DNA from: Thermoplasmata archaeon | Lineage (GTDB): Archaea > Thermoplasmatota > Thermoplasmata > Methanomassiliicoccales > Methanomethylophilaceae | NCBI GenBank assembly: GCA_015063135.1 | Contig: SUTA01000007.1 | Location: 1 to 64,000, forward strand | Length of the DNA stretch: 64,000 nucleotides | Direction of reading: 5' to 3' | In this document: positions 1 through 64,000 of the stretch, one piece after another | How positions within the stretch are numbered: position 1 is the first letter of the stretch | How the letters are laid out: the number at the start of each line of letters is the position of its first letter | Program-made: the position numbers and the translations under genes | The notes under the pieces: generated by a model | Seen by the model: only the letters and a program-made list of their open reading frames with translations | Told to the model about the DNA's origin: nothing | Database searches by the model: none

Positions 1-1
1 G

Positions 2-97
2 CTGAGGATAACGAAGGTCGGGGACGAATGGAGACTCAACGAGGTCACCAGGAAACAAAGGGAGATCCTGTCAAAACTCGGCATCCCGCTGCTTTGA
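2..97 (+). CDS. C-terminal fragment of a gene cut by the window edge
   Basis: An open frame enters from the left edge and ends at TGA 95-97, giving 31 residues ending in LGIPLL. A tail with the pattern KQREIL-LGI is common at the end of archaeal transposases of the IS1634/IS4 kind, but this is only a resemblance and too little is present to name the gene. The gene on its right starts 24 nt later on the same strand. Confidence 0.35.
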   Translation: MRITKVGDEWRLNEVTRKQREILSKLGIPLL

Positions 98-121
98 CCT
101 AGTTATCAACTCGATGCATAA

Positions 122-721
122 GTGAGGCTCAAGCTGAGATGGAGGAGATCGGATTCCTTCATCGACTTCGCCATCAGCGATTATTTCGCTGAGGCTCCGG
201 AGGAAATCGTGAATATGCTGGCAGAGACCATCTTCACGAGGATATACGACGGGAACATCGATTATCCGGAGGGGTTCTGCGATTGGTTGACCGGACCGGA
301 GTTCATAGCGTTGAACCGCGACAGGTTCCTCGGGAGGTGCAAAGTACTGCCCGCATACAGGGAGAAGCATCACAGCCTTCAAAGAGCGTACGAGGACCTT
401 CTGGACAAGAGACTGATCGATGAGATCCCAGGGCTGGTTCTCAGATGGACGGATGCCGAGGATGCTCAGCCTAAAGGAAGGTCCAGCGCACTGATGAGAG
501 CTGTGGTCATGCCTACGTACATGGACACCGATACGATCTCAGATGAGGCGTTCGAGTTCAATCTCTTCAGACTGCTACTTACAGTGGTCTCGAGATTCGG
601 AGAGGATCCGATGATCAACAAGATGGAGATAGACAGGAGGATATCCGAATATCCAGAAAGCGGAAGACTTGCATTCGAGATCGAGAACAACATACCCGTC
701 AATGTATGCGGAGGGTTCTGA
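122..721 (+). CDS. Hypothetical protein, 199 aa
   Basis: A GTG start 24 nt after the previous stop opens a 199-residue soluble protein. The N-terminal third has an R-S-D-S-F-I-D-F-A-I-S-D-Y-F pattern followed by a P-E-E-I-V segment, which recalls small archaeal proteins with a SprT-like flavour, but no HExxH zinc motif is present and I do not recognise the family. There is no signal peptide or membrane segment. It is followed by a GC-rich hairpin (731-748) that would end its transcript. Its neighbours suggest an accessory region. Confidence 0.6.
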   Translation: MRLKLRWRRSDSFIDFAISDYFAEAPEEIVNMLAETIFTRIYDGNIDYPEGFCDWLTGPEFIALNRDRFLGRCKVLPAYREKHHSLQRAYEDLLDKRLIDEIPGLVLRWTDAEDAQPKGRSSALMRAVVMPTYMDTDTISDEAFEFNLFRLLLTVVSRFGEDPMINKMEIDRRISEYPESGRLAFEIENNIPVNVCGGF

Positions 722-730
722 ATTTACTTA

Positions 731-748
731 AGCGGGCGAAAGCCCGCT
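731..748 (+). terminator. Hairpin terminator after the 122-721 gene
   Basis: A perfect inverted repeat AGCGGGC / GCCCGCT with a short GAAA loop lies 10 nt after the stop codon and is followed by ATTTTAC. It would separate the 199-aa gene from the three-gene cassette that starts at 774. Confidence 0.6.
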
Positions 749-773
749 ATTTTACAAAACAAGGTGATTTGAA

Positions 774-890
774 ATGATAACGAACAGCGTAAGCTATGAA
801 GAAAACCTCTGCGAGGAGGATTACAACATCGACTACAGCAAACCAATCGTGGGATATGTACCTGAATACCCTGTGGAGGCGGAGGCATGA
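774..890 (+). CDS. Small acidic ORF, 38 aa, first of an ATGA-coupled trio
   Basis: ATG 774 opens a 38-residue ORF ending at TGA 888-890, whose last bases overlap the next start codon in an ATGA junction (887-890). The protein is strongly acidic and tyrosine-rich in its middle (EED-YNIDYS). No family is recognised. The support is positional: the leader begins with AAGGTGATTTGAA just before the ATG, and the same 4-nt overlap is repeated at the next junction, so the three frames look like one translationally coupled cassette. Confidence 0.45.
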   Translation: MITNSVSYEENLCEEDYNIDYSKPIVGYVPEYPVEAEA

Positions 891-1189
891 TGAGGGATTG
901 GCAGATTGCCGCGTTGAATTCGGAGTATCTGAGGGTCGATCATGACCAAAACACCGGATACAGAATGGTGGTCAGGAGAACGGACATAGAGCACACGATG
1001 CCCATTCATATGGTGATTGCTACGATCAGATCGTCATCGAGGAAGCCGGTGGTCATGTGTCCCGAAGATCCCTTCAGGGGGATGTTCGCTGACAAGAAGG
1101 AGGTGCTTGATGTCCTTTGCTCCAGGGAGGACTATCAAGAGTACAGGACGTGGATGGCAGAGGCCAGGATGAATGGGGTGATCGAATGA
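887..1189 (+). CDS. Hypothetical protein, 100 aa, middle gene of cassette
   Basis: The start is fixed by the ATGA overlap with the 38-aa ORF. The 100-residue protein is soluble, with no signal peptide. It contains a hydrophobic segment around residues 38-50 (PIHMVIATIRSS) and an acidic C-terminal half ending YRTWMAEARMNGVIE. I do not recognise the family. It ends in a second ATGA overlap with the downstream gene (1186-1189), which implies stoichiometric expression with a protein family found mainly on plasmids and integrative elements. Confidence 0.55.
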   Translation: MMRDWQIAALNSEYLRVDHDQNTGYRMVVRRTDIEHTMPIHMVIATIRSSSRKPVVMCPEDPFRGMFADKKEVLDVLCSREDYQEYRTWMAEARMNGVIE

Positions 1190-1488
1190 CCCTTTTCGAG
1201 ACCGGACCAATCATCATGACTCCGGGTATAAGGGAACTGATCTCCGAAGGACCGTATGAACTGGACATCGTACAGAGATGCCTGGAGAGGCATACGGAAG
1301 GGGATTGGGGACAGCTGTGCGATGACGATAGGCAGCTGAATCAGGATTCACTGAAGGAGGAGAAGGAGAAGGGATTCACATACAGGAATCTCTTCAGTTC
1401 GTACGATACCGAACTGGGTAGGATCTACATAATCACGGAATGCGACAGATCGGTGACGACGATACTCACCCCTTCGGAATACCGATGA
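1186..1488 (+). CDS. Plasmid-related family protein (GDWG-LC-D signature), 100 aa
   Basis: The start is taken at the ATGA junction (1186) although the frame is open further upstream. The protein has the hallmarks of a small family common on bacterial and archaeal mobile elements: an N-terminal I-MTPGIRELI segment, then HTEGDWGQLCDDD around residue 35, a run of N-Q-D-S-L-K, and a C-terminal I-Y-I-I-T-E-x-D-R-S-V-T-T-I-L motif ending PSEYR. The biochemical role of the family is not established to my knowledge. Together with the two upstream ORFs it forms a three-gene coupled cassette. Confidence 0.7.
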   Translation: MTLFETGPIIMTPGIRELISEGPYELDIVQRCLERHTEGDWGQLCDDDRQLNQDSLKEEKEKGFTYRNLFSSYDTELGRIYIITECDRSVTTILTPSEYR

Positions 1489-1654
1489 TGATAACGGAGG
1501 GGACACCCTCCATCTTCCATTGGAGGGCCGGGGACGGGACTATAAGTGACTGCAGTGGTAGCGCCCGTCCCCGATGGGGGGGTTCCCCTCCGGCCTCGGA
1601 TTCCGGTTCAAGGCTTTCAGGGGATGATGGGGTCCGTGCTCGTTCCCACGGACC
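1489..1654. other. Hairpin-rich non-coding stretch between convergent genes
   Basis: No convincing gene is seen here. The stretch is unusually structured: GGGGACGGG (from about 1530) faces CCCGTCCCC (from about 1565), and GGTCCGTG / CACGGACC (1630-1653) forms a second hairpin just before the convergent minus-strand stop. It may hold back-to-back terminators or a structured RNA. A D-arm-like AGTGGTAGCGC is present but no full tRNA fold. Confidence 0.4.
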
Positions 1655-2335
1655 CTATGGAGGTCTCCCCGCTGGTGAACGGGGAGACCGGTTAATTTGA
1701 GATTCTTGGTTTTTGATTCGATCCTGAACGTTGGATCCTCTATCGGATAGTGACCCGACTATCAGATCCAGATCGACACAGACCTCTTCGGGGCACAGCT
1801 CATCATCGGAACATGCCCATCCCAGGAACAGGATCTGCTCCGTGGAAGGGTCGAAGTAACGTATGTCGCGCAGGGATCTTTCGGCCATCCTCAGGAACAG
1901 GTCCCCGAGATCGGAGATCAGTTCGAATACATCATGCGATCCAGGTACCATATCGAGCCCGTCATCCACGTATACATACAGAATATAATCATCCAGGAAG
2001 AATGAGGTCCCGGGGGTCAGGCCGTATCCTTCAAGGTAGGTATCCTTTGCGACGGCGACGTACATCTTCCTTTCAATGGCGTCTCCGTTGCTGTCGAGAG
2101 CGGGGATGGTACTGCGCAGCGCCATCCTCTTCAGCGAGCGCTCGATCAGCTCCGGGGAAGGACCGTCATCCATCCCCTGTGCGATGTATCCTCTATGCAT
2201 ATCAGTCTGGTCATAGATGTTCGAGATCATCTCGTTCATGAAGGATGTCCTGCAGGATATTGATCCGAGCGATTCGAATGTAATGGTCCGGTCGGCATCC
2301 ACGCCGACCCCGCCGGAGTAAGCCTCTTCATTCAT
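1655..2335 (-). CDS. Unknown protein, last gene of the adhesin operon, 226 aa
   Basis: The ATG at 2335 overlaps the end of the large InlB-repeat gene by 8 bp and follows a GAGGAGG sequence, so the two are co-transcribed. The protein is soluble and acidic, without a signal peptide, with a central region rich in aromatic and acidic residues (YILYVYVDDGLDMVPG around residue 115). No family is recognised. The stop is an amber codon (1655-1657). The last 20 residues are basic and proline-rich and are encoded by a hairpin, so the true C-terminus may be earlier. Being cytosolic and operonic with surface proteins, it could be an accessory or regulatory factor, but that is inference. Confidence 0.6.
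   Translation of the reverse strand: MNEEAYSGGVGVDADRTITFESLGSISCRTSFMNEMISNIYDQTDMHRGYIAQGMDDGPSPELIERSLKRMALRSTIPALDSNGDAIERKMYVAVAKDTYLEGYGLTPGTSFFLDDYILYVYVDDGLDMVPGSHDVFELISDLGDLFLRMAERSLRDIRYFDPSTEQILFLGWACSDDELCPEEVCVDLDLIVGSLSDRGSNVQDRIKNQESQINRSPRSPAGRPP
1664..1691. terminator. Strong hairpin GGTCTCCCC / GGGGAGACC
   Basis: A perfect 9-bp inverted repeat with a 10-nt loop. On the minus strand it lies inside the last codons of the 1655-2335 reading frame, so either that frame really ends with a hairpin-encoded tail or its natural stop has been lost and the hairpin is the operon terminator. Confidence 0.5.
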
Positions 2336-4838
2336 CGGAGATCCGATCCTCCTCGGACGGGCCGATCCTCTCCGCCGGTCCGTTGGACCATATCAGATGC
2401 AACTCGATGGATCCGGTCATCCTCTCAGGAGGTACGGGGTCCCAGCCGATGATCATACCGCCATCGGAACCGCTGGGTGGCTCCGCCCGTATATCGGGGA
2501 TGACCACGGCCTGTCTCCGACGCATCCTGATGGAGATGGATGAGACCGATTCGCGTTCCCAACCCTCCGGGACGGAGACTATGGTGCCGCCATCGTTGGT
2601 CAGGGTGAGCCTGAACCTCTTCCAGAGGAAGAACCATATCAGGAACAGGATGAGAATGACAGCAATAGCAATCAGTATCCAGCACCAGAAGCAATGGTCA
2701 CAGGGGATTGGCACGGAATCATCGTACGATATCGCGTAATGGCTGAAATGGAGCACGCCGAACTGCACTCCCGTGCCTTCGATGTACTTGAAGTCGACGG
2801 CCTGAATCGGGTCGACATCGATGTACCAAACATGCAGCCTGGACAGTTCCTGGCCGTCCTTGAGCTGATATTCCATGGTGACTACTACCTCGGAGGAGAA
2901 CGTTCTGGTGACCCTCTCGCCGTTTGATAGTATGTAGAGATCGTAGATCCTGGCATTGGGAAGGTCCGGGAAGTCGATGTCCGATCCCTCTCCGGATATC
3001 TCCATCGGAACGACGCAGAACTCCAGGTCGTCCGTGTAGCCGATGGATCTCAGAACCTCAGCGGAGAAGAACAGCGTGACATCCCCTTCGATGACCGTGA
3101 GGGAACCGTCGTTGTCCACGATGACCTCCAGCAGCTCCTTCGGTACCCCGACCGACTGCTCATCGGTGGGGATGATCACATGGGGATCGACGCCGGAGGT
3201 CCTGAGCGTCTCGATGTATCCCCAGGCTATGATGGTCTGATCGTCGGTGACCCTCTTCAGGTCGCCGGGATAGATGGTGATCGGATTGACCAGCACCATG
3301 CTGCCCTCGTCGTCGAACTCGTAGGTGATCTCCACCGAACCTCCGTCGGAGGTCTCTATCTCCTCCTCGACGGTCCTCTCTGACGATGAGACGACCTCTA
3401 TCGCCACGGAACCCAGTTCCTTCCCGTTCCTGTCGTATGCCGTGATGGTAACTTTACCATCGGAGACGGCCGTGACCTCACCGCCGGATACCGTCGCAAT
3501 ATCATCATCGGACGATTCCCAGACGATCCCCGGTGCGGCCTCGATAGGTTTGATCACGCACGGGATGACCCATGACTTCCCTGCCGGGATGTATATGGAG
3601 TCGACCTCGATGTAGAAATCATCGACATCGGGGACGATAGGTGATGACGACCACACGGCGTAGATCGTCTTCGAGGGGGATGCATAGGTCAGCGTGATGC
3701 TGGATCCGGCATGGTATGATGGAGATGTCGCCGAGGACGAATCCGCCCATCCCAGGAACGTGTAGCCCTCTCTGGTCGGAACCCCTGAGGAAACGGTGAA
3801 GGTCCAGCTGGTGAACCCCGTGGTCCTGGATTGAGAAGGCGGTTCGCCGGAACCTCCGTTGGCCTTGTACGTCAGCGTGTATGTATATGTGGTAGGGGTA
3901 GGAGTATCCTCCTTCCAGACCGCATAGAGGGTCTTCTCGGGGGATGCTGATTCAAGTGTGATGGAACCGCCGGGCTGATATGAGGGGGATGTTGCCGTGC
4001 TGCTTAAGGACCATCCCAGAAATGTATAACCGGACCTGGTAGGTGAAGCGGAAGATGTGGTGAAAGTGTGGGAGGTCTCCGGTCCGGTGTAGGTCTGCTT
4101 GGTCGGTGCTCCGGATCCCCCATTGGCATCATAGGTCAGCACGTAATTGAATACCGTGTTCACCCATTTGACCTCGACCTCGGTGTCCTCGTGCATGGTG
4201 TATCCGGTTATCTTCACGTCATCCACATACCAGCCGTCGACATCGAAGTTCGGCGGAGGGGTGGCCTCGAATGTATGCAGAGTGGTATCATCGAAGGAGG
4301 CCGTGAGGGTATCGTCCTCTGCGACAAGGACCGTACCGGTGGGGACCATGAAATCCCCTGTAGAAGGTTCTATGGTACCCTCCTCGGGCGCATCCACTGT
4401 CAGGATCGATATCCCGACGGCGAGTTTGGATTCGACGACCAGCATTCCGTCATGCGTCTTTACCTGAACGGCATAGATGCCGGGTTCCAGGGCCGATTCT
4501 GTTAATCCCTCGACCCTGAAATGCTCATCGAACCTCAGCGGCGTGGACGCTGCGATTACGGTCCTCTCCCTGGTGTCCTCGTGATCGTCCTCGCACAGTA
4601 TGACCGATACGACCTTCCCCATTTCCGATGAGGATTCGGGACCGTCGTAGGATGCGATGATCTCCACCGTGGCGTCAGAGTAGTAGTAGATCTCGAGGGA
4701 ATAATGCCCTGAGGGACTGTATTCCGCATAACCTACCCCGATGACCTCCGGAGCAGCATCCGCTGCGGGTACCGCCGTCATAACGGCGGAAAGCGCCAGG
4801 ACCGCGACTATCGTCAAACAAGCACTGGTTATCCTCAT
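2328..4838 (-). CDS. Adhesin-like surface protein with InlB B-repeats and Big_2 domain
   Basis: I choose the ATG at 4838 because GGGGAGG lies 9 nt upstream and it begins a clean signal peptide (hydrophobic core VAVLALSAVMTAV, cleavage near AADA); a GTG at 4865 that overlaps the previous stop is the alternative. The 836-residue protein has an N-terminal Ig-like part, two InlB/Listeria-Bacteroides repeats (YDANGGSG... and YKANGGSG..., each closing with YAVW), a Big_2-type domain (VWESSDDDIATVSGGEV) near residue 430, a membrane segment near residue 715 (ILIAIAVILILFLIWFF) and a basic cytoplasmic tail of about 100 residues. It is displayed outside the cell; adhesion is inferred from the domains. 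Confidence 0.85.
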   Translation of the reverse strand: MRITSACLTIVAVLALSAVMTAVPAADAAPEVIGVGYAEYSPSGHYSLEIYYYSDATVEIIASYDGPESSSEMGKVVSVILCEDDHEDTRERTVIAASTPLRFDEHFRVEGLTESALEPGIYAVQVKTHDGMLVVESKLAVGISILTVDAPEEGTIEPSTGDFMVPTGTVLVAEDDTLTASFDDTTLHTFEATPPPNFDVDGWYVDDVKITGYTMHEDTEVEVKWVNTVFNYVLTYDANGGSGAPTKQTYTGPETSHTFTTSSASPTRSGYTFLGWSLSSTATSPSYQPGGSITLESASPEKTLYAVWKEDTPTPTTYTYTLTYKANGGSGEPPSQSRTTGFTSWTFTVSSGVPTREGYTFLGWADSSSATSPSYHAGSSITLTYASPSKTIYAVWSSSPIVPDVDDFYIEVDSIYIPAGKSWVIPCVIKPIEAAPGIVWESSDDDIATVSGGEVTAVSDGKVTITAYDRNGKELGSVAIEVVSSSERTVEEEIETSDGGSVEITYEFDDEGSMVLVNPITIYPGDLKRVTDDQTIIAWGYIETLRTSGVDPHVIIPTDEQSVGVPKELLEVIVDNDGSLTVIEGDVTLFFSAEVLRSIGYTDDLEFCVVPMEISGEGSDIDFPDLPNARIYDLYILSNGERVTRTFSSEVVVTMEYQLKDGQELSRLHVWYIDVDPIQAVDFKYIEGTGVQFGVLHFSHYAISYDDSVPIPCDHCFWCWILIAIAVILILFLIWFFLWKRFRLTLTNDGGTIVSVPEGWERESVSSISIRMRRRQAVVIPDIRAEPPSGSDGGMIIGWDPVPPERMTGSIELHLIWSNGPAERIGPSEEDRISDE

Positions 4839-4861
4839 GGCATCATCCTCCCCGATCCTGT

Positions 4862-5749
4862 TCACCTGTTCCTCTTAAGGATGAGTATGACCGCTATCAG
4901 GACCACCAGGATGACCGCTACCGCCCCGATGATCAGCATCATATCCATGCCGGATGACCAGATGGCCTTGGCTGTGCAGTCCCCTGTGATGGTGAACTGG
5001 GAACCGGCATCGTACTTCTTGCCGTCGATCTCCCATCCGTTGAACGATCTTCCGTCGGGTGCGGTGAAACCGCATTCCGGGAGTGTTACCTTCTCACCGT
5101 ACTGGACGTTCACGGGGGACATCTCTCCTGTTCCTCCGTTGGGATCGAATGACAGGACGCATACCCTTTCGCTCCAGACCGCTCTGGCGGTGAGGTCCTT
5201 GTCCACCCTTATTGACGATCCGGGCTGATACACGGTGCCGTCGATCGTCCAATAGAGGAATGATTTGCCCTCGGGGGCATCGAAACCGCATTGGGCTAGC
5301 GTCACGGTGGTGCCCGGAGCGACCTGCGACGGTGGCATGTAACCGGATCCTCCTTCAGAGGAGTATGTCAAGGCTACCGTCTCAATGACGGGAAGGTCGC
5401 ACTGCGCTATGATCTCCCCTGTACTGACATAAGAGACCATGACCGTGTATGTTTCCATGAGCAACGGTCTGACCAAAACGTTGAGCTGTTTCGTACCTTC
5501 CATGTTCTCTATGGTCTGTGCATCTGATGCCGATATGAGCGTGATAGTCACGTTCTCGGTAGGTCTTTGTTTTAATGTGATCGTGAGAAGGCCCATCGGT
5601 TCGTCCGATGAATAGACAGCGTCTATTCCCTCACCATGGCCTTCTCCGCCTGCATGCGTATTTGCCGAATCGGACCCCGGAAGAGCCATCGTCGCTCCCG
5701 CGGCCAACAGTATCAATAGGGCCGCTAGGGCCAATATCCTGCGCATCAT
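4862..5749 (-). CDS. Membrane-anchored InlB-repeat surface protein, 295 aa
   Basis: First gene of the minus-strand operon 5749-1655. It has a signal peptide (ILALAALLILLAAGATMAL), an extracellular region with two InlB-type repeats of the PPSQVAPG...GFDAPEGKSFLYW and DPNGGTGEMSPV...GW kind (residues about 130-260), and a C-terminal membrane anchor (MLIIGAVAVILVVLIAVILIL) followed by KRNR. The next gene's frame overlaps its stop by 4 nt if the GTG at 4865 is used, so the two are tightly linked. It is probably a smaller partner of the 836-aa protein at the cell surface. The function in binding is inferred from domain type only. Confidence 0.82.
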   Translation of the reverse strand: MMRRILALAALLILLAAGATMALPGSDSANTHAGGEGHGEGIDAVYSSDEPMGLLTITLKQRPTENVTITLISASDAQTIENMEGTKQLNVLVRPLLMETYTVMVSYVSTGEIIAQCDLPVIETVALTYSSEGGSGYMPPSQVAPGTTVTLAQCGFDAPEGKSFLYWTIDGTVYQPGSSIRVDKDLTARAVWSERVCVLSFDPNGGTGEMSPVNVQYGEKVTLPECGFTAPDGRSFNGWEIDGKKYDAGSQFTITGDCTAKAIWSSGMDMMLIIGAVAVILVVLIAVILILKRNR

Positions 5750-5795
5750 CTGTATCTACCTTATTTGTGTGGAACCCGGACTTTAGGTTCGGGTA

Positions 5796-5817
5796 GATGG
5801 GGCGGGAAGGCCCCATC
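5796..5817 (-). terminator. Hairpin terminator after the 5840-7681 gene
   Basis: Inverted repeat GATGGGGC / GCCCCATC with a short loop, placed 23 nt beyond the stop of the 613-aa gene. A second small hairpin ACCCG / CGGGT (5774-5794) lies between it and the start of the next operon. Confidence 0.6.
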
Positions 5818-5839
5818 GTAAAGGGTTTCAAAGGTTTAC

Positions 5840-7681
5840 TCAGGCGACCTCGTAGAGTGCCCAGGGGGTGTACAGAAGGCCTTCCGCTGTCGCTCCATTG
5901 GTGTCCCAGACTCCCTGGATGGAGTACAGCATGTATCCCTGATCAGCCTTCGTCTTGAGGACCAGGTCGTATGCATGGCCTTCGGCGGTGGTCGTGAGGA
6001 CTCCGGTATGGACGGTGTCTGCAGTGTATTCTTCTGCAGTTGTGGGAGCGGGGACCTGAACCTTATCAATGTATCCGGTGTACTGCCTGATGTTCGAGGT
6101 GTCATTGAACGCGTTCATAACCGTGAGGTTCTCGATGTTACCGTATGCCCTGACGTTGGTGTCGATGAGCCTGTAGTAGGTACCCTTCATGGACAGCGTC
6201 ATGCCTGCAGTCGCAGGGAAGTCCTCGAGGTCGAGGGCGATCCTCGCCTCTGCATCCTTGGTTCCGTCGTTCTTGAGGTAGTTGACCTCGAAGTCCGCTC
6301 CGGTCTCGAGGGCTGTGGTCGGAATGGCGATGGCGCTGATCCAGAGGTTCTCCTTCACATCGGTGATCTTCCAGGTTCCGTTGTTGACCATGCTGATCTT
6401 GTAGTTCGCGGTACTGATATCCGTTGTTTGTCCCGAATCCGTCACGAAGATCTTGTATGTGTACTCGGTTCCGATGTTCTCGGCCTTCTTGGCGATGCTG
6501 ATGATTCCGTAGCTTCCGGAATCGGAACCGATGACGGTGGATCCGGAGATGACCGCGACATTTGCGGTAGCAGGAGAGGTTTTCGCGATTTCTACTCCGG
6601 CTGCACCGGTAACAGTTGCAATCTGAGTCGCGGTGGCATCCTTGAACGTGATGGTGTAGTATGTCTTCGCCCAGTTGGCGTAGATGGTGATTGCATTAGA
6701 TGATGGAGTGGCTCCCTTCTGGGACGCGAGCATCAAGAGGTCCTCGATCTTGAAGGATTCGAGGGGGATGTCGTCGGTTCCCTCCGTGATGGTTCCATCG
6801 GAGTTCTTGATGGTCTTGTGATCTGCGGTTGCTGCAAATCCGGTGAGGGTGTATGTGTCGCACATCAGGGATGCGGACGCGGGTTTGGAAAGGTCGAAGA
6901 CCTCGTTCCTGACAAGGTTGTTGTAGGGATCGGGTGTAAGAGGGGTAATGTCAATGCGGTTGGAATCGATCTTCAGGATGCTTGCCGCGGCATCGACATC
7001 TGCAGGTGTGATTTCGACGGTTCCGAGTGCTTCATCGACGCCGTAGGCTTTGAGGATGATCGTGGTCTTTTTTCCATCTGTTAGATGTCCGGTTCCGTCG
7101 ATCCAGATCCTCTCATGGGCGGATATGGGTCCGATGATCGTAGCTGCTGTTGCGTCGGCATTCTTGATGCTGACGACAACGTCGTCAACACCAGTCATAT
7201 TGGTCATGTACTTGGTGTCGATGAGGATGGCCATGTCTGTGTAGGCGAATGCATACATCGCACTCGTGTCATTTTTACCCCATGTGGAGATTTGCTCGGT
7301 TGCAAGGGCCGATACTGTGATTGCTGATGATTCAGTTCCAGTTGTGTCTACAGTTGCCGTGATCGTACAGGATCCTGCAACGGCTCCGGTGATGGTGGCG
7401 TATGCAATACCCTGTGCGTTCGTGGTGGATTTGGTCGCGGAATCCGTTCCTGCGATAGTCACCGCAGTGTTGAGAGTACCAGTAACTGACCAAGTGACCT
7501 CGGTTCCTGCCGCTGGTTCTTCCAGAGTAAATGTGACCAGAGCTGTTCTTCCGATCTTGAGTTCGGTCGGGACGACGATCTGAGGACCTGCTGCATCCAC
7601 ATCGTTCTCTTCGGCGAGCACGGCCGTTCCCGCGAATACCATCGCGAGCACTGCCAGGATCGCCAATGCTTTCGTTTTCAT
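5840..7681 (-). CDS. Secreted Ig-like/S-layer-type surface protein, 613 aa
   Basis: Two ATGs lie 6 nt apart; the one at 7681 is chosen because AAGGAGAA sits 8 nt upstream, against only 2 nt for 7687. The protein opens with a textbook signal peptide (KALAILAVLAMVFAGTAVLAEE). The mature part is rich in Thr, Ala and Ser. It starts with a bacterial Ig-like domain (residues about 35-125, IVVPTELKIGRTALVTFTL), then beta-rich repeats, and a degenerate InlB-like segment around 300-350. I see no C-terminal membrane anchor, so it may be released or held by an S-layer. A hairpin terminator follows. It looks independently transcribed from the neighbouring adhesin genes. Confidence 0.75.
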   Translation of the reverse strand: MKTKALAILAVLAMVFAGTAVLAEENDVDAAGPQIVVPTELKIGRTALVTFTLEEPAAGTEVTWSVTGTLNTAVTIAGTDSATKSTTNAQGIAYATITGAVAGSCTITATVDTTGTESSAITVSALATEQISTWGKNDTSAMYAFAYTDMAILIDTKYMTNMTGVDDVVVSIKNADATAATIIGPISAHERIWIDGTGHLTDGKKTTIILKAYGVDEALGTVEITPADVDAAASILKIDSNRIDITPLTPDPYNNLVRNEVFDLSKPASASLMCDTYTLTGFAATADHKTIKNSDGTITEGTDDIPLESFKIEDLLMLASQKGATPSSNAITIYANWAKTYYTITFKDATATQIATVTGAAGVEIAKTSPATANVAVISGSTVIGSDSGSYGIISIAKKAENIGTEYTYKIFVTDSGQTTDISTANYKISMVNNGTWKITDVKENLWISAIAIPTTALETGADFEVNYLKNDGTKDAEARIALDLEDFPATAGMTLSMKGTYYRLIDTNVRAYGNIENLTVMNAFNDTSNIRQYTGYIDKVQVPAPTTAEEYTADTVHTGVLTTTAEGHAYDLVLKTKADQGYMLYSIQGVWDTNGATAEGLLYTPWALYEVA

Positions 7682-7781
7682 TTTCATTTCTCCTTTTCTT
7701 TCCGTCCGCTTCACCGTGAGACGGTACCGTAAACCGTTTCGATTTATTTGTCTAAAGGGTCCCCTGGACAATTGTCTTCAA

Positions 7782-7829
7782 GGGGGGTTATGACCCCCAC
7801 CCGAGGACGGACCCAGGAGATATTGGGTC
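7782..7829 (-). terminator. Tandem hairpins downstream of the giant adhesin gene
   Basis: Two hairpins follow the stop at 7847: GACCCA / TGGGTC (7810-7829), enclosed by CCGAG / CTCGG (7801-7805, 7835-7839), and then GGGGG / CCCCC with loop TTATGA (7782-7799). They would end the transcript of the 2,154-aa gene before the leader of the next gene. Confidence 0.55.
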
Positions 7830-7846
7830 TCATTCTCGGATGAGCG

Positions 7847-10800
7847 TCATGTAGTGATGATGGTCACGTTGTTCCCCGAAACCATCGGTGTCGTGACCGT
7901 GTTGTCCTCCCCGCCCAGCTCGTATGTGTACTGGGCGTAGATGTTGTAGATCTCCCCGTTGGCGAGAACGGGATTCCAGCTCAGCCTCTCCTTCCCTGCG
8001 AAGGATTCTCCTTCGTAGTCCATATCGATGGCCCCGAACGCGCGGACCGCGGTGGTCCCGGAACCGAATGTGGCGTAGTACACTCCTTTTACGGATACAT
8101 CTCCACTGATGAGCCCTCCGGAGCTGGCCGCCTCGAGTACGACGAGAGCGCCCTGGTTGCCGTTGGTGAGTGCGGCGATCCTGAAATCGCCGATGCCGTC
8201 AAGGATGGTCGATACGTAGATGGATACCGTGATGTCATCCATCTGGCCGTCGCCATCGGAGTCGGTCCCCAGCGGGGTGAATCTGTACACACTGTCGCCG
8301 GATGCCTCCAGATAGGCGTTCTGCAGCACCAATTTGACGGAATAGCCCGATATCGGAGAAGCGATGATGAATCCCGTTTTGTCCGAGGCTATGCTGTCGG
8401 GGACGGTGAACGTTCCCTTGTCGTCGATGCTGTGGACCTCTCCGTCAAGGTATCCGATCGTGTCGATGGTTATGGTCTGCGAGATCACGTACCATGCGTA
8501 GAGCTCCAGGTCGTCCTCCGGCTGGAAGTAGGTCATCGCCTTGCATTTGAGCACCGCATGCTCCGCATCCGGGTCGTCCTGCGCCATGTCGTACCAGCCG
8601 ATGAACGTCCCGCCCTGGACCGCCTGTCCGAAGGGGACGGTTAGCACATCGGGCATCGTGATGGCCCTCCTGATGTCGGATGTTCCCGCATCATGGAAGA
8701 TCACGGTGATGTTCTTGGTGATGGTGAGGGTCATGGATACCTTGAGGGTGTCATCCACGACCGAGACGAGATACAGTGCATAGGTACCGGGTTCCGGTCC
8801 CACTCCGTCGGATGGGTCGAGGACGTAGTTGTCCGTCGCGGCGATGACATAGCCGTTCACCTTGACCTCGGTAATCATGGGTATGAACTTCGATCCGTCG
8901 TATTCATGGGTGGAGCTTTCGCTTGCGACGACGGCCTTCGGCATATGGAATGCAACCGTCGTCTGGTCTCCCTTGTATCCGGAGATCCTCTTCACACTGT
9001 CCTCCAGACCTATGAAGGCACCTCCGAGGGTGTACGCCGTGTAGTTCGAGGATGTTCCCGCGGACCAGGATCCCGCTCCGTAGGAGAAGTACCTCTTGGT
9101 CGCCGCTGTATCGTCTTCCAGAGTCACTGTCGGCGAAGCCGCCAATACCGGTGCGAAATCGTTCTCCACCAGGAATCCCTGCATGTACAGCGTCTTGCCT
9201 GTTGCAGGTGTTATGGTGGATGTGAGGTCCGTGACATCGCAGATCATCTGTCCGTACTCGCCTGACGTGGCGGTGTTCTGGGACAGGAAGTACGTAAGGA
9301 CATCCTTGTTCATGATCGGTGTGTACTCGGATCCTTTCAGCTCTCCGACGGGAGTTCCCTCCAGTTTCATGGAGATGGTTCCGCCCACGCCGCTGAAGGG
9401 CGCCGCTCCTATGGAGACGGTGGCATCGTTGAGGTCCACGGATGTTATTCCAGTATCCTTGAACGCGTTGGTGCCGATCGCTGTCGCGGATGTGAGGTCG
9501 ATCGCCCCTTCCATGACGCTTCCCTCGAAGGCCGATGCTCCGACATCCGTTATCTGGGAGAAATCGAATGACTTCAAGGCTCCGCATCCGTTGAATGCGC
9601 TCGCCCCTATCTGCGTACCGTTGAAGGAGATGTCGGAGATCGCATCGTTATCGTAGAACATGAATGCTCTCAAAGTCTCCACACCGCTGATAACTGCCCT
9701 CTGTGCTTCCGTCAATGTGTCGTATTGGGTGGTATGTTTAGTGACGAATTGGTCGTTCGCTGATGACGAGTATGTCTCGAGGACCGCACCATCCTGCTGT
9801 CCGGTGATGTAGACCGTCTTGGTCGCCGGCAGGTATCTGAACAGGACCTGTTCCGGAGCAGCGGATGCTCCGCATTTGTACCAGGCCGCATCGATGGTGT
9901 ATATGTTCCCTCTCGGGACGTCTCCTGATGTGACGAACAGGTAGATGTTTTCCTTCGGGTCATCTACACCGTTCTGATACCAATGATCGTCATCTGTGCG
10001 ATCGTCGAATGAATCGGATTGGATGCTTACAGTACCAGAGCTGCCCTCGAAGCTCACCGTATCCAATATCGTTATGTCGGTGAATGCGTTGGAACCGATC
10101 GCGGTGATATTTTCCGGGATGATCACCTGCGTGAGGGATGTCCCCTTGAACGCGTTATCCGGTATTACGGCTATACCCACGGGAATCTCTATGCTGGTGA
10201 GTCCCGTGTTCTCGAACGATCCGGCACCCAGACCGTAGGTTATTGACCTGGTGGTCCTGTCCGCCAGATCGCTGATGTCCGCGGATGTTATTGTCGAGCA
10301 GCCTTTGAATGCTTCCTCACCGACCGACAGGATCCCGGTCAGGTCGGCCGAGCCGGCGGTGGACGAATTCACCTTGGCGAGCGCTGTGCACCCGTCGAAG
10401 CAGTGATCCGGGATACTGGATATCTGGGATGAGAATGTCACGTTAGCCAGACTGGAGGATCCTTTGAAGAGGCCTTCCTTGAGCTGGGTGACGGTGGTCG
10501 GGATGTCGCAGGTCGTTATGGCCAGACCGGACAGACTGTAAGTTCCCAACGAGCTCAGAGAGGAGTCCAGGTTGAGAGTCTCGATCGAACTGCCGAGAGA
10601 GTACCAAGGGGTCCCGCCTTCGGTATAGTCCGAGAAATGACCTTCGCTCGAGACTTGGATTATGTTCAGGACAAAGTTCTCGGACGATCTGCTGAGGTAG
10701 AATTTGACACTGCCGTCATCGGAGCAGTCCTTCAGCGCCGCGGATGAGCGGGAGTAGGAATGTCCGGGTTGCAGAACCTCCTCTATATTGTCAGCGGTCA

Positions 10801-13800
10801 CATCCACATACTGATAACCGTTCTTGTAATAGGTTCCCATAGGTATGGGATCTGTGCCAGTGACCTGTAGGGCTATGTTCGATCCAAGGTTTATCGAAAG
10901 ACCGCTATTAGGACTCGTGGCAGTCAATGCCTTGGTTCCCAAGGAAATGGTCGCCTCGCTGTTGCTTTTGAGTTCGACATATACCAGGTCGGAACATTCC
11001 CCATAAGCCGACTCTCCTAGCGCGGTAGAGCCGTCGATCGTCAACGATTGAATCTTTGAGCCCTCGAATGCCGAGCTGCCAATGGACGTGATCCCAGCGG
11101 GTACCTCGAGAGAACGGATGCTTCCTCCCGTGCCGGCATGGGATGCTATCGTATCGCATACCGAGTCGAAGACAATCTCCTCCTTAGCATTGGGAACCGC
11201 TACCAGCATGCTCCTCGAGGTATTCGGATCCTTCTTGTAGAGGCATCCGCCGTATTCATAGTAGCTTCCTGTGCCATCTGATCCGATTTTCTCCAAAGAT
11301 TTGCATCCCGATACGGATGTGGATTGGAATCTCTCGACATCATTCGGGACGTAGAGATATGCCAGTGCGGCATTCGCGAAAGCATATCCGCCAACAGTCC
11401 TGAGCCCGGAGGGGAGAGTGATATTCACGATACCGTTCTGCTCGGGTGTATAGAAAGCATAGTCGCCGACCTGATAGATCCCTTCGCAGACCATGATGTA
11501 TTTCACGGTCTTGTTCACCAGATAATCGTACCAGGGAGCGAAGGTCCTCTGTTCCGGATCCGAAGCGACCGGATCGTAATTCGGAATGATGGTCTGCCGA
11601 CCCTTGGCAATATTATCCTCGACATCGCTGTAAGGGCTGTGAATTAACAGAGTATTTCCGATAACGAACCAATTGACAGATGAGTTGACTGCGCCTTGGG
11701 CGACAATATTGATACCATCCCTAAGGTACAGCTGTCCCTTTTCAAAATAGGTTCCGGGGACCGATCCAGTATATACATCCCTGTAAGTACTGCCTGAGAC
11801 TTGGGATACTTGTATTCCTTCAATATTAAAGACCAGAGCGTCGGATCTGATCTGATAACCTGTCCCTCCATCCCATAAGTAATAGCCATTGAAGTCCGAA
11901 TTATCGCCTACATAAACCAAAGGATTGGTCCAAGACGATACTATATTAGAACTTAGCTTCAAACAAGGGAAGTACAAAATCGGCGAATATGCCCTAGCCA
12001 AGTGCCAGCCTTGGGTTATATAGCCGTATTCACTGAAAGCGACAGTCGGAGTGGCATAATCACGGAAGAATTGTGTACTTGATTCCTTTTCCTCATCACC
12101 ATCGAGCATCTCAATGTATTTTTGGCTGGGCTGAAAAGTCAAAGGGTAGCCCGAGGCATTATAATATAGACCATCCGCACTCTTGGTACGGCCTTCCAAC
12201 TCCAAATATCTTACATTCTGATAGTATCTATGCTCATTGACAGCGTCAGAATTTAGCATACACAGACCTACGTTTGAGTCGCGGCCGTAAAAGACATCCT
12301 TGTTAAGGTATGAATTCTTTGGAACGTGTATCAAGGCGCACCTCAGTATATCGAACTGTCCGGTTGAGCTTAAACTCCACGCCACCTTGCCTGTGACCGA
12401 AGGACCGTTCGCTGGTTCAGGCAGGATGACGTTGCGTGTATTCACGACCCCGGCGTTTAGATTCGATGCTGAGTCTGAATCTGCCAGCGTATATGAGGTG
12501 ACTTGCGAGATGGAGAGCGTATAGCATATGACAACCGTATCATAATTTGTTATCTGACCGCTGATTTCAGCGAAGCCTACCCTGTGCATATATGCACCGC
12601 TGGGATCCGTGAGCGGTACGTCATATATCTTGCACTTAGTGGCACCGTCCGATTTAACCACCGCCTGGCGGTAGTAGAGCCATCCAGACTTCAGGACCGA
12701 ATCGCTCTGGTTCAGATCCAGGGAGCCTGCCCTGTACTGCTTCTTTCCCTCGACGTCGGTACTGGGATCCACATTTGACCAATCAGACTTACCCATTTCC
12801 CAGGTCATCCATTTCGTACTCGTTGTGTTGTTCCAAGACTCCGACGGGAGTGAGGTCTCTATCGTCGAGCACGACTCCCCGCTCCTCCCTGCTATCTGGA
12901 GGAGTATTAGGCTCTTGCACCCAGCGAATTCCTCGCCTTCGGTCAGATCTATGGCAGGCATATAGACAGAGCTCATGTTGGTGCAGTCCTTGAATGCCGC
13001 TCTGCCTATGGTCTCCACCGAGCTCGGGATGTAGACGGATGTGAGGGATGCACATCCTTCGAAGGCCTGGTCACCGATGCGCTTCACATTGTCCGAGATA
13101 TATACATCTGAGATCACCGAATTATAGAACGCTCTATCATGGATGCATCTCACACAGAAAGGAATGGGCATCATCAAAGGTACATCTAAGTCAGCTCCGG
13201 TCTCATTCCAGATATGTCTATGGAAATTTCCGCGGCTCGATTCATATCCCTGATTATTCATGGGGCTGAACAGGAGTTCCCCGTTCTCGTATGTCACTTC
13301 ATTTTCATCGGTCCAGTCAGTGAACAGACATCCGTTTATCACGGTGTATGTCTGGTTCTTGGGATCGACGTCTAAGGACTCCAGCGAGGTCATTCCGAAG
13401 AATGCGTCCTCTCCGATGGAGGCGACGGTCTTCGGCAGGTATATGCTCGTGATGCCAGTGCATCCGTAGAATGCCTCGTCCCCGATGCTCGTGAGAGAGC
13501 TCGAGAGCTGGACGGAGGCCAAATGGGTGGCGCCCTTGAAGGCGTTCGCCGCGATACCGGTCGCCTCCTGGGCCATCGTGTAGGATGACGCATAGCCCGT
13601 GCCCGACTTGTAGGCGGACGGGAAGGCTACGAGCTTTGTCGGCATGAAGGCGCTCTGCTCATAGAGGACCCCGTTGTCGTCCAGCAGTTTCGCATTGGCG
13701 GCGGAGACGCTGAATCTCTCCAAGGCCGTGCAGCCTTCGAACGAGCCTGCATCTACTTCTTCGATCGATTGCGAGATATCCATCTGGGTCATGCCTGGGA

Positions 13801-14311
13801 TGTTGTAGAATGCATGCTGTGTGATGGATGTGATCGAGCCTCCGTCATCGACCATTCTGACGGCTTTTATGACATTCCTGTAAGCATTCCAAGGAGCTTT
13901 CGTCCCGGAAGCAGCGTCATCCGCGACATAGCTCGGCATCACCCCTGTGGCTGTGGTCGTGATAACCAGATCCGTCGTGGATCCTGCCTCTAGTTCAGAT
14001 TCGTTCCAAGTGAATGTCGCGACCGTCGGATCCGTCGCTTCGGACATGCCCGTGACTACGAAACAAGAGACGACGAAGACCATCGCAACTGCAATCGCCG
14101 CATACATCATGGATCTGATCTGACCACTGGATGAACCGATGCCTCTCGCTAGCTTATTCGCGCGACTCGCGCCCAATGTTCCCGTAAGAGCGATGGGAGC
14201 CGAAGATCTCTTCGTGATCCCGTATGAACGGGTATGCGGATCCTTCGGACCGCCCGTTCCCCGAGATGCGGCAGCATCCGTCTGCTGCTCTTTTCTCCTA
14301 TAAATTTTCAT
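7847..14311 (-). CDS. Giant BspA-like leucine-rich repeat adhesin, 2,154 aa
   Basis: The start at 14311 is set by GGAGAGG 5 nt upstream. The N-terminus has about 60 basic cytosolic residues and then one hydrophobic segment (MMYAAIAVAMVFVVSCFVVTG), a signal anchor. The exterior is dominated by BspA-type LRR_5 repeats (pattern AF-GC-L-SV-LP-SV-IG), seen in at least three blocks: residues about 130-480, 950-1180 and 1250-1600. A segment of about 430 residues between the first two blocks has no repeats and is AT-richer. The last 450 residues hold Ig-like and InlB-like parts (FHDAGTSD...GGTFIGWYD). No C-terminal anchor is seen. BspA-type proteins bind host or bacterial surfaces in other microbes; that role is inferred here. 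Confidence 0.85.
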   Translation of the reverse strand: MKIYRRKEQQTDAAASRGTGGPKDPHTRSYGITKRSSAPIALTGTLGASRANKLARGIGSSSGQIRSMMYAAIAVAMVFVVSCFVVTGMSEATDPTVATFTWNESELEAGSTTDLVITTTATGVMPSYVADDAASGTKAPWNAYRNVIKAVRMVDDGGSITSITQHAFYNIPGMTQMDISQSIEEVDAGSFEGCTALERFSVSAANAKLLDDNGVLYEQSAFMPTKLVAFPSAYKSGTGYASSYTMAQEATGIAANAFKGATHLASVQLSSSLTSIGDEAFYGCTGITSIYLPKTVASIGEDAFFGMTSLESLDVDPKNQTYTVINGCLFTDWTDENEVTYENGELLFSPMNNQGYESSRGNFHRHIWNETGADLDVPLMMPIPFCVRCIHDRAFYNSVISDVYISDNVKRIGDQAFEGCASLTSVYIPSSVETIGRAAFKDCTNMSSVYMPAIDLTEGEEFAGCKSLILLQIAGRSGESCSTIETSLPSESWNNTTSTKWMTWEMGKSDWSNVDPSTDVEGKKQYRAGSLDLNQSDSVLKSGWLYYRQAVVKSDGATKCKIYDVPLTDPSGAYMHRVGFAEISGQITNYDTVVICYTLSISQVTSYTLADSDSASNLNAGVVNTRNVILPEPANGPSVTGKVAWSLSSTGQFDILRCALIHVPKNSYLNKDVFYGRDSNVGLCMLNSDAVNEHRYYQNVRYLELEGRTKSADGLYYNASGYPLTFQPSQKYIEMLDGDEEKESSTQFFRDYATPTVAFSEYGYITQGWHLARAYSPILYFPCLKLSSNIVSSWTNPLVYVGDNSDFNGYYLWDGGTGYQIRSDALVFNIEGIQVSQVSGSTYRDVYTGSVPGTYFEKGQLYLRDGINIVAQGAVNSSVNWFVIGNTLLIHSPYSDVEDNIAKGRQTIIPNYDPVASDPEQRTFAPWYDYLVNKTVKYIMVCEGIYQVGDYAFYTPEQNGIVNITLPSGLRTVGGYAFANAALAYLYVPNDVERFQSTSVSGCKSLEKIGSDGTGSYYEYGGCLYKKDPNTSRSMLVAVPNAKEEIVFDSVCDTIASHAGTGGSIRSLEVPAGITSIGSSAFEGSKIQSLTIDGSTALGESAYGECSDLVYVELKSNSEATISLGTKALTATSPNSGLSINLGSNIALQVTGTDPIPMGTYYKNGYQYVDVTADNIEEVLQPGHSYSRSSAALKDCSDDGSVKFYLSRSSENFVLNIIQVSSEGHFSDYTEGGTPWYSLGSSIETLNLDSSLSSLGTYSLSGLAITTCDIPTTVTQLKEGLFKGSSSLANVTFSSQISSIPDHCFDGCTALAKVNSSTAGSADLTGILSVGEEAFKGCSTITSADISDLADRTTRSITYGLGAGSFENTGLTSIEIPVGIAVIPDNAFKGTSLTQVIIPENITAIGSNAFTDITILDTVSFEGSSGTVSIQSDSFDDRTDDDHWYQNGVDDPKENIYLFVTSGDVPRGNIYTIDAAWYKCGASAAPEQVLFRYLPATKTVYITGQQDGAVLETYSSSANDQFVTKHTTQYDTLTEAQRAVISGVETLRAFMFYDNDAISDISFNGTQIGASAFNGCGALKSFDFSQITDVGASAFEGSVMEGAIDLTSATAIGTNAFKDTGITSVDLNDATVSIGAAPFSGVGGTISMKLEGTPVGELKGSEYTPIMNKDVLTYFLSQNTATSGEYGQMICDVTDLTSTITPATGKTLYMQGFLVENDFAPVLAASPTVTLEDDTAATKRYFSYGAGSWSAGTSSNYTAYTLGGAFIGLEDSVKRISGYKGDQTTVAFHMPKAVVASESSTHEYDGSKFIPMITEVKVNGYVIAATDNYVLDPSDGVGPEPGTYALYLVSVVDDTLKVSMTLTITKNITVIFHDAGTSDIRRAITMPDVLTVPFGQAVQGGTFIGWYDMAQDDPDAEHAVLKCKAMTYFQPEDDLELYAWYVISQTITIDTIGYLDGEVHSIDDKGTFTVPDSIASDKTGFIIASPISGYSVKLVLQNAYLEASGDSVYRFTPLGTDSDGDGQMDDITVSIYVSTILDGIGDFRIAALTNGNQGALVVLEAASSGGLISGDVSVKGVYYATFGSGTTAVRAFGAIDMDYEGESFAGKERLSWNPVLANGEIYNIYAQYTYELGGEDNTVTTPMVSGNNVTIITT

Positions 14312-14395
14312 ATCTACCTCTCCTTGAGGGACGTTCATTGACTACGTCTGCTGTACATGAAGAAGCATTTGTCATACTTAAATGGTGCTAATACC

Positions 14396-14411
14396 TTAGC
14401 ATTAATGCTAA
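14396..14411. promoter_or_regulatory. Perfect 16-bp palindrome, candidate operator
   Basis: TTAGCATTAATGCTAA is its own reverse complement. A further TGCTAAT copy occurs at 14386-14392, exactly 20 bp from the same heptamer at 14406-14412. The palindrome abuts a TATA-like TAATATATAT on the right and lies behind a TATA-like TTTAAG on the left, in the shared 116-bp gap between the giant adhesin gene and a divergent winged-helix gene. It is a strong candidate binding site for that regulator. Confidence 0.6.
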
Positions 14412-14427
14412 TATATATGCGAAATAG

Positions 14428-14847
14428 ATGATAGGGTGCGAGACTGCTCATTACCTCATGAAGAAACAGTCGGAGAATCTCGCGAACAAGAGTTATACAT
14501 CATCCATTCTCAAAGAGATCCAACGCAACGTCGAGTCCAAGATCTCCGACATGTACGGAAGCATAGCGGCGCACGAGACGGTCGACAGATACATCGAGGA
14601 GATGGAAAGGAAGGGAGTACTGGAGATCACCGTGAAGAGAGGTGATACGCGCCACCTCGCTCAGTACTGCCATCTCACAAAGAAGGGATATCTCATGACC
14701 CTTCTGATGGAGGTGCTCGAATCCGCAGAGGACAACGGGCTTGATATGGATGTCGACGAAGCCATCGAGATACTTGAGAAACTTGTTTCCAGAACCGCTT
14801 ATGCTGCCGGTCTCGAGAAGTCTGACGAGATCAAGAACCTTTTTTGA
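14428..14847 (+). CDS. Winged-helix transcriptional regulator, 139 aa
   Basis: Divergent from the giant adhesin gene. The central part shows a winged-helix layout: a helix over SSILKEIQRNVESKISDMYGS, a recognition-helix region ETVDRYIEEMERKGVLEI and a wing ITVKRGDTRHLAQYCHLTKKG, then a helical C-terminal half (LLMEVLESAEDNGLDMDVDEAIEILEKLV) that could dimerise. No strong ribosome site precedes ATG 14428; ATG 14458 (MKKQSENL) is a possible later start given the TATA-like box at 14409-14418. It probably controls its own gene and the adhesin through the palindrome between them; this is inference from position. Confidence 0.72.
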   Translation: MIGCETAHYLMKKQSENLANKSYTSSILKEIQRNVESKISDMYGSIAAHETVDRYIEEMERKGVLEITVKRGDTRHLAQYCHLTKKGYLMTLLMEVLESAEDNGLDMDVDEAIEILEKLVSRTAYAAGLEKSDEIKNLF

Positions 14848-15279
14848 GTTATTGTCTACGATAGAGGGCATCACGGAATATCCTCCAATTCTACCATTTT
14901 CGTTCACTGAACCGACCTTTTAAGAGACCGATGTCCAGTCAGGGTCGTTCCGGATTCCATATTCGGACTCGGTCGAAATGGAATCGACAGATGAATCCGA
15001 TTGAACTCAATATGGTACCTGGCTGCGGTGAAACGTGAGGACTACGCTCAGTGCGACCTACATGCTCCATTCATCACCGAGGGACCGTGTCATTCGAGAC
15101 GTCCAACCATTGCACCACCTGGTTCCGACCTCTCTTGATGATTCTTACGGAATCGCAGATTGGGTTTACTCGACCCATCTCTGTGAGCGTTATTCGCAGG
15201 ATGATCGTTCTTCATCCTTCCCATGCACCGAATTCAGCGTGGTACATATATGGCAGGATACGACCCAACGACGATCGGC
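14848..15279. other. Intergenic stretch, no gene recognised
   Basis: About 430 bases between convergent genes. Short open frames exist on both strands but none has a ribosome site, promoter or recognisable product. A loose inverted repeat CCATATT / AATATGG (about 14958-15016) is the only structure noted. It could be decayed coding sequence. Confidence 0.4.
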
Positions 15280-15708
15280 TCATTCCTGACCATTGTGCTT
15301 CAGCCTGATCTTCTGCTCGGATTCGTCGATGGTGATGACGAATTTATCGAAGAAACCCTGTCTGCCCAGCAGAGTGGGGGCGAAGAATTCCGTTTCTGAG
15401 AAAAGGACGCGGATGGGAATCTCATAGACGTAATGCTCATGACCCTTGGAGATCTCCACATGGATCCTGGTGACTACGGACTCGACGGGACCGGATACGC
15501 CGAATGTCTTCACCCTTTTACCTGTGAGGTCGAGACCTAGTTTTGTCGCATACCTGTAATCCATAGCGCTCATATCAGCGCCGCTATCGATCAGAGCATA
15601 CTGCTCCAATTCTTTGTCGTTATGGAAGAATCTGACGAGGACATACGGACGCTTACTGGCGGTCCCGTTAGGACTGGATGAATCAAGGTATCTGAAATTC
15701 ATCGTCAT
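15280..15708 (-). CDS. Retropepsin-like aspartyl protease domain protein, 142 aa
   Basis: The protein has the single-domain retropepsin signature: a catalytic ALIDSGADMSAMD around residue 38 (D-S-G-A-D in place of the viral DTG), a flap-like middle, and the closing VLLG/TLLGRQGFFDKFVITID strand where the second conserved Gly pairs. One domain of this size would work as a homodimer. It starts 4 nt after the DUF5678 gene, so the two are an operon. This pairing occurs in several archaea and the substrate is unknown to me; I infer a cytosolic role because no signal peptide is visible. Confidence 0.8.
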   Translation of the reverse strand: MTMNFRYLDSSSPNGTASKRPYVLVRFFHNDKELEQYALIDSGADMSAMDYRYATKLGLDLTGKRVKTFGVSGPVESVVTRIHVEISKGHEHYVYEIPIRVLFSETEFFAPTLLGRQGFFDKFVITIDESEQKIRLKHNGQE

Positions 15709-15712
15709 TCTA

Positions 15713-15910
15713 TCACAGAAGCATGCATTCCGCAGGAAGTACCTGGGTCACAAAAGGAACGTATTTGCTGCCGCAAGCTTTGACGGTTGCATCATAGACC
15801 TCATCGAAAGACTTGGAATGTGCTACGATAACACCTTCGCACATGCCGACGAACTCGCCCTCGTAGGGGGTCTTGTCGAGCTTCATGAATGCATCGCCTG
15901 ACTTGCTCAT
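15713..15910 (-). CDS. DUF5678-like small protein, 65 aa
   Basis: Short protein with the layout YEGEFVGMCEGVIVAHSKSFDEVYDATVKAC...YVPFVTQV, which fits DUF5678 (a G-x-V-V-x-H/S strand, a helix, then a closing strand). It sits directly upstream of the retropepsin-like gene with a 4-nt gap, so they are translated from one message. It might be a substrate, inhibitor or partner of the protease; nothing in the sequence decides this. An AT-rich promoter region precedes it (15911-15950). Confidence 0.7.
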   Translation of the reverse strand: MSKSGDAFMKLDKTPYEGEFVGMCEGVIVAHSKSFDEVYDATVKACGSKYVPFVTQVLPAECMLL

Positions 15911-15959
15911 ATTGATACGATATCATTAGTCTTACATAAAGATGGTAGTTGTGGGCTAG

Positions 15960-16170
15960 AAAATATTCGAAGATGCCTATGGCCGGTCGGCGGGCGCTGG
16001 GCCACGGCCCAACGCGCCACGCCGCCACGGCCCCTGTCGCCCGCACCCTCCGCTCTCTGAGGTTCGCTTCGGGTGCGCGCCGTACGCTCACGCGTCCGTC
16101 GGGCGACATAAGATGTTTGCAAACCGTTTGGAAAGGGTTTGTCGGAGAAGCCTCCGAGGGCCGTGGAATG
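15960..16170. other. GC-rich, inverted-repeat-dense non-coding stretch
   Basis: A sharp GC-rich island inside AT-richer surroundings, between the DUF5678 gene and the end of the Rep gene. It carries a hairpin over 15994-16015 (GCG.TGGGCC / GGCCCA.CGC) and a nested pair: GTCGCCCG (16036-16043) with CGGGCGAC (16100-16107), enclosing GCACCC (16043-16048) with GGGTGC (16071-16076). Such cruciforms suit a replication origin, an attachment region or a structured RNA. Frames that are open across it do not look like protein. Confidence 0.45.
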
Positions 16171-17565
16171 TCAGGCTATCTTCCTTGCAGCGACGTGGCG
16201 CTGATACTCCGCCATCGCATCCTTGGGCCTGGAGGATGCTATGTTGTCCATGACCTCCTTGTCGGAAACGATCATGGCCACATCCGGCGTCAGATCTCCC
16301 ATCGTGCACCCATCGATGCGGAGACTGTCCTTCAGTCCGGGGAGGACCTCTTTCACGTAGGGAGCATCACGGGCGAATGCCCTGACCTTGTTCTCGAAGA
16401 TGTGCGAAGCCGCTTCTCCGCATTGGTCGCATATGCCCGAGTAGACGTTCAGTGTACCTCCGCATTGCGTGCAGGTCCTGGTGACCCTGTAGGATTCCCT
16501 GTCAACGGTCTTGATCATGTTGTTCGCCAACACTCCGAAGTAATTGTCGCTGATCTGCGAGAACTGCGGTTCCATCGCATAGCCCAGCCAGTCGAAGTTC
16601 CCAATCTCCCCTACCATCCTGCCCTTACCGAGGACCTCGTCGGCCTGATCCTCCTCGGTGTACCTGAACATCCTCTTCTCCGATCCATTCTGTCCGGTAT
16701 CGTCGTTGGAGTTCAGGCCAGGGAGATAGTAGTTCAGGATCTTCGAAGTGTAATCGTCGCTCGTGGGATTCCTCTCGTACAGCCCGATGCCTTCGTGTGT
16801 GGTAAGATAGGCGAAGGTGAGCCTTATGGATTGCAGCTCATCCTTGGAATGCACCTTCTTGATCACCCATCCGGGATGGGTATCCAGGAACGCCTTCGTG
16901 TCCAGGAATCCAATGAGCACTCCATGGAAATGGGGGCCGTTCTCCCAGGTACAGTCCTTCATCCTCCAGGGATGGAAGACGAGTCTACCTCCCAGACATC
17001 CCACTTTGCAGAGATCCTGCTGGAGCCTCCTCCTGAACCTGTTGAACCACACATGAGATTGCATGATCCATCTCATTTGGTCCTGGGGAGGGGAGATTAT
17101 CCAATGCCCGACGTTCCCGTGTTCGATGCCCTGCTTCTCGCACAGCAGACGATATTCCACGTATCTCATCTCGATGCGTGTTCCCGTTCTGAGACAGGAA
17201 TCGTTCAGGCATACGGGGCATTTAGGAGACCAGCAATGGTTGTTCTTCCCTCTGAGATAATGGAATCTGGAGTTTGAGCAGGAGACGAAGAGACGGCCCT
17301 TCTCTCCCGTGGAGCCTTTGATCCTCACCGGACCGCAGCGGAGCCTCTTGGGACGCTGGAGGTCGTGGCCGGGAGCCACCCATGTCAGCGGTTCGGGGAT
17401 ATCGCAGATGGGGACATCATCCGGATTGTAGTATGCATCCTCGAACGGGAACATCTTCACATACTGGATGACCGGATGCTCGTTCCTCTCCGCAATCCTC
17501 AGCTCCAGCTCGTCCGGATCCATCTCCTCGGTGTATCCAAGATCCAACAGTTCCTGAAGATCCAT
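16171..17565 (-). CDS. HUH-family rolling-circle replication initiator (Rep), 464 aa
   Basis: ATG 17565 is one base past the previous stop. The order of motifs fits an archaeal plasmid/virus Rep: motif 1 HWIISPP (154-160), motif 2 GPHFHGVL with the metal-binding H-F-H at 212-214, and motif 3 FAYLTTHEGI with the candidate catalytic Tyr 253. A Cys/His-rich part (Cys96, 111, 116, 119, 124) precedes motif 1, and a zinc ribbon CTQCGG...CDQCG (Cys365, 368, 379, 382) lies in the C-terminal third. Rep would nick one strand at an origin, stay bound through the Tyr and prime rolling-circle replication. It implies an integrated plasmid or virus. The family assignment rests on motifs, not on a search. 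Confidence 0.75.
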   Translation of the reverse strand: MDLQELLDLGYTEEMDPDELELRIAERNEHPVIQYVKMFPFEDAYYNPDDVPICDIPEPLTWVAPGHDLQRPKRLRCGPVRIKGSTGEKGRLFVSCSNSRFHYLRGKNNHCWSPKCPVCLNDSCLRTGTRIEMRYVEYRLLCEKQGIEHGNVGHWIISPPQDQMRWIMQSHVWFNRFRRRLQQDLCKVGCLGGRLVFHPWRMKDCTWENGPHFHGVLIGFLDTKAFLDTHPGWVIKKVHSKDELQSIRLTFAYLTTHEGIGLYERNPTSDDYTSKILNYYLPGLNSNDDTGQNGSEKRMFRYTEEDQADEVLGKGRMVGEIGNFDWLGYAMEPQFSQISDNYFGVLANNMIKTVDRESYRVTRTCTQCGGTLNVYSGICDQCGEAASHIFENKVRAFARDAPYVKEVLPGLKDSLRIDGCTMGDLTPDVAMIVSDKEVMDNIASSRPKDAMAEYQRHVAARKIA

Positions 17566-17566
17566 G

Positions 17567-17920
17567 TCAGGGCTCCTTCCCGGAATCCGCAAGACGTTTG
17601 CTTGGCCAGTCGGTGGGACCGAACACCTCCTCGAATTGCTTCCTGTCCGAGTCGTCGAGACGACCCTGACGGTCGAGTTCCAAGGCCGTCTCCTTCTCTT
17701 TGACCAGTAATCCGTAGTACTCTTCGAACTCGTCCTCGTCGTAAAGGTCCCTGAGGGCATCCAGGCCGTAGAGTTCGATGATCACGCTGTCGCGATGTTC
17801 GCTGTTACAGTTGTCGAAGACCAGAGGGGTGTAATCCTCGCAGTGTCCGCAGAGCTTTCCTTTGCTGTCCGGACATGGATAGTAGGCGCAGGTTAGGCAG
17901 CACTTCTTCTCAAGGATCAT
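17567..17920 (-). CDS. Cys-rich N-terminus hypothetical protein, 117 aa, Rep operon
   Basis: The N-terminus has a Cys cluster (KKCCLTCAYYPCPDSKGKLCGHC, Cys at about 7, 8, 11, 16, 23, 26) that could bind zinc; the rest is acidic and helical. It overlaps the upstream gene by 11 bp and its stop is 1 nt before the Rep start, so the three are co-translated. I do not recognise the family. A DNA-binding or Rep-accessory role fits the context but is inference. Confidence 0.65.
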   Translation of the reverse strand: MILEKKCCLTCAYYPCPDSKGKLCGHCEDYTPLVFDNCNSEHRDSVIIELYGLDALRDLYDEDEFEEYYGLLVKEKETALELDRQGRLDDSDRKQFEEVFGPTDWPSKRLADSGKEP

Positions 17921-18311
17921 TGAACCTGCACCCCAGCGCTCTCATCTTCTCTCTGATCTCCTCTATGTCCATCTCCTCCTTGGGGAATTCCATATCCTCG
18001 ATGGATTCTCCGAGCTCGGTGAAGGATTTGCCGAGATCCTTGAACAGCTGTGCATCCACAGGAAGGTACGGGTGTATGTCACCTACGATGAATGTCATCT
18101 TAGGCTTCGGCACCTTGTAGTCCTGCTTCTTCTTGTCGTAGTCTGCAACCATGTTCAGTCCCACGAAGATGTTCCCGTGCCTGAACTTGGTTACAGGTAT
18201 TCTCAACGGAGGCCTGGATACCGGTTGAGGTACTCCGAGCGCCTCCTGCGCTTCCTTTATGATTGTATCGTTAACCACGTAATCACTGTCCTGCCTTTCG
18301 GCGATATTCAC
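17910..18311 (-). CDS. Small element protein, 133 aa, paralogue of 18583-18906 product
   Basis: The middle (KFRHGNIFVGLNMVADYDKK, then YKVPKPK, a hydrophobic strand, YLPVDAQLFKDLG) can be laid against the 107-aa protein encoded 270 bp upstream: both have F--GNI, a V--Y-K turn, Y--P, V-G, a P-D turn, L-K and G. That suggests an internal duplication within the element. It ends with a charged helical tail. The family is unknown to me. Position ahead of Rep makes a single-strand-binding or copy-control role possible, but nothing shows it. Confidence 0.6.
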   Translation of the reverse strand: MNIAERQDSDYVVNDTIIKEAQEALGVPQPVSRPPLRIPVTKFRHGNIFVGLNMVADYDKKKQDYKVPKPKMTFIVGDIHPYLPVDAQLFKDLGKSFTELGESIEDMEFPKEEMDIEEIREKMRALGCRFNDP

Positions 18312-18582
18312 CTTGGGCGCATCCTAGATGCGGGAAACCCGGTGACGGAGCGTCCTCTACGGCCTATCGGCCGTTGCCCTTCTTTCTCATGCCCTGCTGC
18401 CTTTGCATTGTGTAGAATTGATGGATCGCGGCGCCTCTTTCACTCGTGGGGTCGTGGTGTTGTTATTCTATGTGTTCCCCCACGGTACGCCGTGTTGTCC
18501 TGGATGATATTGATCTTGTGGCAACAGCGCTTGACTTGATTCTCTGCTTATTTCTTGATACCTCTATCGACTCTATCTCGAT
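18312..18582. other. Non-coding stretch with two compact hairpins, candidate origin
   Basis: About 270 bases between two genes of the Rep block without a credible ORF. Two perfect short hairpins are present: ACGGCC-TATC-GGCCGT (18359-18374) and CACGG-TACG-CCGTG (18481-18494). Rolling-circle elements place the Rep nick in a stem-loop near rep, so this is a candidate double-strand origin. It might equally hold terminators. Confidence 0.4.
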
Positions 18583-18906
18583 TCAGACCTTGGTTGTTGT
18601 GCCAGCTGTCCAATTCTGACATTCGGATTCGAAATCGGTACCGACCTGCTGGACGAAGGCTCCCCATTCCTTAAGGAGACCGGGGTCGAGAGGCACTCTG
18701 ACGTACTTCCCATCGACGAGGGTCACCAGTCTTAAGAGAGGCTCCTCGTAGCATCCCGTCTCCTTGTTGTAGGGGACCACCGACCTGAAGAACATTCTGA
18801 TATTCCCCTTGTCGAAGGCGGCTATGTTCCTGACCTTGGTCTTCCTGTTCCTCTTTGTGTTCCTTGCATTGTCGGATCTCTGATTATCAACTGTTGTTGT
18901 ATCCAT
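18583..18906 (-). CDS. Small basic element protein, 107 aa
   Basis: ATG 18906 is chosen because GGAGGG lies 5-6 nt upstream, although the frame is open to 19098. The N-terminal 25 residues are Asn/Arg/Lys-rich and disordered-looking (NARNTKRNRKTK), which suits nucleic-acid binding. The body (AAFDKGNIRMFFRSVVPYNK...YEEPLLRLVTLVDG...VPLDPGLLKEWG) matches the layout of the 133-aa neighbour. The family is unknown. It is the first gene of the minus-strand Rep block. Confidence 0.6.
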   Translation of the reverse strand: MDTTTVDNQRSDNARNTKRNRKTKVRNIAAFDKGNIRMFFRSVVPYNKETGCYEEPLLRLVTLVDGKYVRVPLDPGLLKEWGAFVQQVGTDFESECQNWTAGTTTKV

Positions 18907-19308
18907 CGTATCCCTCCGTTTTGCTTGAGGTGGAGGTCGTACGGATGGAAGCCAAGACAATTCGGGCCCACAACTGTTTAGAGTAGCATCTGAGCTGTTC
19001 CCCACAACAATTGTATCGCCAGAAATTGGCCCCCTCATAGAAAAAATTACGAAGATCTGGCTATTGTCGAAGTGGACTCGGTAGGGCCCACCACTCATTT
19101 ATCATCCATCTCTTCGGAAGCGGTCACGCATCCCATCACCTGATGGACTTTCATGGCCATCGCCCCGGTTACCGCAGGTTCGGGCGGAAGGCTGATCGCG
19201 GTCCGAGCCTCCGGAAACACGGTGCGATGCGCCCATTCCGGGCGCTTTTCCACTTTCGGGCACCTCCCCCTGTGAGCCTTATGTACCCCCTCGGCGAACC
19301 ATCCGCCC
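18907..19308. other. Intergenic stretch at the right border of the Rep block
   Basis: About 400 bases. The left half is AT-richer and should hold the promoter of the 18906 gene. From about 19140 the composition switches to the GC-rich style of the rest of the window, so a border of the integrated block probably lies near 19.1 kb. I could not find direct repeats matching the left side. TCCACTTTCGGGCACC (19249-19264) recurs upstream of radA. Confidence 0.4.
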
Positions 19309-19854
19309 ATGATGATGTACGCGGAGATGGAGGCCGAGGTGGAGTGTGCCATCCACCAGCTGGACCTGGCCATGGGCAAGCGCCGGGCGGGAATGGCCGT
19401 TTCGGGCGCCTGGGCGCCCTCGTACAAGGGGTTCGCGAACGGGGAGGACCCCATATACGCTACGTCGAGGATCCTGGTGGCACCGATGATAGTCCGCCTG
19501 GGCTATGCCAACGTGACCGCGGGGGAGATAGCCGAGGGGAGGGTGCCGGGGCTGGTGATGTGCATAGTGTCCATGAACCGTTCCCTGTCCCGCGCCACCG
19601 GCGATGTGATAGGCAGGATGAGGGCCGGGCCCCCGGAGCATGGCATCGCCACGGACGGCTTCACATGGGCCAGGGTGGCGATGACCCATAGCGGGCCCAG
19701 GGTGGTCCGCGTGGTGGATCTGAGGCCGCGCTACGTGGAGGCCCTCGACAGGGACCGCTTCAGGGTGGCCGTCCCCTCGGATCCAGGGATAATCAGGGAG
19801 TTCGCGGATTCCTTCGCCAGGGAACCCACAGTACGCGGACGGCATGGTTTATGA
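19309..19854 (+). CDS. Hypothetical protein, 181 aa
   Basis: High-GC coding frame with codon usage like the chromosomal genes to its right. The product is soluble, with an N-terminal helix (MYAEMEAEVECAIHQLDLAMGKRRAG) and a middle part with ATSRILVAPMIVRLGYANVTAGEI and SMNRSLSRATGDVIGRM. I do not recognise the family. ATG 19309, 19312 or 19315 could each be the start. Its end overlaps a hairpin (19851-19870) that separates it from the zinc-ribbon transglutaminase gene. Confidence 0.5.
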   Translation: MMMYAEMEAEVECAIHQLDLAMGKRRAGMAVSGAWAPSYKGFANGEDPIYATSRILVAPMIVRLGYANVTAGEIAEGRVPGLVMCIVSMNRSLSRATGDVIGRMRAGPPEHGIATDGFTWARVAMTHSGPRVVRVVDLRPRYVEALDRDRFRVAVPSDPGIIREFADSFAREPTVRGRHGL

Positions 19855-19870
19855 TGCCGTAAGGCATCAT
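19851..19870 (+). terminator. Hairpin ATGATGCC-GTAA-GGCATCAT
   Basis: A perfect 8-bp stem with a GTAA loop that overlaps the stop of the 181-aa gene and ends 7 nt before the next ATG. It could end transcription of the first gene or shape the very short leader of the second. Confidence 0.5.
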
Positions 19871-19877
19871 CCCTGCC

Positions 19878-21197
19878 ATGTACTGCCGCATTTGCGGCCG
19901 CGAGATCCCCGACGAGGCGGCATTCTGCCCTGGATGCGGGGCCCGCGCCGCGCTCCCGGAGGAGCCCTACGAGGACGATGTGGTAGACGATGTCATGTAT
20001 GATGCGGATTTCTCGGACGACGATCCGGAGGATATCCCGCAGGAGTACCCTCTGTCGATGAGGGAGCGCAAGGCGCGCGAGGCCGAGGAGGCCGAGGCGA
20101 GGGGGAAGCGCAGGAAGGTCGCCGCAGCCTCCATGGTCGCCGTGGTCGCCGTCGTCATCCTGGGCGCAGTGGTGCTCTCGGGAGCGCTGGACGGCCCGGA
20201 GCCGGAGGTCACGGTCGGGAACACCACTGTCACGGGCTCCCTGGCTGGCATGGGGGACGTGACGGTCTCGGACGGCTCCATATCCTACACCGGGGACGGT
20301 TCCACCAGATGGGGCTGCAAGGACCTCTACGGGCCGTACCTGACGGAGAAACCGCTTGGGCGGTACGAGGTCCGCGGCTACGATACGGTCCGCGGGAGCA
20401 CATTGGCGCTGGCCCCCGGCGGGTACGACGTGGTGCTGTACGTTGACGGGGATGAGAAGGGGGCCGCCACCGTCATGGTCCAGGGGACCGTGTCCAAGAC
20501 GTTCTCCTGGAAGTCCGTCGTCGCCGGCGAGGCCGCCGACGTCTCCGTGACTTTCTCATACGCCGTATCGGACCTGGAGGGTTATTGGGACTACGGCGGC
20601 GTGCGCCACATGAGCGATTACGAGAGCAACACCCGCTTCGTCGTCGTGGACGATGCGATCGCCGGCCTGGAGAAGGCCCTGAAGAGGGCGTACTCGTCCG
20701 CGTACGGTGCGCCGGCCATCGGCCAGGGCTATGCGGATTTCATCCTGGGGTTCGTCCAGTGCTGCATCGACTATCCTGACATGGTCGCCGAGATCGACGG
20801 CAGGTACGTCGCCGATCCCGACGAGGGCAGCGGGGACATCTACCTGTACGGGGAGCGCGAGTACTGGGCATATCCCCTGCAGACCCTGGTACTGTCGATG
20901 GGCGATTGCGAGGACACGACTTTCCTGCACTGCGCCCTGCTCTCCGCCGCAGGGTACAGGTCCGCGGTGATGCTGCTGCCCGACCATGCCATGTCCGGGG
21001 TGTTCCTGGAGTCCTTCCAGGAGAGGCTCTACAAGGCCCAGGTGCTCTCGAGCAAGCGCTTGAAGGCCGACGGGACGGTGGCGTACATCTGCGAGACCAC
21101 CTACGACCTCTGCATCGCGGCGGGATATGTCGGCAAGGACACCGCCGAAGAGATAAGGGACATAAACGAGCTGTTCGTGGTGGAGGCCGCAGCATGA
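19878..21197 (+). CDS. Zinc-ribbon, single-pass membrane protein with transglutaminase-like domain
   Basis: The 439-residue protein starts with a zinc ribbon (CRICGREIPDEAAFCPGCG, residues 3-21), then an acidic stretch, a charged helix, one membrane segment (VAAASMVAVVAVVILGAVVLSGAL, about 82-105) and a large outer domain. The outer part ends in a transglutaminase-like core: MGDCEDTTFLHCALLSAAGY supplies the Cys (about 340) and PDHAMSGVF the His. These folds act as cysteine proteases or amide cross-linkers. It overlaps the next gene by ATGA (21194-21197), a paralogue of the outer domain. A role in trimming or cross-linking surface proteins is inferred. Confidence 0.75.
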   Translation: MYCRICGREIPDEAAFCPGCGARAALPEEPYEDDVVDDVMYDADFSDDDPEDIPQEYPLSMRERKAREAEEAEARGKRRKVAAASMVAVVAVVILGAVVLSGALDGPEPEVTVGNTTVTGSLAGMGDVTVSDGSISYTGDGSTRWGCKDLYGPYLTEKPLGRYEVRGYDTVRGSTLALAPGGYDVVLYVDGDEKGAATVMVQGTVSKTFSWKSVVAGEAADVSVTFSYAVSDLEGYWDYGGVRHMSDYESNTRFVVVDDAIAGLEKALKRAYSSAYGAPAIGQGYADFILGFVQCCIDYPDMVAEIDGRYVADPDEGSGDIYLYGEREYWAYPLQTLVLSMGDCEDTTFLHCALLSAAGYRSAVMLLPDHAMSGVFLESFQERLYKAQVLSSKRLKADGTVAYICETTYDLCIAAGYVGKDTAEEIRDINELFVVEAAA

Positions 21198-22849
21198 ATT
21201 CCAAGGCCCTCATCATCATCGCGATCATCGCGGTCGGAGCCGTTGCCATAGCGGGGATAGCCCTCGCCATGGGCGGAGGGGAGGGCCCCGATCCGCCCGG
21301 GCCGAGCCCAGGGCCCGAGCCGGAGCCGCCGTTCCCGGTGGACCCCGTGCCGGAGGGCTATGTCCTGACGGACGGGAAGCTGTCCAGGGAGGATGGGAGA
21401 TCCACCGCTTGGCACATCTTCGATCAGCTGCATGCCTACATGGCGGAGCCCACGTATGGTAGGCCGACGGTGTACATGGGCTATGACGAAGGCGGGGCAT
21501 ACGTCGAGCTGGGGCCCGGCAGGTACACCATCAGGGAGGGCGGCTCGGAGTTCCCGGTGACGGTCGAGGGCGAGATCCACCGCGAGATCGGGTGGAAATG
21601 GTCTATGGGCGGCACCATCCACGATGTGTCCGTGAGTTTCGACATCGACGCATTGGAGTACTTGGCGGAGCACACCGCCAACAAGCAGAGGAACGACGGC
21701 TATCACGAGCACTACGACTTCAGGTTCCTGCCATACGGCATCGTGCTCAGCGATGTCACCTCATCCGTAGCATCCCAGCTGTCATCGGAATACTCCCGCA
21801 TAGGCGGTTCCGTGTCGGACCGCCAGGGTTTCGCCGATTTCGTCGCTGCATTCGTCCAGCTGAACATCGTGTACCCGCCCACGGTCACCGGCCATTCCGG
21901 GGAGTTCGACTACTATGTATGGGGCGCCGAGGAGTACTGGTGCACACCCATGGAGACGCTCTACCACATGATCGGGGACTGCGACGACAACGCGGCGCTG
22001 ATCTGCGCCCTGTACCTGGAGCTGGGGTACGAGACCGCCATCGCGGGCAAGCCTGGCCATGCCTTCTCCGGCGTCCATTTGGATGTGTTCGAGGAGATCC
22101 CGGACGAGGAGCTGAAGGCTGTCGGGTTCGTGCAAGGCGACCTCTGTCTCGCTCCGGCAATAGAATCTATAGTCGGCAGCGATCTGGAGTTCGGCGACAC
22201 CCCGTTCTACGCGGTGGACAGCCTCCAGTTCAAGAAGGGCGTCAGCCATCCCGTGGGGTATATAAGCGGCGGAACGAAGTGGATCAGCACCCCTGATAAG
22301 AAGCCCGTGTCGACGATGTCTAACGGCTATGCCGGGTTCTACGAGCCCTTGGATGAGCGATCGCTTCTTCGGATGGTTGCTCTTGGGGAACCAGTCCGGG
22401 AACCAATCGTCGTCGAACGTCTGCGCATCGGAGAATGTTATCTCCTTCCCAACGTTCATCACCATCAGGTCCCTTCCAGCGACAGTTTTGATCCCGGTCC
22501 TCTCCTGTGTCATCCTGGCCTCGTTCTCGGGCCCCTTCATGATGATGACTATGCCCAGGTGGATGAAGACGGCCACCTCGGGCCTGACCCTCTCCAGGAA
22601 CATCATGGCGTCATCGGTGCACATGTGGAACTTGATCCTCTCGCCGTAGGGCGTGGTGATCGGGAGGATCACTGCCCTGCATCCGATGTACTGGTCGGCT
22701 ATCTCGTCGGAGTACGCGGTGTCGCTGACGTAGGCGACCTTCCCGTCAGGGGTGTCGAACACGAACCCCACATTGGTGGGGTCGCTGTGGTCCGCTCTCT
22801 TGATCTCGACCTTGAGCCCTCCGATGTCGAGGGTCTCGCCCGGTATTAG
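21194..22849 (+). CDS. Membrane-anchored transglutaminase-like protein with run-on C-terminus
   Basis: The start is set by the ATGA overlap. It has an N-terminal membrane segment (ALIIIAIIAVGAVAIAGIALAM), a proline-rich spacer (PPGPSPGPEPEPPFP) and a domain like that of the upstream gene, with MIGDCDDNAALICALYLELGY (catalytic-type Cys near residue 263) and GHAFSGVHLD (His). The recognisable domain ends near residue 385 (GFYEPLDE, about 22356). The remaining 165 codons are antisense to the MBL-fold gene and look like non-protein. A one-base shift there would give TGA at 22354-22356, so the natural stop has probably been lost through a single-base deletion. Confidence 0.72.
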   Translation: MNSKALIIIAIIAVGAVAIAGIALAMGGGEGPDPPGPSPGPEPEPPFPVDPVPEGYVLTDGKLSREDGRSTAWHIFDQLHAYMAEPTYGRPTVYMGYDEGGAYVELGPGRYTIREGGSEFPVTVEGEIHREIGWKWSMGGTIHDVSVSFDIDALEYLAEHTANKQRNDGYHEHYDFRFLPYGIVLSDVTSSVASQLSSEYSRIGGSVSDRQGFADFVAAFVQLNIVYPPTVTGHSGEFDYYVWGAEEYWCTPMETLYHMIGDCDDNAALICALYLELGYETAIAGKPGHAFSGVHLDVFEEIPDEELKAVGFVQGDLCLAPAIESIVGSDLEFGDTPFYAVDSLQFKKGVSHPVGYISGGTKWISTPDKKPVSTMSNGYAGFYEPLDERSLLRMVALGEPVREPIVVERLRIGECYLLPNVHHHQVPSSDSFDPGPLLCHPGLVLGPLHDDDYAQVDEDGHLGPDPLQEHHGVIGAHVELDPLAVGRGDREDHCPASDVLVGYLVGVRGVADVGDLPVRGVEHEPHIGGVAVVRSLDLDLEPSDVEGLARY

Positions 22850-23212
22850 CAGCCCGTGCCTCTCCGCTACTCTGAGGTGGTAGGGTGACATGCAGGGGCC
22901 GAGCCCGTCCCTGCCCTCCATCACGGTGGGGGAGCCGTAGACCTCCCCGCGCCTCACCCATCCGCCGTGGGTCATGCCCTCGATGGCGGACGGGGAATCG
23001 GAGTAGTGGTCGGGGTGGCAGTGGGACACGATGACGCAGTCGGTGTCCCCGGGGTCGGCATGGATGCGGTGCATTTGGGTCATAGCCCCTGGGCCGGGGT
23101 CCATGTGGATGCGCCCGCCGTCGTGGTCTATGAGCATCCCGCCGGTGCAGCGCACCTGGGATATCGTGGTGTGGCGCCCGCCGCCGGTCCCCAGGAAGGT
23201 TATCCGGAACAT
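21782..23212 (-). CDS. Metallo-beta-lactamase-fold hydrolase with run-on C-terminus
   Basis: The N-terminal 275 residues are a clear MBL-fold enzyme: FLGTGGGRHT at residue 5, IHMDPGPGAM, and the metal site SHCHPDHYSD (about residue 63), then KRADHSDPTNVGFVF and AYVSDTAYSDE for the later ligands. It would hydrolyse a phosphodiester or thioester-type bond; the substrate is unknown. The domain ends near DDDWFPDWF (about 22380). Beyond that the frame reads antisense through the transglutaminase gene. Stops are available at 22322 or 22341 in the other two frames. It starts inside the 3' end of the HAD-like gene. Confidence 0.72.
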   Translation of the reverse strand: MFRITFLGTGGGRHTTISQVRCTGGMLIDHDGGRIHMDPGPGAMTQMHRIHADPGDTDCVIVSHCHPDHYSDSPSAIEGMTHGGWVRRGEVYGSPTVMEGRDGLGPCMSPYHLRVAERHGLLIPGETLDIGGLKVEIKRADHSDPTNVGFVFDTPDGKVAYVSDTAYSDEIADQYIGCRAVILPITTPYGERIKFHMCTDDAMMFLERVRPEVAVFIHLGIVIIMKGPENEARMTQERTGIKTVAGRDLMVMNVGKEITFSDAQTFDDDWFPDWFPKSNHPKKRSLIQGLVEPGIAVRHRRHGLLIRGADPLRSAAYIPHGMADALLELEAVHRVERGVAELQIAADYRFYCRSETEVALHEPDSLQLLVRDLLEHIQMDAGEGMARLARDGGLVPQLQVQGADQRRVVVAVPDHVVERLHGCAPVLLGAPYIVVELPGMAGDRGRVHDVQLDECSDEIGETLAVRHGTAYAGVFR

Positions 23213-24323
23213 GTCGCGGCCCCAGCAGCTTCTTGCGGTAGGAGTCGCTCCTGTCGGCGACTTCCTCCTCGTTGCCGCGGTCGACCACGTACACCTCCGG
23301 TAGCTTCCTGGGGTGCGCGGCGAGCATCGTGGACAGGAGGTGCCTGTCCGAGAAGTCGAGGTTCTTCAGGTACTTCCTCTCCCAGTTGGCCGCCAGGTCC
23401 AGGGCGGACTGTATTCCGCCGTTGTAGTACTCCTCGGCGAACACCGCCCCGACGGTGGCGTCGTTGGACAGGATGGCGATGTTGCATCCCCTCACGGCGT
23501 AGTCCGTGCCGTTGAACGCCACGGACAGCCCGCCGCTGTCCTTCACCAGGTCCATGGACTGGAAGTCGGTCCTGCTGCTGCCCATGTACATGGTGCAGTC
23601 CAGGTCTATGTTGGTCTGCCTGCGGATGTCAAGCAGGTTGTATGCCTTGCGGTTGGATGTCATGGCGCCGACGGATTCCATCAGCGTGTGGCAGGCGGTC
23701 CCGGGGATCTCCTCCTCCAGGATCCTGTCGATGGTGCGGATGATCTCCACGTCGTGGCCGTCCAGCTCCATGGGGACGTTGAGCTTGTACTCGGTCTTCG
23801 GGACCTTCAGGGATGCTATCTCCTGGGCGACCTCCCTGAGCCTCCTGGCCTCGGTGCGGCCCAGGTTGGTGGTGTCCATCTCCATCTCGGTGCAGGACAT
23901 CCCGACGAGCGGGGCGTCCAGGGCCTCCATCACGGGCATCATGGTGTGGTCGTAGAGCGTGGTGGCGATGAACGTGGGCATGAGCTGCGAGACGTACCTC
24001 ATCGCGGCGTCAGCCCCGGGCATGATCTGCAGGGAGGCCCTGCTGGCCTCCATGAGGGAGTGGTCGGTGGCGCCGTTGGCCTTCAGGAACGGGACTATCC
24101 ATTTCCCGCGGTTGCCGGAGGAGGCCTCCTCCCTGCCCAGCACGTAGCAGACCAGGTCGTCGTACCTGCGGAACGCGTCGTAGAAGCGCTCCCCGTTGCG
24201 GATGAACCTGGCGCACAGGTCGCGCATGCTGTTGTTCTTGGTTATGAACCCCCTGCAGCTGCAGATGAAGTTCTTCTCGGGGAACAGGCCCAGCTCGGCG
24301 ACCGGGTCGAACTCGTCCGGCAT
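22746..24323 (-). CDS. COG4030/EhaR-like HAD-superfamily protein, run-on C-terminus
   Basis: GGAGGG lies 6 nt before ATG 24323. The sequence follows the archaeal family that includes EhaR: FICSCRGFITKNNSM, FIRNGERFYDAFRRYDDLV, WIVPFLKANGATDHSLMEAS, then MPTFIATTLYDH and the later GCNIAILSNDATVG. In usual members the first motif reads S-D-C-E-G-P; here the catalytic Asp is Ser and the Glu is Arg, so phosphatase activity is doubtful. The domain ends near SYRKKLLG (about residue 370); the last 150 codons read out of frame through the MBL gene. A one-base deletion would explain this, since TAA at 23200-23202 is in the -1 frame. Confidence 0.6.
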   Translation of the reverse strand: MPDEFDPVAELGLFPEKNFICSCRGFITKNNSMRDLCARFIRNGERFYDAFRRYDDLVCYVLGREEASSGNRGKWIVPFLKANGATDHSLMEASRASLQIMPGADAAMRYVSQLMPTFIATTLYDHTMMPVMEALDAPLVGMSCTEMEMDTTNLGRTEARRLREVAQEIASLKVPKTEYKLNVPMELDGHDVEIIRTIDRILEEEIPGTACHTLMESVGAMTSNRKAYNLLDIRRQTNIDLDCTMYMGSSRTDFQSMDLVKDSGGLSVAFNGTDYAVRGCNIAILSNDATVGAVFAEEYYNGGIQSALDLAANWERKYLKNLDFSDRHLLSTMLAAHPRKLPEVYVVDRGNEEEVADRSDSYRKKLLGPRHVPDNLPGDRRRAPHHDIPGALHRRDAHRPRRRAHPHGPRPRGYDPNAPHPCRPRGHRLRHRVPLPPRPLLRFPVRHRGHDPRRMGEARGGLRLPHRDGGQGRARPLHVTLPPQSSGEARAANTGRDPRHRRAQGRDQESGPQRPHQCGVRVRHP

Positions 24324-25150
24324 CGCTGGCCCTCCAGGGCGCGGTCAACGCTCTCGGAGAGGTCGTACGGGCCGTCCAGCCGCCTCTCCCCCGCATAGAG
24401 CTTCTTATCCTCCATGCGGACGGTCCCCTCGGAGAACGCCCTGATGGTGGAGACTATCAGCGGGAGCTCGCGCTTGGCGCCGTCCTCGCGGATCCTCTTG
24501 AACAGCGGCTCGGACTCGCCCTCGGCCTTCTTGATCTCATCGAGGGTGGAGGCCTCCAGCTTCTTCCCCATGTCCTCCCACAGCCTGTCGTAATCGCCGC
24601 CGCGGATGGGGAAGCCGCAGTAGGTGATCGCCGCGCCCCTGTCCCATTCCTCGGTGCATATGTGCATCATGGCGCCCTGCCTCTCCGCCTTCTCGGAGAT
24701 GAGCTGCCAGATGACCTCCTGCCAGGTCCCCTTGGGCCCGTCGGGAAGGGCGGGGTGCAGGTTGAGCATGTCGTAGGCCTCGCAGGTCTCGTCGTCCATC
24801 CAGAGCATGTAGCCGGCGAGTATCCCGAGGTCGAAGTCGTACGCGGAGGTGAGCCTCCTCAGCTCCTTCCCGTACTCGACCCTCCAGGCGGCCTCGTCGG
24901 ACACCCTGAGCCCGGGCATGAACGTCTTCCACGAGAGGGTGACGAGAGGGATGCCGTAACCTTCGACCATGTCGAAGAATATGGCCCTCTGCTCGCGCTT
25001 GGGGTTCTCGGCCTCGGTGTTGTCCCAGTTGCAGAACACGAAAGCGATCTCGACGTCGAGGTCGCCCTTCTCCTTCTGGTCCATGACGGCTTTCAGCAGA
25101 TTGCGGGACCCGGGGCCCCTCCCGGTGGAGAACCAACCTAGTCTGAGCAT
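24242..25150 (-). CDS. PurN-like formyltransferase-family protein, about 275-302 aa
   Basis: GGGAGGGCG precedes ATG 25150. The fold is that of glycinamide ribonucleotide formyltransferase-like proteins: LGWFSTGRGPGSRNLLKAVM at the N-terminus, a beta strand IAFVFCNWDN, FDLGILAGYMLWM, and LNLHPALPDGPKGTWQEVIW, the family's H-P-A-L-P-x-G-P-x-G signature near residue 135. Unlike true PurN there is a longer C-terminal helical part. Related archaeal proteins occur beside COG4030 genes, as here, where the next gene starts inside this one's last 82 nt. The acceptor of the formyl group is unknown. The last 30 residues look out of frame. Confidence 0.65.
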   Translation of the reverse strand: MLRLGWFSTGRGPGSRNLLKAVMDQKEKGDLDVEIAFVFCNWDNTEAENPKREQRAIFFDMVEGYGIPLVTLSWKTFMPGLRVSDEAAWRVEYGKELRRLTSAYDFDLGILAGYMLWMDDETCEAYDMLNLHPALPDGPKGTWQEVIWQLISEKAERQGAMMHICTEEWDRGAAITYCGFPIRGGDYDRLWEDMGKKLEASTLDEIKKAEGESEPLFKRIREDGAKRELPLIVSTIRAFSEGTVRMEDKKLYAGERRLDGPYDLSESVDRALEGQRCRTSSTRSPSWACSPRRTSSAAAGGS

Positions 25151-25181
25151 CGCCCTCCCTTAGGGGGTGCTCCTTAATATT

Positions 25182-25619
25182 CTATACGATAAGGCGCGCG
25201 CGGGGCGCTCGAACGTCGAACAGGACGGTGACCGATGGCGTGTCGGGATCGATTTCCATCATATGGTAGGTGACGGCCTTGATCTCGGATTTTATCCTGT
25301 GCCTGGAGCGGTCCAATCTCTCCCCTCTGGCACTGCATCTTAGGGAGAGCTCCCCGGTGAACTCCACGTCGAACTCCTTCAATATGAGCCCCTCCCCGTC
25401 CTCGATGTACAGCATCTCGGACAGGAACGAGTAGAGGAGGTCTTCCATGTCTATGCCTTCGCATTCGATCATGGTCGAATCGCGGGTTCCGATCCCGGAG
25501 AGGTCCACGGTCTGGTCGAAGAGCGCGTACGCCGCGTTGCCGAAGCATTCGGCGAGATCCCCGCCGAAGGCTTTCACCATGAGGTCGGCGGTGTGGTCCA
25601 CGAGGATGTAGCGCTCCAT
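25182..25619 (-). CDS. Archease
   Basis: The frame is open to 25736, but that extension runs through the tRNA gene; ATG 25619 gives the normal 145-residue archease. It shows the family's YILVDHTADLMVKAFG start with the metal-binding Asp, FGNAAYALFDQTVD, and the C-terminal EIKAVTYHMMEI...VTVLFDV strands. Archease activates the RNA ligase RtcB (GTP-dependent 3'-phosphate ligation) and supports tRNA splicing. The gene lies between a tRNA-Arg gene (upstream) and the PurN-like gene (downstream), facing the same way. Confidence 0.9.
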   Translation of the reverse strand: MERYILVDHTADLMVKAFGGDLAECFGNAAYALFDQTVDLSGIGTRDSTMIECEGIDMEDLLYSFLSEMLYIEDGEGLILKEFDVEFTGELSLRCSARGERLDRSRHRIKSEIKAVTYHMMEIDPDTPSVTVLFDVRAPRARLIV

Positions 25620-25703
25620 GGTCGGATGATGGGTGGGGTCGGATAAGAACATAGGGGACGCGACAACGATGCGGCACCATGCAAATCCAAAGCGGATGAT
25701 GTA

Positions 25704-25780
25704 TGGTGCCCGCGCCGGGATTCGAACCCGGGTCAAAAGATCCGCAATCTCACAGGATATCCAAGCTACCCCACGCGGGC
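25704..25780 (-). tRNA. tRNA-Arg (anticodon GCG), CCA encoded
   Basis: On the minus strand the acceptor GCCCGCG pairs with CGCGGGC, the T arm is CCGGG-TTCGAAT-CCCGG, and the D arm is GGGT-AGCTTGGATA-TCCT. The anticodon loop TTGCGGA gives GCG, reading Arg CGC. A discriminator A and CCA follow (25704-25706). The outer pair of the anticodon stem (T-T) is mismatched. No intron is seen. Confidence 0.88.
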
Positions 25781-25818
25781 ATAAAGTGCGGAAACCGGTT
25801 AAGGTTTAAGGCGTTTAA

Positions 25819-26010
25819 TCAGGCCTCAGGGTGAGACAGGTAGCGGGTGATGTAACCTGCGATCCTGTTCCTCATTGTCACCGATGAGACATCTGTCAGA
25901 GCGCTGACCATCTCTTTGTTGCTCTCAAAATCCTTGCTGAACGCCTGAGGATATTTGTTGACCAACTCGATGGCGACTCTCTTGATGTAGGTGGGTCTTA
26001 TTCTTCCCAT
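25819..26010 (-). CDS. rps17e: 30S ribosomal protein S17e
   Basis: The 63-residue protein begins MGRIRPTYIKRVAIELV and continues with NKYPQAFSKDFESNKEMVSALTDVSSVTMRNRIAGYITRYL, which is characteristic of the archaeal/eukaryal small-subunit protein S17e. ATG 26010 is preferred over GTG 26019 because GGTGA is spaced 5 nt before it. It is a single gene with its own AT-rich leader, located between tRNA-Arg and msrA. Confidence 0.93.
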   Translation of the reverse strand: MGRIRPTYIKRVAIELVNKYPQAFSKDFESNKEMVSALTDVSSVTMRNRIAGYITRYLSHPEA

Positions 26011-26032
26011 TTCATTCACCGAGTAATCCCGC

Positions 26033-26632
26033 TTATGGGGATGCCCTATTTAAAACTATCATGGGTCGCGGGCGCTTATAGGGGTTCCCCATCGCCCATT
26101 CCAGTTCGGCGAGGTCCGCGGGGACGTATTTGGGGAGCTCCGCCAGCATTATCATCTTGAGCACGGGGATGTGGCAGTATCCGCGGGGGTTGTTCTCCAG
26201 GAACCTCTGGTGCCCCTCCTCGGCGCGGGTGTAGGATGTCAGCGGCCCGGTTTCGGTGTGGAACTCGGGGTAGTGGGCGGCCTCCCTGGCCACGTAGCTC
26301 CTGACCGCTTCGCCGCTGGCCTCGTCCGTCCAGTATATCCCGGTCTGATACTGCTCCCCCACATCGTTGCCCTGCCTGCGCTCCTGGGTCGCGTCTATCA
26401 GGAAGAAGAACGCCCACAGGAGGCGGTCCAGCGATATGGTGGCAGGGTCGTAGACGACCTTTATCGTCTCCCTGTAGCCGAATTTGCCGGAGCATACCAG
26501 CAGGTAGTCCGGGATGAAGAGCGGGTCGCCGTTGGCGTACCCGCATTCGACATCGATCACGCCGGGGATGTGGCGGTAGGCGCGCTCCATCCCCCAGAAG
26601 CATCCGCCGGCCAGATAGATCTCGGAGGTCAT
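26033..26632 (-). CDS. msrA: Peptide methionine-S-oxide reductase MsrA
   Basis: The catalytic GCFWGMER motif is at residues 10-17, followed by the usual G-Y-A-N-G and YRETIKVVYDPATISLDRLLWAFF. The rest has the MsrA pattern DVGEQYQTGIYW and FHTETGPLTSYTRAEEGHQ. It reduces methionine-S-sulfoxide in proteins and free methionine using thioredoxin-type donors. No MsrB domain is fused. ATG 26632 sits in an ATGA context that would be the natural stop of thyX in the neighbouring frame, so thyX-msrA is an operon. Confidence 0.93.
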   Translation of the reverse strand: MTSEIYLAGGCFWGMERAYRHIPGVIDVECGYANGDPLFIPDYLLVCSGKFGYRETIKVVYDPATISLDRLLWAFFFLIDATQERRQGNDVGEQYQTGIYWTDEASGEAVRSYVAREAAHYPEFHTETGPLTSYTRAEEGHQRFLENNPRGYCHIPVLKMIMLAELPKYVPADLAELEWAMGNPYKRPRPMIVLNRASP

Positions 26633-27281
26633 GCCTGGGGTGCCCGCAGCTCTTCTTGCCTTCGGGGCAGGGGCCCCTCATGCAGGGCGGCCCCGCATCC
26701 TTGAAGATCACCGGGGAAACCTCCTTGCAGAGCCTAAGCATCTGGTCGGACATCTCCCTGATCTCCCATTGGGCGCGGTTGCAGCTCCTCAGAGAGAAGA
26801 GGTGGAGGAGCTCCCTGGCGTTCATGGTGATGGTGATGTTGGTAGTGCAGGCGTTCGGCAGGAGGTACCTGGCGTCCTCGTTGGGGATCCCAAGCTCCTG
26901 CAGCTTCGCGTAGGCCTCCCATACGGCGCCCATGACGCCGTCGAAGACCTCCTCCGCCTCGGGGTTGCCCTCGATGGTGGGCGGGGTCACGAACGATGCG
27001 GATTCCATGGAGACATACCTCTGGCTCTGCTGGGAGTAGGATGCCACCCTGTGCCTCACGAGCTGGTGGGTGAGCGCCCTGGACACCCCTTCGACGCTGA
27101 AAGTGAACACGGCGTGCTCGATGACGGAATGGTGCCCCATCCCGACGATCCTGGACAGCGTCTTCTCCGCGTCGATGCCTTCTATGATCTCGGATGACGG
27201 CTTGTCCGAGTAGCAGGAGTTCCCCGCCGCGGCGCATATCCTGTCCGCGTCCGGCGTGTGTGCCAGCAGTGTGACCTTCAT
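26076..27281 (-). CDS. thyX: Flavin-dependent thymidylate synthase ThyX, run-on 3' end
   Basis: ATG 27281 overlaps the TraB-like gene by 4 nt and has GGAGACGAG before it. The ThyX signature RHRVASYSQQSQRY is at about residues 75-88, with GHHSVIEHAVFTF and LLPNACTTNITITMNARELLHLFSLR around it. It makes dTMP from dUMP with methylene-tetrahydrofolate, FAD and NADPH. The conserved enzyme ends near residue 217 (CPEGKKSCG). The frame then runs 180 codons through msrA. A single-base shift would place the stop at the ATGA of msrA (TGA from 26631), so a one-base deletion close to the 3' end is likely. Confidence 0.85.
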   Translation of the reverse strand: MKVTLLAHTPDADRICAAAGNSCYSDKPSSEIIEGIDAEKTLSRIVGMGHHSVIEHAVFTFSVEGVSRALTHQLVRHRVASYSQQSQRYVSMESASFVTPPTIEGNPEAEEVFDGVMGAVWEAYAKLQELGIPNEDARYLLPNACTTNITITMNARELLHLFSLRSCNRAQWEIREMSDQMLRLCKEVSPVIFKDAGPPCMRGPCPEGKKSCGHPRHDLRDLSGRRMLLGDGARLPPHPRRDRCRMRVRQRRPALHPGLPAGMLRQIRLQGDDKGRLRPCHHIAGPPPVGVLLPDRRDPGAQAGQRCGGAVSDRDILDGRGQRRSGQELRGQGGRPLPRVPHRNRAADILHPRRGGAPEVPGEQPPRILPHPRAQDDNAGGAPQIRPRGPRRTGMGDGEPL

Positions 27282-28015
27282 CTCGTCTCCTCCCCGTTCC
27301 AGACCATCTGGCGGACCTTGTCCATCCTCTCCTTGTCCATCAGGTCGCTGAGCCTGATCTTGCGGATGACTGGGTCCTTGAGCAGCCTGCATATGCCCTC
27401 TACGTGGGCGTCACCCACAACGACGACCATGTTATTGTACTTCTCGGACGCCCTGTTGATCTGCTCGGCCATGGAGGCGTTCCTCTCGTCGATGAGCTTC
27501 CTGACCAAAGTGGGATACTTCTTCCTCATGGCCTCGATGTAGGCATCCTCGTCGGCGGCGAAGTCGCTGTGGACCTTCTGGACCTTCCTGGAGCCCCCGA
27601 TGGAGTCGGACACCCCGGACCATTTGTAGCGCATCTTCTCGCCCAGGGACATCTCGGACCACATCTCGTCCAGCACCCTCATGGCATCCGTGTCGATGGG
27701 TATGATCTCCGCCCCTTCGAGCTTTCCGGTGTTTATCGCGGCCAGGAACTCCGCCCCCAGGGTGGTGCCGTTCTCCTCGGACAGCCTCTGCTGGTATCTG
27801 GACGTCTGGCGGAATATGGCGGATCCCTGCTCCGCGCCCGCTGGGCCCGGGTTCTCCCCCTGGCTGGTCAGGGCGTTGTAGCGACCCATGTCCAGCTCCA
27901 CCAGGACGGCGTCCGGCCAGGTGTGCTTCACGATGAACGATATCGGCTCGGCCAGGTTGAACACGTGCCCGACGCCGATGATGGTGATCATGACAATGGT
28001 GAAGGGCAGCGGCAT
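27278..28015 (-). CDS. TraB/GumN-family protein
   Basis: The N-terminal IIGVGHVFNLAEPISFIVKHTWPDAVLVELD and the later VVGDAHVEGICRLL carry the GxGHV and VGDxHxxGI motifs of TraB/PrgY/GumN proteins, which share the erythromycin-esterase/Tiki protease-like fold and are thought to be metal-dependent peptidases. No membrane segment is visible in this 245-aa version. ATG 28015 or ATG 27991 may be the start. It is translationally coupled to thyX (ATGA) and divergent from the SerB-like gene across a 37-bp gap. The substrate is unknown. Confidence 0.75.
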   Translation of the reverse strand: MPLPFTIVMITIIGVGHVFNLAEPISFIVKHTWPDAVLVELDMGRYNALTSQGENPGPAGAEQGSAIFRQTSRYQQRLSEENGTTLGAEFLAAINTGKLEGAEIIPIDTDAMRVLDEMWSEMSLGEKMRYKWSGVSDSIGGSRKVQKVHSDFAADEDAYIEAMRKKYPTLVRKLIDERNASMAEQINRASEKYNNMVVVVGDAHVEGICRLLKDPVIRKIRLSDLMDKERMDKVRQMVWNGEETR

Positions 28016-28052
28016 AATAAACCATAACTACGCCCAGCCCTTTGCAGGTGGC

Positions 28053-29387
28053 ATGCCCGATTACGACCTGGTATGCTTCGACATGGACGGCGTCCTCACG
28101 AGGGTGAGGAGCTCTTGGTGCTGGATCCACGAATGTTTCGGAGTGGACAACGAGGCGACCTACCAGGCGTACATCAACCAGGAGATCGACGAGATGGAGT
28201 TCATGAGGCGCGACATCGCCCTCTGGACAGCCAAGAAGCCGGACGTTACGGAGAGGGAGATCGCCGTGATGTTCAGAGACATGCCGATCATCGGGGGGAT
28301 CCAGGAGACCGTGGCCTGCCTGAGGGACAACGGGATCAGGTGCGTCATCGTCAGCGGGGGCATAGACCTGGCGGCCGCGATGCTGGCCAGGGAGTTCGGA
28401 TTCGACGATTACGTGGCTGACAAGCTGGAGACCAACCCCGACGGGACCCTGACCGGCGAGGGGAGGCTGGTGGTGGACCTGAAGGACAAGGGCGTCAACG
28501 TCAGGGACTTCATAGCCAAGTACGGCACCACCAAGGAGAGGACGGTGTCCATCGGCAACTCCTTCACGGACATCCCCATGTTCAAGAACTCCGGGATGTC
28601 GATAGCGTTCAACCCCACGGACCCCTACACCGAGGAGGCGGCCACCCACACGGTAAGGTCGGAGAACATCGCCGACGTGCTGGACCTCATCATCGGGGAC
28701 GAGCGAACCTGGCGATTTTCACTTGATCCGGTTCCACTGGAAACGGTATGCTGGCACTTATGTAATCGGACTGATGTTTCCGATGGAGGGTCACTCCTCG
28801 TCGTCATCATCGTCGAGGATGTAGTCGGACTCGTCGAACTCCTCGTCGAGGATGCTGTACTGCTTCTTGCGGATCTTCCCGTAGATGCGGGTGATGTCCC
28901 TGGCCTCGGCGGCGCCCCTGCGGACCAGCGAGTGCTTGGTCTTGATGGCGTGGATGAGGCAGTCGAAGTCCTCGAAGGACAGCTGGGTGCCGCAGACGAA
29001 CTCGTCGTCCGGCTCGGCCTCGACCCTGAGGGAGTACGTCCTCTGGCCGTCGTTGACGGAGACCTTGATGCTGAGGACGTCGAACTTCTTGACCCACAGC
29101 TTCTTGACCATGGTCGCGGGGAACTTCTTCCTCTTGATGTTGCCGTCGATCGTGTCAACATGGGTCACGCAGACCAGCCTGCCGTCGTCGAGCTCGAACT
29201 CGTCGTCGATCATGATGATGTCGTCGCTCTCGATAGTGGTCTTGGTGGTCTCGGAGACGTCGCCGTCGCTGTAGACGACCGGGACCTCGATGAGCTCCGG
29301 GATCCTGATTGTCTCGGAGGTGACCTTGCCGCACTCGTTGCACCTGAAGGTGCCCTCGATGGTGGACTTCCCGATCTTGCCCTTTAG
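28053..29387 (+). CDS. SerB-like HAD phosphatase (phosphoserine phosphatase family), run-on 3' end
   Basis: GGTGG precedes ATG 28053. The HAD motifs are clear: FDMDGVLTR (nucleophile Asp and acid Asp), IVSGGI, and the SIGNSFTDIPMFKNSG loop that binds Mg. The order and spacing match archaeal phosphoserine phosphatases, so it would complete serine synthesis, although other phospho-substrates are possible. The domain ends near residue 216 (DLIIGDE). The remaining 228 codons run antisense through the zinc-finger gene. TGA at 28724-28726 is in the -1 frame, so the natural stop is probably lost to a single-base deletion in the GGGG run at about 28695. Confidence 0.78.
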   Translation: MPDYDLVCFDMDGVLTRVRSSWCWIHECFGVDNEATYQAYINQEIDEMEFMRRDIALWTAKKPDVTEREIAVMFRDMPIIGGIQETVACLRDNGIRCVIVSGGIDLAAAMLAREFGFDDYVADKLETNPDGTLTGEGRLVVDLKDKGVNVRDFIAKYGTTKERTVSIGNSFTDIPMFKNSGMSIAFNPTDPYTEEAATHTVRSENIADVLDLIIGDERTWRFSLDPVPLETVCWHLCNRTDVSDGGSLLVVIIVEDVVGLVELLVEDAVLLLADLPVDAGDVPGLGGAPADQRVLGLDGVDEAVEVLEGQLGAADELVVRLGLDPEGVRPLAVVDGDLDAEDVELLDPQLLDHGRGELLPLDVAVDRVNMGHADQPAVVELELVVDHDDVVALDSGLGGLGDVAVAVDDRDLDELRDPDCLGGDLAALVAPEGALDGGLPDLAL

Positions 29388-29462
29388 GACCTGGTGCTCG
29401 GTCTCGTCGTCGCAGTCCGGGCAGGTGTAGAATATGGTGTCGGGGAGCTCTCTCTTCGTCAT
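28791..29462 (-). CDS. HVO_0476-type zinc-finger protein, 223 aa
   Basis: ATG 29462 follows GGTGACGCC. The N-terminus holds two Cys pairs (YTCPDCDDE and FRCNECGKV, about residues 11-47) forming one C4 zinc ribbon; the rest is acidic beta-rich sequence ending EEFDESDYILDDDDDEE. This layout matches a conserved archaeal family named after Haloferax HVO_0476, probably RNA- or ribosome-associated, though I know of no proven role. It is convergent with the SerB-like gene and has no close operon partner. Confidence 0.75.
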   Translation of the reverse strand: MTKRELPDTIFYTCPDCDDETEHQVLKGKIGKSTIEGTFRCNECGKVTSETIRIPELIEVPVVYSDGDVSETTKTTIESDDIIMIDDEFELDDGRLVCVTHVDTIDGNIKRKKFPATMVKKLWVKKFDVLSIKVSVNDGQRTYSLRVEAEPDDEFVCGTQLSFEDFDCLIHAIKTKHSLVRRGAAEARDITRIYGKIRKKQYSILDEEFDESDYILDDDDDEE

Positions 29463-29612
29463 GGCGTCACCTCGTCTGTGACTGCGCGTAATAGCACGTG
29501 CTTTTAAGGGTTTGCCTCGGATGGTGGCGCGTCCGAGCGCAGATACGCATAGCATAATCCAAAGAGCCTAATTCCTCGCCAATCCGGGTCAGAAGGCCCA
29601 GGAGGGACTGAA
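29463..29612. other. Divergent intergenic region
   Basis: 150 bases between divergent genes. For the zinc-finger gene an AGCACGTGCTTTTAAGG stretch holds a TTTTAA TATA-like core and a CACGTG palindrome. For the plus-strand surface-protein gene a CATAATCC box near 29550 could be the TATA element. No small gene is seen. Confidence 0.35.
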
Positions 29613-30292
29613 ATGGAAAAGAAAACGATAGCAATAATAGCCGTCATCGCGGTTGCCATTGTGGCGATCGCCGCAGCGGCTGTAACCATGGGCGGAGGCG
29701 AGAAGTCCAAGGACTACGTCTACTACTATGGCAACGGCGGCACCCTCGGCGGGGAAACCACGTACCAGAGCACGAGCACCGTCTGCGAGGAGAACGACCT
29801 CTTCACCCGCGAGGACTACATCTGCACCGGTTACAACACCAAGGCCGACGGTTCCGGCACCGCCTATTCGGAGGGAGCCAACGTCATGCTCGGCACCAAG
29901 CTGTACGCCCAGTGGAAAGTCGACGATGAATCTTATCTGAGCGTCGGCACCCAGAACAAACACCCCGACAAGTACAACCTCTACTGGGAGCCTCCCAGGC
30001 GACCTCCGTCAACATCGATGGGAGCGGAATCGTGGCCTCCTATCCTCTGAAGGCCGGCGACAAGATCTACGTCCAGGTCGCCGGTTCCTCCGGCACCGTC
30101 GGAGTCGACAAGGCAAAGGAGAGGGTCAGCATCGACGTCGGCGACGGGAACACCTACCTCCTGACGTTCTCCTTCTCCGGAGTCACCAACCTGGACTACA
30201 CGGCCTCCGGAATGATGGCAGTCATCTCCTTCGACTTCCCCCAGGGACAGGATGTCCACGTCTCGTACATCCAGGCCGTGGTCGGGGAATAA
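29613..30292 (+). pseudogene. Membrane-anchored InlB-like surface protein gene broken by one frameshift
   Basis: The first frame (29613-30050) encodes an N-terminal membrane anchor (IAIIAVIAVAIVAIAAAAVTMGGG) and an InlB-type repeat (YYGNGGTLGGETTY...YICTGYNTKADGSGTAY...KLYAQW). At about 29985-30003 the meaningful reading switches to the -1 frame, where ATSVNIDGSGIVASYPLKAGDKIYVQVAG continues without a break to TAA at 30290-30292. A single missing base near GAGCCTCCCAGGCG explains this. Joined, the protein would be about 226 residues: anchor, InlB repeat and a C-terminal beta domain. It could be a real pseudogene, a phase-variable gene or an assembly error. A GGGGCCC / GGGCCCC hairpin follows. 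Confidence 0.75.
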
Positions 30293-30910
30293 ACGCTTCC
30301 AAGGGGCCCTCGGGCCCCACCCCCCATTGTTTTGAATTCGCCTGGTCATGAACGGGAACCCGTGCCCGGGCACGATGACATCCGCGTAATCGCACACTTT
30401 CTTCAGGCTCTCGACTGCCAGCTCCCTGTCAGTGTTCATAGCCGGCGGGACCATCTGGCGGTAGTTGTCCTCCAGCGGGATCGTGTCTCCGGCTATGGCG
30501 TAATGCCTGTCCGCATCGACGAATACGGAGCACTCCTCGGGGCAGTGGCCGGGGGTGTGGACAATCCTGACCCCCTCGCAGACCTTCAATTCCTCCCCGT
30601 CGAACTCCTCCGCGTGGGCTATGGGCTCCCCGCCGGAGTGGATGATCACCCTGGCCTTGGGGAACAGGTTGAGGTTCCCCACGTGGTCGTGGTGGGAGTG
30701 TGTCAGGATGACGGTGTCGACGTCCTTCGGGAAGACCCCGATCTGCTTGAACGACGTCTTGATGGCGGGCCTCATGTACTCGGTGCTGGGGTCCACGACT
30801 ATCAGGCGGTTCCCGGCGCGTATGAGGACGGACGTGGAGTCAGCCACCAGGATGGTCCCGTCGGCATCGCGCTCGAGGCGGCCGACGCAAAGGATGTCGA
30901 GTGATATCAT
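29981..30910 (-). CDS. MBL-fold metallohydrolase, about 200-residue domain
   Basis: It has the glyoxalase-II-type metal site: LTHSHHDHVGNLNLF near residue 70, a later VHTPGHCPEECSVFV, AIAGDTIPL and a closing VIVPGHGFPF near residue 188. The substrate is unknown; such small enzymes cleave thioesters or phosphodiesters. The domain is complete at about 30340. The frame then continues antisense through the surface-protein gene to 29981, including a hairpin, so the natural end is uncertain. Confidence 0.72.
   Translation of the reverse strand: MISLDILCVGRLERDADGTILVADSTSVLIRAGNRLIVVDPSTEYMRPAIKTSFKQIGVFPKDVDTVILTHSHHDHVGNLNLFPKARVIIHSGGEPIAHAEEFDGEELKVCEGVRIVHTPGHCPEECSVFVDADRHYAIAGDTIPLEDNYRQMVPPAMNTDRELAVESLKKVCDYADVIVPGHGFPFMTRRIQNNGGWGPRAPWKRLFPDHGLDVRDVDILSLGEVEGDDCHHSGGRVVQVGDSGEGERQEVGVPVADVDADPLLCLVDSDGAGGTGDLDVDLVAGLQRIGGHDSAPIDVDGGRLGGSQ
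30303..30318. terminator. Hairpin GGGGCCC-TC-GGGCCCC
   Basis: It lies 10 nt after the stop of the broken surface-protein gene and inside the open tail of the convergent MBL-fold gene. A bidirectional terminator between the two is the simplest reading. Confidence 0.55.
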
Positions 30911-30952
30911 CGCCGATGCGATGCCTTGCGGGGATTTAGCGTTTCCCCGGGC

Positions 30953-32026
30953 TCAGGACACGACGTCCTTCAGGTATCCGCCCGCGGCCGCGTCCCTGAT
31001 GCCCATCGCGAGCCTGCCGCCGGTGCTCAGGCCGGGGTAGATGAGGTCGGCGTAGGGGGAGCCGGAGATGAACGGGTTGGTCCCCGCCACGATCCTGGTG
31101 GAGATCTCGAACACCTTGAACTGGAGCTTGTCGTTGACGACGGTCTCGAGGCAGAACGGGCCCCACATGCCGCCGAACAGCTCGTAGGACTTGTTGACGA
31201 CCTTCTCGGCCATGTCGAACGCCTTGGGCAGCAGGGACTCCCTGATGACCACGGGGGCGTTGCCGGTGACCACGAACGAGGGGTAGAGGCCGTGCCTCTT
31301 GGACTCCTCGATGGAGCCGAGCTTGTACATCTCGTCGATGTTGGACTCGTCCCTCCTGTCGATGCTAAGCATCTCCAGGGAGCCGCCCTGCTCGCAGAGG
31401 TAGCCGTCCTTCTTGTGCGGGTCGTAGAAGAAGTGCATGTAGTACCTGGTCCCCAGGCAGTACTCCTGCATGGTGTAGGGCTGCGAGGGGTCGATGGCCA
31501 TCTTGAAGTCGGGGTAGTCCCTGGCGATGAAGTAGCCGTTTCCGCCCTTGGCGCCGTTGTACTTGACCATCACGGGCTCGCTGATCTCCCTGGCGTCGGT
31601 GATGAGCCTGGGCATCGGCACGCCGGCGGAGGTGATCCACTGCCTCTGGCGGTCCCTGTCGGACTCCCAGTCCAGGACGGCGCGGTTGCCGTAGGAGGGC
31701 ACGGGGTAGTCCCCGAACCTGCGGGAGCCCATGTACTCCACGAAGGACCCGTGGGGGATGAGGATTACGTTCTCGTCCAGCAGCTCGCCCACGCGCTCCT
31801 CCATCTCGTCGAAGTCCGCGTACTTGATGATCTTGTCCGGCTTCGCCAGGGGGAATGCGTCGTAGTACTTCGTGCTGTGCGATATGGTGAGCCCGAGGGT
31901 CTTGAAACCCATCTTCCTGGCACCGTGGAATATCTGCAGAGAGGAATGGGAGCATAACGTGGCAATCGTGAGGTCTTTGAGGTCGTACCCTTCGATAATC
32001 TCGTCGATCTTGCCCTTGGGAACCAT
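30953..32026 (-). CDS. purP: FAICAR synthetase PurP
   Basis: A 357-residue ATP-grasp enzyme with the PurP landmarks: ATLCSHSSLQIFHGARKMGFKT at the N-terminus, IPHGSFVEY, VMVKYNGAKGGNGYFIA (ATP-grasp loop), and FEISTRIVAGTNPF with the Mg-binding Glu and Arg. It makes FAICAR from AICAR, formate and ATP, the archaeal replacement of the PurH formyltransferase step. A TATA box (32046-32054) is 24 nt before the ATG, so the message is leaderless. The purSLQ operon lies 12 kb away. Confidence 0.93.
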   Translation of the reverse strand: MVPKGKIDEIIEGYDLKDLTIATLCSHSSLQIFHGARKMGFKTLGLTISHSTKYYDAFPLAKPDKIIKYADFDEMEERVGELLDENVILIPHGSFVEYMGSRRFGDYPVPSYGNRAVLDWESDRDRQRQWITSAGVPMPRLITDAREISEPVMVKYNGAKGGNGYFIARDYPDFKMAIDPSQPYTMQEYCLGTRYYMHFFYDPHKKDGYLCEQGGSLEMLSIDRRDESNIDEMYKLGSIEESKRHGLYPSFVVTGNAPVVIRESLLPKAFDMAEKVVNKSYELFGGMWGPFCLETVVNDKLQFKVFEISTRIVAGTNPFISGSPYADLIYPGLSTGGRLAMGIRDAAAGGYLKDVVS

Positions 32027-32045
32027 ATCCGATTATTGCCTTCCA

Positions 32046-32054
32046 CGATATAAA
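32046..32054 (-). promoter_or_regulatory. TATA box of purP
   Basis: TTTATATCG on the minus strand, centred about 24-25 nt before ATG 32026, as expected for a leaderless archaeal transcript. Confidence 0.6.
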
Positions 32055-32209
32055 CATAGGGGTTGGTAACAGCCAGACTGTCGGCCGTCCGCCGGGCGCT
32101 TTTATACTTGTTTCCCGCCCCCGCCGCCGTGGTCCACGGAGCATAAACGAGGGTTTAAGGACGGGTACCGCAATGGGCCGGAACGCCCGAGAGGGCCAAG
32201 GTCGATACT

Positions 32210-33538
32210 ATGGAAATGGATGAACTAACACCCCACATACAGGAACTGAAAAGGGTGCTCGGAGACAAGATCGACGACGAACAGCTCATGGCTGAGCTGA
32301 ACAAGTACCTTAACGAATACCACACCGGGATAGAGTCCGCCAAGCGCGGCATCATCCGCAAGTACGGCGGAGGGGACGTCGTCTCCTCCTTCGTCACGGC
32401 CTCGTCCGTGGTCAAGAAGATCAAGGACCTGGACGGGTCGGAGCAGAACGTGGACCTCATCGCGAAGGTCGTCTTCGTGGACTCCAAGGAGATCACCGTG
32501 AAGGGCCTCAGCAAGAGGATCCTGTCCGGAATCCTCGGGGACGAGACCGGCACCGCGTCGTTCACCGTCTGGGAGCCGGGCGAGACCGTCCTGGAGAAGG
32601 GCACCACCTACAGCTTCAGGAACTGCTACTGCCGCCTCTGGAACGACAAGGTCCAGATCAACCTGGGCAACCGCGGGAAGGTCGAGAGCGCCGGCGGCAT
32701 CACAGTCAACGTGCCGGAGCGCACCATCGACGTGTCCTCGGTGGCCGAGTGCAAGATCGGCAGCATCAAGGAGGGCATGGGAAGCGTCACCGTGACCGGG
32801 AAGATCCTGTCCACCGAGGTCAGGAACGTAGTGGTCAAGGGAGAGCCGAGGACCGTCTACTCCGGCATCATCGCCGATGACACCGGCAAGATACAGTACT
32901 CCGCATGGAGCGACCACCAGCTGAAGGAGGGCGAGACCATCTGCGTCAAGAACGCCTACATCAGGGCGTGGAAGAGCATCCCCCAGCTGAACATCGGCGA
33001 CAGGAGCGAGGTCACCCGCGTGGATGCGGTCTTCGACGCGGTCGGCGACTCCAGCACGCAGAGGACCATCGCGGAGATCAACAGGATCGGCGGCGGCCTG
33101 GACATCAGGGTCCAGGGCATGATCGTCGACGTCAGGGCCGGGAGCGGCCTGATCAAGAGGTGCCCCCAGTGCAACAGGTCCATCATGAACGGCGCGTGCT
33201 CCACGCACGGGACCGTCGAGGGAATCAACGATATGAGGATGAAGATCGTGGTCGACGACGGCACCGGAGCCATCGGGGCCGTGATCAACCGCGCCGACAC
33301 CGAGAAGGTCACCGGTGTCAAGATGTCGGCCGCCGAGCAGCTGGCCTCTCTGCAGGGGGAGGGCGTGGTCGCCAGGGACCTGACCGCCAGGGTGCTGATG
33401 AAGAGGGTCGTCATGACCGGCAACGTCATGTCCGACAACTTCGGGCCGAACATGATCGTCCATTCCGTGGACATCGTCTCGGAGGACGTGGAGGCCGAGG
33501 CCGAGAAGCTCCTCGCAGAGGTGGAGGGATCCCTATGA
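32210..33538 (+). CDS. Replication protein A large subunit (RPA/RPA41-type)
   Basis: A 442-residue protein with tandem OB folds: VDLIAKVVFVDSKEITVKG..., GSVTVTGKILSTEVRNVVV... and DIRVQGMIVDVRAGSGLIKRCP, each followed by a D-x-TG-I/A turn (DETGTASFTVWEPG, DDTGKIQYSAWSD, DDGTGAIGAVIN). The third OB carries a zinc finger (CPQCNRSIMNGACSTHG, about 319-335). It binds single-stranded DNA in replication and repair. A TATA-like TTTATACTT lies near 32100. The end overlaps the RPA-associated gene by ATGA. Confidence 0.92.
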   Translation: MEMDELTPHIQELKRVLGDKIDDEQLMAELNKYLNEYHTGIESAKRGIIRKYGGGDVVSSFVTASSVVKKIKDLDGSEQNVDLIAKVVFVDSKEITVKGLSKRILSGILGDETGTASFTVWEPGETVLEKGTTYSFRNCYCRLWNDKVQINLGNRGKVESAGGITVNVPERTIDVSSVAECKIGSIKEGMGSVTVTGKILSTEVRNVVVKGEPRTVYSGIIADDTGKIQYSAWSDHQLKEGETICVKNAYIRAWKSIPQLNIGDRSEVTRVDAVFDAVGDSSTQRTIAEINRIGGGLDIRVQGMIVDVRAGSGLIKRCPQCNRSIMNGACSTHGTVEGINDMRMKIVVDDGTGAIGAVINRADTEKVTGVKMSAAEQLASLQGEGVVARDLTARVLMKRVVMTGNVMSDNFGPNMIVHSVDIVSEDVEAEAEKLLAEVEGSL

Positions 33539-34458
33539 ACGCCCCCGTCAAGCAGAGGGAGACGGCATGGAGGGTCTCCGCCGTGGAGCTGAACGCATCC
33601 ACCATAGAGATCAAGGCAGAGGAGGAGAAGGCACCGTCCTACGTGGTGTCCCGTCTCGGCGCCAAGATGAACAGGGTCCTCATCGCGGGGGTTCTGACCG
33701 AGAAGGAGAACGTCGGAGGCGCGGACGATCCCATGTGGAAGTCCAGGGTCGAGGACGGCCTCGGAGGCAACTTCTTCGTGAACGTCGGGCACTATCAGCC
33801 CGAGGCGTCCGCCGCCATGGCGGACCTGGAGGCCCCGTGCTTCGTCGCGGCGGTCGGCAGGGTCAGAGCGTACACGGCCGATGACGGCAGGGTGTTCGTC
33901 TCCGTCAGACCGGAGCACATCATCAAGATCGACGAGGCCGCCCGCAAGGAGTGGATGCTCGAGGTCGCCAAATCCACCTGGAGGAGGCTCAAGAACGTCA
34001 AGCTGGCCGCATCCTCGGAGGACGCGAAGGTCCAGGACCTCGTGGCCGAGGGCCTCACTGAGGCCGAGGCGGAGGGCGTGCTCTACGCCCTGGACAGCTA
34101 TGATTCCATGCCCGACTCTTCGGTATACCTCAAGGTCATCCAGGCCGCGTGCAGGGCGCTGCTTCCCGACAGGAACGTCGACTTCGGATTCGCCGAGGGA
34201 GTGGACGGACCCGATGAGATTGAGATGGAGTCCGGCCCCGGCAGCGCCGATAAGGGCAACCACGCCGAGATGGAGGACCTCGTCCTGAGGCTCATCGGCG
34301 AGCTCGACGAGGACGGCAAGGGCGCGCCCAGGGACGTCCTGGAGAGGCGCGCGGAGGACGAGGGCATCGGGAGCATCGAGCTCGAGGAGATCACGAACTC
34401 CCTGATGGACAACGGACTCATCTACGAGCCGAACCTCAGGTACCTGAAGCTCATCTGA
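33535..34458 (+). CDS. RPA-associated protein (RPA32-like, COG3390)
   Basis: The ATGA overlap at 33535-33538 fixes the start. An N-terminal OB fold (SRLGAKMNRVLIAGVLTEKENVG...NFFVNVGHYQPEA) is followed by a linker and a C-terminal winged-helix part (LIGELDEDGKGAPRDVLERRAEDEGIGSIELEEITNSLMDNGLIYEP), the RPA32/Stn1 plan. It forms a complex with the RPA large subunit encoded just upstream. A hairpin (34468-34486) ends the transcript. Confidence 0.87.
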   Translation: MNAPVKQRETAWRVSAVELNASTIEIKAEEEKAPSYVVSRLGAKMNRVLIAGVLTEKENVGGADDPMWKSRVEDGLGGNFFVNVGHYQPEASAAMADLEAPCFVAAVGRVRAYTADDGRVFVSVRPEHIIKIDEAARKEWMLEVAKSTWRRLKNVKLAASSEDAKVQDLVAEGLTEAEAEGVLYALDSYDSMPDSSVYLKVIQAACRALLPDRNVDFGFAEGVDGPDEIEMESGPGSADKGNHAEMEDLVLRLIGELDEDGKGAPRDVLERRAEDEGIGSIELEEITNSLMDNGLIYEPNLRYLKLI

Positions 34459-34467
34459 AACCAATTA

Positions 34468-34486
34468 CCCGGGGGAGGCCCCGGGG
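34468..34486. terminator. Bidirectional hairpin between RPA operon and amrB
   Basis: A C-run/G-run stem (ACCCGGGG / CCCCGGGT type) in the 33-bp gap between convergent genes, followed by a T-rich tail on the plus strand. Confidence 0.55.
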
Positions 34487-34491
34487 TTCTC

Positions 34492-35310
34492 TCAATCCTT
34501 CCTGAACACCGCCGAGGCATATCCGACGACGGCATCGGGGTCGAGGCCCAGCGCATCGTAGGAGTCGGTATGGCCCAGATAGTCGCAGGAGCACCCCTCG
34601 GCGAACATCATGGCCACGGCCGTCGGCCCGTATCCGCACATGGTGATCCTCCTGCCCATGACGGTCCTGTACATGCCCTCGACGTCCATCTCCCTTACGC
34701 GGTCCATGACGTCGCCGTCATCCCTCTCCGCCTTGCTCTTGGGGACGTAATGGGACATGTCGGTGGATGCAATCACGACGGCGTCCAGGCCCCTGCAGGC
34801 GTCCGACAGGACAGACGACAGGGCCTCGGCCATATCGGGGTCCTGGCGGCCCATTATGATAGGCAGGATGCGGGCATCGGGGTCGATGGTCTGAATGAAC
34901 GGGACCTGCACCTCCACGGAGTGCTCCGGGGAGTGGGCCCTGGGTATGTCCGGGACGATGCCCTTGAGCGCCTCTACGAGCTCTTTGTCCACCTCGCACA
35001 CGCCCAGGGGGGTGAGGAAATCATCCGAGCACATCGCCACGGAGTCGACGGTGCCGTAGTGGTCCGGCCCGATTACGACGTACACGTCGTGCCCTCCGTC
35101 CTCGGCCAGCGCCTTGTACGTCCTGGCGGCCGTCATCCCCGAGCAGACGTACCCGGCATGGGGCGCCATCGCGGCCCTGATTCCCTTGGCCCCGGAGCAG
35201 AATCCGGGGGATCCCGGGCCCAGTGGGTGGGTGAAGCACCAGTCGATGCATTCGATGAGTTCGTCCCTCCCGCGCGGATAGAAGCGGCCTGCGACGGCTG
35301 GTTGGCGCAT
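34492..35310 (-). CDS. amrB: MEMO1-family protein (AmmeMemoRadiSam system protein B)
   Basis: A 272-residue MEMO1-like protein: RQPAVAGRFYP at the start, APHAGYVCSGMTAARTYKAL, VVIGPDHYG, PEHSVEVQVPFIQ, IIMGRQ and VIASTDMSHYVP, in the family's order. The fold resembles class III extradiol dioxygenases. In many microbes it goes with an AMMECR1 protein and a radical SAM enzyme; these two partners are not next to it here. The reaction is not known to me. ATG 35310 gives the usual length. Confidence 0.88.
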   Translation of the reverse strand: MRQPAVAGRFYPRGRDELIECIDWCFTHPLGPGSPGFCSGAKGIRAAMAPHAGYVCSGMTAARTYKALAEDGGHDVYVVIGPDHYGTVDSVAMCSDDFLTPLGVCEVDKELVEALKGIVPDIPRAHSPEHSVEVQVPFIQTIDPDARILPIIMGRQDPDMAEALSSVLSDACRGLDAVVIASTDMSHYVPKSKAERDDGDVMDRVREMDVEGMYRTVMGRRITMCGYGPTAVAMMFAEGCSCDYLGHTDSYDALGLDPDAVVGYASAVFRKD

Positions 35311-35353
35311 GGGAGGGGAAAGGGTTTGGTGGAATGTCTAGTTTTTGCCGATA

Positions 35354-35983
35354 TCAGATCAGCTTGGCCTCGAAGTCCTCGATCTCCATGGAGAAGTCGG
35401 CGGGGTCCTTCAGGTCGCCGCGGGCGACGAGGACTTCCCTGGACAGGAGCCAGTAGACGCAGGCGAGCGCGCGCCTTCCCTTGTTGTTGGTGGGGATGAC
35501 GAGGTCGACGTTGCGGGTCTCGTTGTTGGCATCGCACATGGCGACGATCGGGATTCCCAGGTTCAGGGCCTCGTTGAGGGCCTGCTTGTCCGCGGAGGGG
35601 TCGGTGACGACCAGGACCTCGGGCTCGATGAACACGGGGTTCGCGGGGTTGGTGAGGGTACCGGGGACGAAACGGCCGGCGAACGCGGGGGCGCCGATAG
35701 CCTTGGAGAACTCCCTGGCGGGCTTCTGGCCGTACTGCCTGGCGGAGACGACGAGGACCCTCTTGGGGTCGTAGCGGGCGAGGAACGCGGCGGCGGCCCT
35801 GATCCTCTCGTCGGTCTTCTTGACGTCCAGGACGTACAGTCCGTCCTGCCTGACCTTGTAGATGAAGTCCTTCATGTCGGCGGATTTCTGCTGGGTTCCG
35901 ATGTGGACACCGGAGGTGAGGTAGATGTCCTCGGCGACGAGCAGGTCTGCGCCTATGGTCGTTTCAAATTCTTCTTCTGCCAT
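35354..35983 (-). CDS. rps2: 30S ribosomal protein S2
   Basis: A 209-residue archaeal S2: [40 protein letters not shown], then [23 protein letters not shown] and [56 protein letters not shown]. It lies 11 nt downstream of rpoK in the same direction, the usual archaeal rpoK-rps2 arrangement. Confidence 0.95.
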
Positions 35984-35994
35984 TGTGATTCCTC

Positions 35995-36165
35995 TCAGTT
36001 CTTGACGACGGTGATCGGGACGAGGTCCTGTGCGAACTCCAGCTCGGCGATGTCGATCGGGTCGAGCATGTCCTCAGGATAATCTACCAGGACAGGGGCT
36101 CCGTAGGAGATCTGCAGTGCCCTGGATCCGATGATCCTAGCTTTCTCAAACCTAGTGTACTTCAT
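35995..36165 (-). CDS. rpoK: DNA-directed RNA polymerase subunit K (Rpb6/omega homologue)
   Basis: A 56-residue protein: [19 protein letters not shown] then [36 protein letters not shown]. This is the conserved RpoK core, which clamps the largest polymerase subunit during assembly. GGTGAC lies 4 nt before ATG 36165, and a TTTATTAATAAGG TATA region (36202-36214) gives a leader of about 18 nt. It is shorter than many RpoK proteins because the variable N-terminal tail is missing. It is operonic with rps2. Confidence 0.93.
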
Positions 36166-36295
36166 ATGAGTCACCGTTCCAATGGGTTCCCGCTAACCTC
36201 ACCTTATTAATAAACATTTCCCGCCCTACCTTATTTTGTCTGTTAGTTAAAACCTCAACAAACGCGCGCGCGAGGGATAACGGTGTTAATCCGCC

Positions 36296-36829
36296 ATGTT
36301 TTTCTATCCGTGGGAGCATGGGCCCCGTATGTCCGAGAAGCTCAGGGAATGCGCAGCGGCCTTCTTCCGCGCCACAGGCAAGGACGTCACGACAGCGGAC
36401 GGCTTCGTCATGGGCATCTCCCTGGAGCTCAAGTGGATGCCGCCCTCCGATGCAAAACGCCTGCTGGCACTCATGGTCAAGGCCGGTGTCCTGGAGCAGC
36501 GCGACGGGTACGTGAGGCCTGCCTCGGACCTCAGCGGGATGGACGTCCCCATGGCGTACCGCCCCGCTCCGACGATCCTCGAGGAGCCCGTTCCGGCGCC
36601 CGCCCCTGCGAAGAAGGAGGCGCCCGCCGACATGTTCCATGTCCTGATGGATGCGGCCGTCTCCGCTGGGATGGAGCGCAAGGACTTCGTGCAGGGATCC
36701 AACAGGATATCGCGCGACCTGAACATCGACATAGCCGCGGCTGCCCTGATAGTCCTGAGGGACAACGGGATCGAGGCATCGTCCTACGTGGACGATGTGT
36801 ACAACTCGATCCTGATCGCTCCTTCCTGA
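36296..36829 (+). CDS. DUF2240 family protein
   Basis: The 177-residue protein matches the archaeal DUF2240 pattern: ECAAAFFRATGKDVTTADGFVMGISLELKWMPPSDAKRLLALMVKAGVLEQRDGYVRPASDL, a winged-helix-like N-terminal half, then a Pro/Ala-rich linker (APAPAKKEAPAD) and a helical C-terminal domain (MERKDFVQGSNRISRDLNIDIAAAALIVLRDNGI). The function is not established. ATG 36329 (MSEKLREC) is an alternative start. It converges on the MBF1 gene, whose frame overlaps its 3' end. Confidence 0.78.
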   Translation: MFFYPWEHGPRMSEKLRECAAAFFRATGKDVTTADGFVMGISLELKWMPPSDAKRLLALMVKAGVLEQRDGYVRPASDLSGMDVPMAYRPAPTILEEPVPAPAPAKKEAPADMFHVLMDAAVSAGMERKDFVQGSNRISRDLNIDIAAAALIVLRDNGIEASSYVDDVYNSILIAPS

Positions 36830-37307
36830 TGAAATTGCCCAGGGTCATCCTGTCGTTGCCGTTCCCGCCGCCGACCTTGCCGCCGCCCTGGACGACCTCG
36901 GTCAGCTTGATTCCGAGGGCCTTCTCGATCTTCTTGATGAGCTTCTCGTCGGGCACGAGGTTGTTGGACTCGATCTTGGCGATGGTGCCCTGCCTCTCCT
37001 GGATGGATTCGGCGAACTGCTTCTGGTCCATGCCCTTGGCGGTGCGGGCGTCCCTGATGGCGCCGCCGTAGTCGTCGATGAGCTCGACGGTGGAGGAGCC
37101 TGCGTAGATGTCCTTGGATTTCATCCTCTTCTCGCGCCTCTCCAGCCTCTCCTCGATGACCGTGTGGGTCACTGGGGCGCCGCCGGAGGACTGGGCGCGG
37201 TAGTCCTCGCCGAACCTGGCACAGTTGGGGCACACGTTCAGCCTAGATCCCTCGACGATGACCGTCCTGGTGGAGGGCACGTCCTTTCCGCACATCTCGC
37301 ACAACAT
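36531..37307 (-). CDS. Archaeal multiprotein bridging factor 1 (MBF1-type zinc ribbon-HTH), run-on C-terminus
   Basis: ATG 37307 has GGTGG upstream and a TATA box 28 nt away. The order is a zinc ribbon (MLCEMCGKDV...LNVCPNCARFG, residues 1-31), a charged linker (ERLERREKRMK), and a Cro-type HTH (IRDARTAKGMDQKQFAESIQERQGTIAKIESNNLVPDEKLIKKIEKALGI, about 81-130). The family bridges transcription factors and TBP or acts with the ribosome. The recognisable protein ends near MTLGNFIRKE (residue about 157). The last 100 codons are antisense to the DUF2240 gene; a -1 shift gives a stop at 36784-36786. Confidence 0.82.
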   Translation of the reverse strand: MLCEMCGKDVPSTRTVIVEGSRLNVCPNCARFGEDYRAQSSGGAPVTHTVIEERLERREKRMKSKDIYAGSSTVELIDDYGGAIRDARTAKGMDQKQFAESIQERQGTIAKIESNNLVPDEKLIKKIEKALGIKLTEVVQGGGKVGGGNGNDRMTLGNFIRKERSGSSCTHRPRRTMPRSRCPSGLSGQPRLCRCSGRAISCWIPARSPCAPSQRRRPHPSGHGTCRRAPPSSQGRAPERAPRGSSERGGTPWGRPSR

Positions 37308-37330
37308 GAATCCACCCAAGTTTGTGCACG

Positions 37331-37338
37331 TATAAATA
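37331..37338 (-). promoter_or_regulatory. TATA box of the MBF1 gene
   Basis: TATTTATA on the minus strand, about 28 nt before ATG 37307, in the 105-bp divergent region shared with the PAN gene. Confidence 0.6.
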
Positions 37339-37382
37339 CGCAACCACGCGCCAGCATGCGCGCCGAGGTTACGCGCGAACGA

Positions 37383-37391
37383 TTTATATAA
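37383..37391 (+). promoter_or_regulatory. TATA box of the PAN gene
   Basis: TTTATATAA centred 26 nt before ATG 37413 with a GCGCGAACG stretch in the BRE position. The spacing predicts a leaderless message. Confidence 0.7.
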
Positions 37392-37412
37392 AAGACCTAT
37401 CATCCCCACGTT

Positions 37413-38627
37413 ATGGCCGTCGACAGTACCATGGCCGAGGAAGTCTCGGAACTGAAAGCCAAGATCGTCAGCCTCGAGGAGAGGAACGTGAAGCTCATGG
37501 AGGACCTCCAGAACGCGGAGGTCGAGAAGAAGTACTCCGAGAGCGAGGTTTTCAGGCTGAAGAAGGACATCACCAGGATGAGGAACGAGCTGGAGAGGCT
37601 GAAGAGCCCGCCGCTCATAATCGCCTCAGTCCGCGATGTCCTTCCCAATAGCCGCGTCGTCGTCAAGAGCTCCACGGGACCCGATTTCCTGGTCTCCGTG
37701 TCCGAGTACGTGCCCATGGAGGACCTCATCCCCGGGGCCAGGGTCTCCCTCAACAAGCAGACCCTATCCATCATGGATGTCCTGCCCACTCCCGTGGACG
37801 TCGTGGTCTCCGGAGCGGAGATCGTCGACAAGCCCGACATCACGTACGACGACATCGGTGGCCTGAAGGACCAGATGCTCGAGCTCCGCGAGGCCGTAGA
37901 GGACCCGCTGCTCAGGCCCGAGCTCTACGCTAAGGTCGGAATCGAGCCCCCGAAGGGAGTGCTCCTGGTCGGTCCACCGGGCACCGGCAAGACCCTGATG
38001 GCCAAGGCAGTGGCCAACGCCACCCAGGCGACGTTCATCAGGATGGTCGGCTCCGAGCTCGTCCAGAAGTACATAGGAGAGGGAGCCAGGCTCGTCCGCG
38101 AGCTGTTCCAGATGGCCAAGGAGAAGGCCCCCAGCATCATATTCATCGACGAGCTGGACTCCGTCGGTGCCAAGAGGCTCGACGTGACCACATCCGGCGA
38201 CAGGGAGGTCCAGAGGACCCTGATGCAGCTCCTGAGCGAGCTGGATGGGTTCACCCCCACCAGCGACGTCAAGATCATCGGCGCCACCAACAGGCCCGAC
38301 ATCCTGGACGACGCGCTCCTCAGGCCCGGCAGGTTCGACAGGATCATCGAGGTCGGCCTCCCCGACAAGGACGGCAGGGCCCAGATCTTCAGCATCCACA
38401 TCGCCCATATGAGCATCGACGATAGCGTCACAGCGGAAAAGCTCGCCGCGATGACGGAGGGCGCATCCGGAGCCATCATCAAGAGTGTCTGCACCGAGGC
38501 CGGAATGTTGGCCATCCGCGACGGCCGTGACACGGTCACCATGGACGACTTCGTCAACGCCAATAAGAAGGTCGAGGAGGCGGGACGCAACAAGACGACC
38601 CCCGCTCCGGCCACGATGTTTGGATGA
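37413..38627 (+). CDS. Proteasome-activating nucleotidase PAN
   Basis: A 404-residue AAA ATPase: N-terminal coiled coil (residues about 8-62, ELKAKIVSLEERNVKLMEDLQ), an OB domain (VVVKSSTGPDFLVSVSEYVP), then Walker A GPPGTGKT (about 190), Walker B IIFIDELD, the GATNRPD sensor and the RPGRFDR arginine-finger loop. It forms a hexamer that unfolds proteins into the 20S proteasome. The C-terminus ends M-F-G instead of the usual hydrophobic-Tyr-X gate-opening motif, a Phe variant. Transcription is from a TATA box 26 nt upstream. The proteasome core genes are not in this window. Confidence 0.94.
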   Translation: MAVDSTMAEEVSELKAKIVSLEERNVKLMEDLQNAEVEKKYSESEVFRLKKDITRMRNELERLKSPPLIIASVRDVLPNSRVVVKSSTGPDFLVSVSEYVPMEDLIPGARVSLNKQTLSIMDVLPTPVDVVVSGAEIVDKPDITYDDIGGLKDQMLELREAVEDPLLRPELYAKVGIEPPKGVLLVGPPGTGKTLMAKAVANATQATFIRMVGSELVQKYIGEGARLVRELFQMAKEKAPSIIFIDELDSVGAKRLDVTTSGDREVQRTLMQLLSELDGFTPTSDVKIIGATNRPDILDDALLRPGRFDRIIEVGLPDKDGRAQIFSIHIAHMSIDDSVTAEKLAAMTEGASGAIIKSVCTEAGMLAIRDGRDTVTMDDFVNANKKVEEAGRNKTTPAPATMFG

Positions 38628-38648
38628 CCGGACGGTAAAACAATCAAA

Positions 38649-38667
38649 GGAGGGGCATGGCCCCTCC
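38649..38667. terminator. Hairpin GGAGGGGC-ATG-GCCCCTCC
   Basis: A perfect 8-bp stem in the gap between the convergent PAN and GPN-GTPase genes, with T-rich flanks (CTTCATTCTATAT) on the plus strand. Confidence 0.65.
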
Positions 38668-38693
38668 GCTTCATTCTATATGTGTCAGAGGGG

Positions 38694-39458
38694 TCATTCC
38701 CTCTCGTTGTCCTCTCCGCCGAAGAACGTGAGCTGCGATGCGGCGTAGATGTCCTCCAGGCCCATCCAGGCCTCTGCGGAGACGGCCCTGATGCCGCCGA
38801 ACACGCCCATGTTCTCCATGGCCTTGAACAGCTCTATGCCCACCACGGACTGGGGGTCGGAATCGGCGTCCAGGAGGTCGCCGTACAGGGCGTCGGACTG
38901 GGAGTACCAGTCGAGCATCCTCTGCTGGTCGTCCTCGGTCAGCGTGTCGCACTTGGAGAGCAGGTTGATCATGGGGATCTGGAGCCTGAACTGAACCAGC
39001 GCACCCAGGGTCATGGCGGAGATGAACCCGTTGGGGGTCCTGCAGAGGGACGGGTCAGAGAGGTATGCCAGCATGGAATCCTCCTTCCCGAACGCGTTGA
39101 CGGTCAGGTTCGAGGACTCCCTGAAGGCGAAGAGCTCAAGCTGCCCAGGGGTGTCCACCAGGACGTAGTCGGTGACGTACGTGGAGAGCACCTCGATCAT
39201 CTTCCTGATGTTGACCGCCATGAGGTCGGCGGCCACAATCTGGGCGCCGTTCGGGCCGAGGGAGTACTCCTCCATGACCTCGGCCAGGTTGATCCATTCC
39301 CTTATGTCGATGTCGGGCTCGTAGGGCAGGGTCTCCGCCCCGGGATCCATGTTCACGGCGATGCAATCTACGCCCGCATCGTCCAGCCACTGCTTGTACG
39401 CGCCCACGAGGGTGCTTTTGCCGCTTCCCGCGGTACCCACGAAGAAAATGTTCTTCAT
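38694..39458 (-). CDS. GPN-loop GTPase (XAB1/Npa3 family)
   Basis: ATG 39458 is chosen because GGGAGAGG lies just upstream; the frame opens at 39488. The G1 loop is GTAGSGKST (residues 8-16), the switch contains MDPGAETLPYEPDIDIREWI, the diagnostic GPN insertion is LGPNGA (near 72), and G3 is VDTPGQLELF. G4 reads LLSKCD. The family works in assembly of large complexes such as RNA polymerase in eukaryotes; the archaeal proteins are homodimers of unknown client. It converges on the PAN gene. Confidence 0.9.
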   Translation of the reverse strand: MKNIFFVGTAGSGKSTLVGAYKQWLDDAGVDCIAVNMDPGAETLPYEPDIDIREWINLAEVMEEYSLGPNGAQIVAADLMAVNIRKMIEVLSTYVTDYVLVDTPGQLELFAFRESSNLTVNAFGKEDSMLAYLSDPSLCRTPNGFISAMTLGALVQFRLQIPMINLLSKCDTLTEDDQQRMLDWYSQSDALYGDLLDADSDPQSVVGIELFKAMENMGVFGGIRAVSAEAWMGLEDIYAASQLTFFGGEDNERE

Positions 39459-39520
39459 ACGCCTCTCCCAGACCCTCTCTATGGACAATCTAATTAAAAT
39501 AGTAAGTCATTGGCGGGACC

Positions 39521-40090
39521 ATGACTGATAATAAAGGCAGCCAGTCTGTGGTCGCCGCCGCAGGCATCATCGGAGCCTTCGCGTTCTGCGTTCTCTGGAT
39601 GATCGCGGTATTCGCGGACCCCTCCTGGACCTTCGGGGATAATACCATCTCCGATCTCGGCATCTCCGAGTCCGAGACCGCGAAGGTTGCGATCACCATC
39701 GGCTGCATAATAACCGGAGCCGTCATGGCTCTCTTCGGCATTGGAAAGGCCTGGAACGGCAAGTCCGCCATCGCTGCGGCAGGCGTATTCATCTGCATGG
39801 CAGGGATTTTCCTGGCCCTCATCGGCGTCTTCAACAAGGACGTCGGAGACATCCACAAGTTCATCGCCTGTCTGTTCTTCATCTGCGCGATCCTCGGCAT
39901 CGTCATCGGTGCCATCGGGGACTACAAGATCGGGAACAGCCTCTTCGCCGCCACCGCGGGCGGGCTCGTCGTGATCGCATTCGCATCCTACTTCATACTG
40001 TCCTGCGCCGGATGGGAGGTCATATCCGTCATCTGCATCCTCGCCTGGTTCGTCATCGACTGCATCAAGGTCGGCCTGGGCAAGTGTTAA
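39521..40090 (+). CDS. DUF998 family six-helix membrane protein
   Basis: A 189-residue integral membrane protein with about six hydrophobic helices (for example GIIGAFAFCVLWMIAVFA, AITIGCIITGAVMALFGIG, FIACLFFICAILGIVIGAIG). The family mark NTISDLGISES follows the first helix, facing outside. The function of DUF998 is not known. It is 31 nt upstream of a second small membrane protein gene on the same strand, probably co-transcribed. Confidence 0.82.
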   Translation: MTDNKGSQSVVAAAGIIGAFAFCVLWMIAVFADPSWTFGDNTISDLGISESETAKVAITIGCIITGAVMALFGIGKAWNGKSAIAAAGVFICMAGIFLALIGVFNKDVGDIHKFIACLFFICAILGIVIGAIGDYKIGNSLFAATAGGLVVIAFASYFILSCAGWEVISVICILAWFVIDCIKVGLGKC

Positions 40091-40121
40091 AAAAGGCAAG
40101 TGAGTACAAGGGTTGGTTAAC

Positions 40122-40490
40122 ATGGGTGCAATGCCTCAGAAAATGAAGGTCGGCGCTGCCGCCGGTTTCATCGGAGCCATCATCGCTCTGGCCATCATGG
40201 CCTACAACTGGGATGGGTCCTCCGATTCGATCTACGCCGTCGGGCTCGACATGCTCGTCGCCATGGCGTTCTTCGCCGCAGCGGGTACCTTCATGAAATA
40301 CAGTCCTGTGCAGGGATCCACGATGCCGGTCCTCTCGGCCCTGGCCATCGCGTTCACAATCATCGCCCAGATTTACGGGGCGTTCGAGATCTGGCAGACC
40401 ATCATCCTCCTCATCGTCGGAGCCGTCTGCCTGCTCTGCGCAGCCTGTCCCACCGTCGCCGGCTGGGTCGACGGCAACAGGAAAGTCTGA
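40122..40490 (+). CDS. Small four-helix membrane protein, 122 aa
   Basis: Four hydrophobic segments (AAAGFIGAIIALAIMAY, AVGLDMLVAMAFFAAAG, MPVLSALAIAFTIIAQIYG, IILLIVGAVCLLCAAC). The first ATG is 40122; a TTG at 40113 is less likely. No family is recognised. It follows the DUF998 gene by 31 nt and a hairpin terminator closes the unit. A role in the envelope is all that can be said. Confidence 0.65.
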   Translation: MGAMPQKMKVGAAAGFIGAIIALAIMAYNWDGSSDSIYAVGLDMLVAMAFFAAAGTFMKYSPVQGSTMPVLSALAIAFTIIAQIYGAFEIWQTIILLIVGAVCLLCAACPTVAGWVDGNRKV

Positions 40491-40499
40491 AACACTAAC

Positions 40500-40515
40500 A
40501 GGGGCTACGGCCCCT
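40500..40515 (+). terminator. Hairpin AGGGGC-TACG-GCCCCT followed by T-rich tail
   Basis: A perfect 6-bp stem starting 10 nt after the stop of the small membrane-protein gene, followed by ACATTCTTGTATTTAATTC. It ends the two-gene membrane-protein unit. Confidence 0.7.
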
Positions 40516-40588
40516 ACATTCTTGTATTTAATTCTTGACAGGTTCCAGCATCCACTCTACCTATATCATGGTTGAAAGTCGTTTTTTT

Positions 40589-40666
40589 CAACAATTATTT
40601 AGGGAAGTGCCATATAGAGTATAATAAAGATTCAAAAAGTTTAAATCTTAAAATACAGAATTGTTG
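40589..40666. promoter_or_regulatory. AT-rich promoter/operator region of the riboflavin kinase-regulator gene
   Basis: An AT-rich stretch unlike its surroundings, with TTTAAATC (TATA-like, about 40640-40647) some 26-30 nt before ATG 40670, indicating a leaderless message. Inverted arms CAACAATT (40589-40596) and AATTGTTG (40659-40666) flank it. Because the gene encodes a winged-helix protein, autoregulation through these arms is plausible. Confidence 0.5.
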
Positions 40667-40669
40667 AGT

Positions 40670-41455
40670 ATGGATGAGAAGTACTCATTCGCGTTGAGGA
40701 AGTTGGCGCTCATGGGTGCGGTGGATGATTACGTCGCCATATCCAGCCGCGAGCTGGGCGATGCCCTTGAGATGAGTCAGCAGTCCGCCTCCAAACGCAT
40801 CCTCGAGCTGCTGGACGAGAAGCTCATCGTCCGCGATCTCGGAGCTAGAAGGCAGCGCATCAAGCTGACCCCCAGGGGCATCGATGAGCTCAAGAAAGAG
40901 TACAACGAATACCGCATCATCTTCGAGACCTCTGACCACATGACCATCCACGGGACGGTCGCATCCGGGATGGGCGAGGGCGGCTATTACATCTGCCAGA
41001 ACGGCTACATGGTCCAGTTCCAGAACAAGCTCGGGTTCACACCCTTCGAGGGCACCCTGAACGTCAAGGTTGACGTGGAGGACGTCGGCAAGCTGGACTT
41101 CATCGGCAAATCGTCGGGCATCGTCATCAACGGGTTCTCGAGCGAGGGCCGCAGCTTCGGGAACGTCATCGCCTACAGGGCCAAGATCCGCAACATGGAG
41201 TGCGCCATCGTGGTACCGGAGAGGTCCCATTACGTGGACACCCTCGAGGTCATCTGCCCATACCATCTGAGGAGGACGCTGAGCCTCAACGACGGCGACA
41301 AAATCGATGTCAGGATAAACTCCCGAGCGGGCGATGCGCCCGCCCGGGGAAACCGTTTCTTCAGAGTTTTTCCAGGTACTTCATCGCGGACTCGAAGATG
41401 GCCCTGCCGTCCCCGATCTCGCTGGAGTAGCCTCTCGTCCAGTCCGCGTGGGTGA
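40670..41455 (+). CDS. rbkR: Winged-helix plus CTP-dependent riboflavin kinase (RbkR-type)
   Basis: The N-terminal 80 residues are a winged helix (YVAISSRELGDALEMSQQSASKRILELLDEKLIVRDLGARRQRIKLTPRG). The C-terminal part is the archaeal CTP-dependent riboflavin kinase: VASGMGEGGYYICQNGYMVQFQNKLGFTPFEGTLNVKV, then RSFGNVIAYRAKI and SLNDGDKIDVRI. In Thermoplasma and others this two-domain protein makes FMN and represses riboflavin genes. The enzyme ends near residue 217 (about 41322); the last 40 codons pass through a GCGGGCG / CGCCCGC hairpin and antisense to purQ, so the natural stop seems lost. Confidence 0.87.
   Translation: MDEKYSFALRKLALMGAVDDYVAISSRELGDALEMSQQSASKRILELLDEKLIVRDLGARRQRIKLTPRGIDELKKEYNEYRIIFETSDHMTIHGTVASGMGEGGYYICQNGYMVQFQNKLGFTPFEGTLNVKVDVEDVGKLDFIGKSSGIVINGFSSEGRSFGNVIAYRAKIRNMECAIVVPERSHYVDTLEVICPYHLRRTLSLNDGDKIDVRINSRAGDAPARGNRFFRVFPGTSSRTRRWPCRPRSRWSSLSSSPRG
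41325..41342. terminator. Hairpin GCGGGCG-ATG-CGCCCGC between rbkR and purQ
   Basis: A perfect 7-bp stem in the convergent zone. On the minus strand it lies just beyond the purQ stop at 41361. It is inside the open tail of the riboflavin-kinase frame. Confidence 0.55.
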
Positions 41456-42179
41456 ACCTCGTCATGACCCTCTCGGGATGGGGCATCATGCCCAGAACGT
41501 TCCCGGCGGGGTTGCATATGCCGGCGATGTCCGAGGGGGACCCGTTGGGGTTCCATGGGTAGACGGCATCGGAGCCGTCGGGGCAGACGTACCTGAACAC
41601 GACCTGGTCGTTGTCCTCCAGCTTCTGGACGAAGTCCGGGTCGTTGCTGAGCAGCTTCCCCTCGGCGTGGGCGGAGGGGATGGACAGCAGCGCCTTGGAG
41701 GGGATCTCCGAGGTGAACAGGCACTTGCCGCGGTTGTCGTTCCTGAGGACGGTGGGGCGGCACTCGAACCTCCCGGAGTCGTTGTTGTAGAGGGCGGCGG
41801 TGGGGGCATCGGTCATGGTCTGCTCCATCGCGGGGAGCAGCCCGAGCTCCACCAGGATCTGGAACCCGTTGCACACGCCGATGACCGGCTTGCCGGACTC
41901 CACGAACCTCTTTACGTCCCCTCCGATGGCGGCCCTTATCCTGGCTGCGAATATTGCGCCCGCGCGGACGTAGTCGCCCGCGGAGAATCCGCCGGGGAAG
42001 GCGAGGATGTCGTAGTCCTCGAGGCTCCTGCGGAGGGCCGCGGGGGCCTGGCCGGTGAGCTGCTTCAGGTGGACCTTCTCCGCCTGGGCTCCGAGCATGG
42101 AGAAGGCGTTGGCCATCTCGTCCTCGCAGTTCGTTCCCTCTATCCTTATGACGCATACCTTGGCGTCCTGGGGCTTCAT
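41361..42179 (-). CDS. purQ: Phosphoribosylformylglycinamidine synthase subunit PurQ
   Basis: ATG 42179 forms an ATGA overlap with purL. A class I glutamine amidotransferase: ILAFPGGFSAGDYVRAG, PVIGVCNGFQILVELGLLP with the catalytic Cys near residue 97, and the His/Glu pair in MMPHPER. At 272 residues it is the longer archaeal type. It supplies ammonia to PurL in the fourth step of purine synthesis. Confidence 0.95.
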   Translation of the reverse strand: MKPQDAKVCVIRIEGTNCEDEMANAFSMLGAQAEKVHLKQLTGQAPAALRRSLEDYDILAFPGGFSAGDYVRAGAIFAARIRAAIGGDVKRFVESGKPVIGVCNGFQILVELGLLPAMEQTMTDAPTAALYNNDSGRFECRPTVLRNDNRGKCLFTSEIPSKALLSIPSAHAEGKLLSNDPDFVQKLEDNDQVVFRYVCPDGSDAVYPWNPNGSPSDIAGICNPAGNVLGMMPHPERVMTRFTHADWTRGYSSEIGDGRAIFESAMKYLEKL

Positions 42180-44503
42180 TGCTTCCCACCTCCCATGATG
42201 TTCCATATGGGGTCGTTCCAGGCGGCCCTCATCTCCTCCAGCGGGATCCTGGTCCCGTTGTCCTTTATGTGCAGGCCGGCGCCCTTGGTGATGCCCAGGA
42301 GGGTCGCGTCGCCGCCCATGATCTCGGTGAACCTGGTGACGTCCTTGCCGTCGACCTCCGCGATCCAGCGGGTGCAGCTCTCGGAGTACAGCGCCCTCTG
42401 CAGGGGCAGGTCGATGCCCGACATGTCGATCTCCGCCCCGACCTGGCCCGATATGCACATCTCGGCTACGGCGACGGCTATGCCGCCGTCGGAGCAGTCG
42501 TGGCAGCTCAGGACGATGCCCTCGTCCATTGCGGACAGGAGCTCGTCGGTGATCCTCTTGAGCGCGGGGATGTCCACGGCGGGGACCGCTCCCTCCTTGC
42601 CGCCGAACTTGCGGAACAGCAGGGATGCGCCCATCTCGTCCCTCGTCCTTCCGATGAGGAAGATGCAGCTGCCGGATTTCTTGAAGTCCGCGGTGACGGC
42701 CTTCCTCACGTCGGGTATGATCCCGCATCCGAGTATCATCGGGGTGGGCAGGATGTGGTGCCCGCCGGGGGCCTCGTTGTACAGGCTAACGTTGCCGGAG
42801 GGTATGGGGATGTCGAGCTCCCTGGCGATCTCGCCGAGGCCCCTGACGGCCTCCCTGAACTCGCCCAGCCTCTCGGGCTTCTCGGGGTTGCCGAAGTTCA
42901 GGCAGTCGGTGAACGCGTTGGGCCTGGCGCCCACGGCGACTAGGTTCCTGCAGGTCTCGTCGATGCAGGCCATCCCGCCCTTGTAGGGGTCGGCCTCGGT
43001 GAACCAGGGGTTGCATCCGATGGCCGCTGCGAGCCCCCTGACGCTGCCAGGGACGGGGATCAGCACGGATGCGTCGCCCGGGCCGGTCTCGTTCATCTCC
43101 CCGACCATGGGGTGGATGGCGGTGGACGCCCTGACCTCGTGGTCGTACTGCCTGATCGCCCACTCCTTGGAGGCGACGTTCAGGTCGGACAGGAGCGCGA
43201 GGATGACCTCCCTGTCGGAGGGCAGCTCGGGGAACTCCTCCCTCTCCTTGGAGGACACGATGGGCATGGAGTAGGGCCTGTTGTAGACCGGGCCCCCGGT
43301 GAGGAACTCCAGGTCCATGTCGAAGATGGGCTCGCCGTCCCAGAACAGGCGGGTGCGCTTCAGGTCCGTCGTCTTCGCGACGGGCACAGCCAGGACGTCC
43401 CACATGTCGAATATCTCCAGCACGGCGTCCACGTTCTCGGGCTTGCAGGTGCACATCATGCGCTCCTGCGACTCGGACACCCATATCTCCCAGGGCGCGA
43501 GGCCGGGCTCCTTGAGCGGGACCTTCTCCAGGTCCACGTCCGCTCCGCAGCCGGCATCCAGCGCCATCTCGCCGATGACGCAGCTAAGGCCGCCGCCGCC
43601 CAGGTCCTTCATCCCGGTGATGAGGTGCTTCTCGTTGACCTCGAAGCATGCGTGCATGACGGGCTCCTTCGTGATGGGGTCCCCCAGCTGGACGGCTCCC
43701 CTGGAGTCCTCGTCGGATGTCGCGGTGAGGTCTGCGGATGCGAAGTTCACGCCGTGTATCCCATCGCGGCCGGTGCGGCCGCCGATGAGGATCATGACCT
43801 CCCCGGGGCCCCCGGCGTAGTTCTTGGCGAGGTCCTTCCTCTTGACGATACCGAGGCAGGCCACGTTGACCAGGCAGTTCCCGGTGTACTTCTCGTCGAA
43901 GAAGAACCCGCCGGTGATCGTGGGGATCCCAACGCGGTTCCCGTAGTCCCTGATCCCGGAGACCACTCCGTTCACCAGGTACCTGGGGTGCTTTATGCCC
44001 GGGGGCAGCTCGCCCTTGCGGTCGATGGGCCCGAAGCACAGGGGGTCGGCCAGTCCTATGGGCTGCGCGCCCATGCAGACGACGTCCCTCAGGATGCCGC
44101 CGATGCCGGTCGCGGCCCCGCCGTAGGGCTCGATGGCGGATGGGTGGTTGTGGCTCTCGATCCTCAGCGCGTACCCGTAGTCGTCGTCGAAGACCATGAC
44201 GCCCGCGTCCCCCCTCGAGAGGACGTCGTCGCGGTCGATCCCGAAGACGAACTCCTTCAGGATGGGCTTGGAGCTCTTGTAGCAGCAGTGCTCGCTCCAT
44301 GCCTGGCCAAGGGACTGGAGCTCCACGTCTGTGGGGTCCCTGCCCTCCTTCTTGAAGTAGTCGCGGATGACCTTCATCTCGTCCAGCGACAGGCTCAGGC
44401 TCATGTCGCGGGAGACCTGCATGAGCTCGTCGTCCGTGGCGGCGAGCAGCCCCACCTCGTAGAGGGGGAACGGCACGTCGCGCTTCTTCATCAGGTCGGC
44501 CAT
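42176..44503 (-). CDS. purL: Phosphoribosylformylglycinamidine synthase subunit PurL
   Basis: 775 residues, the small PurL type that needs PurQ and PurS. Landmarks are QSLGQAWSEHCCYKSSKPIL, RIESHNHPSAIEPYGGAATGIGGILRDVVCMGAQPIGL, DLGGGGLSCVIGEMA and the second half GDASVLIPVPGSVRGLAAAIGCNP. It converts FGAR, ATP and glutamine-derived ammonia to FGAM. It is 4 nt after purS and overlaps purQ by ATGA, giving a compact purSLQ operon. Confidence 0.96.
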   Translation of the reverse strand: MADLMKKRDVPFPLYEVGLLAATDDELMQVSRDMSLSLSLDEMKVIRDYFKKEGRDPTDVELQSLGQAWSEHCCYKSSKPILKEFVFGIDRDDVLSRGDAGVMVFDDDYGYALRIESHNHPSAIEPYGGAATGIGGILRDVVCMGAQPIGLADPLCFGPIDRKGELPPGIKHPRYLVNGVVSGIRDYGNRVGIPTITGGFFFDEKYTGNCLVNVACLGIVKRKDLAKNYAGGPGEVMILIGGRTGRDGIHGVNFASADLTATSDEDSRGAVQLGDPITKEPVMHACFEVNEKHLITGMKDLGGGGLSCVIGEMALDAGCGADVDLEKVPLKEPGLAPWEIWVSESQERMMCTCKPENVDAVLEIFDMWDVLAVPVAKTTDLKRTRLFWDGEPIFDMDLEFLTGGPVYNRPYSMPIVSSKEREEFPELPSDREVILALLSDLNVASKEWAIRQYDHEVRASTAIHPMVGEMNETGPGDASVLIPVPGSVRGLAAAIGCNPWFTEADPYKGGMACIDETCRNLVAVGARPNAFTDCLNFGNPEKPERLGEFREAVRGLGEIARELDIPIPSGNVSLYNEAPGGHHILPTPMILGCGIIPDVRKAVTADFKKSGSCIFLIGRTRDEMGASLLFRKFGGKEGAVPAVDIPALKRITDELLSAMDEGIVLSCHDCSDGGIAVAVAEMCISGQVGAEIDMSGIDLPLQRALYSESCTRWIAEVDGKDVTRFTEIMGGDATLLGITKGAGLHIKDNGTRIPLEEMRAAWNDPIWNIMGGGKQ

Positions 44504-44507
44504 GGGA

Positions 44508-44747
44508 TCATCTCACGGTGACCTTGAAGTTCTGGATCACGGGGTTGGCGAGGAGCTTCCTGCACATCTCCTCTCCGGCCTTGACGGCCTCGTCGGCGGG
44601 CAGGGAGGTCTCGACCTCGAACAGCTTGACGGACCTGACCTCGCCGAGCCCCTCGAATCCGAGGGCCTCGAGGGTCTTCTTGGTGTTCTTCCCCTCGGGG
44701 TCGGCGACGCCCTTTTTGAGTTCGATTCTGATTTCGATTACTGTCAT
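44508..44747 (-). CDS. purS: Phosphoribosylformylglycinamidine synthase subunit PurS
   Basis: 79 residues: VIEIRIELKKGVADPEGKNTKKTLEALGFEGLGEVRSVKLFEVE, the standard PurS ferredoxin-like fold, ending VIQNFKVTVR. It bridges PurL and PurQ in the complex. First gene of the minus-strand purSLQ operon. Confidence 0.95.
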   Translation of the reverse strand: MTVIEIRIELKKGVADPEGKNTKKTLEALGFEGLGEVRSVKLFEVETSLPADEAVKAGEEMCRKLLANPVIQNFKVTVR

Positions 44748-44939
44748 TACAATACCCTATCGCGCGCGCATAGATAATGGATTTGATGGGCTGCGAGGAG
44801 TGCCTGGGGGAGCGGGCCGGGCTGGATGGATAGAACCTGCGACCGTGCCGCTGGCTGGGTACGGGGGCATCATTGCTCCAGTGGAAAAAAAGGTCGAGCG
44901 GTCAAGTATAAATCAGTCGAGCCCGATACGTAATCCATC
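44748..44939. other. Intergenic region between purS and a small leaderless gene
   Basis: It holds the purS promoter region (GCGCGCGATAGGG near 44755-44767) and, at 44907-44913, the TATA box of the next plus-strand gene. The GC-rich middle, about 44790-44880, contains no convincing gene. Confidence 0.35.
44907..44913 (+). promoter_or_regulatory. TATA box of the 57-aa gene
   Basis: TATAAAT inside AAGTATAAATC, centred about 30 nt before ATG 44940; the spacing points to a nearly leaderless transcript and supports the small gene as real. Confidence 0.6.
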
Positions 44940-45113
44940 ATGTCTCTGATGGGAACATTGGCGCGCGGTACGCTGAAACGCGCCGATGCAGAGGAAGCCT
45001 CAGGGGAGGAGGCGGAGTACGAGATGGTGGATTTGGAGCTGGCACAGGGCTCCGAGGTCACCATCTTCATCCCGGCGGAGGGGCCCATATTCGGGCTCCG
45101 ATGCATTGTGTGA
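44940..45113 (+). CDS. Small acidic protein, 57 aa
   Basis: ATG 44940 to TGA 45113. The product begins SLMGTLARGTLKRADAEEASGEEAEYEMV and ends with a hydrophobic strand-rich part (VTIFIPAEGPIFGLRCIV). It is not recognised. Support comes from a well-placed TATA box, a codon use like the neighbours, and the lack of a better frame on either strand. It lies 137 bp upstream of radA. Confidence 0.55.
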   Translation: MSLMGTLARGTLKRADAEEASGEEAEYEMVDLELAQGSEVTIFIPAEGPIFGLRCIV

Positions 45114-45250
45114 CCGCACGGTATATTCTTTAAATACTCTGAATCGCGAACGGCCGTTTGCCGCTACGGCAGGGCCGAAAATCCACTTTCGGGCACCCCC
45201 CGCTTTGGGTTAAATACCCTGTCGTAGTTGAGCGATACGGAGGAATCCCA

Positions 45251-46192
45251 ATGGTCACCAAAACCCTAGAAGACATACCAGGAGTAGGACCAGCCATAGC
45301 AGAAAAGCTCCGTGAAGCAGGATACAACGAGTTGATGGCCATTGCAGTCGCTTCCCCGAAAGAGCTCGCAGAGACATGCGAGATCGGTGAGAAGAAGGCA
45401 ATGGACATCATCGAGGGTGCCAAGCTTTGCGCAGACATTGGCGGTTTCGAGACGGGAGAAGATATCCTTGAGAGGAGGAAGGCCGTCACCAAGCTGACGA
45501 CCGGATCCAAGGCGTTCGACGAGCTGCTCGCCGGAGGGCTGGAGAGCCAGTCCATCGTCGAGCTGTTCGGTGAGTTCGGGAGCTGCAAGACCCAGGTCTG
45601 CTTCCAGCTCGCGGTCAACGCCACGCTGCCGGAGGAGAGGGGAGGCCTCGACTCCGACGTCATCATAATAGACACAGAGAACACGTTCAGGCCCGAGAGG
45701 ATCATCCAGATGGCCAATTACCTGGGCGTCGACCCGGACGAGACCCTGAAGAGGATCCACGTCGCCAGGGCCTTCAACTCCCAGCACCAGGTGCTGCTGG
45801 TCGACAAGGCCATGGAGCTCGCCCAGACCACGAAGGTCAGGCTGTTGATCGTGGACTCTCTGACATCGCACTTCAGGGCGGAGTACGTCGGAAGGGGCGC
45901 GCTGGCGGAGAGGCAGCAGATCCTCAACCGCCACATGCACGACCTGCTGAACTTCGCAACGGTCAACAACGCGGTCATCGCCGTTACCAACCAGGTCGCG
46001 GCCAAGCCCGACGCGTTCTTCGGCGACCCCACCCGCCCCATAGGAGGGCACATCGTCGGACACACCGCTACCTTCAGGATCTACCTGAGGAAGGGGAAGG
46101 CCGGGAAGAGGATCGCCAGGCTCATCGATTCGCCCAACCTGCCGGAGGGCGAGGCCGTCTTCATGGTCACGGAAGATGGTATTAAGGACTGA
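45251..46192 (+). CDS. radA: DNA repair and recombination protein RadA
   Basis: GGAGG precedes ATG 45251. The N-terminal helix-hairpin-helix ([20 protein letters not shown]) is followed by the RecA/Rad51 core: [73 protein letters not shown] and [21 protein letters not shown]. It makes the strand-exchange filament. The P-loop reads GEFGSCKTQ (107-115): the Gly before the Lys is Cys in place of the usual GEFGSGKTQ. A TATA-like TTAAATACC (about 45210-45218) gives a leader of about 12 nt. Confidence 0.94.
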
Positions 46193-46201
46193 ACCGCAAT
46201 A

Positions 46202-46219
46202 AGGGGGGCGTGGCCCCCC
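46202..46219 (+). terminator. GC hairpin after radA overlapping the next start
   Basis: GGGGGGC / GCCCCCC stem with AATATTTCTTC following, 10 nt after the radA stop. It works as a terminator by shape, yet the GTG start of the methyltransferase gene sits in its loop, which may couple or limit expression of the second gene. Confidence 0.5.
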
Positions 46220-47235
46220 AATATTTCTTCGAGCTCTCGGGCGAGTCCAAGGACATGCCGCCCGCCGAGATCGCAGGCTGCCTCAGAGCCGAGGCCGACC
46301 AGTACGAGATCGTCGCCGAGGGGCCGGGCTATCTGATAGCATCGTTCGATTCGCAGTTCTTCCCCGGGGTGGCCGAAAGGCTCGCAATGACCCATTCTTG
46401 CGGCCGCTACCTCGGTGCCTACGACCCGGACGACCTCTCGGGCCTCGAGAACGCTGAGCTCCCGCCTGGAACATTCGCCATCCGCGCCAAGCGCTACAAG
46501 GGTATGATGAAGGATGTGGACTCCCAGGGGCTAATCCGCCGCATCGGAGGGGTGCTCTCTGTCCACAACGATGTCAATCTGAAGGAGCCGGACACAGTTG
46601 TGAGGCTCCAGATGTGCGACCGGGCCCACGTCTACATCGAGGAGCACGTCACGGAGACCGACCTCCTGGAGAAGCGCAAGGTTGGCGAGAGGCCCTTCTT
46701 CTCTCCGATCTCCCTGCATCCGAAGTATGCCAGGGCGCTCATCAATCTCACCGGGGTGAAGCGCGGCGGGACCGTCCTGGACCCGTTCTGCGGCACCGGG
46801 GGCATCGTGATCGAGGCGGCCGAGATGGGCATGAAGGCCATGGCCTCTGACTTCGACGAGGAGATGGTCATAGGGTGCCGCGAGAACATGGACTTCTATG
46901 GTCTGGCACTTCACGATTTCGATGTCCTCGACATCGGCGACATCGGTGACAGGTTCCATGATGTGGATGCCATCTGCACCGACCCGCCCTACGGCCGGTC
47001 CACCAAGACCGGAGGGGAGGAGATCGCCGAGATCTACCGCCGCGCGGGGGATGCCTTCCCGAGGTCCCTCAAACCCGGATGCCGTGCGGGCGTCGTGCTG
47101 CCGTTCGCCATGGAGTTCCCCACCATGGAGCTCGAGGGGATGTACCTTCAGAGGGTCCACGGCTCGCTTTCGCGGCATTATCACGTGTTCCGCGCGCTCG
47201 AGCGAGCGCGAATGTTTAATAAGGAGCGCGCATAA
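46210..47235 (+). CDS. tRNA (guanine10-N2)-methyltransferase (Trm-G10 family)
   Basis: The N-terminus (QYFFELSGESKDMPPAEI) and a THUMP-type domain (residues about 50-155) lead into a class I methyltransferase: SLHPKYARALINLTGVKRGGTVLDPFCGTGGIVIEAAEMG and the amino-methylation motif TDPPYGRST near residue 258. It would make m2G or m2,2G at position 10 of tRNA. The GTG at 46210 is used because the family starts just before the FFELSGE motif; it lies inside the radA terminator-like hairpin. Confidence 0.88.
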   Translation: MAPQYFFELSGESKDMPPAEIAGCLRAEADQYEIVAEGPGYLIASFDSQFFPGVAERLAMTHSCGRYLGAYDPDDLSGLENAELPPGTFAIRAKRYKGMMKDVDSQGLIRRIGGVLSVHNDVNLKEPDTVVRLQMCDRAHVYIEEHVTETDLLEKRKVGERPFFSPISLHPKYARALINLTGVKRGGTVLDPFCGTGGIVIEAAEMGMKAMASDFDEEMVIGCRENMDFYGLALHDFDVLDIGDIGDRFHDVDAICTDPPYGRSTKTGGEEIAEIYRRAGDAFPRSLKPGCRAGVVLPFAMEFPTMELEGMYLQRVHGSLSRHYHVFRALERARMFNKERA

Positions 47236-47264
47236 GTGCGCACATAAGGCGAAGGCCGAGCGTG

Positions 47265-48008
47265 ATGACGATGAACGTTCACCAGTATCTCATGGACAGG
47301 ATTGCGAAAGGCACGATCCACATGTCCCTCCTCGATCCCGACAAGCAGTCTGCAGAGGAGGCCGGAAAGATCGCACTCAAGATGAAGGAGGCCGGTTCCG
47401 ACGCTGTGATGATCGGCGGTTCCACCGGAGTCAACGCAGAGAACCTGTCCGCGACCGCCAAGGCCATCCGCGAGATGTCCGGGCTCCCCACGATCCACTT
47501 CCCCAGCGGGCCCGCGGAGCTCTCCCCGGACGTCGATTCCATCTTCTTCATGAGCCTGATGAACAGCGCCGACCTCAACATGGTCATGGGATACCAGGTC
47601 TACGGCGCCCCCGTCATTAGGAAGCTTGGCATCGAGACCATCTCCATGGGCTATGTCATCGTCGAGCCCGGGATGAAGGTCGGAGAGGTCGGCAAGGCAA
47701 TGCTGGTCAAGCGCGACGAGGTCAAGAAGGCCGTCGCCTACGCCATCGCATGCGAGATGTTCGGCATGGATTTCGTCTACTTCGAGGCTGGATCCGGAGC
47801 TCCCGAGCCCGTACCCACCGAGATCGTCGCAGCCGTCAAGGCCGCTGTCAAGATCCCCGTCATCATCGGCGGAGGCATCAGGACCCCCGAGGCCGCCGAG
47901 GCCATAAGGAAGGCCGGGGCCGATGCCATCGTCACCGGCACGTTCATCGAGCAGTGCAGCGACGATTCCAAGCTGAAAGCCGTCGTCGCAGCCTCCAAGG
48001 GACTCTGA
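47265..48008 (+). CDS. Geranylgeranylglyceryl phosphate synthase
   Basis: A TIM-barrel prenyltransferase of the PcrB/GGGPS family: HMSLLDPDKQSAEEAGKIA, SDAVMIGGSTGV, PTIHFPSGPAELSPDVDSIFFMSLMNS, ISMGYVIVEPGMKVGEVG, YFEAGSGAPEPVP and VIIGGGIRTPEAAEAIRKAGADAIVTGTFIE. It makes the first ether bond of archaeal lipids from G1P and GGPP. GTG 47262, ATG 47265 and ATG 47271 are all possible starts. The gene is 1 nt ahead of a zinc-ribbon gene on the same strand. Confidence 0.93.
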   Translation: MTMNVHQYLMDRIAKGTIHMSLLDPDKQSAEEAGKIALKMKEAGSDAVMIGGSTGVNAENLSATAKAIREMSGLPTIHFPSGPAELSPDVDSIFFMSLMNSADLNMVMGYQVYGAPVIRKLGIETISMGYVIVEPGMKVGEVGKAMLVKRDEVKKAVAYAIACEMFGMDFVYFEAGSGAPEPVPTEIVAAVKAAVKIPVIIGGGIRTPEAAEAIRKAGADAIVTGTFIEQCSDDSKLKAVVAASKGL

Positions 48009-48009
48009 C

Positions 48010-48438
48010 ATGTCCTACGACGAGCGCCCCTCGTACAATACGCCCATCTCCCCCAGGGCCCCCATGTGGCTGACCCCCGAGGAGAGGGCCGCAGGCATCA
48101 CCAAGGACCTCAAGGTCGCCGCGCGCAGGTTCCTGTGCCCTAACTGCGGTCACGAGTTCAGTCTGTTCCAGTCTAGGGCCGTCGCCTGCAAGGCGTGCCC
48201 GAAGGCGAACCAGAACTGCCCGTACGTCAGGTGCCCCTACTGCGACAACGAGTATCCTCTCCAGGGATTCATCGTCCCGGACAACAAGCAGGATGCCGTC
48301 CACATGAATAATTACGCGGACGGAGTGTTCAACCACTGGCAGGACAGCTACGGCAACAATCGCAGGCGAATCGCTTCCTCTGGATGCAGAGCATCTGAGG
48401 GTGCCTGTTCAGGAATGCTGCCACATCTAGGTCCCTGA
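48010..48438 (+). CDS. Zinc-ribbon protein, 142 aa
   Basis: It starts 1 nt after the GGGPS stop. Cys pairs at FLCPNCGHEFSLF, VACKACPKANQNC and VRCPYCDNEYPL make two zinc knuckles in the middle (residues about 42-82). The N-terminus is proline-rich. The recognisable part ends near MNNYADGVFNHWQDSYG (residue 115); the last 25 residues overlap the 3' end of the convergent ABC-class ATPase gene and may be out of frame. The function is unknown; it is co-transcribed with lipid synthesis by position. Confidence 0.7.
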   Translation: MSYDERPSYNTPISPRAPMWLTPEERAAGITKDLKVAARRFLCPNCGHEFSLFQSRAVACKACPKANQNCPYVRCPYCDNEYPLQGFIVPDNKQDAVHMNNYADGVFNHWQDSYGNNRRRIASSGCRASEGACSGMLPHLGP

Positions 48439-50008
48439 CCTGCGAGTGCCACATCCCAGTGGCGGAGTCCTTCGCTTCATCCTGGGCCTTCACGATGCCG
48501 ATGGCCTCGGTGACCACCTGCAGGAGCGTGCGGGAGCCGTCCATCAGCTCCCTGGCAACCGCGATGATGTCGGCTATCGTGCGCGCCTGGCTCATGTCGT
48601 AAATCGCGGCCACGGGCGCGTTGACCTGATAGGTCCCGATCTCGATGGACCTTACGGAGGACGCGGTGACGCTGACCTCCTTCCTGCCCTTCTCGTAGCT
48701 GATGCCCTTGGACACGGGGTACCTGTCCTTCGGGATCGAGAATTCGAAATCCCTCTCGGTTTTCTGCACATCGGCCTTCCTGACGCTGAAGCCGTCCATG
48801 ACGACCACTGTGTCGGCGGATCTCGCAACCTCGGGGTCCCCGGACACGATGAAGGTGGCCACCGTGGCGGATGCGAGGGCGGGTCCGGCCTCGGTCAGGG
48901 GGACCATGGCGCCGGAATCATCCATGAAGCCCCTCCTGAGGGTCTCGGGGGAGACGTACTCTTCGTCTATTATGAGCAGCTTGGAGGTGAGCTCGATGTA
49001 CTCCGACATCGAGACGTACTCGGAATGGCAGCCGCACAGGGATGCGGCCTTGGCCGCCGAGGCCTCCCCGAATTCGGGGGAGTCCTTCAGGAACATCGAA
49101 ACGTCCACGGAATCGGCCGGGCGGCCGGACTCCGAGACCACGAACGAGGCGCAGGGGAAGGAGATGACGTACTCCCTGCCGTCTCCGGGGATGTGGTTGT
49201 AAGGCCCGGCGGCTATGGCATCGGCCAGTGTGGACCTCCCGCTCCTCGGGGCTCCGAGGACGACGTTCATGTGCCTCTTCACGCCCCATCCCGCGATGGG
49301 GTCCCCGTTGGGGACATCGAAGGTGACCTTTAGGGAATCGTCGCAATGGAACGGCACTGCCCCGCTCATGGGCGCCAGCTCGTCCTCCCTGCGGGGCAGG
49401 ACGGAGCCGTCGGCGACGAACGCCACCAGGCCCCTCTCTTTGAGGTGGCTCCTGATGAACTCCGCGTTCTCGGCGGTCTGGATGTGGTTGTACAGCTTGG
49501 ACTGCTTGTACGAGGGGTAGATCATCGATTCCCCGACGACGCATTTGATCCTGACGTAGATGAGCTCCTCCATCGCCGCGGCGGACACCTTCCCGCCGGC
49601 GGACGGGAGGTCGGCGGTGAACCTGGCCTCCACATAGTAGGGGGTGATGACGACCGACCACCTCTCCAGGATCTCCTGGCCCGGGCGGGGGATGAACAGC
49701 TCCCCTCCGTCGGTCTTGGGTATCGGCGACCTGGCATACGTCCTGCATGCCTCCCAGAAGCGCCTGGCTATGAGGTCCCTGAGAGCGATCTCCCTGACCT
49801 TGGTGCTGTAAGTGTCCTCCGGGAACATCGCCCTCTTCATGGGGACGCGGACGCGCATGGCCGTGTGGCCGGCGCGGTCATTCTGGATGTCGTCGAAGAA
49901 AAGCTCGAAATCCTCCAGGACGAAGCTGTTCTGGAGGTTCTTGTACTTGGCGAACGGCTTCCCGTCCGCATTCCTCAGGGTCCCCTTCAGGACCTCTTCG
50001 GATGCCAT
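48329..50008 (-). CDS. ABC-class ATPase-like protein (COG3044) with altered Walker A
   Basis: 559 residues. The N-terminal DGKPFAKYKNLQNSFVLEDFELFFDDIQNDRAGHTAMRVRVP and the later GPYNHIPGDGREYVIS, VDVSMFLKDSP and LLIIDEEYVS mark the COG3044 predicted ABC-class ATPases. The P-loop reads GAPRSGRST (252-260), with Arg258 where the family has the essential Lys, and the Ser/Gly-rich signature of the family is replaced by FGEASAAKAASLCG. So ATP hydrolysis is doubtful. It shares a short overlap with a Lys-rich small protein gene upstream. The role of the family is unknown to me. Confidence 0.72.
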   Translation of the reverse strand: MASEEVLKGTLRNADGKPFAKYKNLQNSFVLEDFELFFDDIQNDRAGHTAMRVRVPMKRAMFPEDTYSTKVREIALRDLIARRFWEACRTYARSPIPKTDGGELFIPRPGQEILERWSVVITPYYVEARFTADLPSAGGKVSAAAMEELIYVRIKCVVGESMIYPSYKQSKLYNHIQTAENAEFIRSHLKERGLVAFVADGSVLPRREDELAPMSGAVPFHCDDSLKVTFDVPNGDPIAGWGVKRHMNVVLGAPRSGRSTLADAIAAGPYNHIPGDGREYVISFPCASFVVSESGRPADSVDVSMFLKDSPEFGEASAAKAASLCGCHSEYVSMSEYIELTSKLLIIDEEYVSPETLRRGFMDDSGAMVPLTEAGPALASATVATFIVSGDPEVARSADTVVVMDGFSVRKADVQKTERDFEFSIPKDRYPVSKGISYEKGRKEVSVTASSVRSIEIGTYQVNAPVAAIYDMSQARTIADIIAVARELMDGSRTLLQVVTEAIGIVKAQDEAKDSATGMWHSQVRDLDVAAFLNRHPQMLCIQRKRFACDCCRSCPASG

Positions 50009-50397
50009 CGTCCACCTCGGCGGTACTTGCTGTACTTGTCGAGGAGCCTGCAGATCCTGTCGTACTCGTCCTTGCTGAGGTCGCCGGACTCGACGAAGGT
50101 CTTGGCGAAGTCCTTGGCATCCCTGGTGGAGACGCGGGACGCCTTGGCGATGATAGATGCGAGGAAGGACGACGCCTTCGACGGGTCCATGGACGATGCG
50201 CTCAGGATCTCGTTCATGTCGTACTTGAACGGGTTGATCTTGTGGGTGTTGAGCATCGCCTGCTTCTTCGTGGATTCCTTGGTCCTGACCGGCTTGTTCT
50301 TCTTCGCGCCGGCCTTGTCCCCGCCGTATTGGGAGGACGCAACGGGCGTTTTCACAACGACCTTGTTCGTCCTCGTCGTGGTTGTCTTCTCAGGCAA
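49987..50397 (-). CDS. Lys-rich small protein upstream of the ATPase-like gene, 136 aa
   Basis: TTG 50397 is favoured: GGAG sits 8 nt upstream, and a TATA box (50431-50440) puts the transcription start at about 50409, which excludes GTG 50427. The N-terminal 50 residues are basic and low-complexity (KTTTTRTNK, KAGAKKNKPVRTKESTKK), the rest helical with an EF-hand-like VESGDLSKDEYDRICRLLDKYSKY. No family is recognised. It overlaps the COG3044-type gene by 22 nt, so the two are co-translated. Confidence 0.6.
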   Translation of the reverse strand: MPEKTTTTRTNKVVVKTPVASSQYGGDKAGAKKNKPVRTKESTKKQAMLNTHKINPFKYDMNEILSASSMDPSKASSFLASIIAKASRVSTRDAKDFAKTFVESGDLSKDEYDRICRLLDKYSKYRRGGRWHPKRS

Positions 50398-50430
50398 GAA
50401 TATTACTCCGTTGAGGCAACGAATCACGAA

Positions 50431-50440
50431 TCTATATAAA
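50431..50440 (-). promoter_or_regulatory. TATA box of the 136-aa gene/ATPase-like operon
   Basis: TTTATATAGA on the minus strand, centred 26 nt before a predicted start site at about 50409 and just ahead of a GGAG and TTG. Confidence 0.55.
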
Positions 50441-50516
50441 AAGGTACACGCGCGGGGACGCCATCGGCCACTGGCCGTCCGAGAACGTTAATATCCCCCT
50501 AGGCCTACGGGTCGGC

Positions 50517-51725
50517 ATGGGAGAGGACCAGACCATCGGGGACAGTCGCCGCCCGGCCATGGAGCGCGGATTGACCCAGCAGGCATTCGCTGTTTACATC
50601 GTCCTGCTGGCCGCCTCGTGTATAGCCCTGATCCTCGCATCGTACTTCAGGCAGATAGGGGACCTCATCCTGATCATCCCGATGATAATCCTGCAGCTGG
50701 CGGCGATCGTCACCGACAGGCAGGAGGTCCACGTCCCCCCGCTCATCATCGTCCTGATGGTGGCCACGTTCTTCCTGTCATTCCTGGGGCTGGGATTCCG
50801 CAACATGGACCAGGTGGGATTCATAGCCAGCATCCTCCAGGGCGTTAATCTGATGATGATCGGCCTGGTGGTCCTCTACGCCCTGATGAAGGGGCATCCC
50901 TCGTCCATGAACAGCCCGATGGTCATATTCATCTCGGAGTGCGTCGCCATCGCCATATTCACCATCATGAAGGTGGTGCAGTACTACGTCTCGGAGTACT
51001 GGGACCCCATGAGCCCCGTGGCCATCGACCGCCTCATGGAGGAGATGCTGGGGGTCTTCCTCGGGTCCCTGCTCATCGGGATACTGTTCCTCTTCGAAAA
51101 GACCCAGAGGCAGTTCGAGTATCTCCTGAACACCTTCATGCGCGGCACGAAGGAGAGGGGCAACGAGATCGCACCCAGCGAGGTCTTGAAGCAGGAGGCG
51201 CTGCGCCTCATGCGCGAGGGCGAGTCCGGGAAGGTCGAGTTCAAGTCCACCATGAGAGTGAACTTGGAGACGAAGGAGAGGGACAAGAGGATGGAGAAGG
51301 CCGTCCTGAAGACCTTGGTCGCCTATCTGAACACCGACGGCGGCGTTCTGCTGGTCGGCGTCGACGATGAGGGGAACCCCAGGGGGCTGGAGGAGGACAA
51401 CTTCGAGAACATCGACAAGATGAATCTCCACCTCACCCACATGATCACCAATGCCATCGGCGACGAGTTCCTGCCCTATATCTGGTTCACCGTCCTCGAC
51501 TTCGACGGCAAGCAGGTCGTCATGATCAGCTGCGACAAGTGCAGAAAGCCGGTGTTCTACAGGGAGGGCAAGACCGAGGAGTTCTATGTGCGCTCCGGGC
51601 CTTCCAGCATCGTCCTGACCGGCAAGAGCCTGGTCAACTACGTGAGCAACAGGTCCAAGAAGGCCAGGACCAAGATCCTGGACGAGGCCAGGCTCGAGGG
51701 TCTGCAGCGATTCTTCTTATCTTAA
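50517..51725 (+). CDS. Polytopic membrane protein with AlbA_2/Schlafen-like domain
   Basis: The first 200 residues have six or so hydrophobic helices (AFAVYIVLLAASCIALILASY, LILIIPMIILQLAAIV, LIIVLMVATFFLSFLGLGF, VNLMMIGLVVLYALM, MVIFISECVAIAIFTIM, MLGVFLGSLLIGILFLF). The cytosolic C-terminal half is an AlbA_2-type putative DNA/RNA-binding domain: GESGKVEFKSTMR, then KTLVAYLNTDGGVLLVGVDDEGNPRGLEED and YVRSGPSSIVL. This fusion suggests a membrane-tethered sensor or regulator; the ligand is unknown. GTTAATATCC near 50490 may be the TATA box. A bidirectional hairpin follows. Confidence 0.78.
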   Translation: MGEDQTIGDSRRPAMERGLTQQAFAVYIVLLAASCIALILASYFRQIGDLILIIPMIILQLAAIVTDRQEVHVPPLIIVLMVATFFLSFLGLGFRNMDQVGFIASILQGVNLMMIGLVVLYALMKGHPSSMNSPMVIFISECVAIAIFTIMKVVQYYVSEYWDPMSPVAIDRLMEEMLGVFLGSLLIGILFLFEKTQRQFEYLLNTFMRGTKERGNEIAPSEVLKQEALRLMREGESGKVEFKSTMRVNLETKERDKRMEKAVLKTLVAYLNTDGGVLLVGVDDEGNPRGLEEDNFENIDKMNLHLTHMITNAIGDEFLPYIWFTVLDFDGKQVVMISCDKCRKPVFYREGKTEEFYVRSGPSSIVLTGKSLVNYVSNRSKKARTKILDEARLEGLQRFFLS

Positions 51726-51746
51726 TACCGTGAAAATGGTAAGGGT

Positions 51747-51770
51747 GCCCGCCCGGAGGCGGGCTGTTTT
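51747..51770. terminator. Hairpin GCCCGCC-CGGA-GGCGGGC with T run
   Basis: A perfect 7-bp stem followed by TGTTTT on the plus strand, between the convergent AlbA_2 and DUF5654 genes. Confidence 0.75.
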
Positions 51771-51780
51771 GGGGTGATGA

Positions 51781-52041
51781 TCACTCGCTCTTTTCCTTGA
51801 GGGCCTTCTTGGCCTTCCCGAGGGACCTTGCGATCAGGAGGGTCATGATGACGGCAAGGACGGTGACGATGATGGCGTACACCGTCAGTCCGGCGAGGTC
51901 GTCCTCGGTTCCGAAGACGGCGGCGACGGCCTGCTTGATAGCCTCGTTCCATGCCAGGGCGGCAACGAGTCCGAACGCTGCGGTGATGAGCGCGGCGAAC
52001 GTCTCGAGCAACTGAATCTTGAACTCGTCAGTTCCAGCCAT
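51781..52041 (-). CDS. DUF5654 family two-helix membrane protein, 86 aa
   Basis: The order is a short amphipathic N-terminus (EFKIQLLETFAALITAAFGLVAALAWNEAIK), a TED-DLAGLT loop, a second membrane helix (VYAIIVTVLAVIMTLLIARSLG) and a basic tail. This fits the small archaeal DUF5654 family; the function is unknown. TATATAAGCC about 25 nt upstream of ATG 52041 (minus-strand GGCTTATATACAACC) suggests a leaderless message. Confidence 0.78.
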   Translation of the reverse strand: MAGTDEFKIQLLETFAALITAAFGLVAALAWNEAIKQAVAAVFGTEDDLAGLTVYAIIVTVLAVIMTLLIARSLGKAKKALKEKSE

Positions 52042-52088
52042 GCATCGTGAATCCGAATCGGTTGTATATAAGCCTTAGATGGGGATCA

Positions 52089-52174
52089 TGGTGCGGGGAA
52101 GGGGATTCGAACCCCTGAATCGCTAAGAACAGGATCTTAAGTCCTGCGCCTTTGGCCAGCTCGGCTACCCCCGC
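52089..52174 (-). tRNA. tRNA-Leu (anticodon TAA), CCA encoded
   Basis: On the minus strand GCGGGGG pairs with TCCCCGC (one G-T pair). The anticodon arm CAGGA-CTTAAGA-TCCTG gives TAA. A long variable arm (TTCTTAGCGATTC region) and the T arm AGGGG-TTCGAAT-CCCCT confirm a class II leucine tRNA. Discriminator A and CCA follow. No intron is seen. Confidence 0.92.
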
Positions 52175-52236
52175 TCGCAACCCGAATAGGCGCTGTTGAT
52201 TAAACCATTATCTACGACCGAGCCGATACGAGTGCC

Positions 52237-52677
52237 ATGGCCTACAGGATTCCGACGGAGGAGCAGGTGGCGGACGCCATAGCGGATGTGATGTCCAGGC
52301 AGCCCCATGTGCGCTCCCAGAGGGAGTTGGTCATGCTGGTCTCCACGGAGTTGATGTGCGACGACCAGGACTACCGCATAGGCGCCGCCAGGATCCGCAG
52401 GGTCGGTGTGAGGAACGCGCTCTTCGATGTAACGATAAGCTACGCCCACGACAGCCGCGGGATGTCCAGCATCACATGCCCGGTGTGCGGGGGCAGCCTG
52501 GAATCGGTGATGAATCGCACCCTGGACGGCGGATGCATCGAGCTGAGGAGGGTCTGCGAGGACTGCGGCTACAGGGCCGACCCCGGTAGCGCCCGCCCCA
52601 GCAGGTACGTGTTCGACAGGAGGCTCAGGCGATGTCCGAGAGGGCCGACAAGCTCAGGGAGGCGGAGGAGCTGCTAA
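52237..52677 (+). CDS. Zinc-finger protein, 146 aa
   Basis: The N-terminal half is a helical, winged-helix-like region (PTEEQVADAIADVMSRQPHVRSQRELVMLVSTELM...YRIGAARIRRVGVRNALFDVTISY). The C-terminal half holds a zinc ribbon (ITCPVCGGSLESVM...RRVCEDCGYRAD). The layout suggests an archaeal nucleic-acid-binding regulator; I do not know a name. The end overlaps the next gene by 46 nt. It lies directly after the tRNA-Leu gene, on the other strand. Confidence 0.68.
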   Translation: MAYRIPTEEQVADAIADVMSRQPHVRSQRELVMLVSTELMCDDQDYRIGAARIRRVGVRNALFDVTISYAHDSRGMSSITCPVCGGSLESVMNRTLDGGCIELRRVCEDCGYRADPGSARPSRYVFDRRLRRCPRGPTSSGRRRSC

Positions 52678-53000
52678 ACCGCGCGGCCGACCTCATGGAC
52701 GAGGCCCTGAGGATGTCCGGCATGGAATCGCGCTCCGGGGACGACTCGGAGACCATCAGGAGGATAGCCTCCTCGGACAGCTACGGCGGGTCGCTCCGCA
52801 ACATAGCCAGGGACATGGATTACCAGGAGGAGGAACAGCCCTGCTGGACCCAGCCCCTCACATCCCCCAAGAACCAGTTCCGATTCGCGCCAGCCTATGG
52901 GGGATATCCTTCCCCTCGCCCATGGCCTTTATGGCTTCCATGCAGCCGACTGCCATCCCGCGGACGGACGTCTCGCAGTAGAAAGCCATGTGATGCGTGA
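52632..53000 (+). CDS. Helical hypothetical protein, recognisable part about 80 aa
   Basis: ATG 52632 begins a helical acidic protein (SERADKLREAEELLNRAADLMDEALRMSGMES...ETIRRIASSDSYGGSLRNIARDMDYQ). The believable part ends near 52870; the rest overlaps the 3' end of the convergent dehydrogenase gene. It overlaps the zinc-finger gene by 46 nt, so the pair is co-translated. The family is unknown. Confidence 0.5.
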   Translation: MSERADKLREAEELLNRAADLMDEALRMSGMESRSGDDSETIRRIASSDSYGGSLRNIARDMDYQEEEQPCWTQPLTSPKNQFRFAPAYGGYPSPRPWPLWLPCSRLPSRGRTSRSRKPCDA

Positions 53001-53871
53001 GGACCACGTTGTCCATGGCCCTGAGGCGCTCCATGTAGGGGTTCGAGATCTCGGTTCCGGAGCAGTCATAGTAGTAGAAGCTGAACTCGTCCTCGACGAC
53101 GTCGATCCCGGCTCCCCCGATGCTCCCGGATTCCAGGGCCTCGATCAGGGCCTCCGTGTCCACGATGGCACCGCGGGCGGTATTTATCAGCACCGCGTCG
53201 TCCTTCATCTTCTCGAAGACGGAGCTGTTGAACATGTGGTATGTCTCCCCGTTGAGCTCGACATGGATGGAGACTATATCGCAGGTCTCGAGGAGCTCGT
53301 CGAATCCCACCCTATGTGCCAGCTTGTCGGCGGCGGGGGACGGGCTGCGGTTGCAGTAGTAGGTCTCGCATCCGAACCCGGACAGGGTCTCGAGCACTTT
53401 CAGTCCTATCCTGCCGGTGCCCACTATGCCCACCTTGAGCTCCCCGAGGGACCTTCCGAGCATGCCGTTCAGCCTGAAGTCGTTGGCCAGGTTCCTGGCC
53501 TCTATCTTCTTGATGTTGCGGCTCACCATGAGCATGAGGAGCACGGTGTACTCCGCCACCCCGATCGGCTCGTAGGTGACGTTGGTCACGATCATCCCCG
53601 TCTCCTTGGCATGGGCGATGTCGATGTGGTCGAAGCCGATGGTGCGGGTGCCGATCATCCTGACCCCCACAGACCTGAAGGCGTCCATGAGCTCGGGGTC
53701 GATCTTGCTGGTGATGATGCTGATGGCATCGTAGCCCTCGGCCAGCCTGTAGTTGTCCATGCTGGGCGGTTCTTCCGTGTACCCGAACTCCAGGCCCAGC
53801 TCCTTGGCGTAGCGGTCGAAGAAGACCTTCTCGTCGAACATCCTCATGTTGTAAACGAAGAACCTCGTCAT
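52858..53871 (-). CDS. D-2-hydroxyacid dehydrogenase (D-lactate dehydrogenase type)
   Basis: 337 residues. The NAD site is VGIVGTGRIGLKVLETLSGFGCETYYCNRSP (about 145-175); catalytic Arg is in LINTARGAIVDTEALIEAL, the Glu in IDVVEDEFSF and the His in VVLTHHMAFYC. The substrate-binding N-terminal part (NYRLAEGYDAISIITSKIDPELMDAF and GTRTIGFDHIDI) resembles fermentative D-LDH rather than serine-pathway PGDH, as there is no ACT domain. The substrate is not proven by sequence. Confidence 0.85.
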   Translation of the reverse strand: MTRFFVYNMRMFDEKVFFDRYAKELGLEFGYTEEPPSMDNYRLAEGYDAISIITSKIDPELMDAFRSVGVRMIGTRTIGFDHIDIAHAKETGMIVTNVTYEPIGVAEYTVLLMLMVSRNIKKIEARNLANDFRLNGMLGRSLGELKVGIVGTGRIGLKVLETLSGFGCETYYCNRSPSPAADKLAHRVGFDELLETCDIVSIHVELNGETYHMFNSSVFEKMKDDAVLINTARGAIVDTEALIEALESGSIGGAGIDVVEDEFSFYYYDCSGTEISNPYMERLRAMDNVVLTHHMAFYCETSVRGMAVGCMEAIKAMGEGKDIPHRLARIGTGSWGM

Positions 53872-53896
53872 CTGACCGCCCCAATCGGCAATCAGA

Positions 53897-54490
53897 TTAA
53901 TTCTTTTTCGGGATTTCCTGGGTGTAGATGATCCTCTTCAGCGGGAACCCGTGGAAGTCCACGACGACCATCCCGCGCCTCCTCATCCCGATCTTGTCGT
54001 AGAACCCGTAGTCGCAGTCGTCGTCCGTGAAGAGCATGAAGCTCCCGCACCCCTTCTCCGAGAGCCTAGACACGGCCTCGTCGAGCAGCCTCCTGCCGAT
54101 GCCGCGGCCCCTCGAGCGGGACCCCACTATGAGCAGCAGGACCTCCGCGTCGGCCCTCACGCCGAACTCCCTCTTGAGGCCCTCGTCCGCCCTGTGCAGG
54201 ATGCGCATGTCATCCATGGCCGAGTCGAACCCCTCCTCCCCGGAGAATTCGTCGAAGTCGCTGGTATCAGTCTCGCCTGGCACAGTCCTCACGAAGCACA
54301 CGCCCTCCGGCTCGCCGTCGAGCACGGCGGTCAGGCGGAGGTCGGCGTTCCGGTAGTGCATGCCCGCATAGGCCTCAGAGAACATCCTGCCGACGCGCTC
54401 CCCGTAGTCCTTGAAGAACCACATCCTGTAAACTGCGTCGACCGCCATGGCCAGGTCGCCGGGCTCGGATTCGTGGAAGGTGAGGTCCAT
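53897..54490 (-). CDS. GNAT-family N-acetyltransferase
   Basis: ATG 54490 is chosen because a TATA box lies 25 nt upstream, indicating a leaderless message; the frame opens at 54502. The acetyl-CoA loop is VGSRSRGRGIGRRLLDEAVSRL (near residue 125), preceded by a strand LLLIVG and followed by FMLFTDDDCDYGFYDKIGMRRRG, the usual GNAT C-terminal motif. The N-terminal half (VYRMWFFKDYGERVGRMF) is its own. The substrate is unknown. It diverges from folD. Confidence 0.82.
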   Translation of the reverse strand: MDLTFHESEPGDLAMAVDAVYRMWFFKDYGERVGRMFSEAYAGMHYRNADLRLTAVLDGEPEGVCFVRTVPGETDTSDFDEFSGEEGFDSAMDDMRILHRADEGLKREFGVRADAEVLLLIVGSRSRGRGIGRRLLDEAVSRLSEKGCGSFMLFTDDDCDYGFYDKIGMRRRGMVVVDFHGFPLKRIIYTQEIPKKN

Positions 54491-54510
54491 GGCCGCTCCC
54501 ATGCCTCCGC

Positions 54511-54520
54511 CGTATATAAG
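54511..54520 (-). promoter_or_regulatory. TATA box of the GNAT gene
   Basis: CTTATATACG on the minus strand, centred 25 nt before ATG 54490. The plus-strand folD gene seems to use a separate AGTTATTAAAT box (54542-54552). Confidence 0.6.
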
Positions 54521-54581
54521 CGCGTGCGCACGGGCAGGGATAGTTATTAAATGCGCTGGGGGTTACGTGTGTCCAGATTGC

Positions 54582-55472
54582 ATGACAGCCAAGCTCATCC
54601 TAGGAAAGGACGTTTCGGAGGAGATCTACTCCGAGCTCAGGCAGAGGATCGAGGCCTTGAAGGCCAAAGGGACCGTCCCCGGACTGGCGGTCGTGCTCGT
54701 CGGCAACGACCCCGCCTCCCAGGTCTACGTGAGGAAGAAGGGCGAGATGTGCGAGTCCCTGGGCATGATGTCCAGGACCATCGTGCTGCCCGAGGAGACC
54801 ACGCAGCAGGAGCTGCTGGATGTCGTGGCCGGGCTCAACGCCGACCCCGCCATCCACGGTTTCCTGGTGCAGCTACCTCTGCCGAAGCACATAGACGAGG
54901 AGGCCATCATCAACGCCATCGACCCCAGGAAGGACGCGGACTGCTTCCACCCCAGCAACGTCGGGAGGATGCTCATCGGAGAGCCAGACTTTCTGCCCGC
55001 GACCCCAGCCGGGGTCCAGCAGATGCTCATCCGCTCCGGCATCGAGACCAAGGGCAAGCACGTCGTGGTCGTCGGCCGCAGCAACATCGTCGGCAAGCCC
55101 ATGGCGGCCATGATGGTCCAGAAGGGCGCCGGCGCCGACTCAACCGTCACAATCGTCCACTCCCGCACCCAGGACCTACCCTACATCACCAGGCAGGCCG
55201 ACATCCTGATTGTCGCCATCGGCAAGCCCCGCTTCGTCACCGCTGACATGGTCAAGGACGGGGCGGTAGTCATCGACGTGGGGACCAACCGCGTGGATGA
55301 CCCCACACATCCCAAGGGCAGCAGGCTAGTCGGGGACGTGGACTTCGAGAACGTCAAGGACAAGGCCTCCGCCATATCGCCCGTCCCGGGCGGAGTGGGG
55401 CCGATGACCATCTGCATGCTCATGGCCAACGCCGTCAAGGCGGCCGAGAGGGCGGCGGAGGGATCCAGATGA
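54582..55472 (+). CDS. folD: Bifunctional methylenetetrahydrofolate dehydrogenase/cyclohydrolase FolD
   Basis: 296 residues from ATG 54582: VPGLAVVLVGNDPASQVYVRKKGEMCESLGM with the catalytic Lys, GFLVQLPLPKHIDEEAIINAIDPRKDADCFHPSNVGRM, HVVVVGRSNIVGKPMAAMM and SPVPGGVGPMTICML. It interconverts methylene-, methenyl- and formyl-tetrahydrofolate, which fits with thyX and the PurN-like gene in this window. It is the first gene of a coupled five-gene run (folD, kptA, mmp11, uppS, radical SAM) with overlaps at each junction. Confidence 0.94.
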   Translation: MTAKLILGKDVSEEIYSELRQRIEALKAKGTVPGLAVVLVGNDPASQVYVRKKGEMCESLGMMSRTIVLPEETTQQELLDVVAGLNADPAIHGFLVQLPLPKHIDEEAIINAIDPRKDADCFHPSNVGRMLIGEPDFLPATPAGVQQMLIRSGIETKGKHVVVVGRSNIVGKPMAAMMVQKGAGADSTVTIVHSRTQDLPYITRQADILIVAIGKPRFVTADMVKDGAVVIDVGTNRVDDPTHPKGSRLVGDVDFENVKDKASAISPVPGGVGPMTICMLMANAVKAAERAAEGSR

Positions 55473-56134
55473 TAAGGGAATGCGAGGACCACGGCTACTT
55501 CCGCGCCGAGGCGTGCCCGTTCTGCGGGGACGAGGGCAAGTTCATAATGTCTGATTTCGAGGTAGAGAAGATAGGGAGGACCCTGGCCGGCATCCTCAGG
55601 CACGGCAAGTACGGTGTCGAGATCGATTCCCAGGGATATGCGGACATCCGCGATGTTCTCGCCAAGGTCAAGGAGAAGAACCCCCGCATGAAATGGCTCA
55701 GGACCAAGCACCTCGAGGCCCTGATCACCACCGACCCCAAGGGCAGGTACGAGATCACCGGCAACAGCATCCGCGCCACATACGGCCACACGATAGAGCT
55801 CGACTTGGACCTCGACAACGAGGGCATCCCGGAGGAGCTGTTCTACCCCGCATCCGAGGAGGAGGCCGAGCTCCTGATGGAGTCAGGGATCAGGCCCACG
55901 GACCGCTCCATGGTCCACCTGTCGCTGGGCTTCAAGGACGCGTACCGCGCCGGGTCCGTCAGGATGGACGACCCCGTCGTCTTAGTTATCGACACCGGGC
56001 TCTGCATCGAGGAGGGCTACGACATCGGGAGGGCCGCCAAGACGGTCTTCCTGTGCAGGGAGGTCCCCGCGGACGCCATCATGGTGGCGGAGCCGGAGGA
56101 CTACGATTTCGAGGAGGGCGACGAGCGATGGTGA
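55469..56134 (+). CDS. kptA: RNA 2'-phosphotransferase Tpt1/KptA
   Basis: The start is set by an ATGA overlap with folD. A zinc-binding-type N-terminus (CEDHGYFRAEACPFCG) precedes the KptA core: LAGILRHGKYGVEIDSQGYADIRDVL (RHG motif), RYEITGNSIRATYGHTIELDLDLD (the RATYGH site), LYPAS, and later AYRAGSVRMDDPVVLVID. It transfers an RNA 2'-phosphate to NAD. In archaea it may complement the RtcB/archease pathway, here represented by the archease gene. Confidence 0.92.
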   Translation: MIRECEDHGYFRAEACPFCGDEGKFIMSDFEVEKIGRTLAGILRHGKYGVEIDSQGYADIRDVLAKVKEKNPRMKWLRTKHLEALITTDPKGRYEITGNSIRATYGHTIELDLDLDNEGIPEELFYPASEEEAELLMESGIRPTDRSMVHLSLGFKDAYRAGSVRMDDPVVLVIDTGLCIEEGYDIGRAAKTVFLCREVPADAIMVAEPEDYDFEEGDERW

Positions 56135-57078
56135 CCGTGCTCACCCCGGACCAGGTCGAGGAGAAGTACGGCAGGATGTTCTGCCGCGGCCTCTACACAC
56201 TGGTGGACGAGGAGAACGGCATCGCCCAGGTCCTGGAGCGCTGCTCCGCGCAGGGCCCGGCCGAATGGGACATCATGAACAGGCGCCGCTCGGGAGGCGT
56301 GATCAACGTGATACGCCAGGAGTCCGGCCTCATGGTCATGGACACCGTGATCGGCGAGAGGGAGCTCAACTTCGGCCCCGCCGCCGAGCACGTGGGCGGC
56401 CAGGGGCTGGCGGCCCTCAAGGTCGAGGGCGACGAGGTCCGCACCACATGGTACGGCATCGCCGGCGCGGGAGTCGGCATCGGGGCGTGCCTGCCTGGGT
56501 GCAGGGACGTCATCCGCACGGAGTACCCCGATGACTTCACCATAGGCGGGGCGCACGCCGCCCACGTCGACATCATCACGCCCAAGCTCGTGAGGGTCAT
56601 CATCGGAGTCGACGACACGGACACCAAGGAGAAGGGCGCCTCGTGGGTCGCGTCCCTCAAGCTCGGGATGACCTGCCCAGTGGGGCACTTCCTGGGCCAC
56701 AAGATCATCCAGCTGAACCCCCTGGTCCCCAACAAGACCACCAACTGCTGCTCTACCGCCGTCGCGTTCGCCGTGAAGGAGAGCGAGATCCCGGCCCTCG
56801 TCGAGTACGCCACCGAGTTTATCAGGAAGGAATCATACTCCGAGGATTCCGTCATCACCGTCTTCAAGGGCCTCAAGGTGCCGGAGAAGCTGGCGGAGTT
56901 CGGATGGAGCTGCAAATCCGTGCTGTACACCCAGGAGGACGCCATCAAGGCGGCCGGGGAGAACGGGGTGCAGATCATCAGCGTGACGGGAATGAAAGGT
57001 GTCATAGGCGCCGTCGCGGCCATCGGATGCTTCGACATGGGCGAGAAGGCCGCAGGAATAGCCGAGGACTTCCAGTGA
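56128..57078 (+). CDS. Methanogenesis marker protein 11
   Basis: ATG 56128 overlaps kptA by 7 nt. 316 residues with IIGVDDTDTKEKGASWVASLKLG (DDTDT motif shared with TiaS-type proteins) near residue 153, the VPNKTTNCCSTAVAFAV stretch, and a C-terminal GVQIISVTGMKGVIGAVAAIGCFDMGEKAAGIAEDF. The family is found only in methanogens and its role is not established; an ATP-dependent RNA- or cofactor-modifying function is possible by analogy. Its presence is the clearest methanogen marker in the window. Confidence 0.9.
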   Translation: MVTVLTPDQVEEKYGRMFCRGLYTLVDEENGIAQVLERCSAQGPAEWDIMNRRRSGGVINVIRQESGLMVMDTVIGERELNFGPAAEHVGGQGLAALKVEGDEVRTTWYGIAGAGVGIGACLPGCRDVIRTEYPDDFTIGGAHAAHVDIITPKLVRVIIGVDDTDTKEKGASWVASLKLGMTCPVGHFLGHKIIQLNPLVPNKTTNCCSTAVAFAVKESEIPALVEYATEFIRKESYSEDSVITVFKGLKVPEKLAEFGWSCKSVLYTQEDAIKAAGENGVQIISVTGMKGVIGAVAAIGCFDMGEKAAGIAEDFQ

Positions 57079-57935
57079 CAGTATTCCACAAGATCATCAG
57101 CGACCAGGCATATTCGGCCTACCAGAACCAGCTCGAGCGCGAGGTCCGCTCCCAGCCGCTCCCCCAGCACATCGCCATCATCATGGACGGCAACCGCAGG
57201 TTCGCCAGGGAGATGGGCGAGTCCCCCGAGGAGGGACACAGGCGGGGCAGGGACAAGCTGGAGGAGGTCCTCCACTGGTGCCTCGACCTGGGGATAAAGG
57301 ACCTGACGGTCTACGCGTTCTCCACCGAGAACTTCCGCCGCGAGGAGTCGGAGGTGGATTACCTCATGGAGCTCCTGGAGACCACCCTCTACGACTTCGC
57401 CGACGACCCCAGGATCCACGAGAACGAGGTCAAGCTGAGGGTTATAGGCGACCTGGACATGGTCCCCGAGGGAATCCAGGAGGCCGCCGACTACGCGCTG
57501 AAGAAGACCGAGGGCTACGGCAAGCACTCGCTGAACCTCGCCATCGCCTACGGCGGCAGGCAGGACATCACCAACGCGGTCCGCAGCCTGGCCCAGGACG
57601 TCCTGGATGGCAAGATAGCCGTGGACGACATCAACGAGGCCATGGTCTCCAGCCGCATCTCAACCAACGGGCTGCCCGACCCGGACCTGGTCCTGCGCAC
57701 ATCGGGCGAGCTCAGGATCTCCAACTTCCTTCTCTGGCAGATGGCCTACTCGGAGCTGTACTTCACCGACGTCTACTGGCCCGGCTTCAGGTACATCGAC
57801 CTCCTGAGGGCCATAAGGAACTACCAGAACCGCAAGAGGCGCTACGGGGAGCGACCATGCATTACGACGTCGTCTTCCTCCATGCGCCCAGCGTCTACGA
57901 TTTCAGGAAGAAGCCCATCTTCTACGGTCCCGTGA
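57075..57935 (+). CDS. uppS: cis-Prenyltransferase (UppS family)
   Basis: It begins at GTG 57075 overlapping the marker-11 stop (GTGA). The family motif HIAIIMDGNRRFARE is at about residue 32, then GHRRGRDKLEEVLHWCLDLGI, YAFSTENFRREESEV, LNLAIAYGGRQDI and PDLVLRTSGELRISNFLLWQMAYSELYF. It makes the long-chain Z-prenyl diphosphate used as a glycan carrier lipid. The last 26 residues overlap the next gene and look out of frame. Confidence 0.92.
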   Translation: MTVFHKIISDQAYSAYQNQLEREVRSQPLPQHIAIIMDGNRRFAREMGESPEEGHRRGRDKLEEVLHWCLDLGIKDLTVYAFSTENFRREESEVDYLMELLETTLYDFADDPRIHENEVKLRVIGDLDMVPEGIQEAADYALKKTEGYGKHSLNLAIAYGGRQDITNAVRSLAQDVLDGKIAVDDINEAMVSSRISTNGLPDPDLVLRTSGELRISNFLLWQMAYSELYFTDVYWPGFRYIDLLRAIRNYQNRKRRYGERPCITTSSSSMRPASTISGRSPSSTVP

Positions 57936-59581
57936 GCGACGTCATCCCGTCATCCCCCGTGTTCGAGATGTACCCGGTGGGCTTCATGACGATATCCAGC
58001 CACCTGGAGGCCGCGGGCTACCGCACCAGGATCTGCAACATAGCGGTCCAGATGCTGTCCAGCGAGAAGTTCGACGCGGAGAGGAAGATAGCGTCCATCG
58101 ACTCGGATGTCTACGCCATCGACCTCCACTGGATGCCCCACGCCCACGGCGCCATAGAGCTGGCCAGGATAGTCAAGAAGTACCATCCCGACTCCAAGGT
58201 CGAGTTCGGCGGCTTCACATCGTCGTACTTCCACCAGGAGCTCATCCAGCGCCCGGAGATCGACCTGGTCATGCGCGGGGACACCACCGAGGTGCCCACG
58301 GTCATGATGATGGACGCCCTCTCCAAGGGGAAGGACCTCTCCGACATCCCGAACCTCACATGGAAGGACGATTCCGGCAGGATCCACGAGAACCCGCTGA
58401 CCTACGTCGCGGAGGATTTGGACGACATCTTGTTCGACTACGGCACCATGATCAAGTGCACCATGCGCAACCTGGATGTCAAGGGGGCCCTCCCGTGGTA
58501 CGGCTGGGACAAGCTCCCTCTGACATCGGCGTTCACGGTCAGGGGGTGTTCCATCAACTGCGCCGAGTGCGGCGGGTCCCACCATGCCAACGGGAAGGTC
58601 GCGTGCAGGAAGCATCCCGCGTTCCGCAGCCCCGAGAAGCTGGCCGGGGACCTCGACAGGATACAATCGTACCTCAACACTCCTATCTTCATAGTGGGTG
58701 ATCTGAGGCAGGCCGGCCCGGACTACGCCATGAGGTTCCTGGAGGAGTGCCGCGCCAGGCGCATCAGGAACCATGTGATCATCGAGCTTTTCAACGGTGC
58801 CACCGCCGATTACTTCCACGAGCTGGACAGGACCTTCGAGGGAGGGTACACCATAGAGTTCTCGCCCGATTCCCACGATGAGAAGGTCCGCTCCGCCCTC
58901 GGCAAGGGATACACCAACGAGGCCATCGAGAAGACGCTGCCGGCGGCCTTCGCCAACGGCTGCCAGAGGTTCGACATGTTCTACATGAACGGGCTGCCGT
59001 TCCAGGACAGGGAATCCGCGATGAGCAGTGCGAGGGCATCCAGGAAACTGTGGTCGCTGGTGGGCAGGGACGACGGGCTGTTCATCTACAACGCTCCGTT
59101 CGCGCCCTTCGTCGATCCCGGCAGCAGGGTGTTCGAGGAGCCGGAGAAGTGGGGGTACACCCTCAGGGCCCGCACCCTGGAGGACCACAGGAGGCTGCTG
59201 GACAACCCGTCGTGGAAGCATGTCCTCTCCTATGAGACCAAATGGATGACCAGGGACGACGTCGCGGAGATATCCTACGATGCGGCGATCGAGCTGGCGA
59301 CCATCGAGCATCAGGCGGGGAGGCTGGACGATGCCGTCTTCGAGGACCGCTGCCGCCGCACCGAGTTCGCCAGGGACCTGATGCACAGGGTGGACGAGAT
59401 CATGCTGATCCAGGACCCGGAGGAGCGCGAGGCGAGGCTCTGGGAGACCAAGGACGACGGCATGAGGATGATGAACTCCACCATCGCCAACAAGAACGAC
59501 CTGGATTGGAAGGCCAGCTCGATCATAGCGAACACCCCGAGGGTCGCCCTGGGGCTCGCCAAGTCCTATCTCCGTCGCTGA
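57857..59581 (+). CDS. B12-binding-domain radical SAM protein (Ta0216-like)
   Basis: 574 residues. The N-terminal cobalamin-binding-type fold (VVFLHAPSVYDFR...YPVGFMTISSHLEAAGYRTRICN...DVYAIDLHWMPHAHGAIELARIVKKYHPDSKVEFGG) precedes a radical SAM core with VRGCSINCAECGGS, the Cys triad C-x3-x-C-x2-C near residue 235, and FEGGYTIEFSPDSHDEKVRSALGKGY. A helical C-terminal part follows. This matches an archaeal family typified by Ta0216 of Thermoplasma. The reaction is unknown; many relatives are methylases. It starts inside uppS. Confidence 0.85.
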   Translation: MHYDVVFLHAPSVYDFRKKPIFYGPVSDVIPSSPVFEMYPVGFMTISSHLEAAGYRTRICNIAVQMLSSEKFDAERKIASIDSDVYAIDLHWMPHAHGAIELARIVKKYHPDSKVEFGGFTSSYFHQELIQRPEIDLVMRGDTTEVPTVMMMDALSKGKDLSDIPNLTWKDDSGRIHENPLTYVAEDLDDILFDYGTMIKCTMRNLDVKGALPWYGWDKLPLTSAFTVRGCSINCAECGGSHHANGKVACRKHPAFRSPEKLAGDLDRIQSYLNTPIFIVGDLRQAGPDYAMRFLEECRARRIRNHVIIELFNGATADYFHELDRTFEGGYTIEFSPDSHDEKVRSALGKGYTNEAIEKTLPAAFANGCQRFDMFYMNGLPFQDRESAMSSARASRKLWSLVGRDDGLFIYNAPFAPFVDPGSRVFEEPEKWGYTLRARTLEDHRRLLDNPSWKHVLSYETKWMTRDDVAEISYDAAIELATIEHQAGRLDDAVFEDRCRRTEFARDLMHRVDEIMLIQDPEEREARLWETKDDGMRMMNSTIANKNDLDWKASSIIANTPRVALGLAKSYLRR

Positions 59582-60381
59582 CGGGACATCTGCCTCGATT
59601 TCTCGATGGTGGCGTCGATCGCCGATATGACGGCGGAGCGCAGCCCCATATCCTCGAGGGTCCTAACGCCTTCGATCGTGGTGCCGGCGGGGGAGCATAC
59701 CTCGTCCTTGAGGACGTCCGGGTGCTTGCCGGTGTCGAGGACCATCTTGGCCGCTCCGAGCATGGACTGGGCCGCCAGCATGATGGACGCCTCTCTTGAG
59801 AGCCCGTTGAGGACTCCTGCATCGGCCATGGCGTCGATGACCATGTACATGAACGCGGGGGAGCTTCCTGCGATACCCGTTATGGCGTCCATCTGGGATT
59901 CGGGAACCTCGGCCACGAGTCCGACGGATTCCAGTATGTCGGCCACCTTCTCCTTCTCGGCGGGGGTCATCTTGACGTCGCACGTGTAGCCCATGGCGCC
60001 TTCCAGCACCATGCAGCAGTGGTTGGGCATGACCCTCACGATCTTGGCATCTGGCACATATCCGGAGAGCTTCTCCATGGTGAGCCCGGCGACGATGCTT
60101 ATGACGATCCTGCCGTCCCCGATCTTCACGTCCTCGTCCTCGAAGAGGCCGGCGACATGCTTGGGCTTGACGGCTATGACGACCATATCGCACTTGTCGC
60201 ACATCTCCTTGGCGCGCTCGTAGACCTCGATGCCGTACCTGGACGACATCCTCGCCCTGGTGGACTCGCTGGGGGCGCAGGCGACTATGTCGTCCTTGGA
60301 GAACACCCCTTTCGAGAGCAGCCCTCCGATGAGGGCCTCTGCCATCTTTCCGGCTCCGATGAAACCTATAGCAGCGCGCAT
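59566..60381 (-). CDS. proC: Pyrroline-5-carboxylate reductase ProC
   Basis: Read as its own gene from ATG 60381 it has 271 residues, the normal ProC length: IGFIGAGKMAEALIGGLLSKG (NADPH loop), VVIAVKPKHV, IVSIVAGLTMEKL, VRVMPNHCCMVLEGAMGYT, the catalytic-region DAITGIAGSSPAFMYMVIDAMADAGVLNGL and DEVCSPAGTTIEGVRTLE. It makes proline from pyrroline-5-carboxylate. A TTTATC element about 28 nt before the ATG and a hairpin further upstream favour a separate transcription unit, although the upstream GltS-like frame is open into it. Confidence 0.88.
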   Translation of the reverse strand: MRAAIGFIGAGKMAEALIGGLLSKGVFSKDDIVACAPSESTRARMSSRYGIEVYERAKEMCDKCDMVVIAVKPKHVAGLFEDEDVKIGDGRIVISIVAGLTMEKLSGYVPDAKIVRVMPNHCCMVLEGAMGYTCDVKMTPAEKEKVADILESVGLVAEVPESQMDAITGIAGSSPAFMYMVIDAMADAGVLNGLSREASIMLAAQSMLGAAKMVLDTGKHPDVLKDEVCSPAGTTIEGVRTLEDMGLRSAVISAIDATIEKSRQMSRQRRR

Positions 60382-61884
60382 GCTCGGACATTCCGTTCGG
60401 ATAGATAAAGCGTTGGCGGTTCTCCCGCTGCAACAGCCCGCGGGGGCCCCGCGGGCATGGGATGCGGTTCGTGCGTGCCTGATACCTGTGGCGGCGGCAA
60501 TATCCGAATCCACGGTGCAGAGGTCGTCGAGGGATAGCTCGGACAGGGACCTGTGGCCGGATACGCGCAGGAACACCCTGATCTCCTCGGACGTGGCGTT
60601 GAGGTAGTTTCCGACCCTCTTGGCCCCGGCCTCCTGATCGAGGCGGGACTCCAGCTCCGGATCCTGGGTGGCGATGCCCATCGGGCACCTCCCCCCGTTG
60701 CAGGCCCTGTATTTCTGGCATCCAAGCGCCATGAGCGCTGCGGAGGCCACGGCTACGGCGTCCGCGCCCATGGCCAGCGCCTTGATGAAGTCCCTGCTGG
60801 TCTTGAGACCTCCGGTTACCACTAGCTCCTGGTGCATGCCGTGGGCATCCATGTATCTCCTGGCCCTCGACAGGGCGTAGAGGGTGGGTACTGTGGAGGC
60901 ATCCTTGAGGAATTTGGGAGAGGAGCCAGTGGCGCCTCCCCTGCCGTCTATGGTGATGAAGTCGCATCCGGAACCGGAGATGAACTCGAGGTCCTCCTCT
61001 ATGTGCCCGGCGGCTATCTTCACCCCTATGGGCTTGCCCTTGGTCTCCTCGCGGAGGTAGTCGACCATGGCCCTTAGGTCTTCGGGGCCGTTTATCTCGG
61101 GGAATCTGGAGGGGCTCTGTATGTCCCGGCCCCTCGGCCTCCCCCTCATGAAGGCTATGATGTCCGTGACCTTGTCCCCGGGGAGGTGCCCGCCCATGCC
61201 GGGTTTGGTGCCCTGGCCTATCTTGATCTCCACTGCATCGCACTTCTCGAACGTCTCCATGCACACGCTGTATCTGTTGGGGACGTACTCGAAGATGTAC
61301 CTGTACGCGTTGTCGGCCTCGTCGGGCAGCACGCCGCCCTCTCCGCTGCACATCGCGGTCCTCGCCATGGCGGAGCCCTTTGACAGGGCGATCTTGGCCC
61401 TTCCAGACAGCGCACCGAAGCTCATATGCGACACGTAGACGGGGGTCTCGATGACCATGGGCTTGGCGGCCCCTTTCCCTATCGTGACGCTTATGTCGAC
61501 CTCCTCGCCGTCATCGAGAGGAGGATGTGCTAGCTGTCCCCCGAGGAACAGGATGTCGTCGAACGACGGCACCGGGAGGAGGGTGTCCATGGGCTCTCCG
61601 GCGGACCTGCCCGTGAGGGCCATGGCGTGGATCTCGTCCATCTGCCCGCCGTCCTTCCTGACGAGCTTCGGGTCGATGGAGAGGTCGGCACCGGAGGGCT
61701 CCTCCGCAGTGGATCCCGCAGATGCGATGGTGCCGCTTCTCGGCTCGTCGTCGAGCCTTACGAAATCGCTCTTGGAGGCATGGCAGACCGGACAGACCCA
61801 GTCGTCCGGAAGTTCGTCGAATTTCACCGGTTCTACGTCCTCGTCGTAGATTTCGCCGCAGATGGAGCACCTGTATCTCGCCAT
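59566..61884 (-). CDS. Rubredoxin/FMN-type glutamate synthase-like protein, open frame into proC
   Basis: Residues 1-50 are a rubredoxin (CSICGEIYDEDVEPVKFDELPDDWVCPVCHASK). The body is the FMN-binding glutamate synthase domain: YVSHMSFGALSGRAKIALSKGSA, EIKIGQGTKPGMGGHLPGDKVT, GVKIAAGHIEEDLEFISGSGCDFITIDGRGGATGSSP, and an Fe-S-type CQKYRACNGGRCPMGIATQDPEL. It should end near residue 460 (ATGI, about 60500). No stop occurs in any frame before proC, so the frame continues through a hairpin (60436-60456) and joins ProC in frame as a 772-aa ORF. Whether this is a true fusion or a lost stop is unclear. Confidence 0.75.
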   Translation of the reverse strand: MARYRCSICGEIYDEDVEPVKFDELPDDWVCPVCHASKSDFVRLDDEPRSGTIASAGSTAEEPSGADLSIDPKLVRKDGGQMDEIHAMALTGRSAGEPMDTLLPVPSFDDILFLGGQLAHPPLDDGEEVDISVTIGKGAAKPMVIETPVYVSHMSFGALSGRAKIALSKGSAMARTAMCSGEGGVLPDEADNAYRYIFEYVPNRYSVCMETFEKCDAVEIKIGQGTKPGMGGHLPGDKVTDIIAFMRGRPRGRDIQSPSRFPEINGPEDLRAMVDYLREETKGKPIGVKIAAGHIEEDLEFISGSGCDFITIDGRGGATGSSPKFLKDASTVPTLYALSRARRYMDAHGMHQELVVTGGLKTSRDFIKALAMGADAVAVASAALMALGCQKYRACNGGRCPMGIATQDPELESRLDQEAGAKRVGNYLNATSEEIRVFLRVSGHRSLSELSLDDLCTVDSDIAAATGIRHARTASHARGAPAGCCSGRTANALSIRTECPSMRAAIGFIGAGKMAEALIGGLLSKGVFSKDDIVACAPSESTRARMSSRYGIEVYERAKEMCDKCDMVVIAVKPKHVAGLFEDEDVKIGDGRIVISIVAGLTMEKLSGYVPDAKIVRVMPNHCCMVLEGAMGYTCDVKMTPAEKEKVADILESVGLVAEVPESQMDAITGIAGSSPAFMYMVIDAMADAGVLNGLSREASIMLAAQSMLGAAKMVLDTGKHPDVLKDEVCSPAGTTIEGVRTLEDMGLRSAVISAIDATIEKSRQMSRQRRR
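60436..60456 (-). terminator. Hairpin GCCCGCGG / CCGCGGGC between the GltS-like part and proC
   Basis: A near-perfect long GC stem, 55 nt upstream of the proC ATG. It resembles other terminators in this window and lies in the non-conserved linker of the 772-aa frame. Confidence 0.5.
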
Positions 61885-62054
61885 GGTATCAGGTTCGAAT
61901 CGGCTCGTGGGTTATTAGCCTAATGCCTCGCCGGGACGGCCTCCTGGTACCTCTGCGGAAATTGGGCATTTTCTGCTGTCTGATCGCGATTTGATGATAT
62001 TTCAACAAACCTGTTGGACGAGTGCCCCATCGGCGTTCGACTGTTGGTGCTCTT

Positions 62055-62066
62055 CTATATATATTC
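62055..62066 (+). promoter_or_regulatory. TATA box of the fpo operon
   Basis: CTATATATATTC, the most TATA-rich spot in the right end, about 51 nt before the fpoA ATG. It predicts a leader of roughly 25 nt that contains GGTGGGC. Confidence 0.65.
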
Positions 62067-62110
62067 TAGGGGTGGAACCTTTATGTACTTACAGGACTTG
62101 GTGGGCAACT

Positions 62111-62473
62111 ATGTCACTGATCGCGTTCTATGTGCCTCTGGCGTTCGTGGCCGTCATCGCGTTCGCGTTTGCGCCATTGTCATGGTTCGTGTCGAGGTTT
62201 CTGAGACCCCAGAAACCCACTCAGTGGATGGAATCCACCTACGAGTGCGGTTCAGAACCTATCGGAGATGCTCACGTCCAGTTCAGGTTCCAATACTACG
62301 CCTTTGCGTTGATTTTCGTGGTATTTGATCTGGTCGCGACCTTCCTCATGTTGTGGGTTGTCGCCTTCTCGGGTTTGTCCCCCGAGGCCATCTTCCTCAT
62401 GATTTTGTTCTTCGGTATTCTGATTCTCGGTGTCGCATACGCTCTGAAAAAGGAGGAAAACGTATGGATATGA
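62111..62473 (+). CDS. fpoA: F420H2 dehydrogenase-like complex subunit A
   Basis: ATG 62111 follows GGTGGGC. 120 residues with three membrane helices (IAFYVPLAFVAVIAFAFAPLSWFVS, FALIFVVFDLVATFLMLWVV, AIFLMILFFGILILGVAYAL) and the NuoA/FpoA loop PTQWMESTYECGSEPIGDAHVQFRFQYYAFAL with the conserved Cys. It is part of the membrane arm of the complex-I-like ion-pumping enzyme. It overlaps fpoB by 10 nt. Confidence 0.93.
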   Translation: MSLIAFYVPLAFVAVIAFAFAPLSWFVSRFLRPQKPTQWMESTYECGSEPIGDAHVQFRFQYYAFALIFVVFDLVATFLMLWVVAFSGLSPEAIFLMILFFGILILGVAYALKKEENVWI

Positions 62474-63027
62474 GCCTCTACCCCCATGCAGTCGCCATGA
62501 GTGCTGACGAGTTCATGACATGGTCTGACGCCATGATCAATGATCTCCTCAGCTCGGGGATGAAAAAAACGATCGACACTCTGACCGGGCCCATCTGGGC
62601 CTGGGGTATGAAGAACTCCATGCACCCGCTGCACTGGGGTCTCGCATGCTGCGCTCTGGAGATGGCCGCGGCCTCCGCGCCCAGGTACGATGCAGAGCGT
62701 TACGGAATGATCTACCGTTCATCCCCCAGGCAGACCGATATCCTGCTGGTCAACGGATGGATCTCCAAGAAGATCCGCCCCGACCTCAGGCGTCTGTACG
62801 AACAGATACCCAACCCCAAGTGGGTCGTGGCCATGGGCGAGTGCGCCATCTCCGGCGGACCCTGGTACGACTCCTACAACATCGTCCAGGGACTCGACCA
62901 GATCGTTCCCGTGGACATTTACATACCCGGGTGCCCCGCAAGGCCCGACGCTATGATCGACGGATTCATGCTCCTCCAGAAGAAGATCGAGAGCTACTTC
63001 AGGAGAGGAGTCACCATGGAGGACTGA
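62464..63027 (+). CDS. fpoB: F420H2 dehydrogenase-like complex subunit B (NuoB type)
   Basis: GGAGG lies 7 nt before ATG 62464. 187 residues with the N2 [4Fe-4S] ligands: GLACCALEM (paired Cys, near residue 60), VVAMGECAISGG and IPGCPARPDAMIDGFMLLQKKI. It carries electrons from the peripheral arm to the membrane quinone/methanophenazine site. In this order the complex has no FpoF and is thought to take electrons from ferredoxin or another donor; the window cannot show this. Confidence 0.95.
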   Translation: MDMSLYPHAVAMSADEFMTWSDAMINDLLSSGMKKTIDTLTGPIWAWGMKNSMHPLHWGLACCALEMAAASAPRYDAERYGMIYRSSPRQTDILLVNGWISKKIRPDLRRLYEQIPNPKWVVAMGECAISGGPWYDSYNIVQGLDQIVPVDIYIPGCPARPDAMIDGFMLLQKKIESYFRRGVTMED

Positions 63028-63029
63028 GC

Positions 63030-63497
63030 ATGGACGGCGAAGTTCTTCAGGCCCCCTCCGTCGACGAGATCGTCGCGCAGCTGAAGGCGCACTGCCCCTG
63101 CGTCGAGGTCACCAAGACCGAGGAGCGCAGGGTCTACGCCAAAGTACCCGCTGAGAACAACTTCAAGGTGTGCCAGTTCATCCACGACAATCTGACCTTC
63201 GAGCACTGCTCGACCGTCATCGGGGTGGACTACATCGACCACCTGACGGTGGTCTACCACCTGACCAACTACTACACCGGCGTCATGATTGAGCTGTCCG
63301 CCGATGTCGACTCCGAGAACCCCCACATCCAGTCCGTCACCCCCATATGGGAGGGCGCCAACTGGCATGAGAGGGAGCAGTGGGAGCTCTTCGGCATCGT
63401 CTTCGACAACCACCCGAGGCTCGAGAGGCTGCTCACGCCCAAGACGTACGAGTTCTTCCCCTTCAGGAAATCATACAAGCTCAGGGGGTGGGAGTGA
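63030..63497 (+). CDS. fpoC: F420H2 dehydrogenase-like complex subunit C (NuoC type)
   Basis: It starts 2 nt after the fpoB stop. 155 residues with the 30-kDa-subunit pattern DYIDHLTVVYHLTNYYTGVMIELSADVDSENPHIQSVTPIWEGANWHEREQWELFGIVFDNHPRLERLLTP in order (WHEREQWELFGI is the diagnostic stretch near residue 111). It helps join the hydrophilic arm to FpoD. Confidence 0.94.
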   Translation: MDGEVLQAPSVDEIVAQLKAHCPCVEVTKTEERRVYAKVPAENNFKVCQFIHDNLTFEHCSTVIGVDYIDHLTVVYHLTNYYTGVMIELSADVDSENPHIQSVTPIWEGANWHEREQWELFGIVFDNHPRLERLLTPKTYEFFPFRKSYKLRGWE

Positions 63498-64000
63498 ATG
63501 GCTGACTCCATCGTTCCCGTTAAAGAAATTGAAGAGAAGATGGATACCGACAAGATGTGGGTCATCATGGGACCCCAGCACCCCTTCTCCCACGGACTCT
63601 GGACCCTCAAGGTCCAGCTGGACGGAGAGTTCGTCACGGATGCAGATCCCATAGTAGGATACCTGCACCGCGGCTGGGAGAAGGAGACCGAGAACAGGAC
63701 CTATCCCAAGATCATCCCGATGGCCGACCGTCTCTGCTATGCGGCGTCCATGACCTACACGCACCTCTACTGCATGACTGTGGAGAAGGCGCTGGGCATC
63801 GACATCCCCGAGAAGGCCAAGTACATCAGGATCGTCGCCGACGAGGTGTGCAGGATCCAGTCCCACCTGATGTGGCTGGCCGCGGTCGGAACCGATATGG
63901 GTAACCTGACCGTGTTCCTCTGGTGCATGAGGGAGAGGGAGTTCTTCCTCGATCTCAACGTCAAGCTGACCGGCGCCAGGATGACCACCAACTACCCGCG
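63498..64000 (+). CDS. fpoD: F420H2 dehydrogenase-like complex subunit D (NuoD type), cut by window edge
   Basis: ATG 63498 directly abuts the fpoC stop, with GGAGTGA before it. The first 167 codons are present: MGPQHPFSHGLWTLKVQLDGEFVTDADPIVGYLHRGWEKETENRTYPKIIPMADRLCYAASM and DEVCRIQSHLMWLAAVGTDMGNLTVFLW, the 49-kDa subunit pattern with the quinone-site His. The gene continues beyond the window, followed presumably by the other fpo subunits. Confidence 0.95.
   Translation, partial: MADSIVPVKEIEEKMDTDKMWVIMGPQHPFSHGLWTLKVQLDGEFVTDADPIVGYLHRGWEKETENRTYPKIIPMADRLCYAASMTYTHLYCMTVEKALGIDIPEKAKYIRIVADEVCRIQSHLMWLAAVGTDMGNLTVFLWCMREREFFLDLNVKLTGARMTTNYP

Follow-up and report, generated by a model that had tools for sequence, protein, structure and literature searches.

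Actinomycete integrative elements of the pSAM2 type combine an integrase, a tRNA integration site and a rolling-circle Rep in one element. Among archaea, the consulted parts of PMC6563490 describe NitAQ6f-E2, a cryptic integrated element from Thaumarchaeota whose Rep is SNJ1-like, give tRNA genes as the commonest target overall (39 of 68), and name restriction-modification components in the figure legend of selected elements. For the order Methanomassiliicoccales, few mobile elements are described in the portions of the literature that our search reached. The accessible parts of three papers report pleolipovirus-like proviruses in this order (PMC10919331), one provirus population each in Methanomassiliicoccus and in Methanomethylophilaceae UBA71 (PMC8727293), and archaeal inoviruses in Methanosarcinaceae and Aenigmarchaeota (PMC6813254).

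The window considered here is a 64,000-nucleotide stretch of contig SUTA01000007.1 (assembly GCA_015063135.1) from a gut methanogen of the Methanomethylophilaceae, in which a preliminary description had singled out a compact integrated element of 3 kb. Comparison with relatives indicates that the block is real, integrated, mobile and served by an HUH-type Rep; however, rather than a unit of its own, it forms the right-hand replication module of a larger tRNA-integrated element. That element is, very probably, integrative and plasmid-like, with a tRNA-site integrase, an origin within a structured element (LE), accessory proteins and a cargo bay. A tyrosine integrase would integrate the circle at the 3' end of a tRNA gene and later excise it, and in the circular form Rep would nick LE just behind its own gene, leading to rolling-circle replication. 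Set beside the pSAM2 type, the element is archaeal, and we noticed no transfer gene. Like NitAQ6f-E2, it is integrated and encodes a rolling-circle endonuclease with homology to SNJ1 RepA, but it belongs to another phylum, the two being compared by description only (PMC6563490, in the parts consulted); those parts mention no counterpart of LE, of the palindrome M31, of the small proteins U107 and U133 or of the cargo bay. In the titles and abstract openings that our literature search covered, we saw no description of this element. The novelty suggested earlier holds at the level of sequence, whereas the kind of element was already known from NitAQ6f-E2.

The block contains the minus-strand operon first described, encoding a Rep of 464 aa, a 117-aa protein rich in Cys and a pair of small paralogs (P0003 and P0004). 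By motif and profile similarity, Rep (16171..17565, minus strand, best start 17565) is a member of the SNJ1 RepA-like HUH Rep family, with a predicted HUH fold. Alignment by hhalign to the SNJ1 RepA family gave a probability of 98.3 and an E-value of 1.9e-14 over 208 columns (one comparison), whereas three HRPV-type (pleolipovirus) Reps used as a control gave a probability of 0.6, which is no match. The motifs proposed earlier are borne out across 24 homologs, in which H154..S158-P159, HPW (198-200), P211-H212, H214, Y253 and H257 are invariant and W155 and F213 nearly so; both Cys clusters (C77, C96, C111, C116 and C119; C365 and C368) are likewise invariant. The HUH pair H212/H214 with Y253 and H257 is present in 24 of 24 homologs and has the same order in the SNJ1 RepA alignment, where SNJ1 RepA and its haloarchaeal plasmid relatives share the zinc cluster, H..SPP, H.W, HUH and Y..SH in register. 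Profile searches found no family library that names Rep and no significant match in the family libraries or PDB (best Pfam E-value among the 24 members 0.0022, mostly zinc-ribbon-like matches). Additionally, Rep had no match in IMG/VR, either as a single sequence or as an alignment, and no BLAST-level match in phage and plasmid records. A Rep homolog occurs in 29 of the 147 genomes of the order, so the relatives do not all carry the block at one and the same position.

The right edge of the block can be set exactly at 19092, where the att core ends. This attR core, CGGTAGGGCCCACC (19079..19092, plus strand), is the last 14 bp of the 3' end of tRNA-Met(CAT); the 14 bp are identical in attL and attR of a related genome (G078) and in the intact tRNA-Met gene of another (G077). 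The right end of the element (18996..19095) is conserved at 76-77% in L055 copy B, L058 and L076. A module 96% identical to that of the window lies at the end of a 43.3-kb insertion in G078, whose tRNA-Met site is empty in G077: there, the left flank of the insertion matches at 99.1% over 2,112 bp and the right flank at 98.7% over 6,145 bp, and the 43.3 kb are absent. The search of relatives thus returned a true empty site for the G078 copy. A third genome, G081, carries a 17.5-kb relative whose tRNA-Met attL and attR cores lie 17.5 kb apart, with an integrase adjoining attL (PF00589, 1.8e-12); in G078, too, the integrase adjoins attL. The att repeat from the tRNA 3' end is found at both ends in G078 and G081, and the window has attR only. 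By these comparisons, the element in relatives is of integrase type, ranges from 17.5 kb (G081) to 43.3 kb (G078), and varies in cargo content among copies.

On the left, the element does not stop at 15.96 kb, because a conserved palindrome (M31) and a cargo pair (15280-15910) lie beyond it and the elements of G081 and G078 continue, running past M31 for ~15 kb more and ~40 kb more, respectively. This rules out a compact element of 3 kb with its end at 15.96 kb, as M31, cargo and shared ends continue leftward. The AT-richness noted for the block (GC 50-61%) applies against its right flank (56-68% from 19.0 to 26.0 kb, mostly >58%), but not against its left (44-58% from 10 to 16 kb).

IS91 and Helitron elements have two catalytic tyrosines and are inserted by a Rep-type enzyme, with no tRNA att core involved. 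An independent rolling-circle transposon of this type, 3-4 kb long, reaching from M31 to the right end and moved by Rep, would agree with the hairpin and short conserved tail that make up M31, with a weak touch of the IS91 zinc-binding model by 2 of 24 Rep members (best E-value 0.16), and with a link between IS91 transposases and the RepA group, which includes Rep (from the title of Wang et al. 2018). We consider it very improbable, given a right end formed by a tRNA att core, the precise 43.3-kb empty site of the G078 copy, the integrases adjoining attL in G081 and G078, and homology that extends beyond M31 in several copies. Additionally, Rep has one catalytic-type Tyr (Y253), with His at +4 (H257), rather than two.

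The module has also spread. Over 3,112 bp, the G078 copy shares 96% identity with that of the window and sits between different flanks; between the window's genome and G078, Rep is 98% identical, a chromosomal proxy protein 65% and tRNA-Met 81%. Given 96% identity in the module against 65% in the chromosomal proxy, comparison of these sequences indicates that the module moved horizontally between hosts. The comparison also shows that species standing well apart exchanged DNA recently, and that surface-protein genes and candidate defence genes form swappable cargo. Many Methanomassiliicoccales are gut methanogens and are hard to grow, and we know of no genetic tools for them. A delimited replication module, a putative origin, an integrase family and tRNA sites would be parts for a shuttle vector.

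For the window copy, neither integrase nor attL was seen, and the contig begins at window base 1. We therefore infer its left end: the element probably runs off the contig start, which would make it at least 19 kb long in the window's contig. Integrase matches in the same genome fall on contigs C37 and C7 only, with none on the window contig. Contig C1 of this genome ends in a tRNA-Val followed by an element left end that is 94.6% identical over 167 bp to G078 (tRNA end included). Thus, although relatives use tRNA-Met, the integration site in this genome is most likely tRNA-Val(GAC). Against this site, the tRNA-Val core differs from the window attR core by one base, and the window's right flank showed no homology to the tRNA-Val and tRNA-Met loci, and that comparison gave no empty site for this copy; against the genus, the flank had weak, scattered matches only. 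Probable backbone genes at the window's left (122..1488, plus strand; ORFs 122-721, 887-1189 and 1117-1488) match by tblastx the left portion of the element in G078 (L137 9368-10695) at up to 68%, G000:C37 at up to 59% and, among the matches listed, G082:C6 at up to 61%. Contig C37 was considered as an assembled circle and rejected: a terminal overlap is absent, and we saw no circular form.

The structured gap first noted at the left of the block is well supported. LE (15981..16130, plus strand), a two-part candidate origin directly behind the Rep gene, has a folding energy of -44.4 kcal/mol (z -3.31), a value reached by none of 200 shuffles, and covaries in relatives (0.200 against 0.092 shuffled), and comparison across the genus links it to Rep, a Rep match being nearby in 15 of 15 hits. 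Its 5' arm (~15981-16034) tracks Rep type, and its 75-bp core (~16035-16109) is common to virus-like elements with Reps 34-36% identical. The window core is 85-91% identical to four of the five virus-type cores and 69% to the fifth; among plasmid-type cores, three nearer ones reach 92-99% and two with Reps of 62 and 51% identity reach 80 and 76%. The exact core pattern had no match in IMG/VR, LE none in plasmids and phages, and Rfam none over 15-20 kb. It is possible, and we suggest only tentatively, that the 5' arm is specific to each Rep type and that the core is an exchangeable three-way junction recognised by a factor other than Rep, acting as a single-strand origin for host priming or as a signal for packaging into virus-type particles. 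To our knowledge, neither an archaeal single-strand origin nor plasmid packaging of this kind is known for this order.

The high identity of the window core to four virus-type cores despite distant Reps, the lower values of two plasmid-type copies with closer Reps, and the occurrence of both element types in one genome (G082) could also point to a satellite that replicates itself and is packaged by virus-like relatives through the shared core. The three nearer plasmid-type cores and the divergent fifth virus-type core do not fit this pattern, and the test that separates plasmid and virus types by their cores, picked once the matrix had been seen, has a borderline outcome (p-AU 0.0458 and 0.0497 on 75 columns). 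As a host-recognised single-strand origin would account for the sharing equally well, and 17-43 kb is large for satellite elements, we regard a satellite as very unlikely. The shared core nevertheless offers a direct test between archaeal rolling-circle plasmids with exchangeable single-strand origins and plasmids riding on viruses.

Virus-type relatives also raise the question of a provirus, in which the window element or its relatives would encode virions and the large surface proteins would be spikes. A related Rep branch adjoins a conserved block in which genes for surface proteins and small membrane proteins accompany one for a P-loop ATPase, and 5 of 12 ATPases of these relatives gave a Zot-like score (best E-value 0.0091; against PDB, 0.19 and weaker); an ATPase of Zot/pI type would be expected if the relatives, as distinct from the window element, were inovirus-like viruses. 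The pleolipovirus-like proviruses reported from the same host order (PMC10919331, in the parts consulted) may correspond to the virus-type relatives, which have the Rep family and the LE core in common with the window element; such proviruses would be expected to carry a VP4-like fusogen and an NTPase block. However, the ATPase and membrane block is listed neither for plasmid-type loci nor for the window, which has no match to it, and Rep is unlike HRPV-1 Rep, with no match between them. SNJ1 (Simuloviridae) is a virus with annotated capsid genes, whereas 0 of 7 scanned proteins of the 17.5-kb G081 element is a virion protein. On the proteins and loci compared here, a provirus is quite improbable.

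In the plasmid-like element that we favour, the three small proteins between Rep and attR would be accessory replication or regulatory proteins. The Cys-rich protein (17567..17920, minus strand) has homologs of 44-91% identity at the same position in L032, L033, L055 and L056, and no meaningful match in family libraries. The paralogs U133 (17910..18311, minus strand) and U107 (18583..18906, minus strand) join in one alignment and match each other directly (P0003 against P0004, BLASTP E-value 2e-6, 26% over 66 aa). Their matches in Pfam, PHROGs and PDB did not rise above chance level (best E-values 0.14, 0.024 and 0.34); going by the sequence pattern, a PC4-like single-strand-binding fold is conceivable. 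Between them, a conserved non-coding stretch (18407..18501) is 76-78% identical in G082, G085 and G115 (L056, L034/L065 and L032/L057) and also forms part of the G078 block of 96% identity.

Outside these parts, the circle would be a swappable cargo bay, partly expressed from M31 (~15222..15263, minus strand), which combines the palindrome with a putative TATA-like promoter facing away from Rep. With up to 2 mismatches allowed, a pattern search found 13 sites, spread over 7 of 147 genomes, against 1 match for a reversed-pattern control; in the window, the left half has diverged. ORFs of 630, 811 or 451 aa start 129-156 nt behind three of the 13 sites, and an 89-aa ORF at 121-122 nt behind two more. 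The remaining sites speak against a promoter. L147 and one L146 site have ORFs of 397 and 364 aa at 260 and 316 nt; at L057, L145 and the other L146 site, the ORFs are short (up to 121 aa) and lie at 14-74 nt, with 105 aa at 269 nt also in L146. The L129 site has no ORF of at least 50 aa within 500 nt, and for the window and L112 the only ORFs are of 135-136 aa, at 348-354 nt; none makes a convincing gene in the window. A first impression of M31 as a Helitron-type transposon terminus was discarded: with ORFs that start 121-156 nt behind five of the 13 sites, a promoter and its palindromic operator are the better fit.

Four large ORFs on the minus strand (2328..14338; 2328-4865, 4862-5749, 5840-7771 and 7847-14338) are read as surface-protein cargo, their repeat and membrane look being judged by eye. 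Large surface-type ORFs, again judged by eye, occur in the corresponding part of the G078 element. A 139-aa protein (14428..14847, plus strand) is a possible winged-helix regulator (HTH_45, E-value 0.0084, below the curated cut-off). The cargo pair consists of a retropepsin-like aspartyl protease (15280..15708, minus strand; Asp_protease_2, 2.3e-5, above cut-off), a candidate defence gene that matches PDC-M52B in PADLOC at 2.1e-6, and a DUF5678 protein (15713..15910, minus strand; PF18929, 2.3e-5, above cut-off). The DUF5678 gene adjoins the protease gene also in L055, L076, L078, L080 and L083.

We find a solid case for a mobile element whose right end is formed by the minus-strand module at window 15981-19092. 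In G078, another genome of the order, this module recurs with 95.95% identity over 3,112 bp between different flanks. On the right the module stops with CGGTAGGGCCCACC (window 19079-19092), the terminal stretch of tRNA-Met(CAT). In G077, which is closely related to G078, an intact tRNA-Met leads directly into the DNA right of the G078 copy; the two genomes are 99.1% identical over 2,112 bp left of and through the tRNA and 98.7% identical over 6,145 bp right of it, and only G078 has 43.3 kb between the left junction, attL (tRNA end 388,574), and the right junction, attR (431,873). In G081 the same tRNA end and att core marks lie 17.5 kb apart. A tyrosine integrase adjoins attL in both G078 and G081, and integrase homologs, many of them distant, occur in 28 of 31 genus genomes (E 0.001 or better). 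The empty site and the changed flanks thus bear out the mobility that the preliminary description had proposed along with a Rep, and the spans in G078 and G081 show that its compact 3-kb extent was wrong.

Comparison with G078 also indicates that the module spread horizontally, as Rep is 98% and module DNA 96% identical, against 65% for a chromosomal protein on the right side (window 22402-23212) that is 61-67% identical in the nine other genomes asked; the gap is wide, and the yardstick is small, consisting of one protein and one tRNA.

In the window's own genome, tRNA-Met is just 81% like the query tRNA-Met, and a search that allowed up to three mismatches to the tRNA-Met end found no site besides a tRNA-Val. 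Contig C1 ends in tRNA-Val(GAC), with end CGGTCGGGCCCACC, followed by an element left end 94.6% identical to that of G078 over 167 bp, tRNA end included; it stops ~260 bp later, and the window contig, C31, starts at window base 1. For the genes at window 874-1485, related sequences lie in the G078 element's left portion (up to 68%), on own-genome contig C37 ~1.3 kb from an integrase and, among the matches listed, on G082 contig C6. The simplest reading is one element that would run from tRNA-Val in C1 across an assembly gap to window 19092. This is unproved, because the tRNA-Val core differs by one base from the window attR core and no flank homology linking the tRNA-Val locus to the window right flank was found. 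A lone copy of M31, a promoter-like palindrome (window ~15222-15263), lies on own-genome contig C19 (L112 6410-6441; 97% over 31 bp), for which neither Rep nor LE matches are listed.

Four minus-strand genes fill window 16171-18906: U107 (18583-18906), U133 (17910-18311), a Cys-rich protein of 117 aa (17567-17920) and Rep of 464 aa (16171-17565). As the U133 gene runs into the Cys-rich gene and Rep begins right after the latter, we infer a single operon. U107 and U133 are paralogous, as first described (BLASTP E 2e-6; joint alignment A5 of 13 sequences), and at loci L061-L064 both queries match one single protein. The non-coding stretch between them (18407-18501) is conserved, at 76-78% in three other genomes.

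Rep homologs were found in 29 of 147 genomes of the order, including 21 of 31 in the genus, with many matches in several genomes and some copies broken or partial. As a single sequence, Rep had no meaningful match in Pfam, PHROGs, NCBIfam or PDB models. Profile comparison with SNJ1 RepA plus three records of haloarchaeal plasmids gave a match with motifs in register (hhalign probability 98.3; E 1.9e-14, the value of a single comparison); a three-sequence control, HRPV-1 Rep and two relatives, gave 0.6. Together with the conservation across 24 aligned homologs of H..SP, HPW, PHxH and Y..H, of five cysteines near the N-terminus and of a second CxxC, this match argues that the HUH-motif reading is right. 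Rep has one Tyr with His at +4 and is therefore distinct from IS91 enzymes, which carry two tyrosines. The suggestion of a new family holds in part: the kind of element, with an SNJ1 RepA-like Rep, is already known, and within the reach of our searches its family in Methanomassiliicoccales, the cargo system and a two-part LE are new.

LE, a candidate origin behind Rep (15981-16130), comprises a 5' arm and a 75-bp core. Its 150 bp gave a more stable fold than any of 200 shuffles, which upholds the hairpin-rich left gap noted earlier. The consensus of 12 aligned copies has 32 pairs, 9 with changes on both sides, and its covariation is 0.200 against 0.092 ± 0.014 when shuffled (0 of 500 as high) and 0.03-0.09 when slid. 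This comparison is biased in its favour, since that alignment also supplied the structure; the number of additional pair types is unremarkable (213 of 500 shuffles as high). An LE model gave 15 matches in 7 of 31 genus genomes, and absence elsewhere in the genus is not firm because 108 first-look candidates were scored per genome. For fourteen of these, a Rep match is no more than 440 bp away; the fifteenth is 1.8 kb from a Rep fragment. LE stands behind Rep in plasmid-type copies, like the window's, and before it in virus-type relatives, with the same relative direction. G078 also holds a decayed element (C1 851186-854660) with a Rep fragment and LE-like and M31-like sites.

Across 11 of the 12 copies (G087:C17, with no full Rep, was left out), the 5' arm separates plasmid-type from virus-type with support 99/99, as Rep does, and the core lacks this split. 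The window core is 92-99% identical to its three nearest plasmid-type cores, and 80% and 76% to plasmid-type cores whose Reps are 62 and 51% identical. Among the virus-type cores, two match it at 91% (Rep 34 and 36%), another two at 85 and 86%, and a fifth at 69%. Constraining plasmid-type cores together cost 5.8-7.0 log units (p-AU 0.0458 and 0.0497), a borderline result over 75 columns for a grouping chosen after the identity matrix was inspected. Exchangeable single-strand origins occur in bacterial rolling-circle plasmids. In our reading the 5' arm would be the Rep-specific origin, and the core would be recognised by a different factor.

At 18 virus-type loci (17 when L069 and L070, which are identical, count as one), Rep stands beside a 204-aa-type P-loop ATPase with weak similarity to Zot (5 of 12 members, best E 0.0091), and most also encode membrane and surface proteins arranged as in L070. 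In L070 the virus-like block (1034-8709) adjoins a Rep distantly related to that of the window; G082 carries several copies of such a block. L069 (G080:C16) and L070 (G082:C3) are 100% identical over 12,000 bases in genomes classified as different species, which points to very recent transfer or else to a contig that is shared or mis-binned. Proviruses of this order that carry VP4-like fusogens are described in PMC10919331, and the virus-type elements may belong to them.

The window's genome and G078 differ little in the module and at the extreme left end, and tblastx found little else in common with the G078 stretches among the matches listed. Between these two parts the window carries large surface-protein ORFs, among them a leucine-rich-repeat-like protein of 2,163 aa (7847-14338; by eye) with three more large surface-type ORFs adjoining; the corresponding part of the G078 element, judged by ORF starts, holds surface-type, ABC-transporter-like and other ORFs. 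Within the cargo, a Pfam scan covered a window protease-DUF5678 pair and nine other proteins, of which seven belong to the G081 element and two are window ORFs. G081 cargo includes a type III-like restriction enzyme (Pfam ResIII 6.2e-9; PADLOC PDC-S61 1.1e-87 on the C-terminal part, REase_III 6.5e-13), a DUF1016/YhcG nuclease (PADLOC PDC-S02 1.3e-78), a DUF2971 protein (PADLOC PDC-S31 9.8e-33) and a UvrD helicase whose best PADLOC model is GajB (4.1e-41), a type of model that may also catch ordinary helicases. The protease-DUF5678 pair lies between LE and M31 (protease against PADLOC PDC-M52B, 2.1e-6), whereas in G082:C1 it directly follows tRNA-Met and in G077 and G078 it follows a remnant element; from these positions, it may have stayed behind at the tRNA site as cargo or been acquired there. 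This remnant element B (L055 11627-12544; L106 near 14262-16890; L076), lying between tRNA-Met and the pair, retains U133, U107 and the right end, and its locus also holds an integrase C-terminal fragment.
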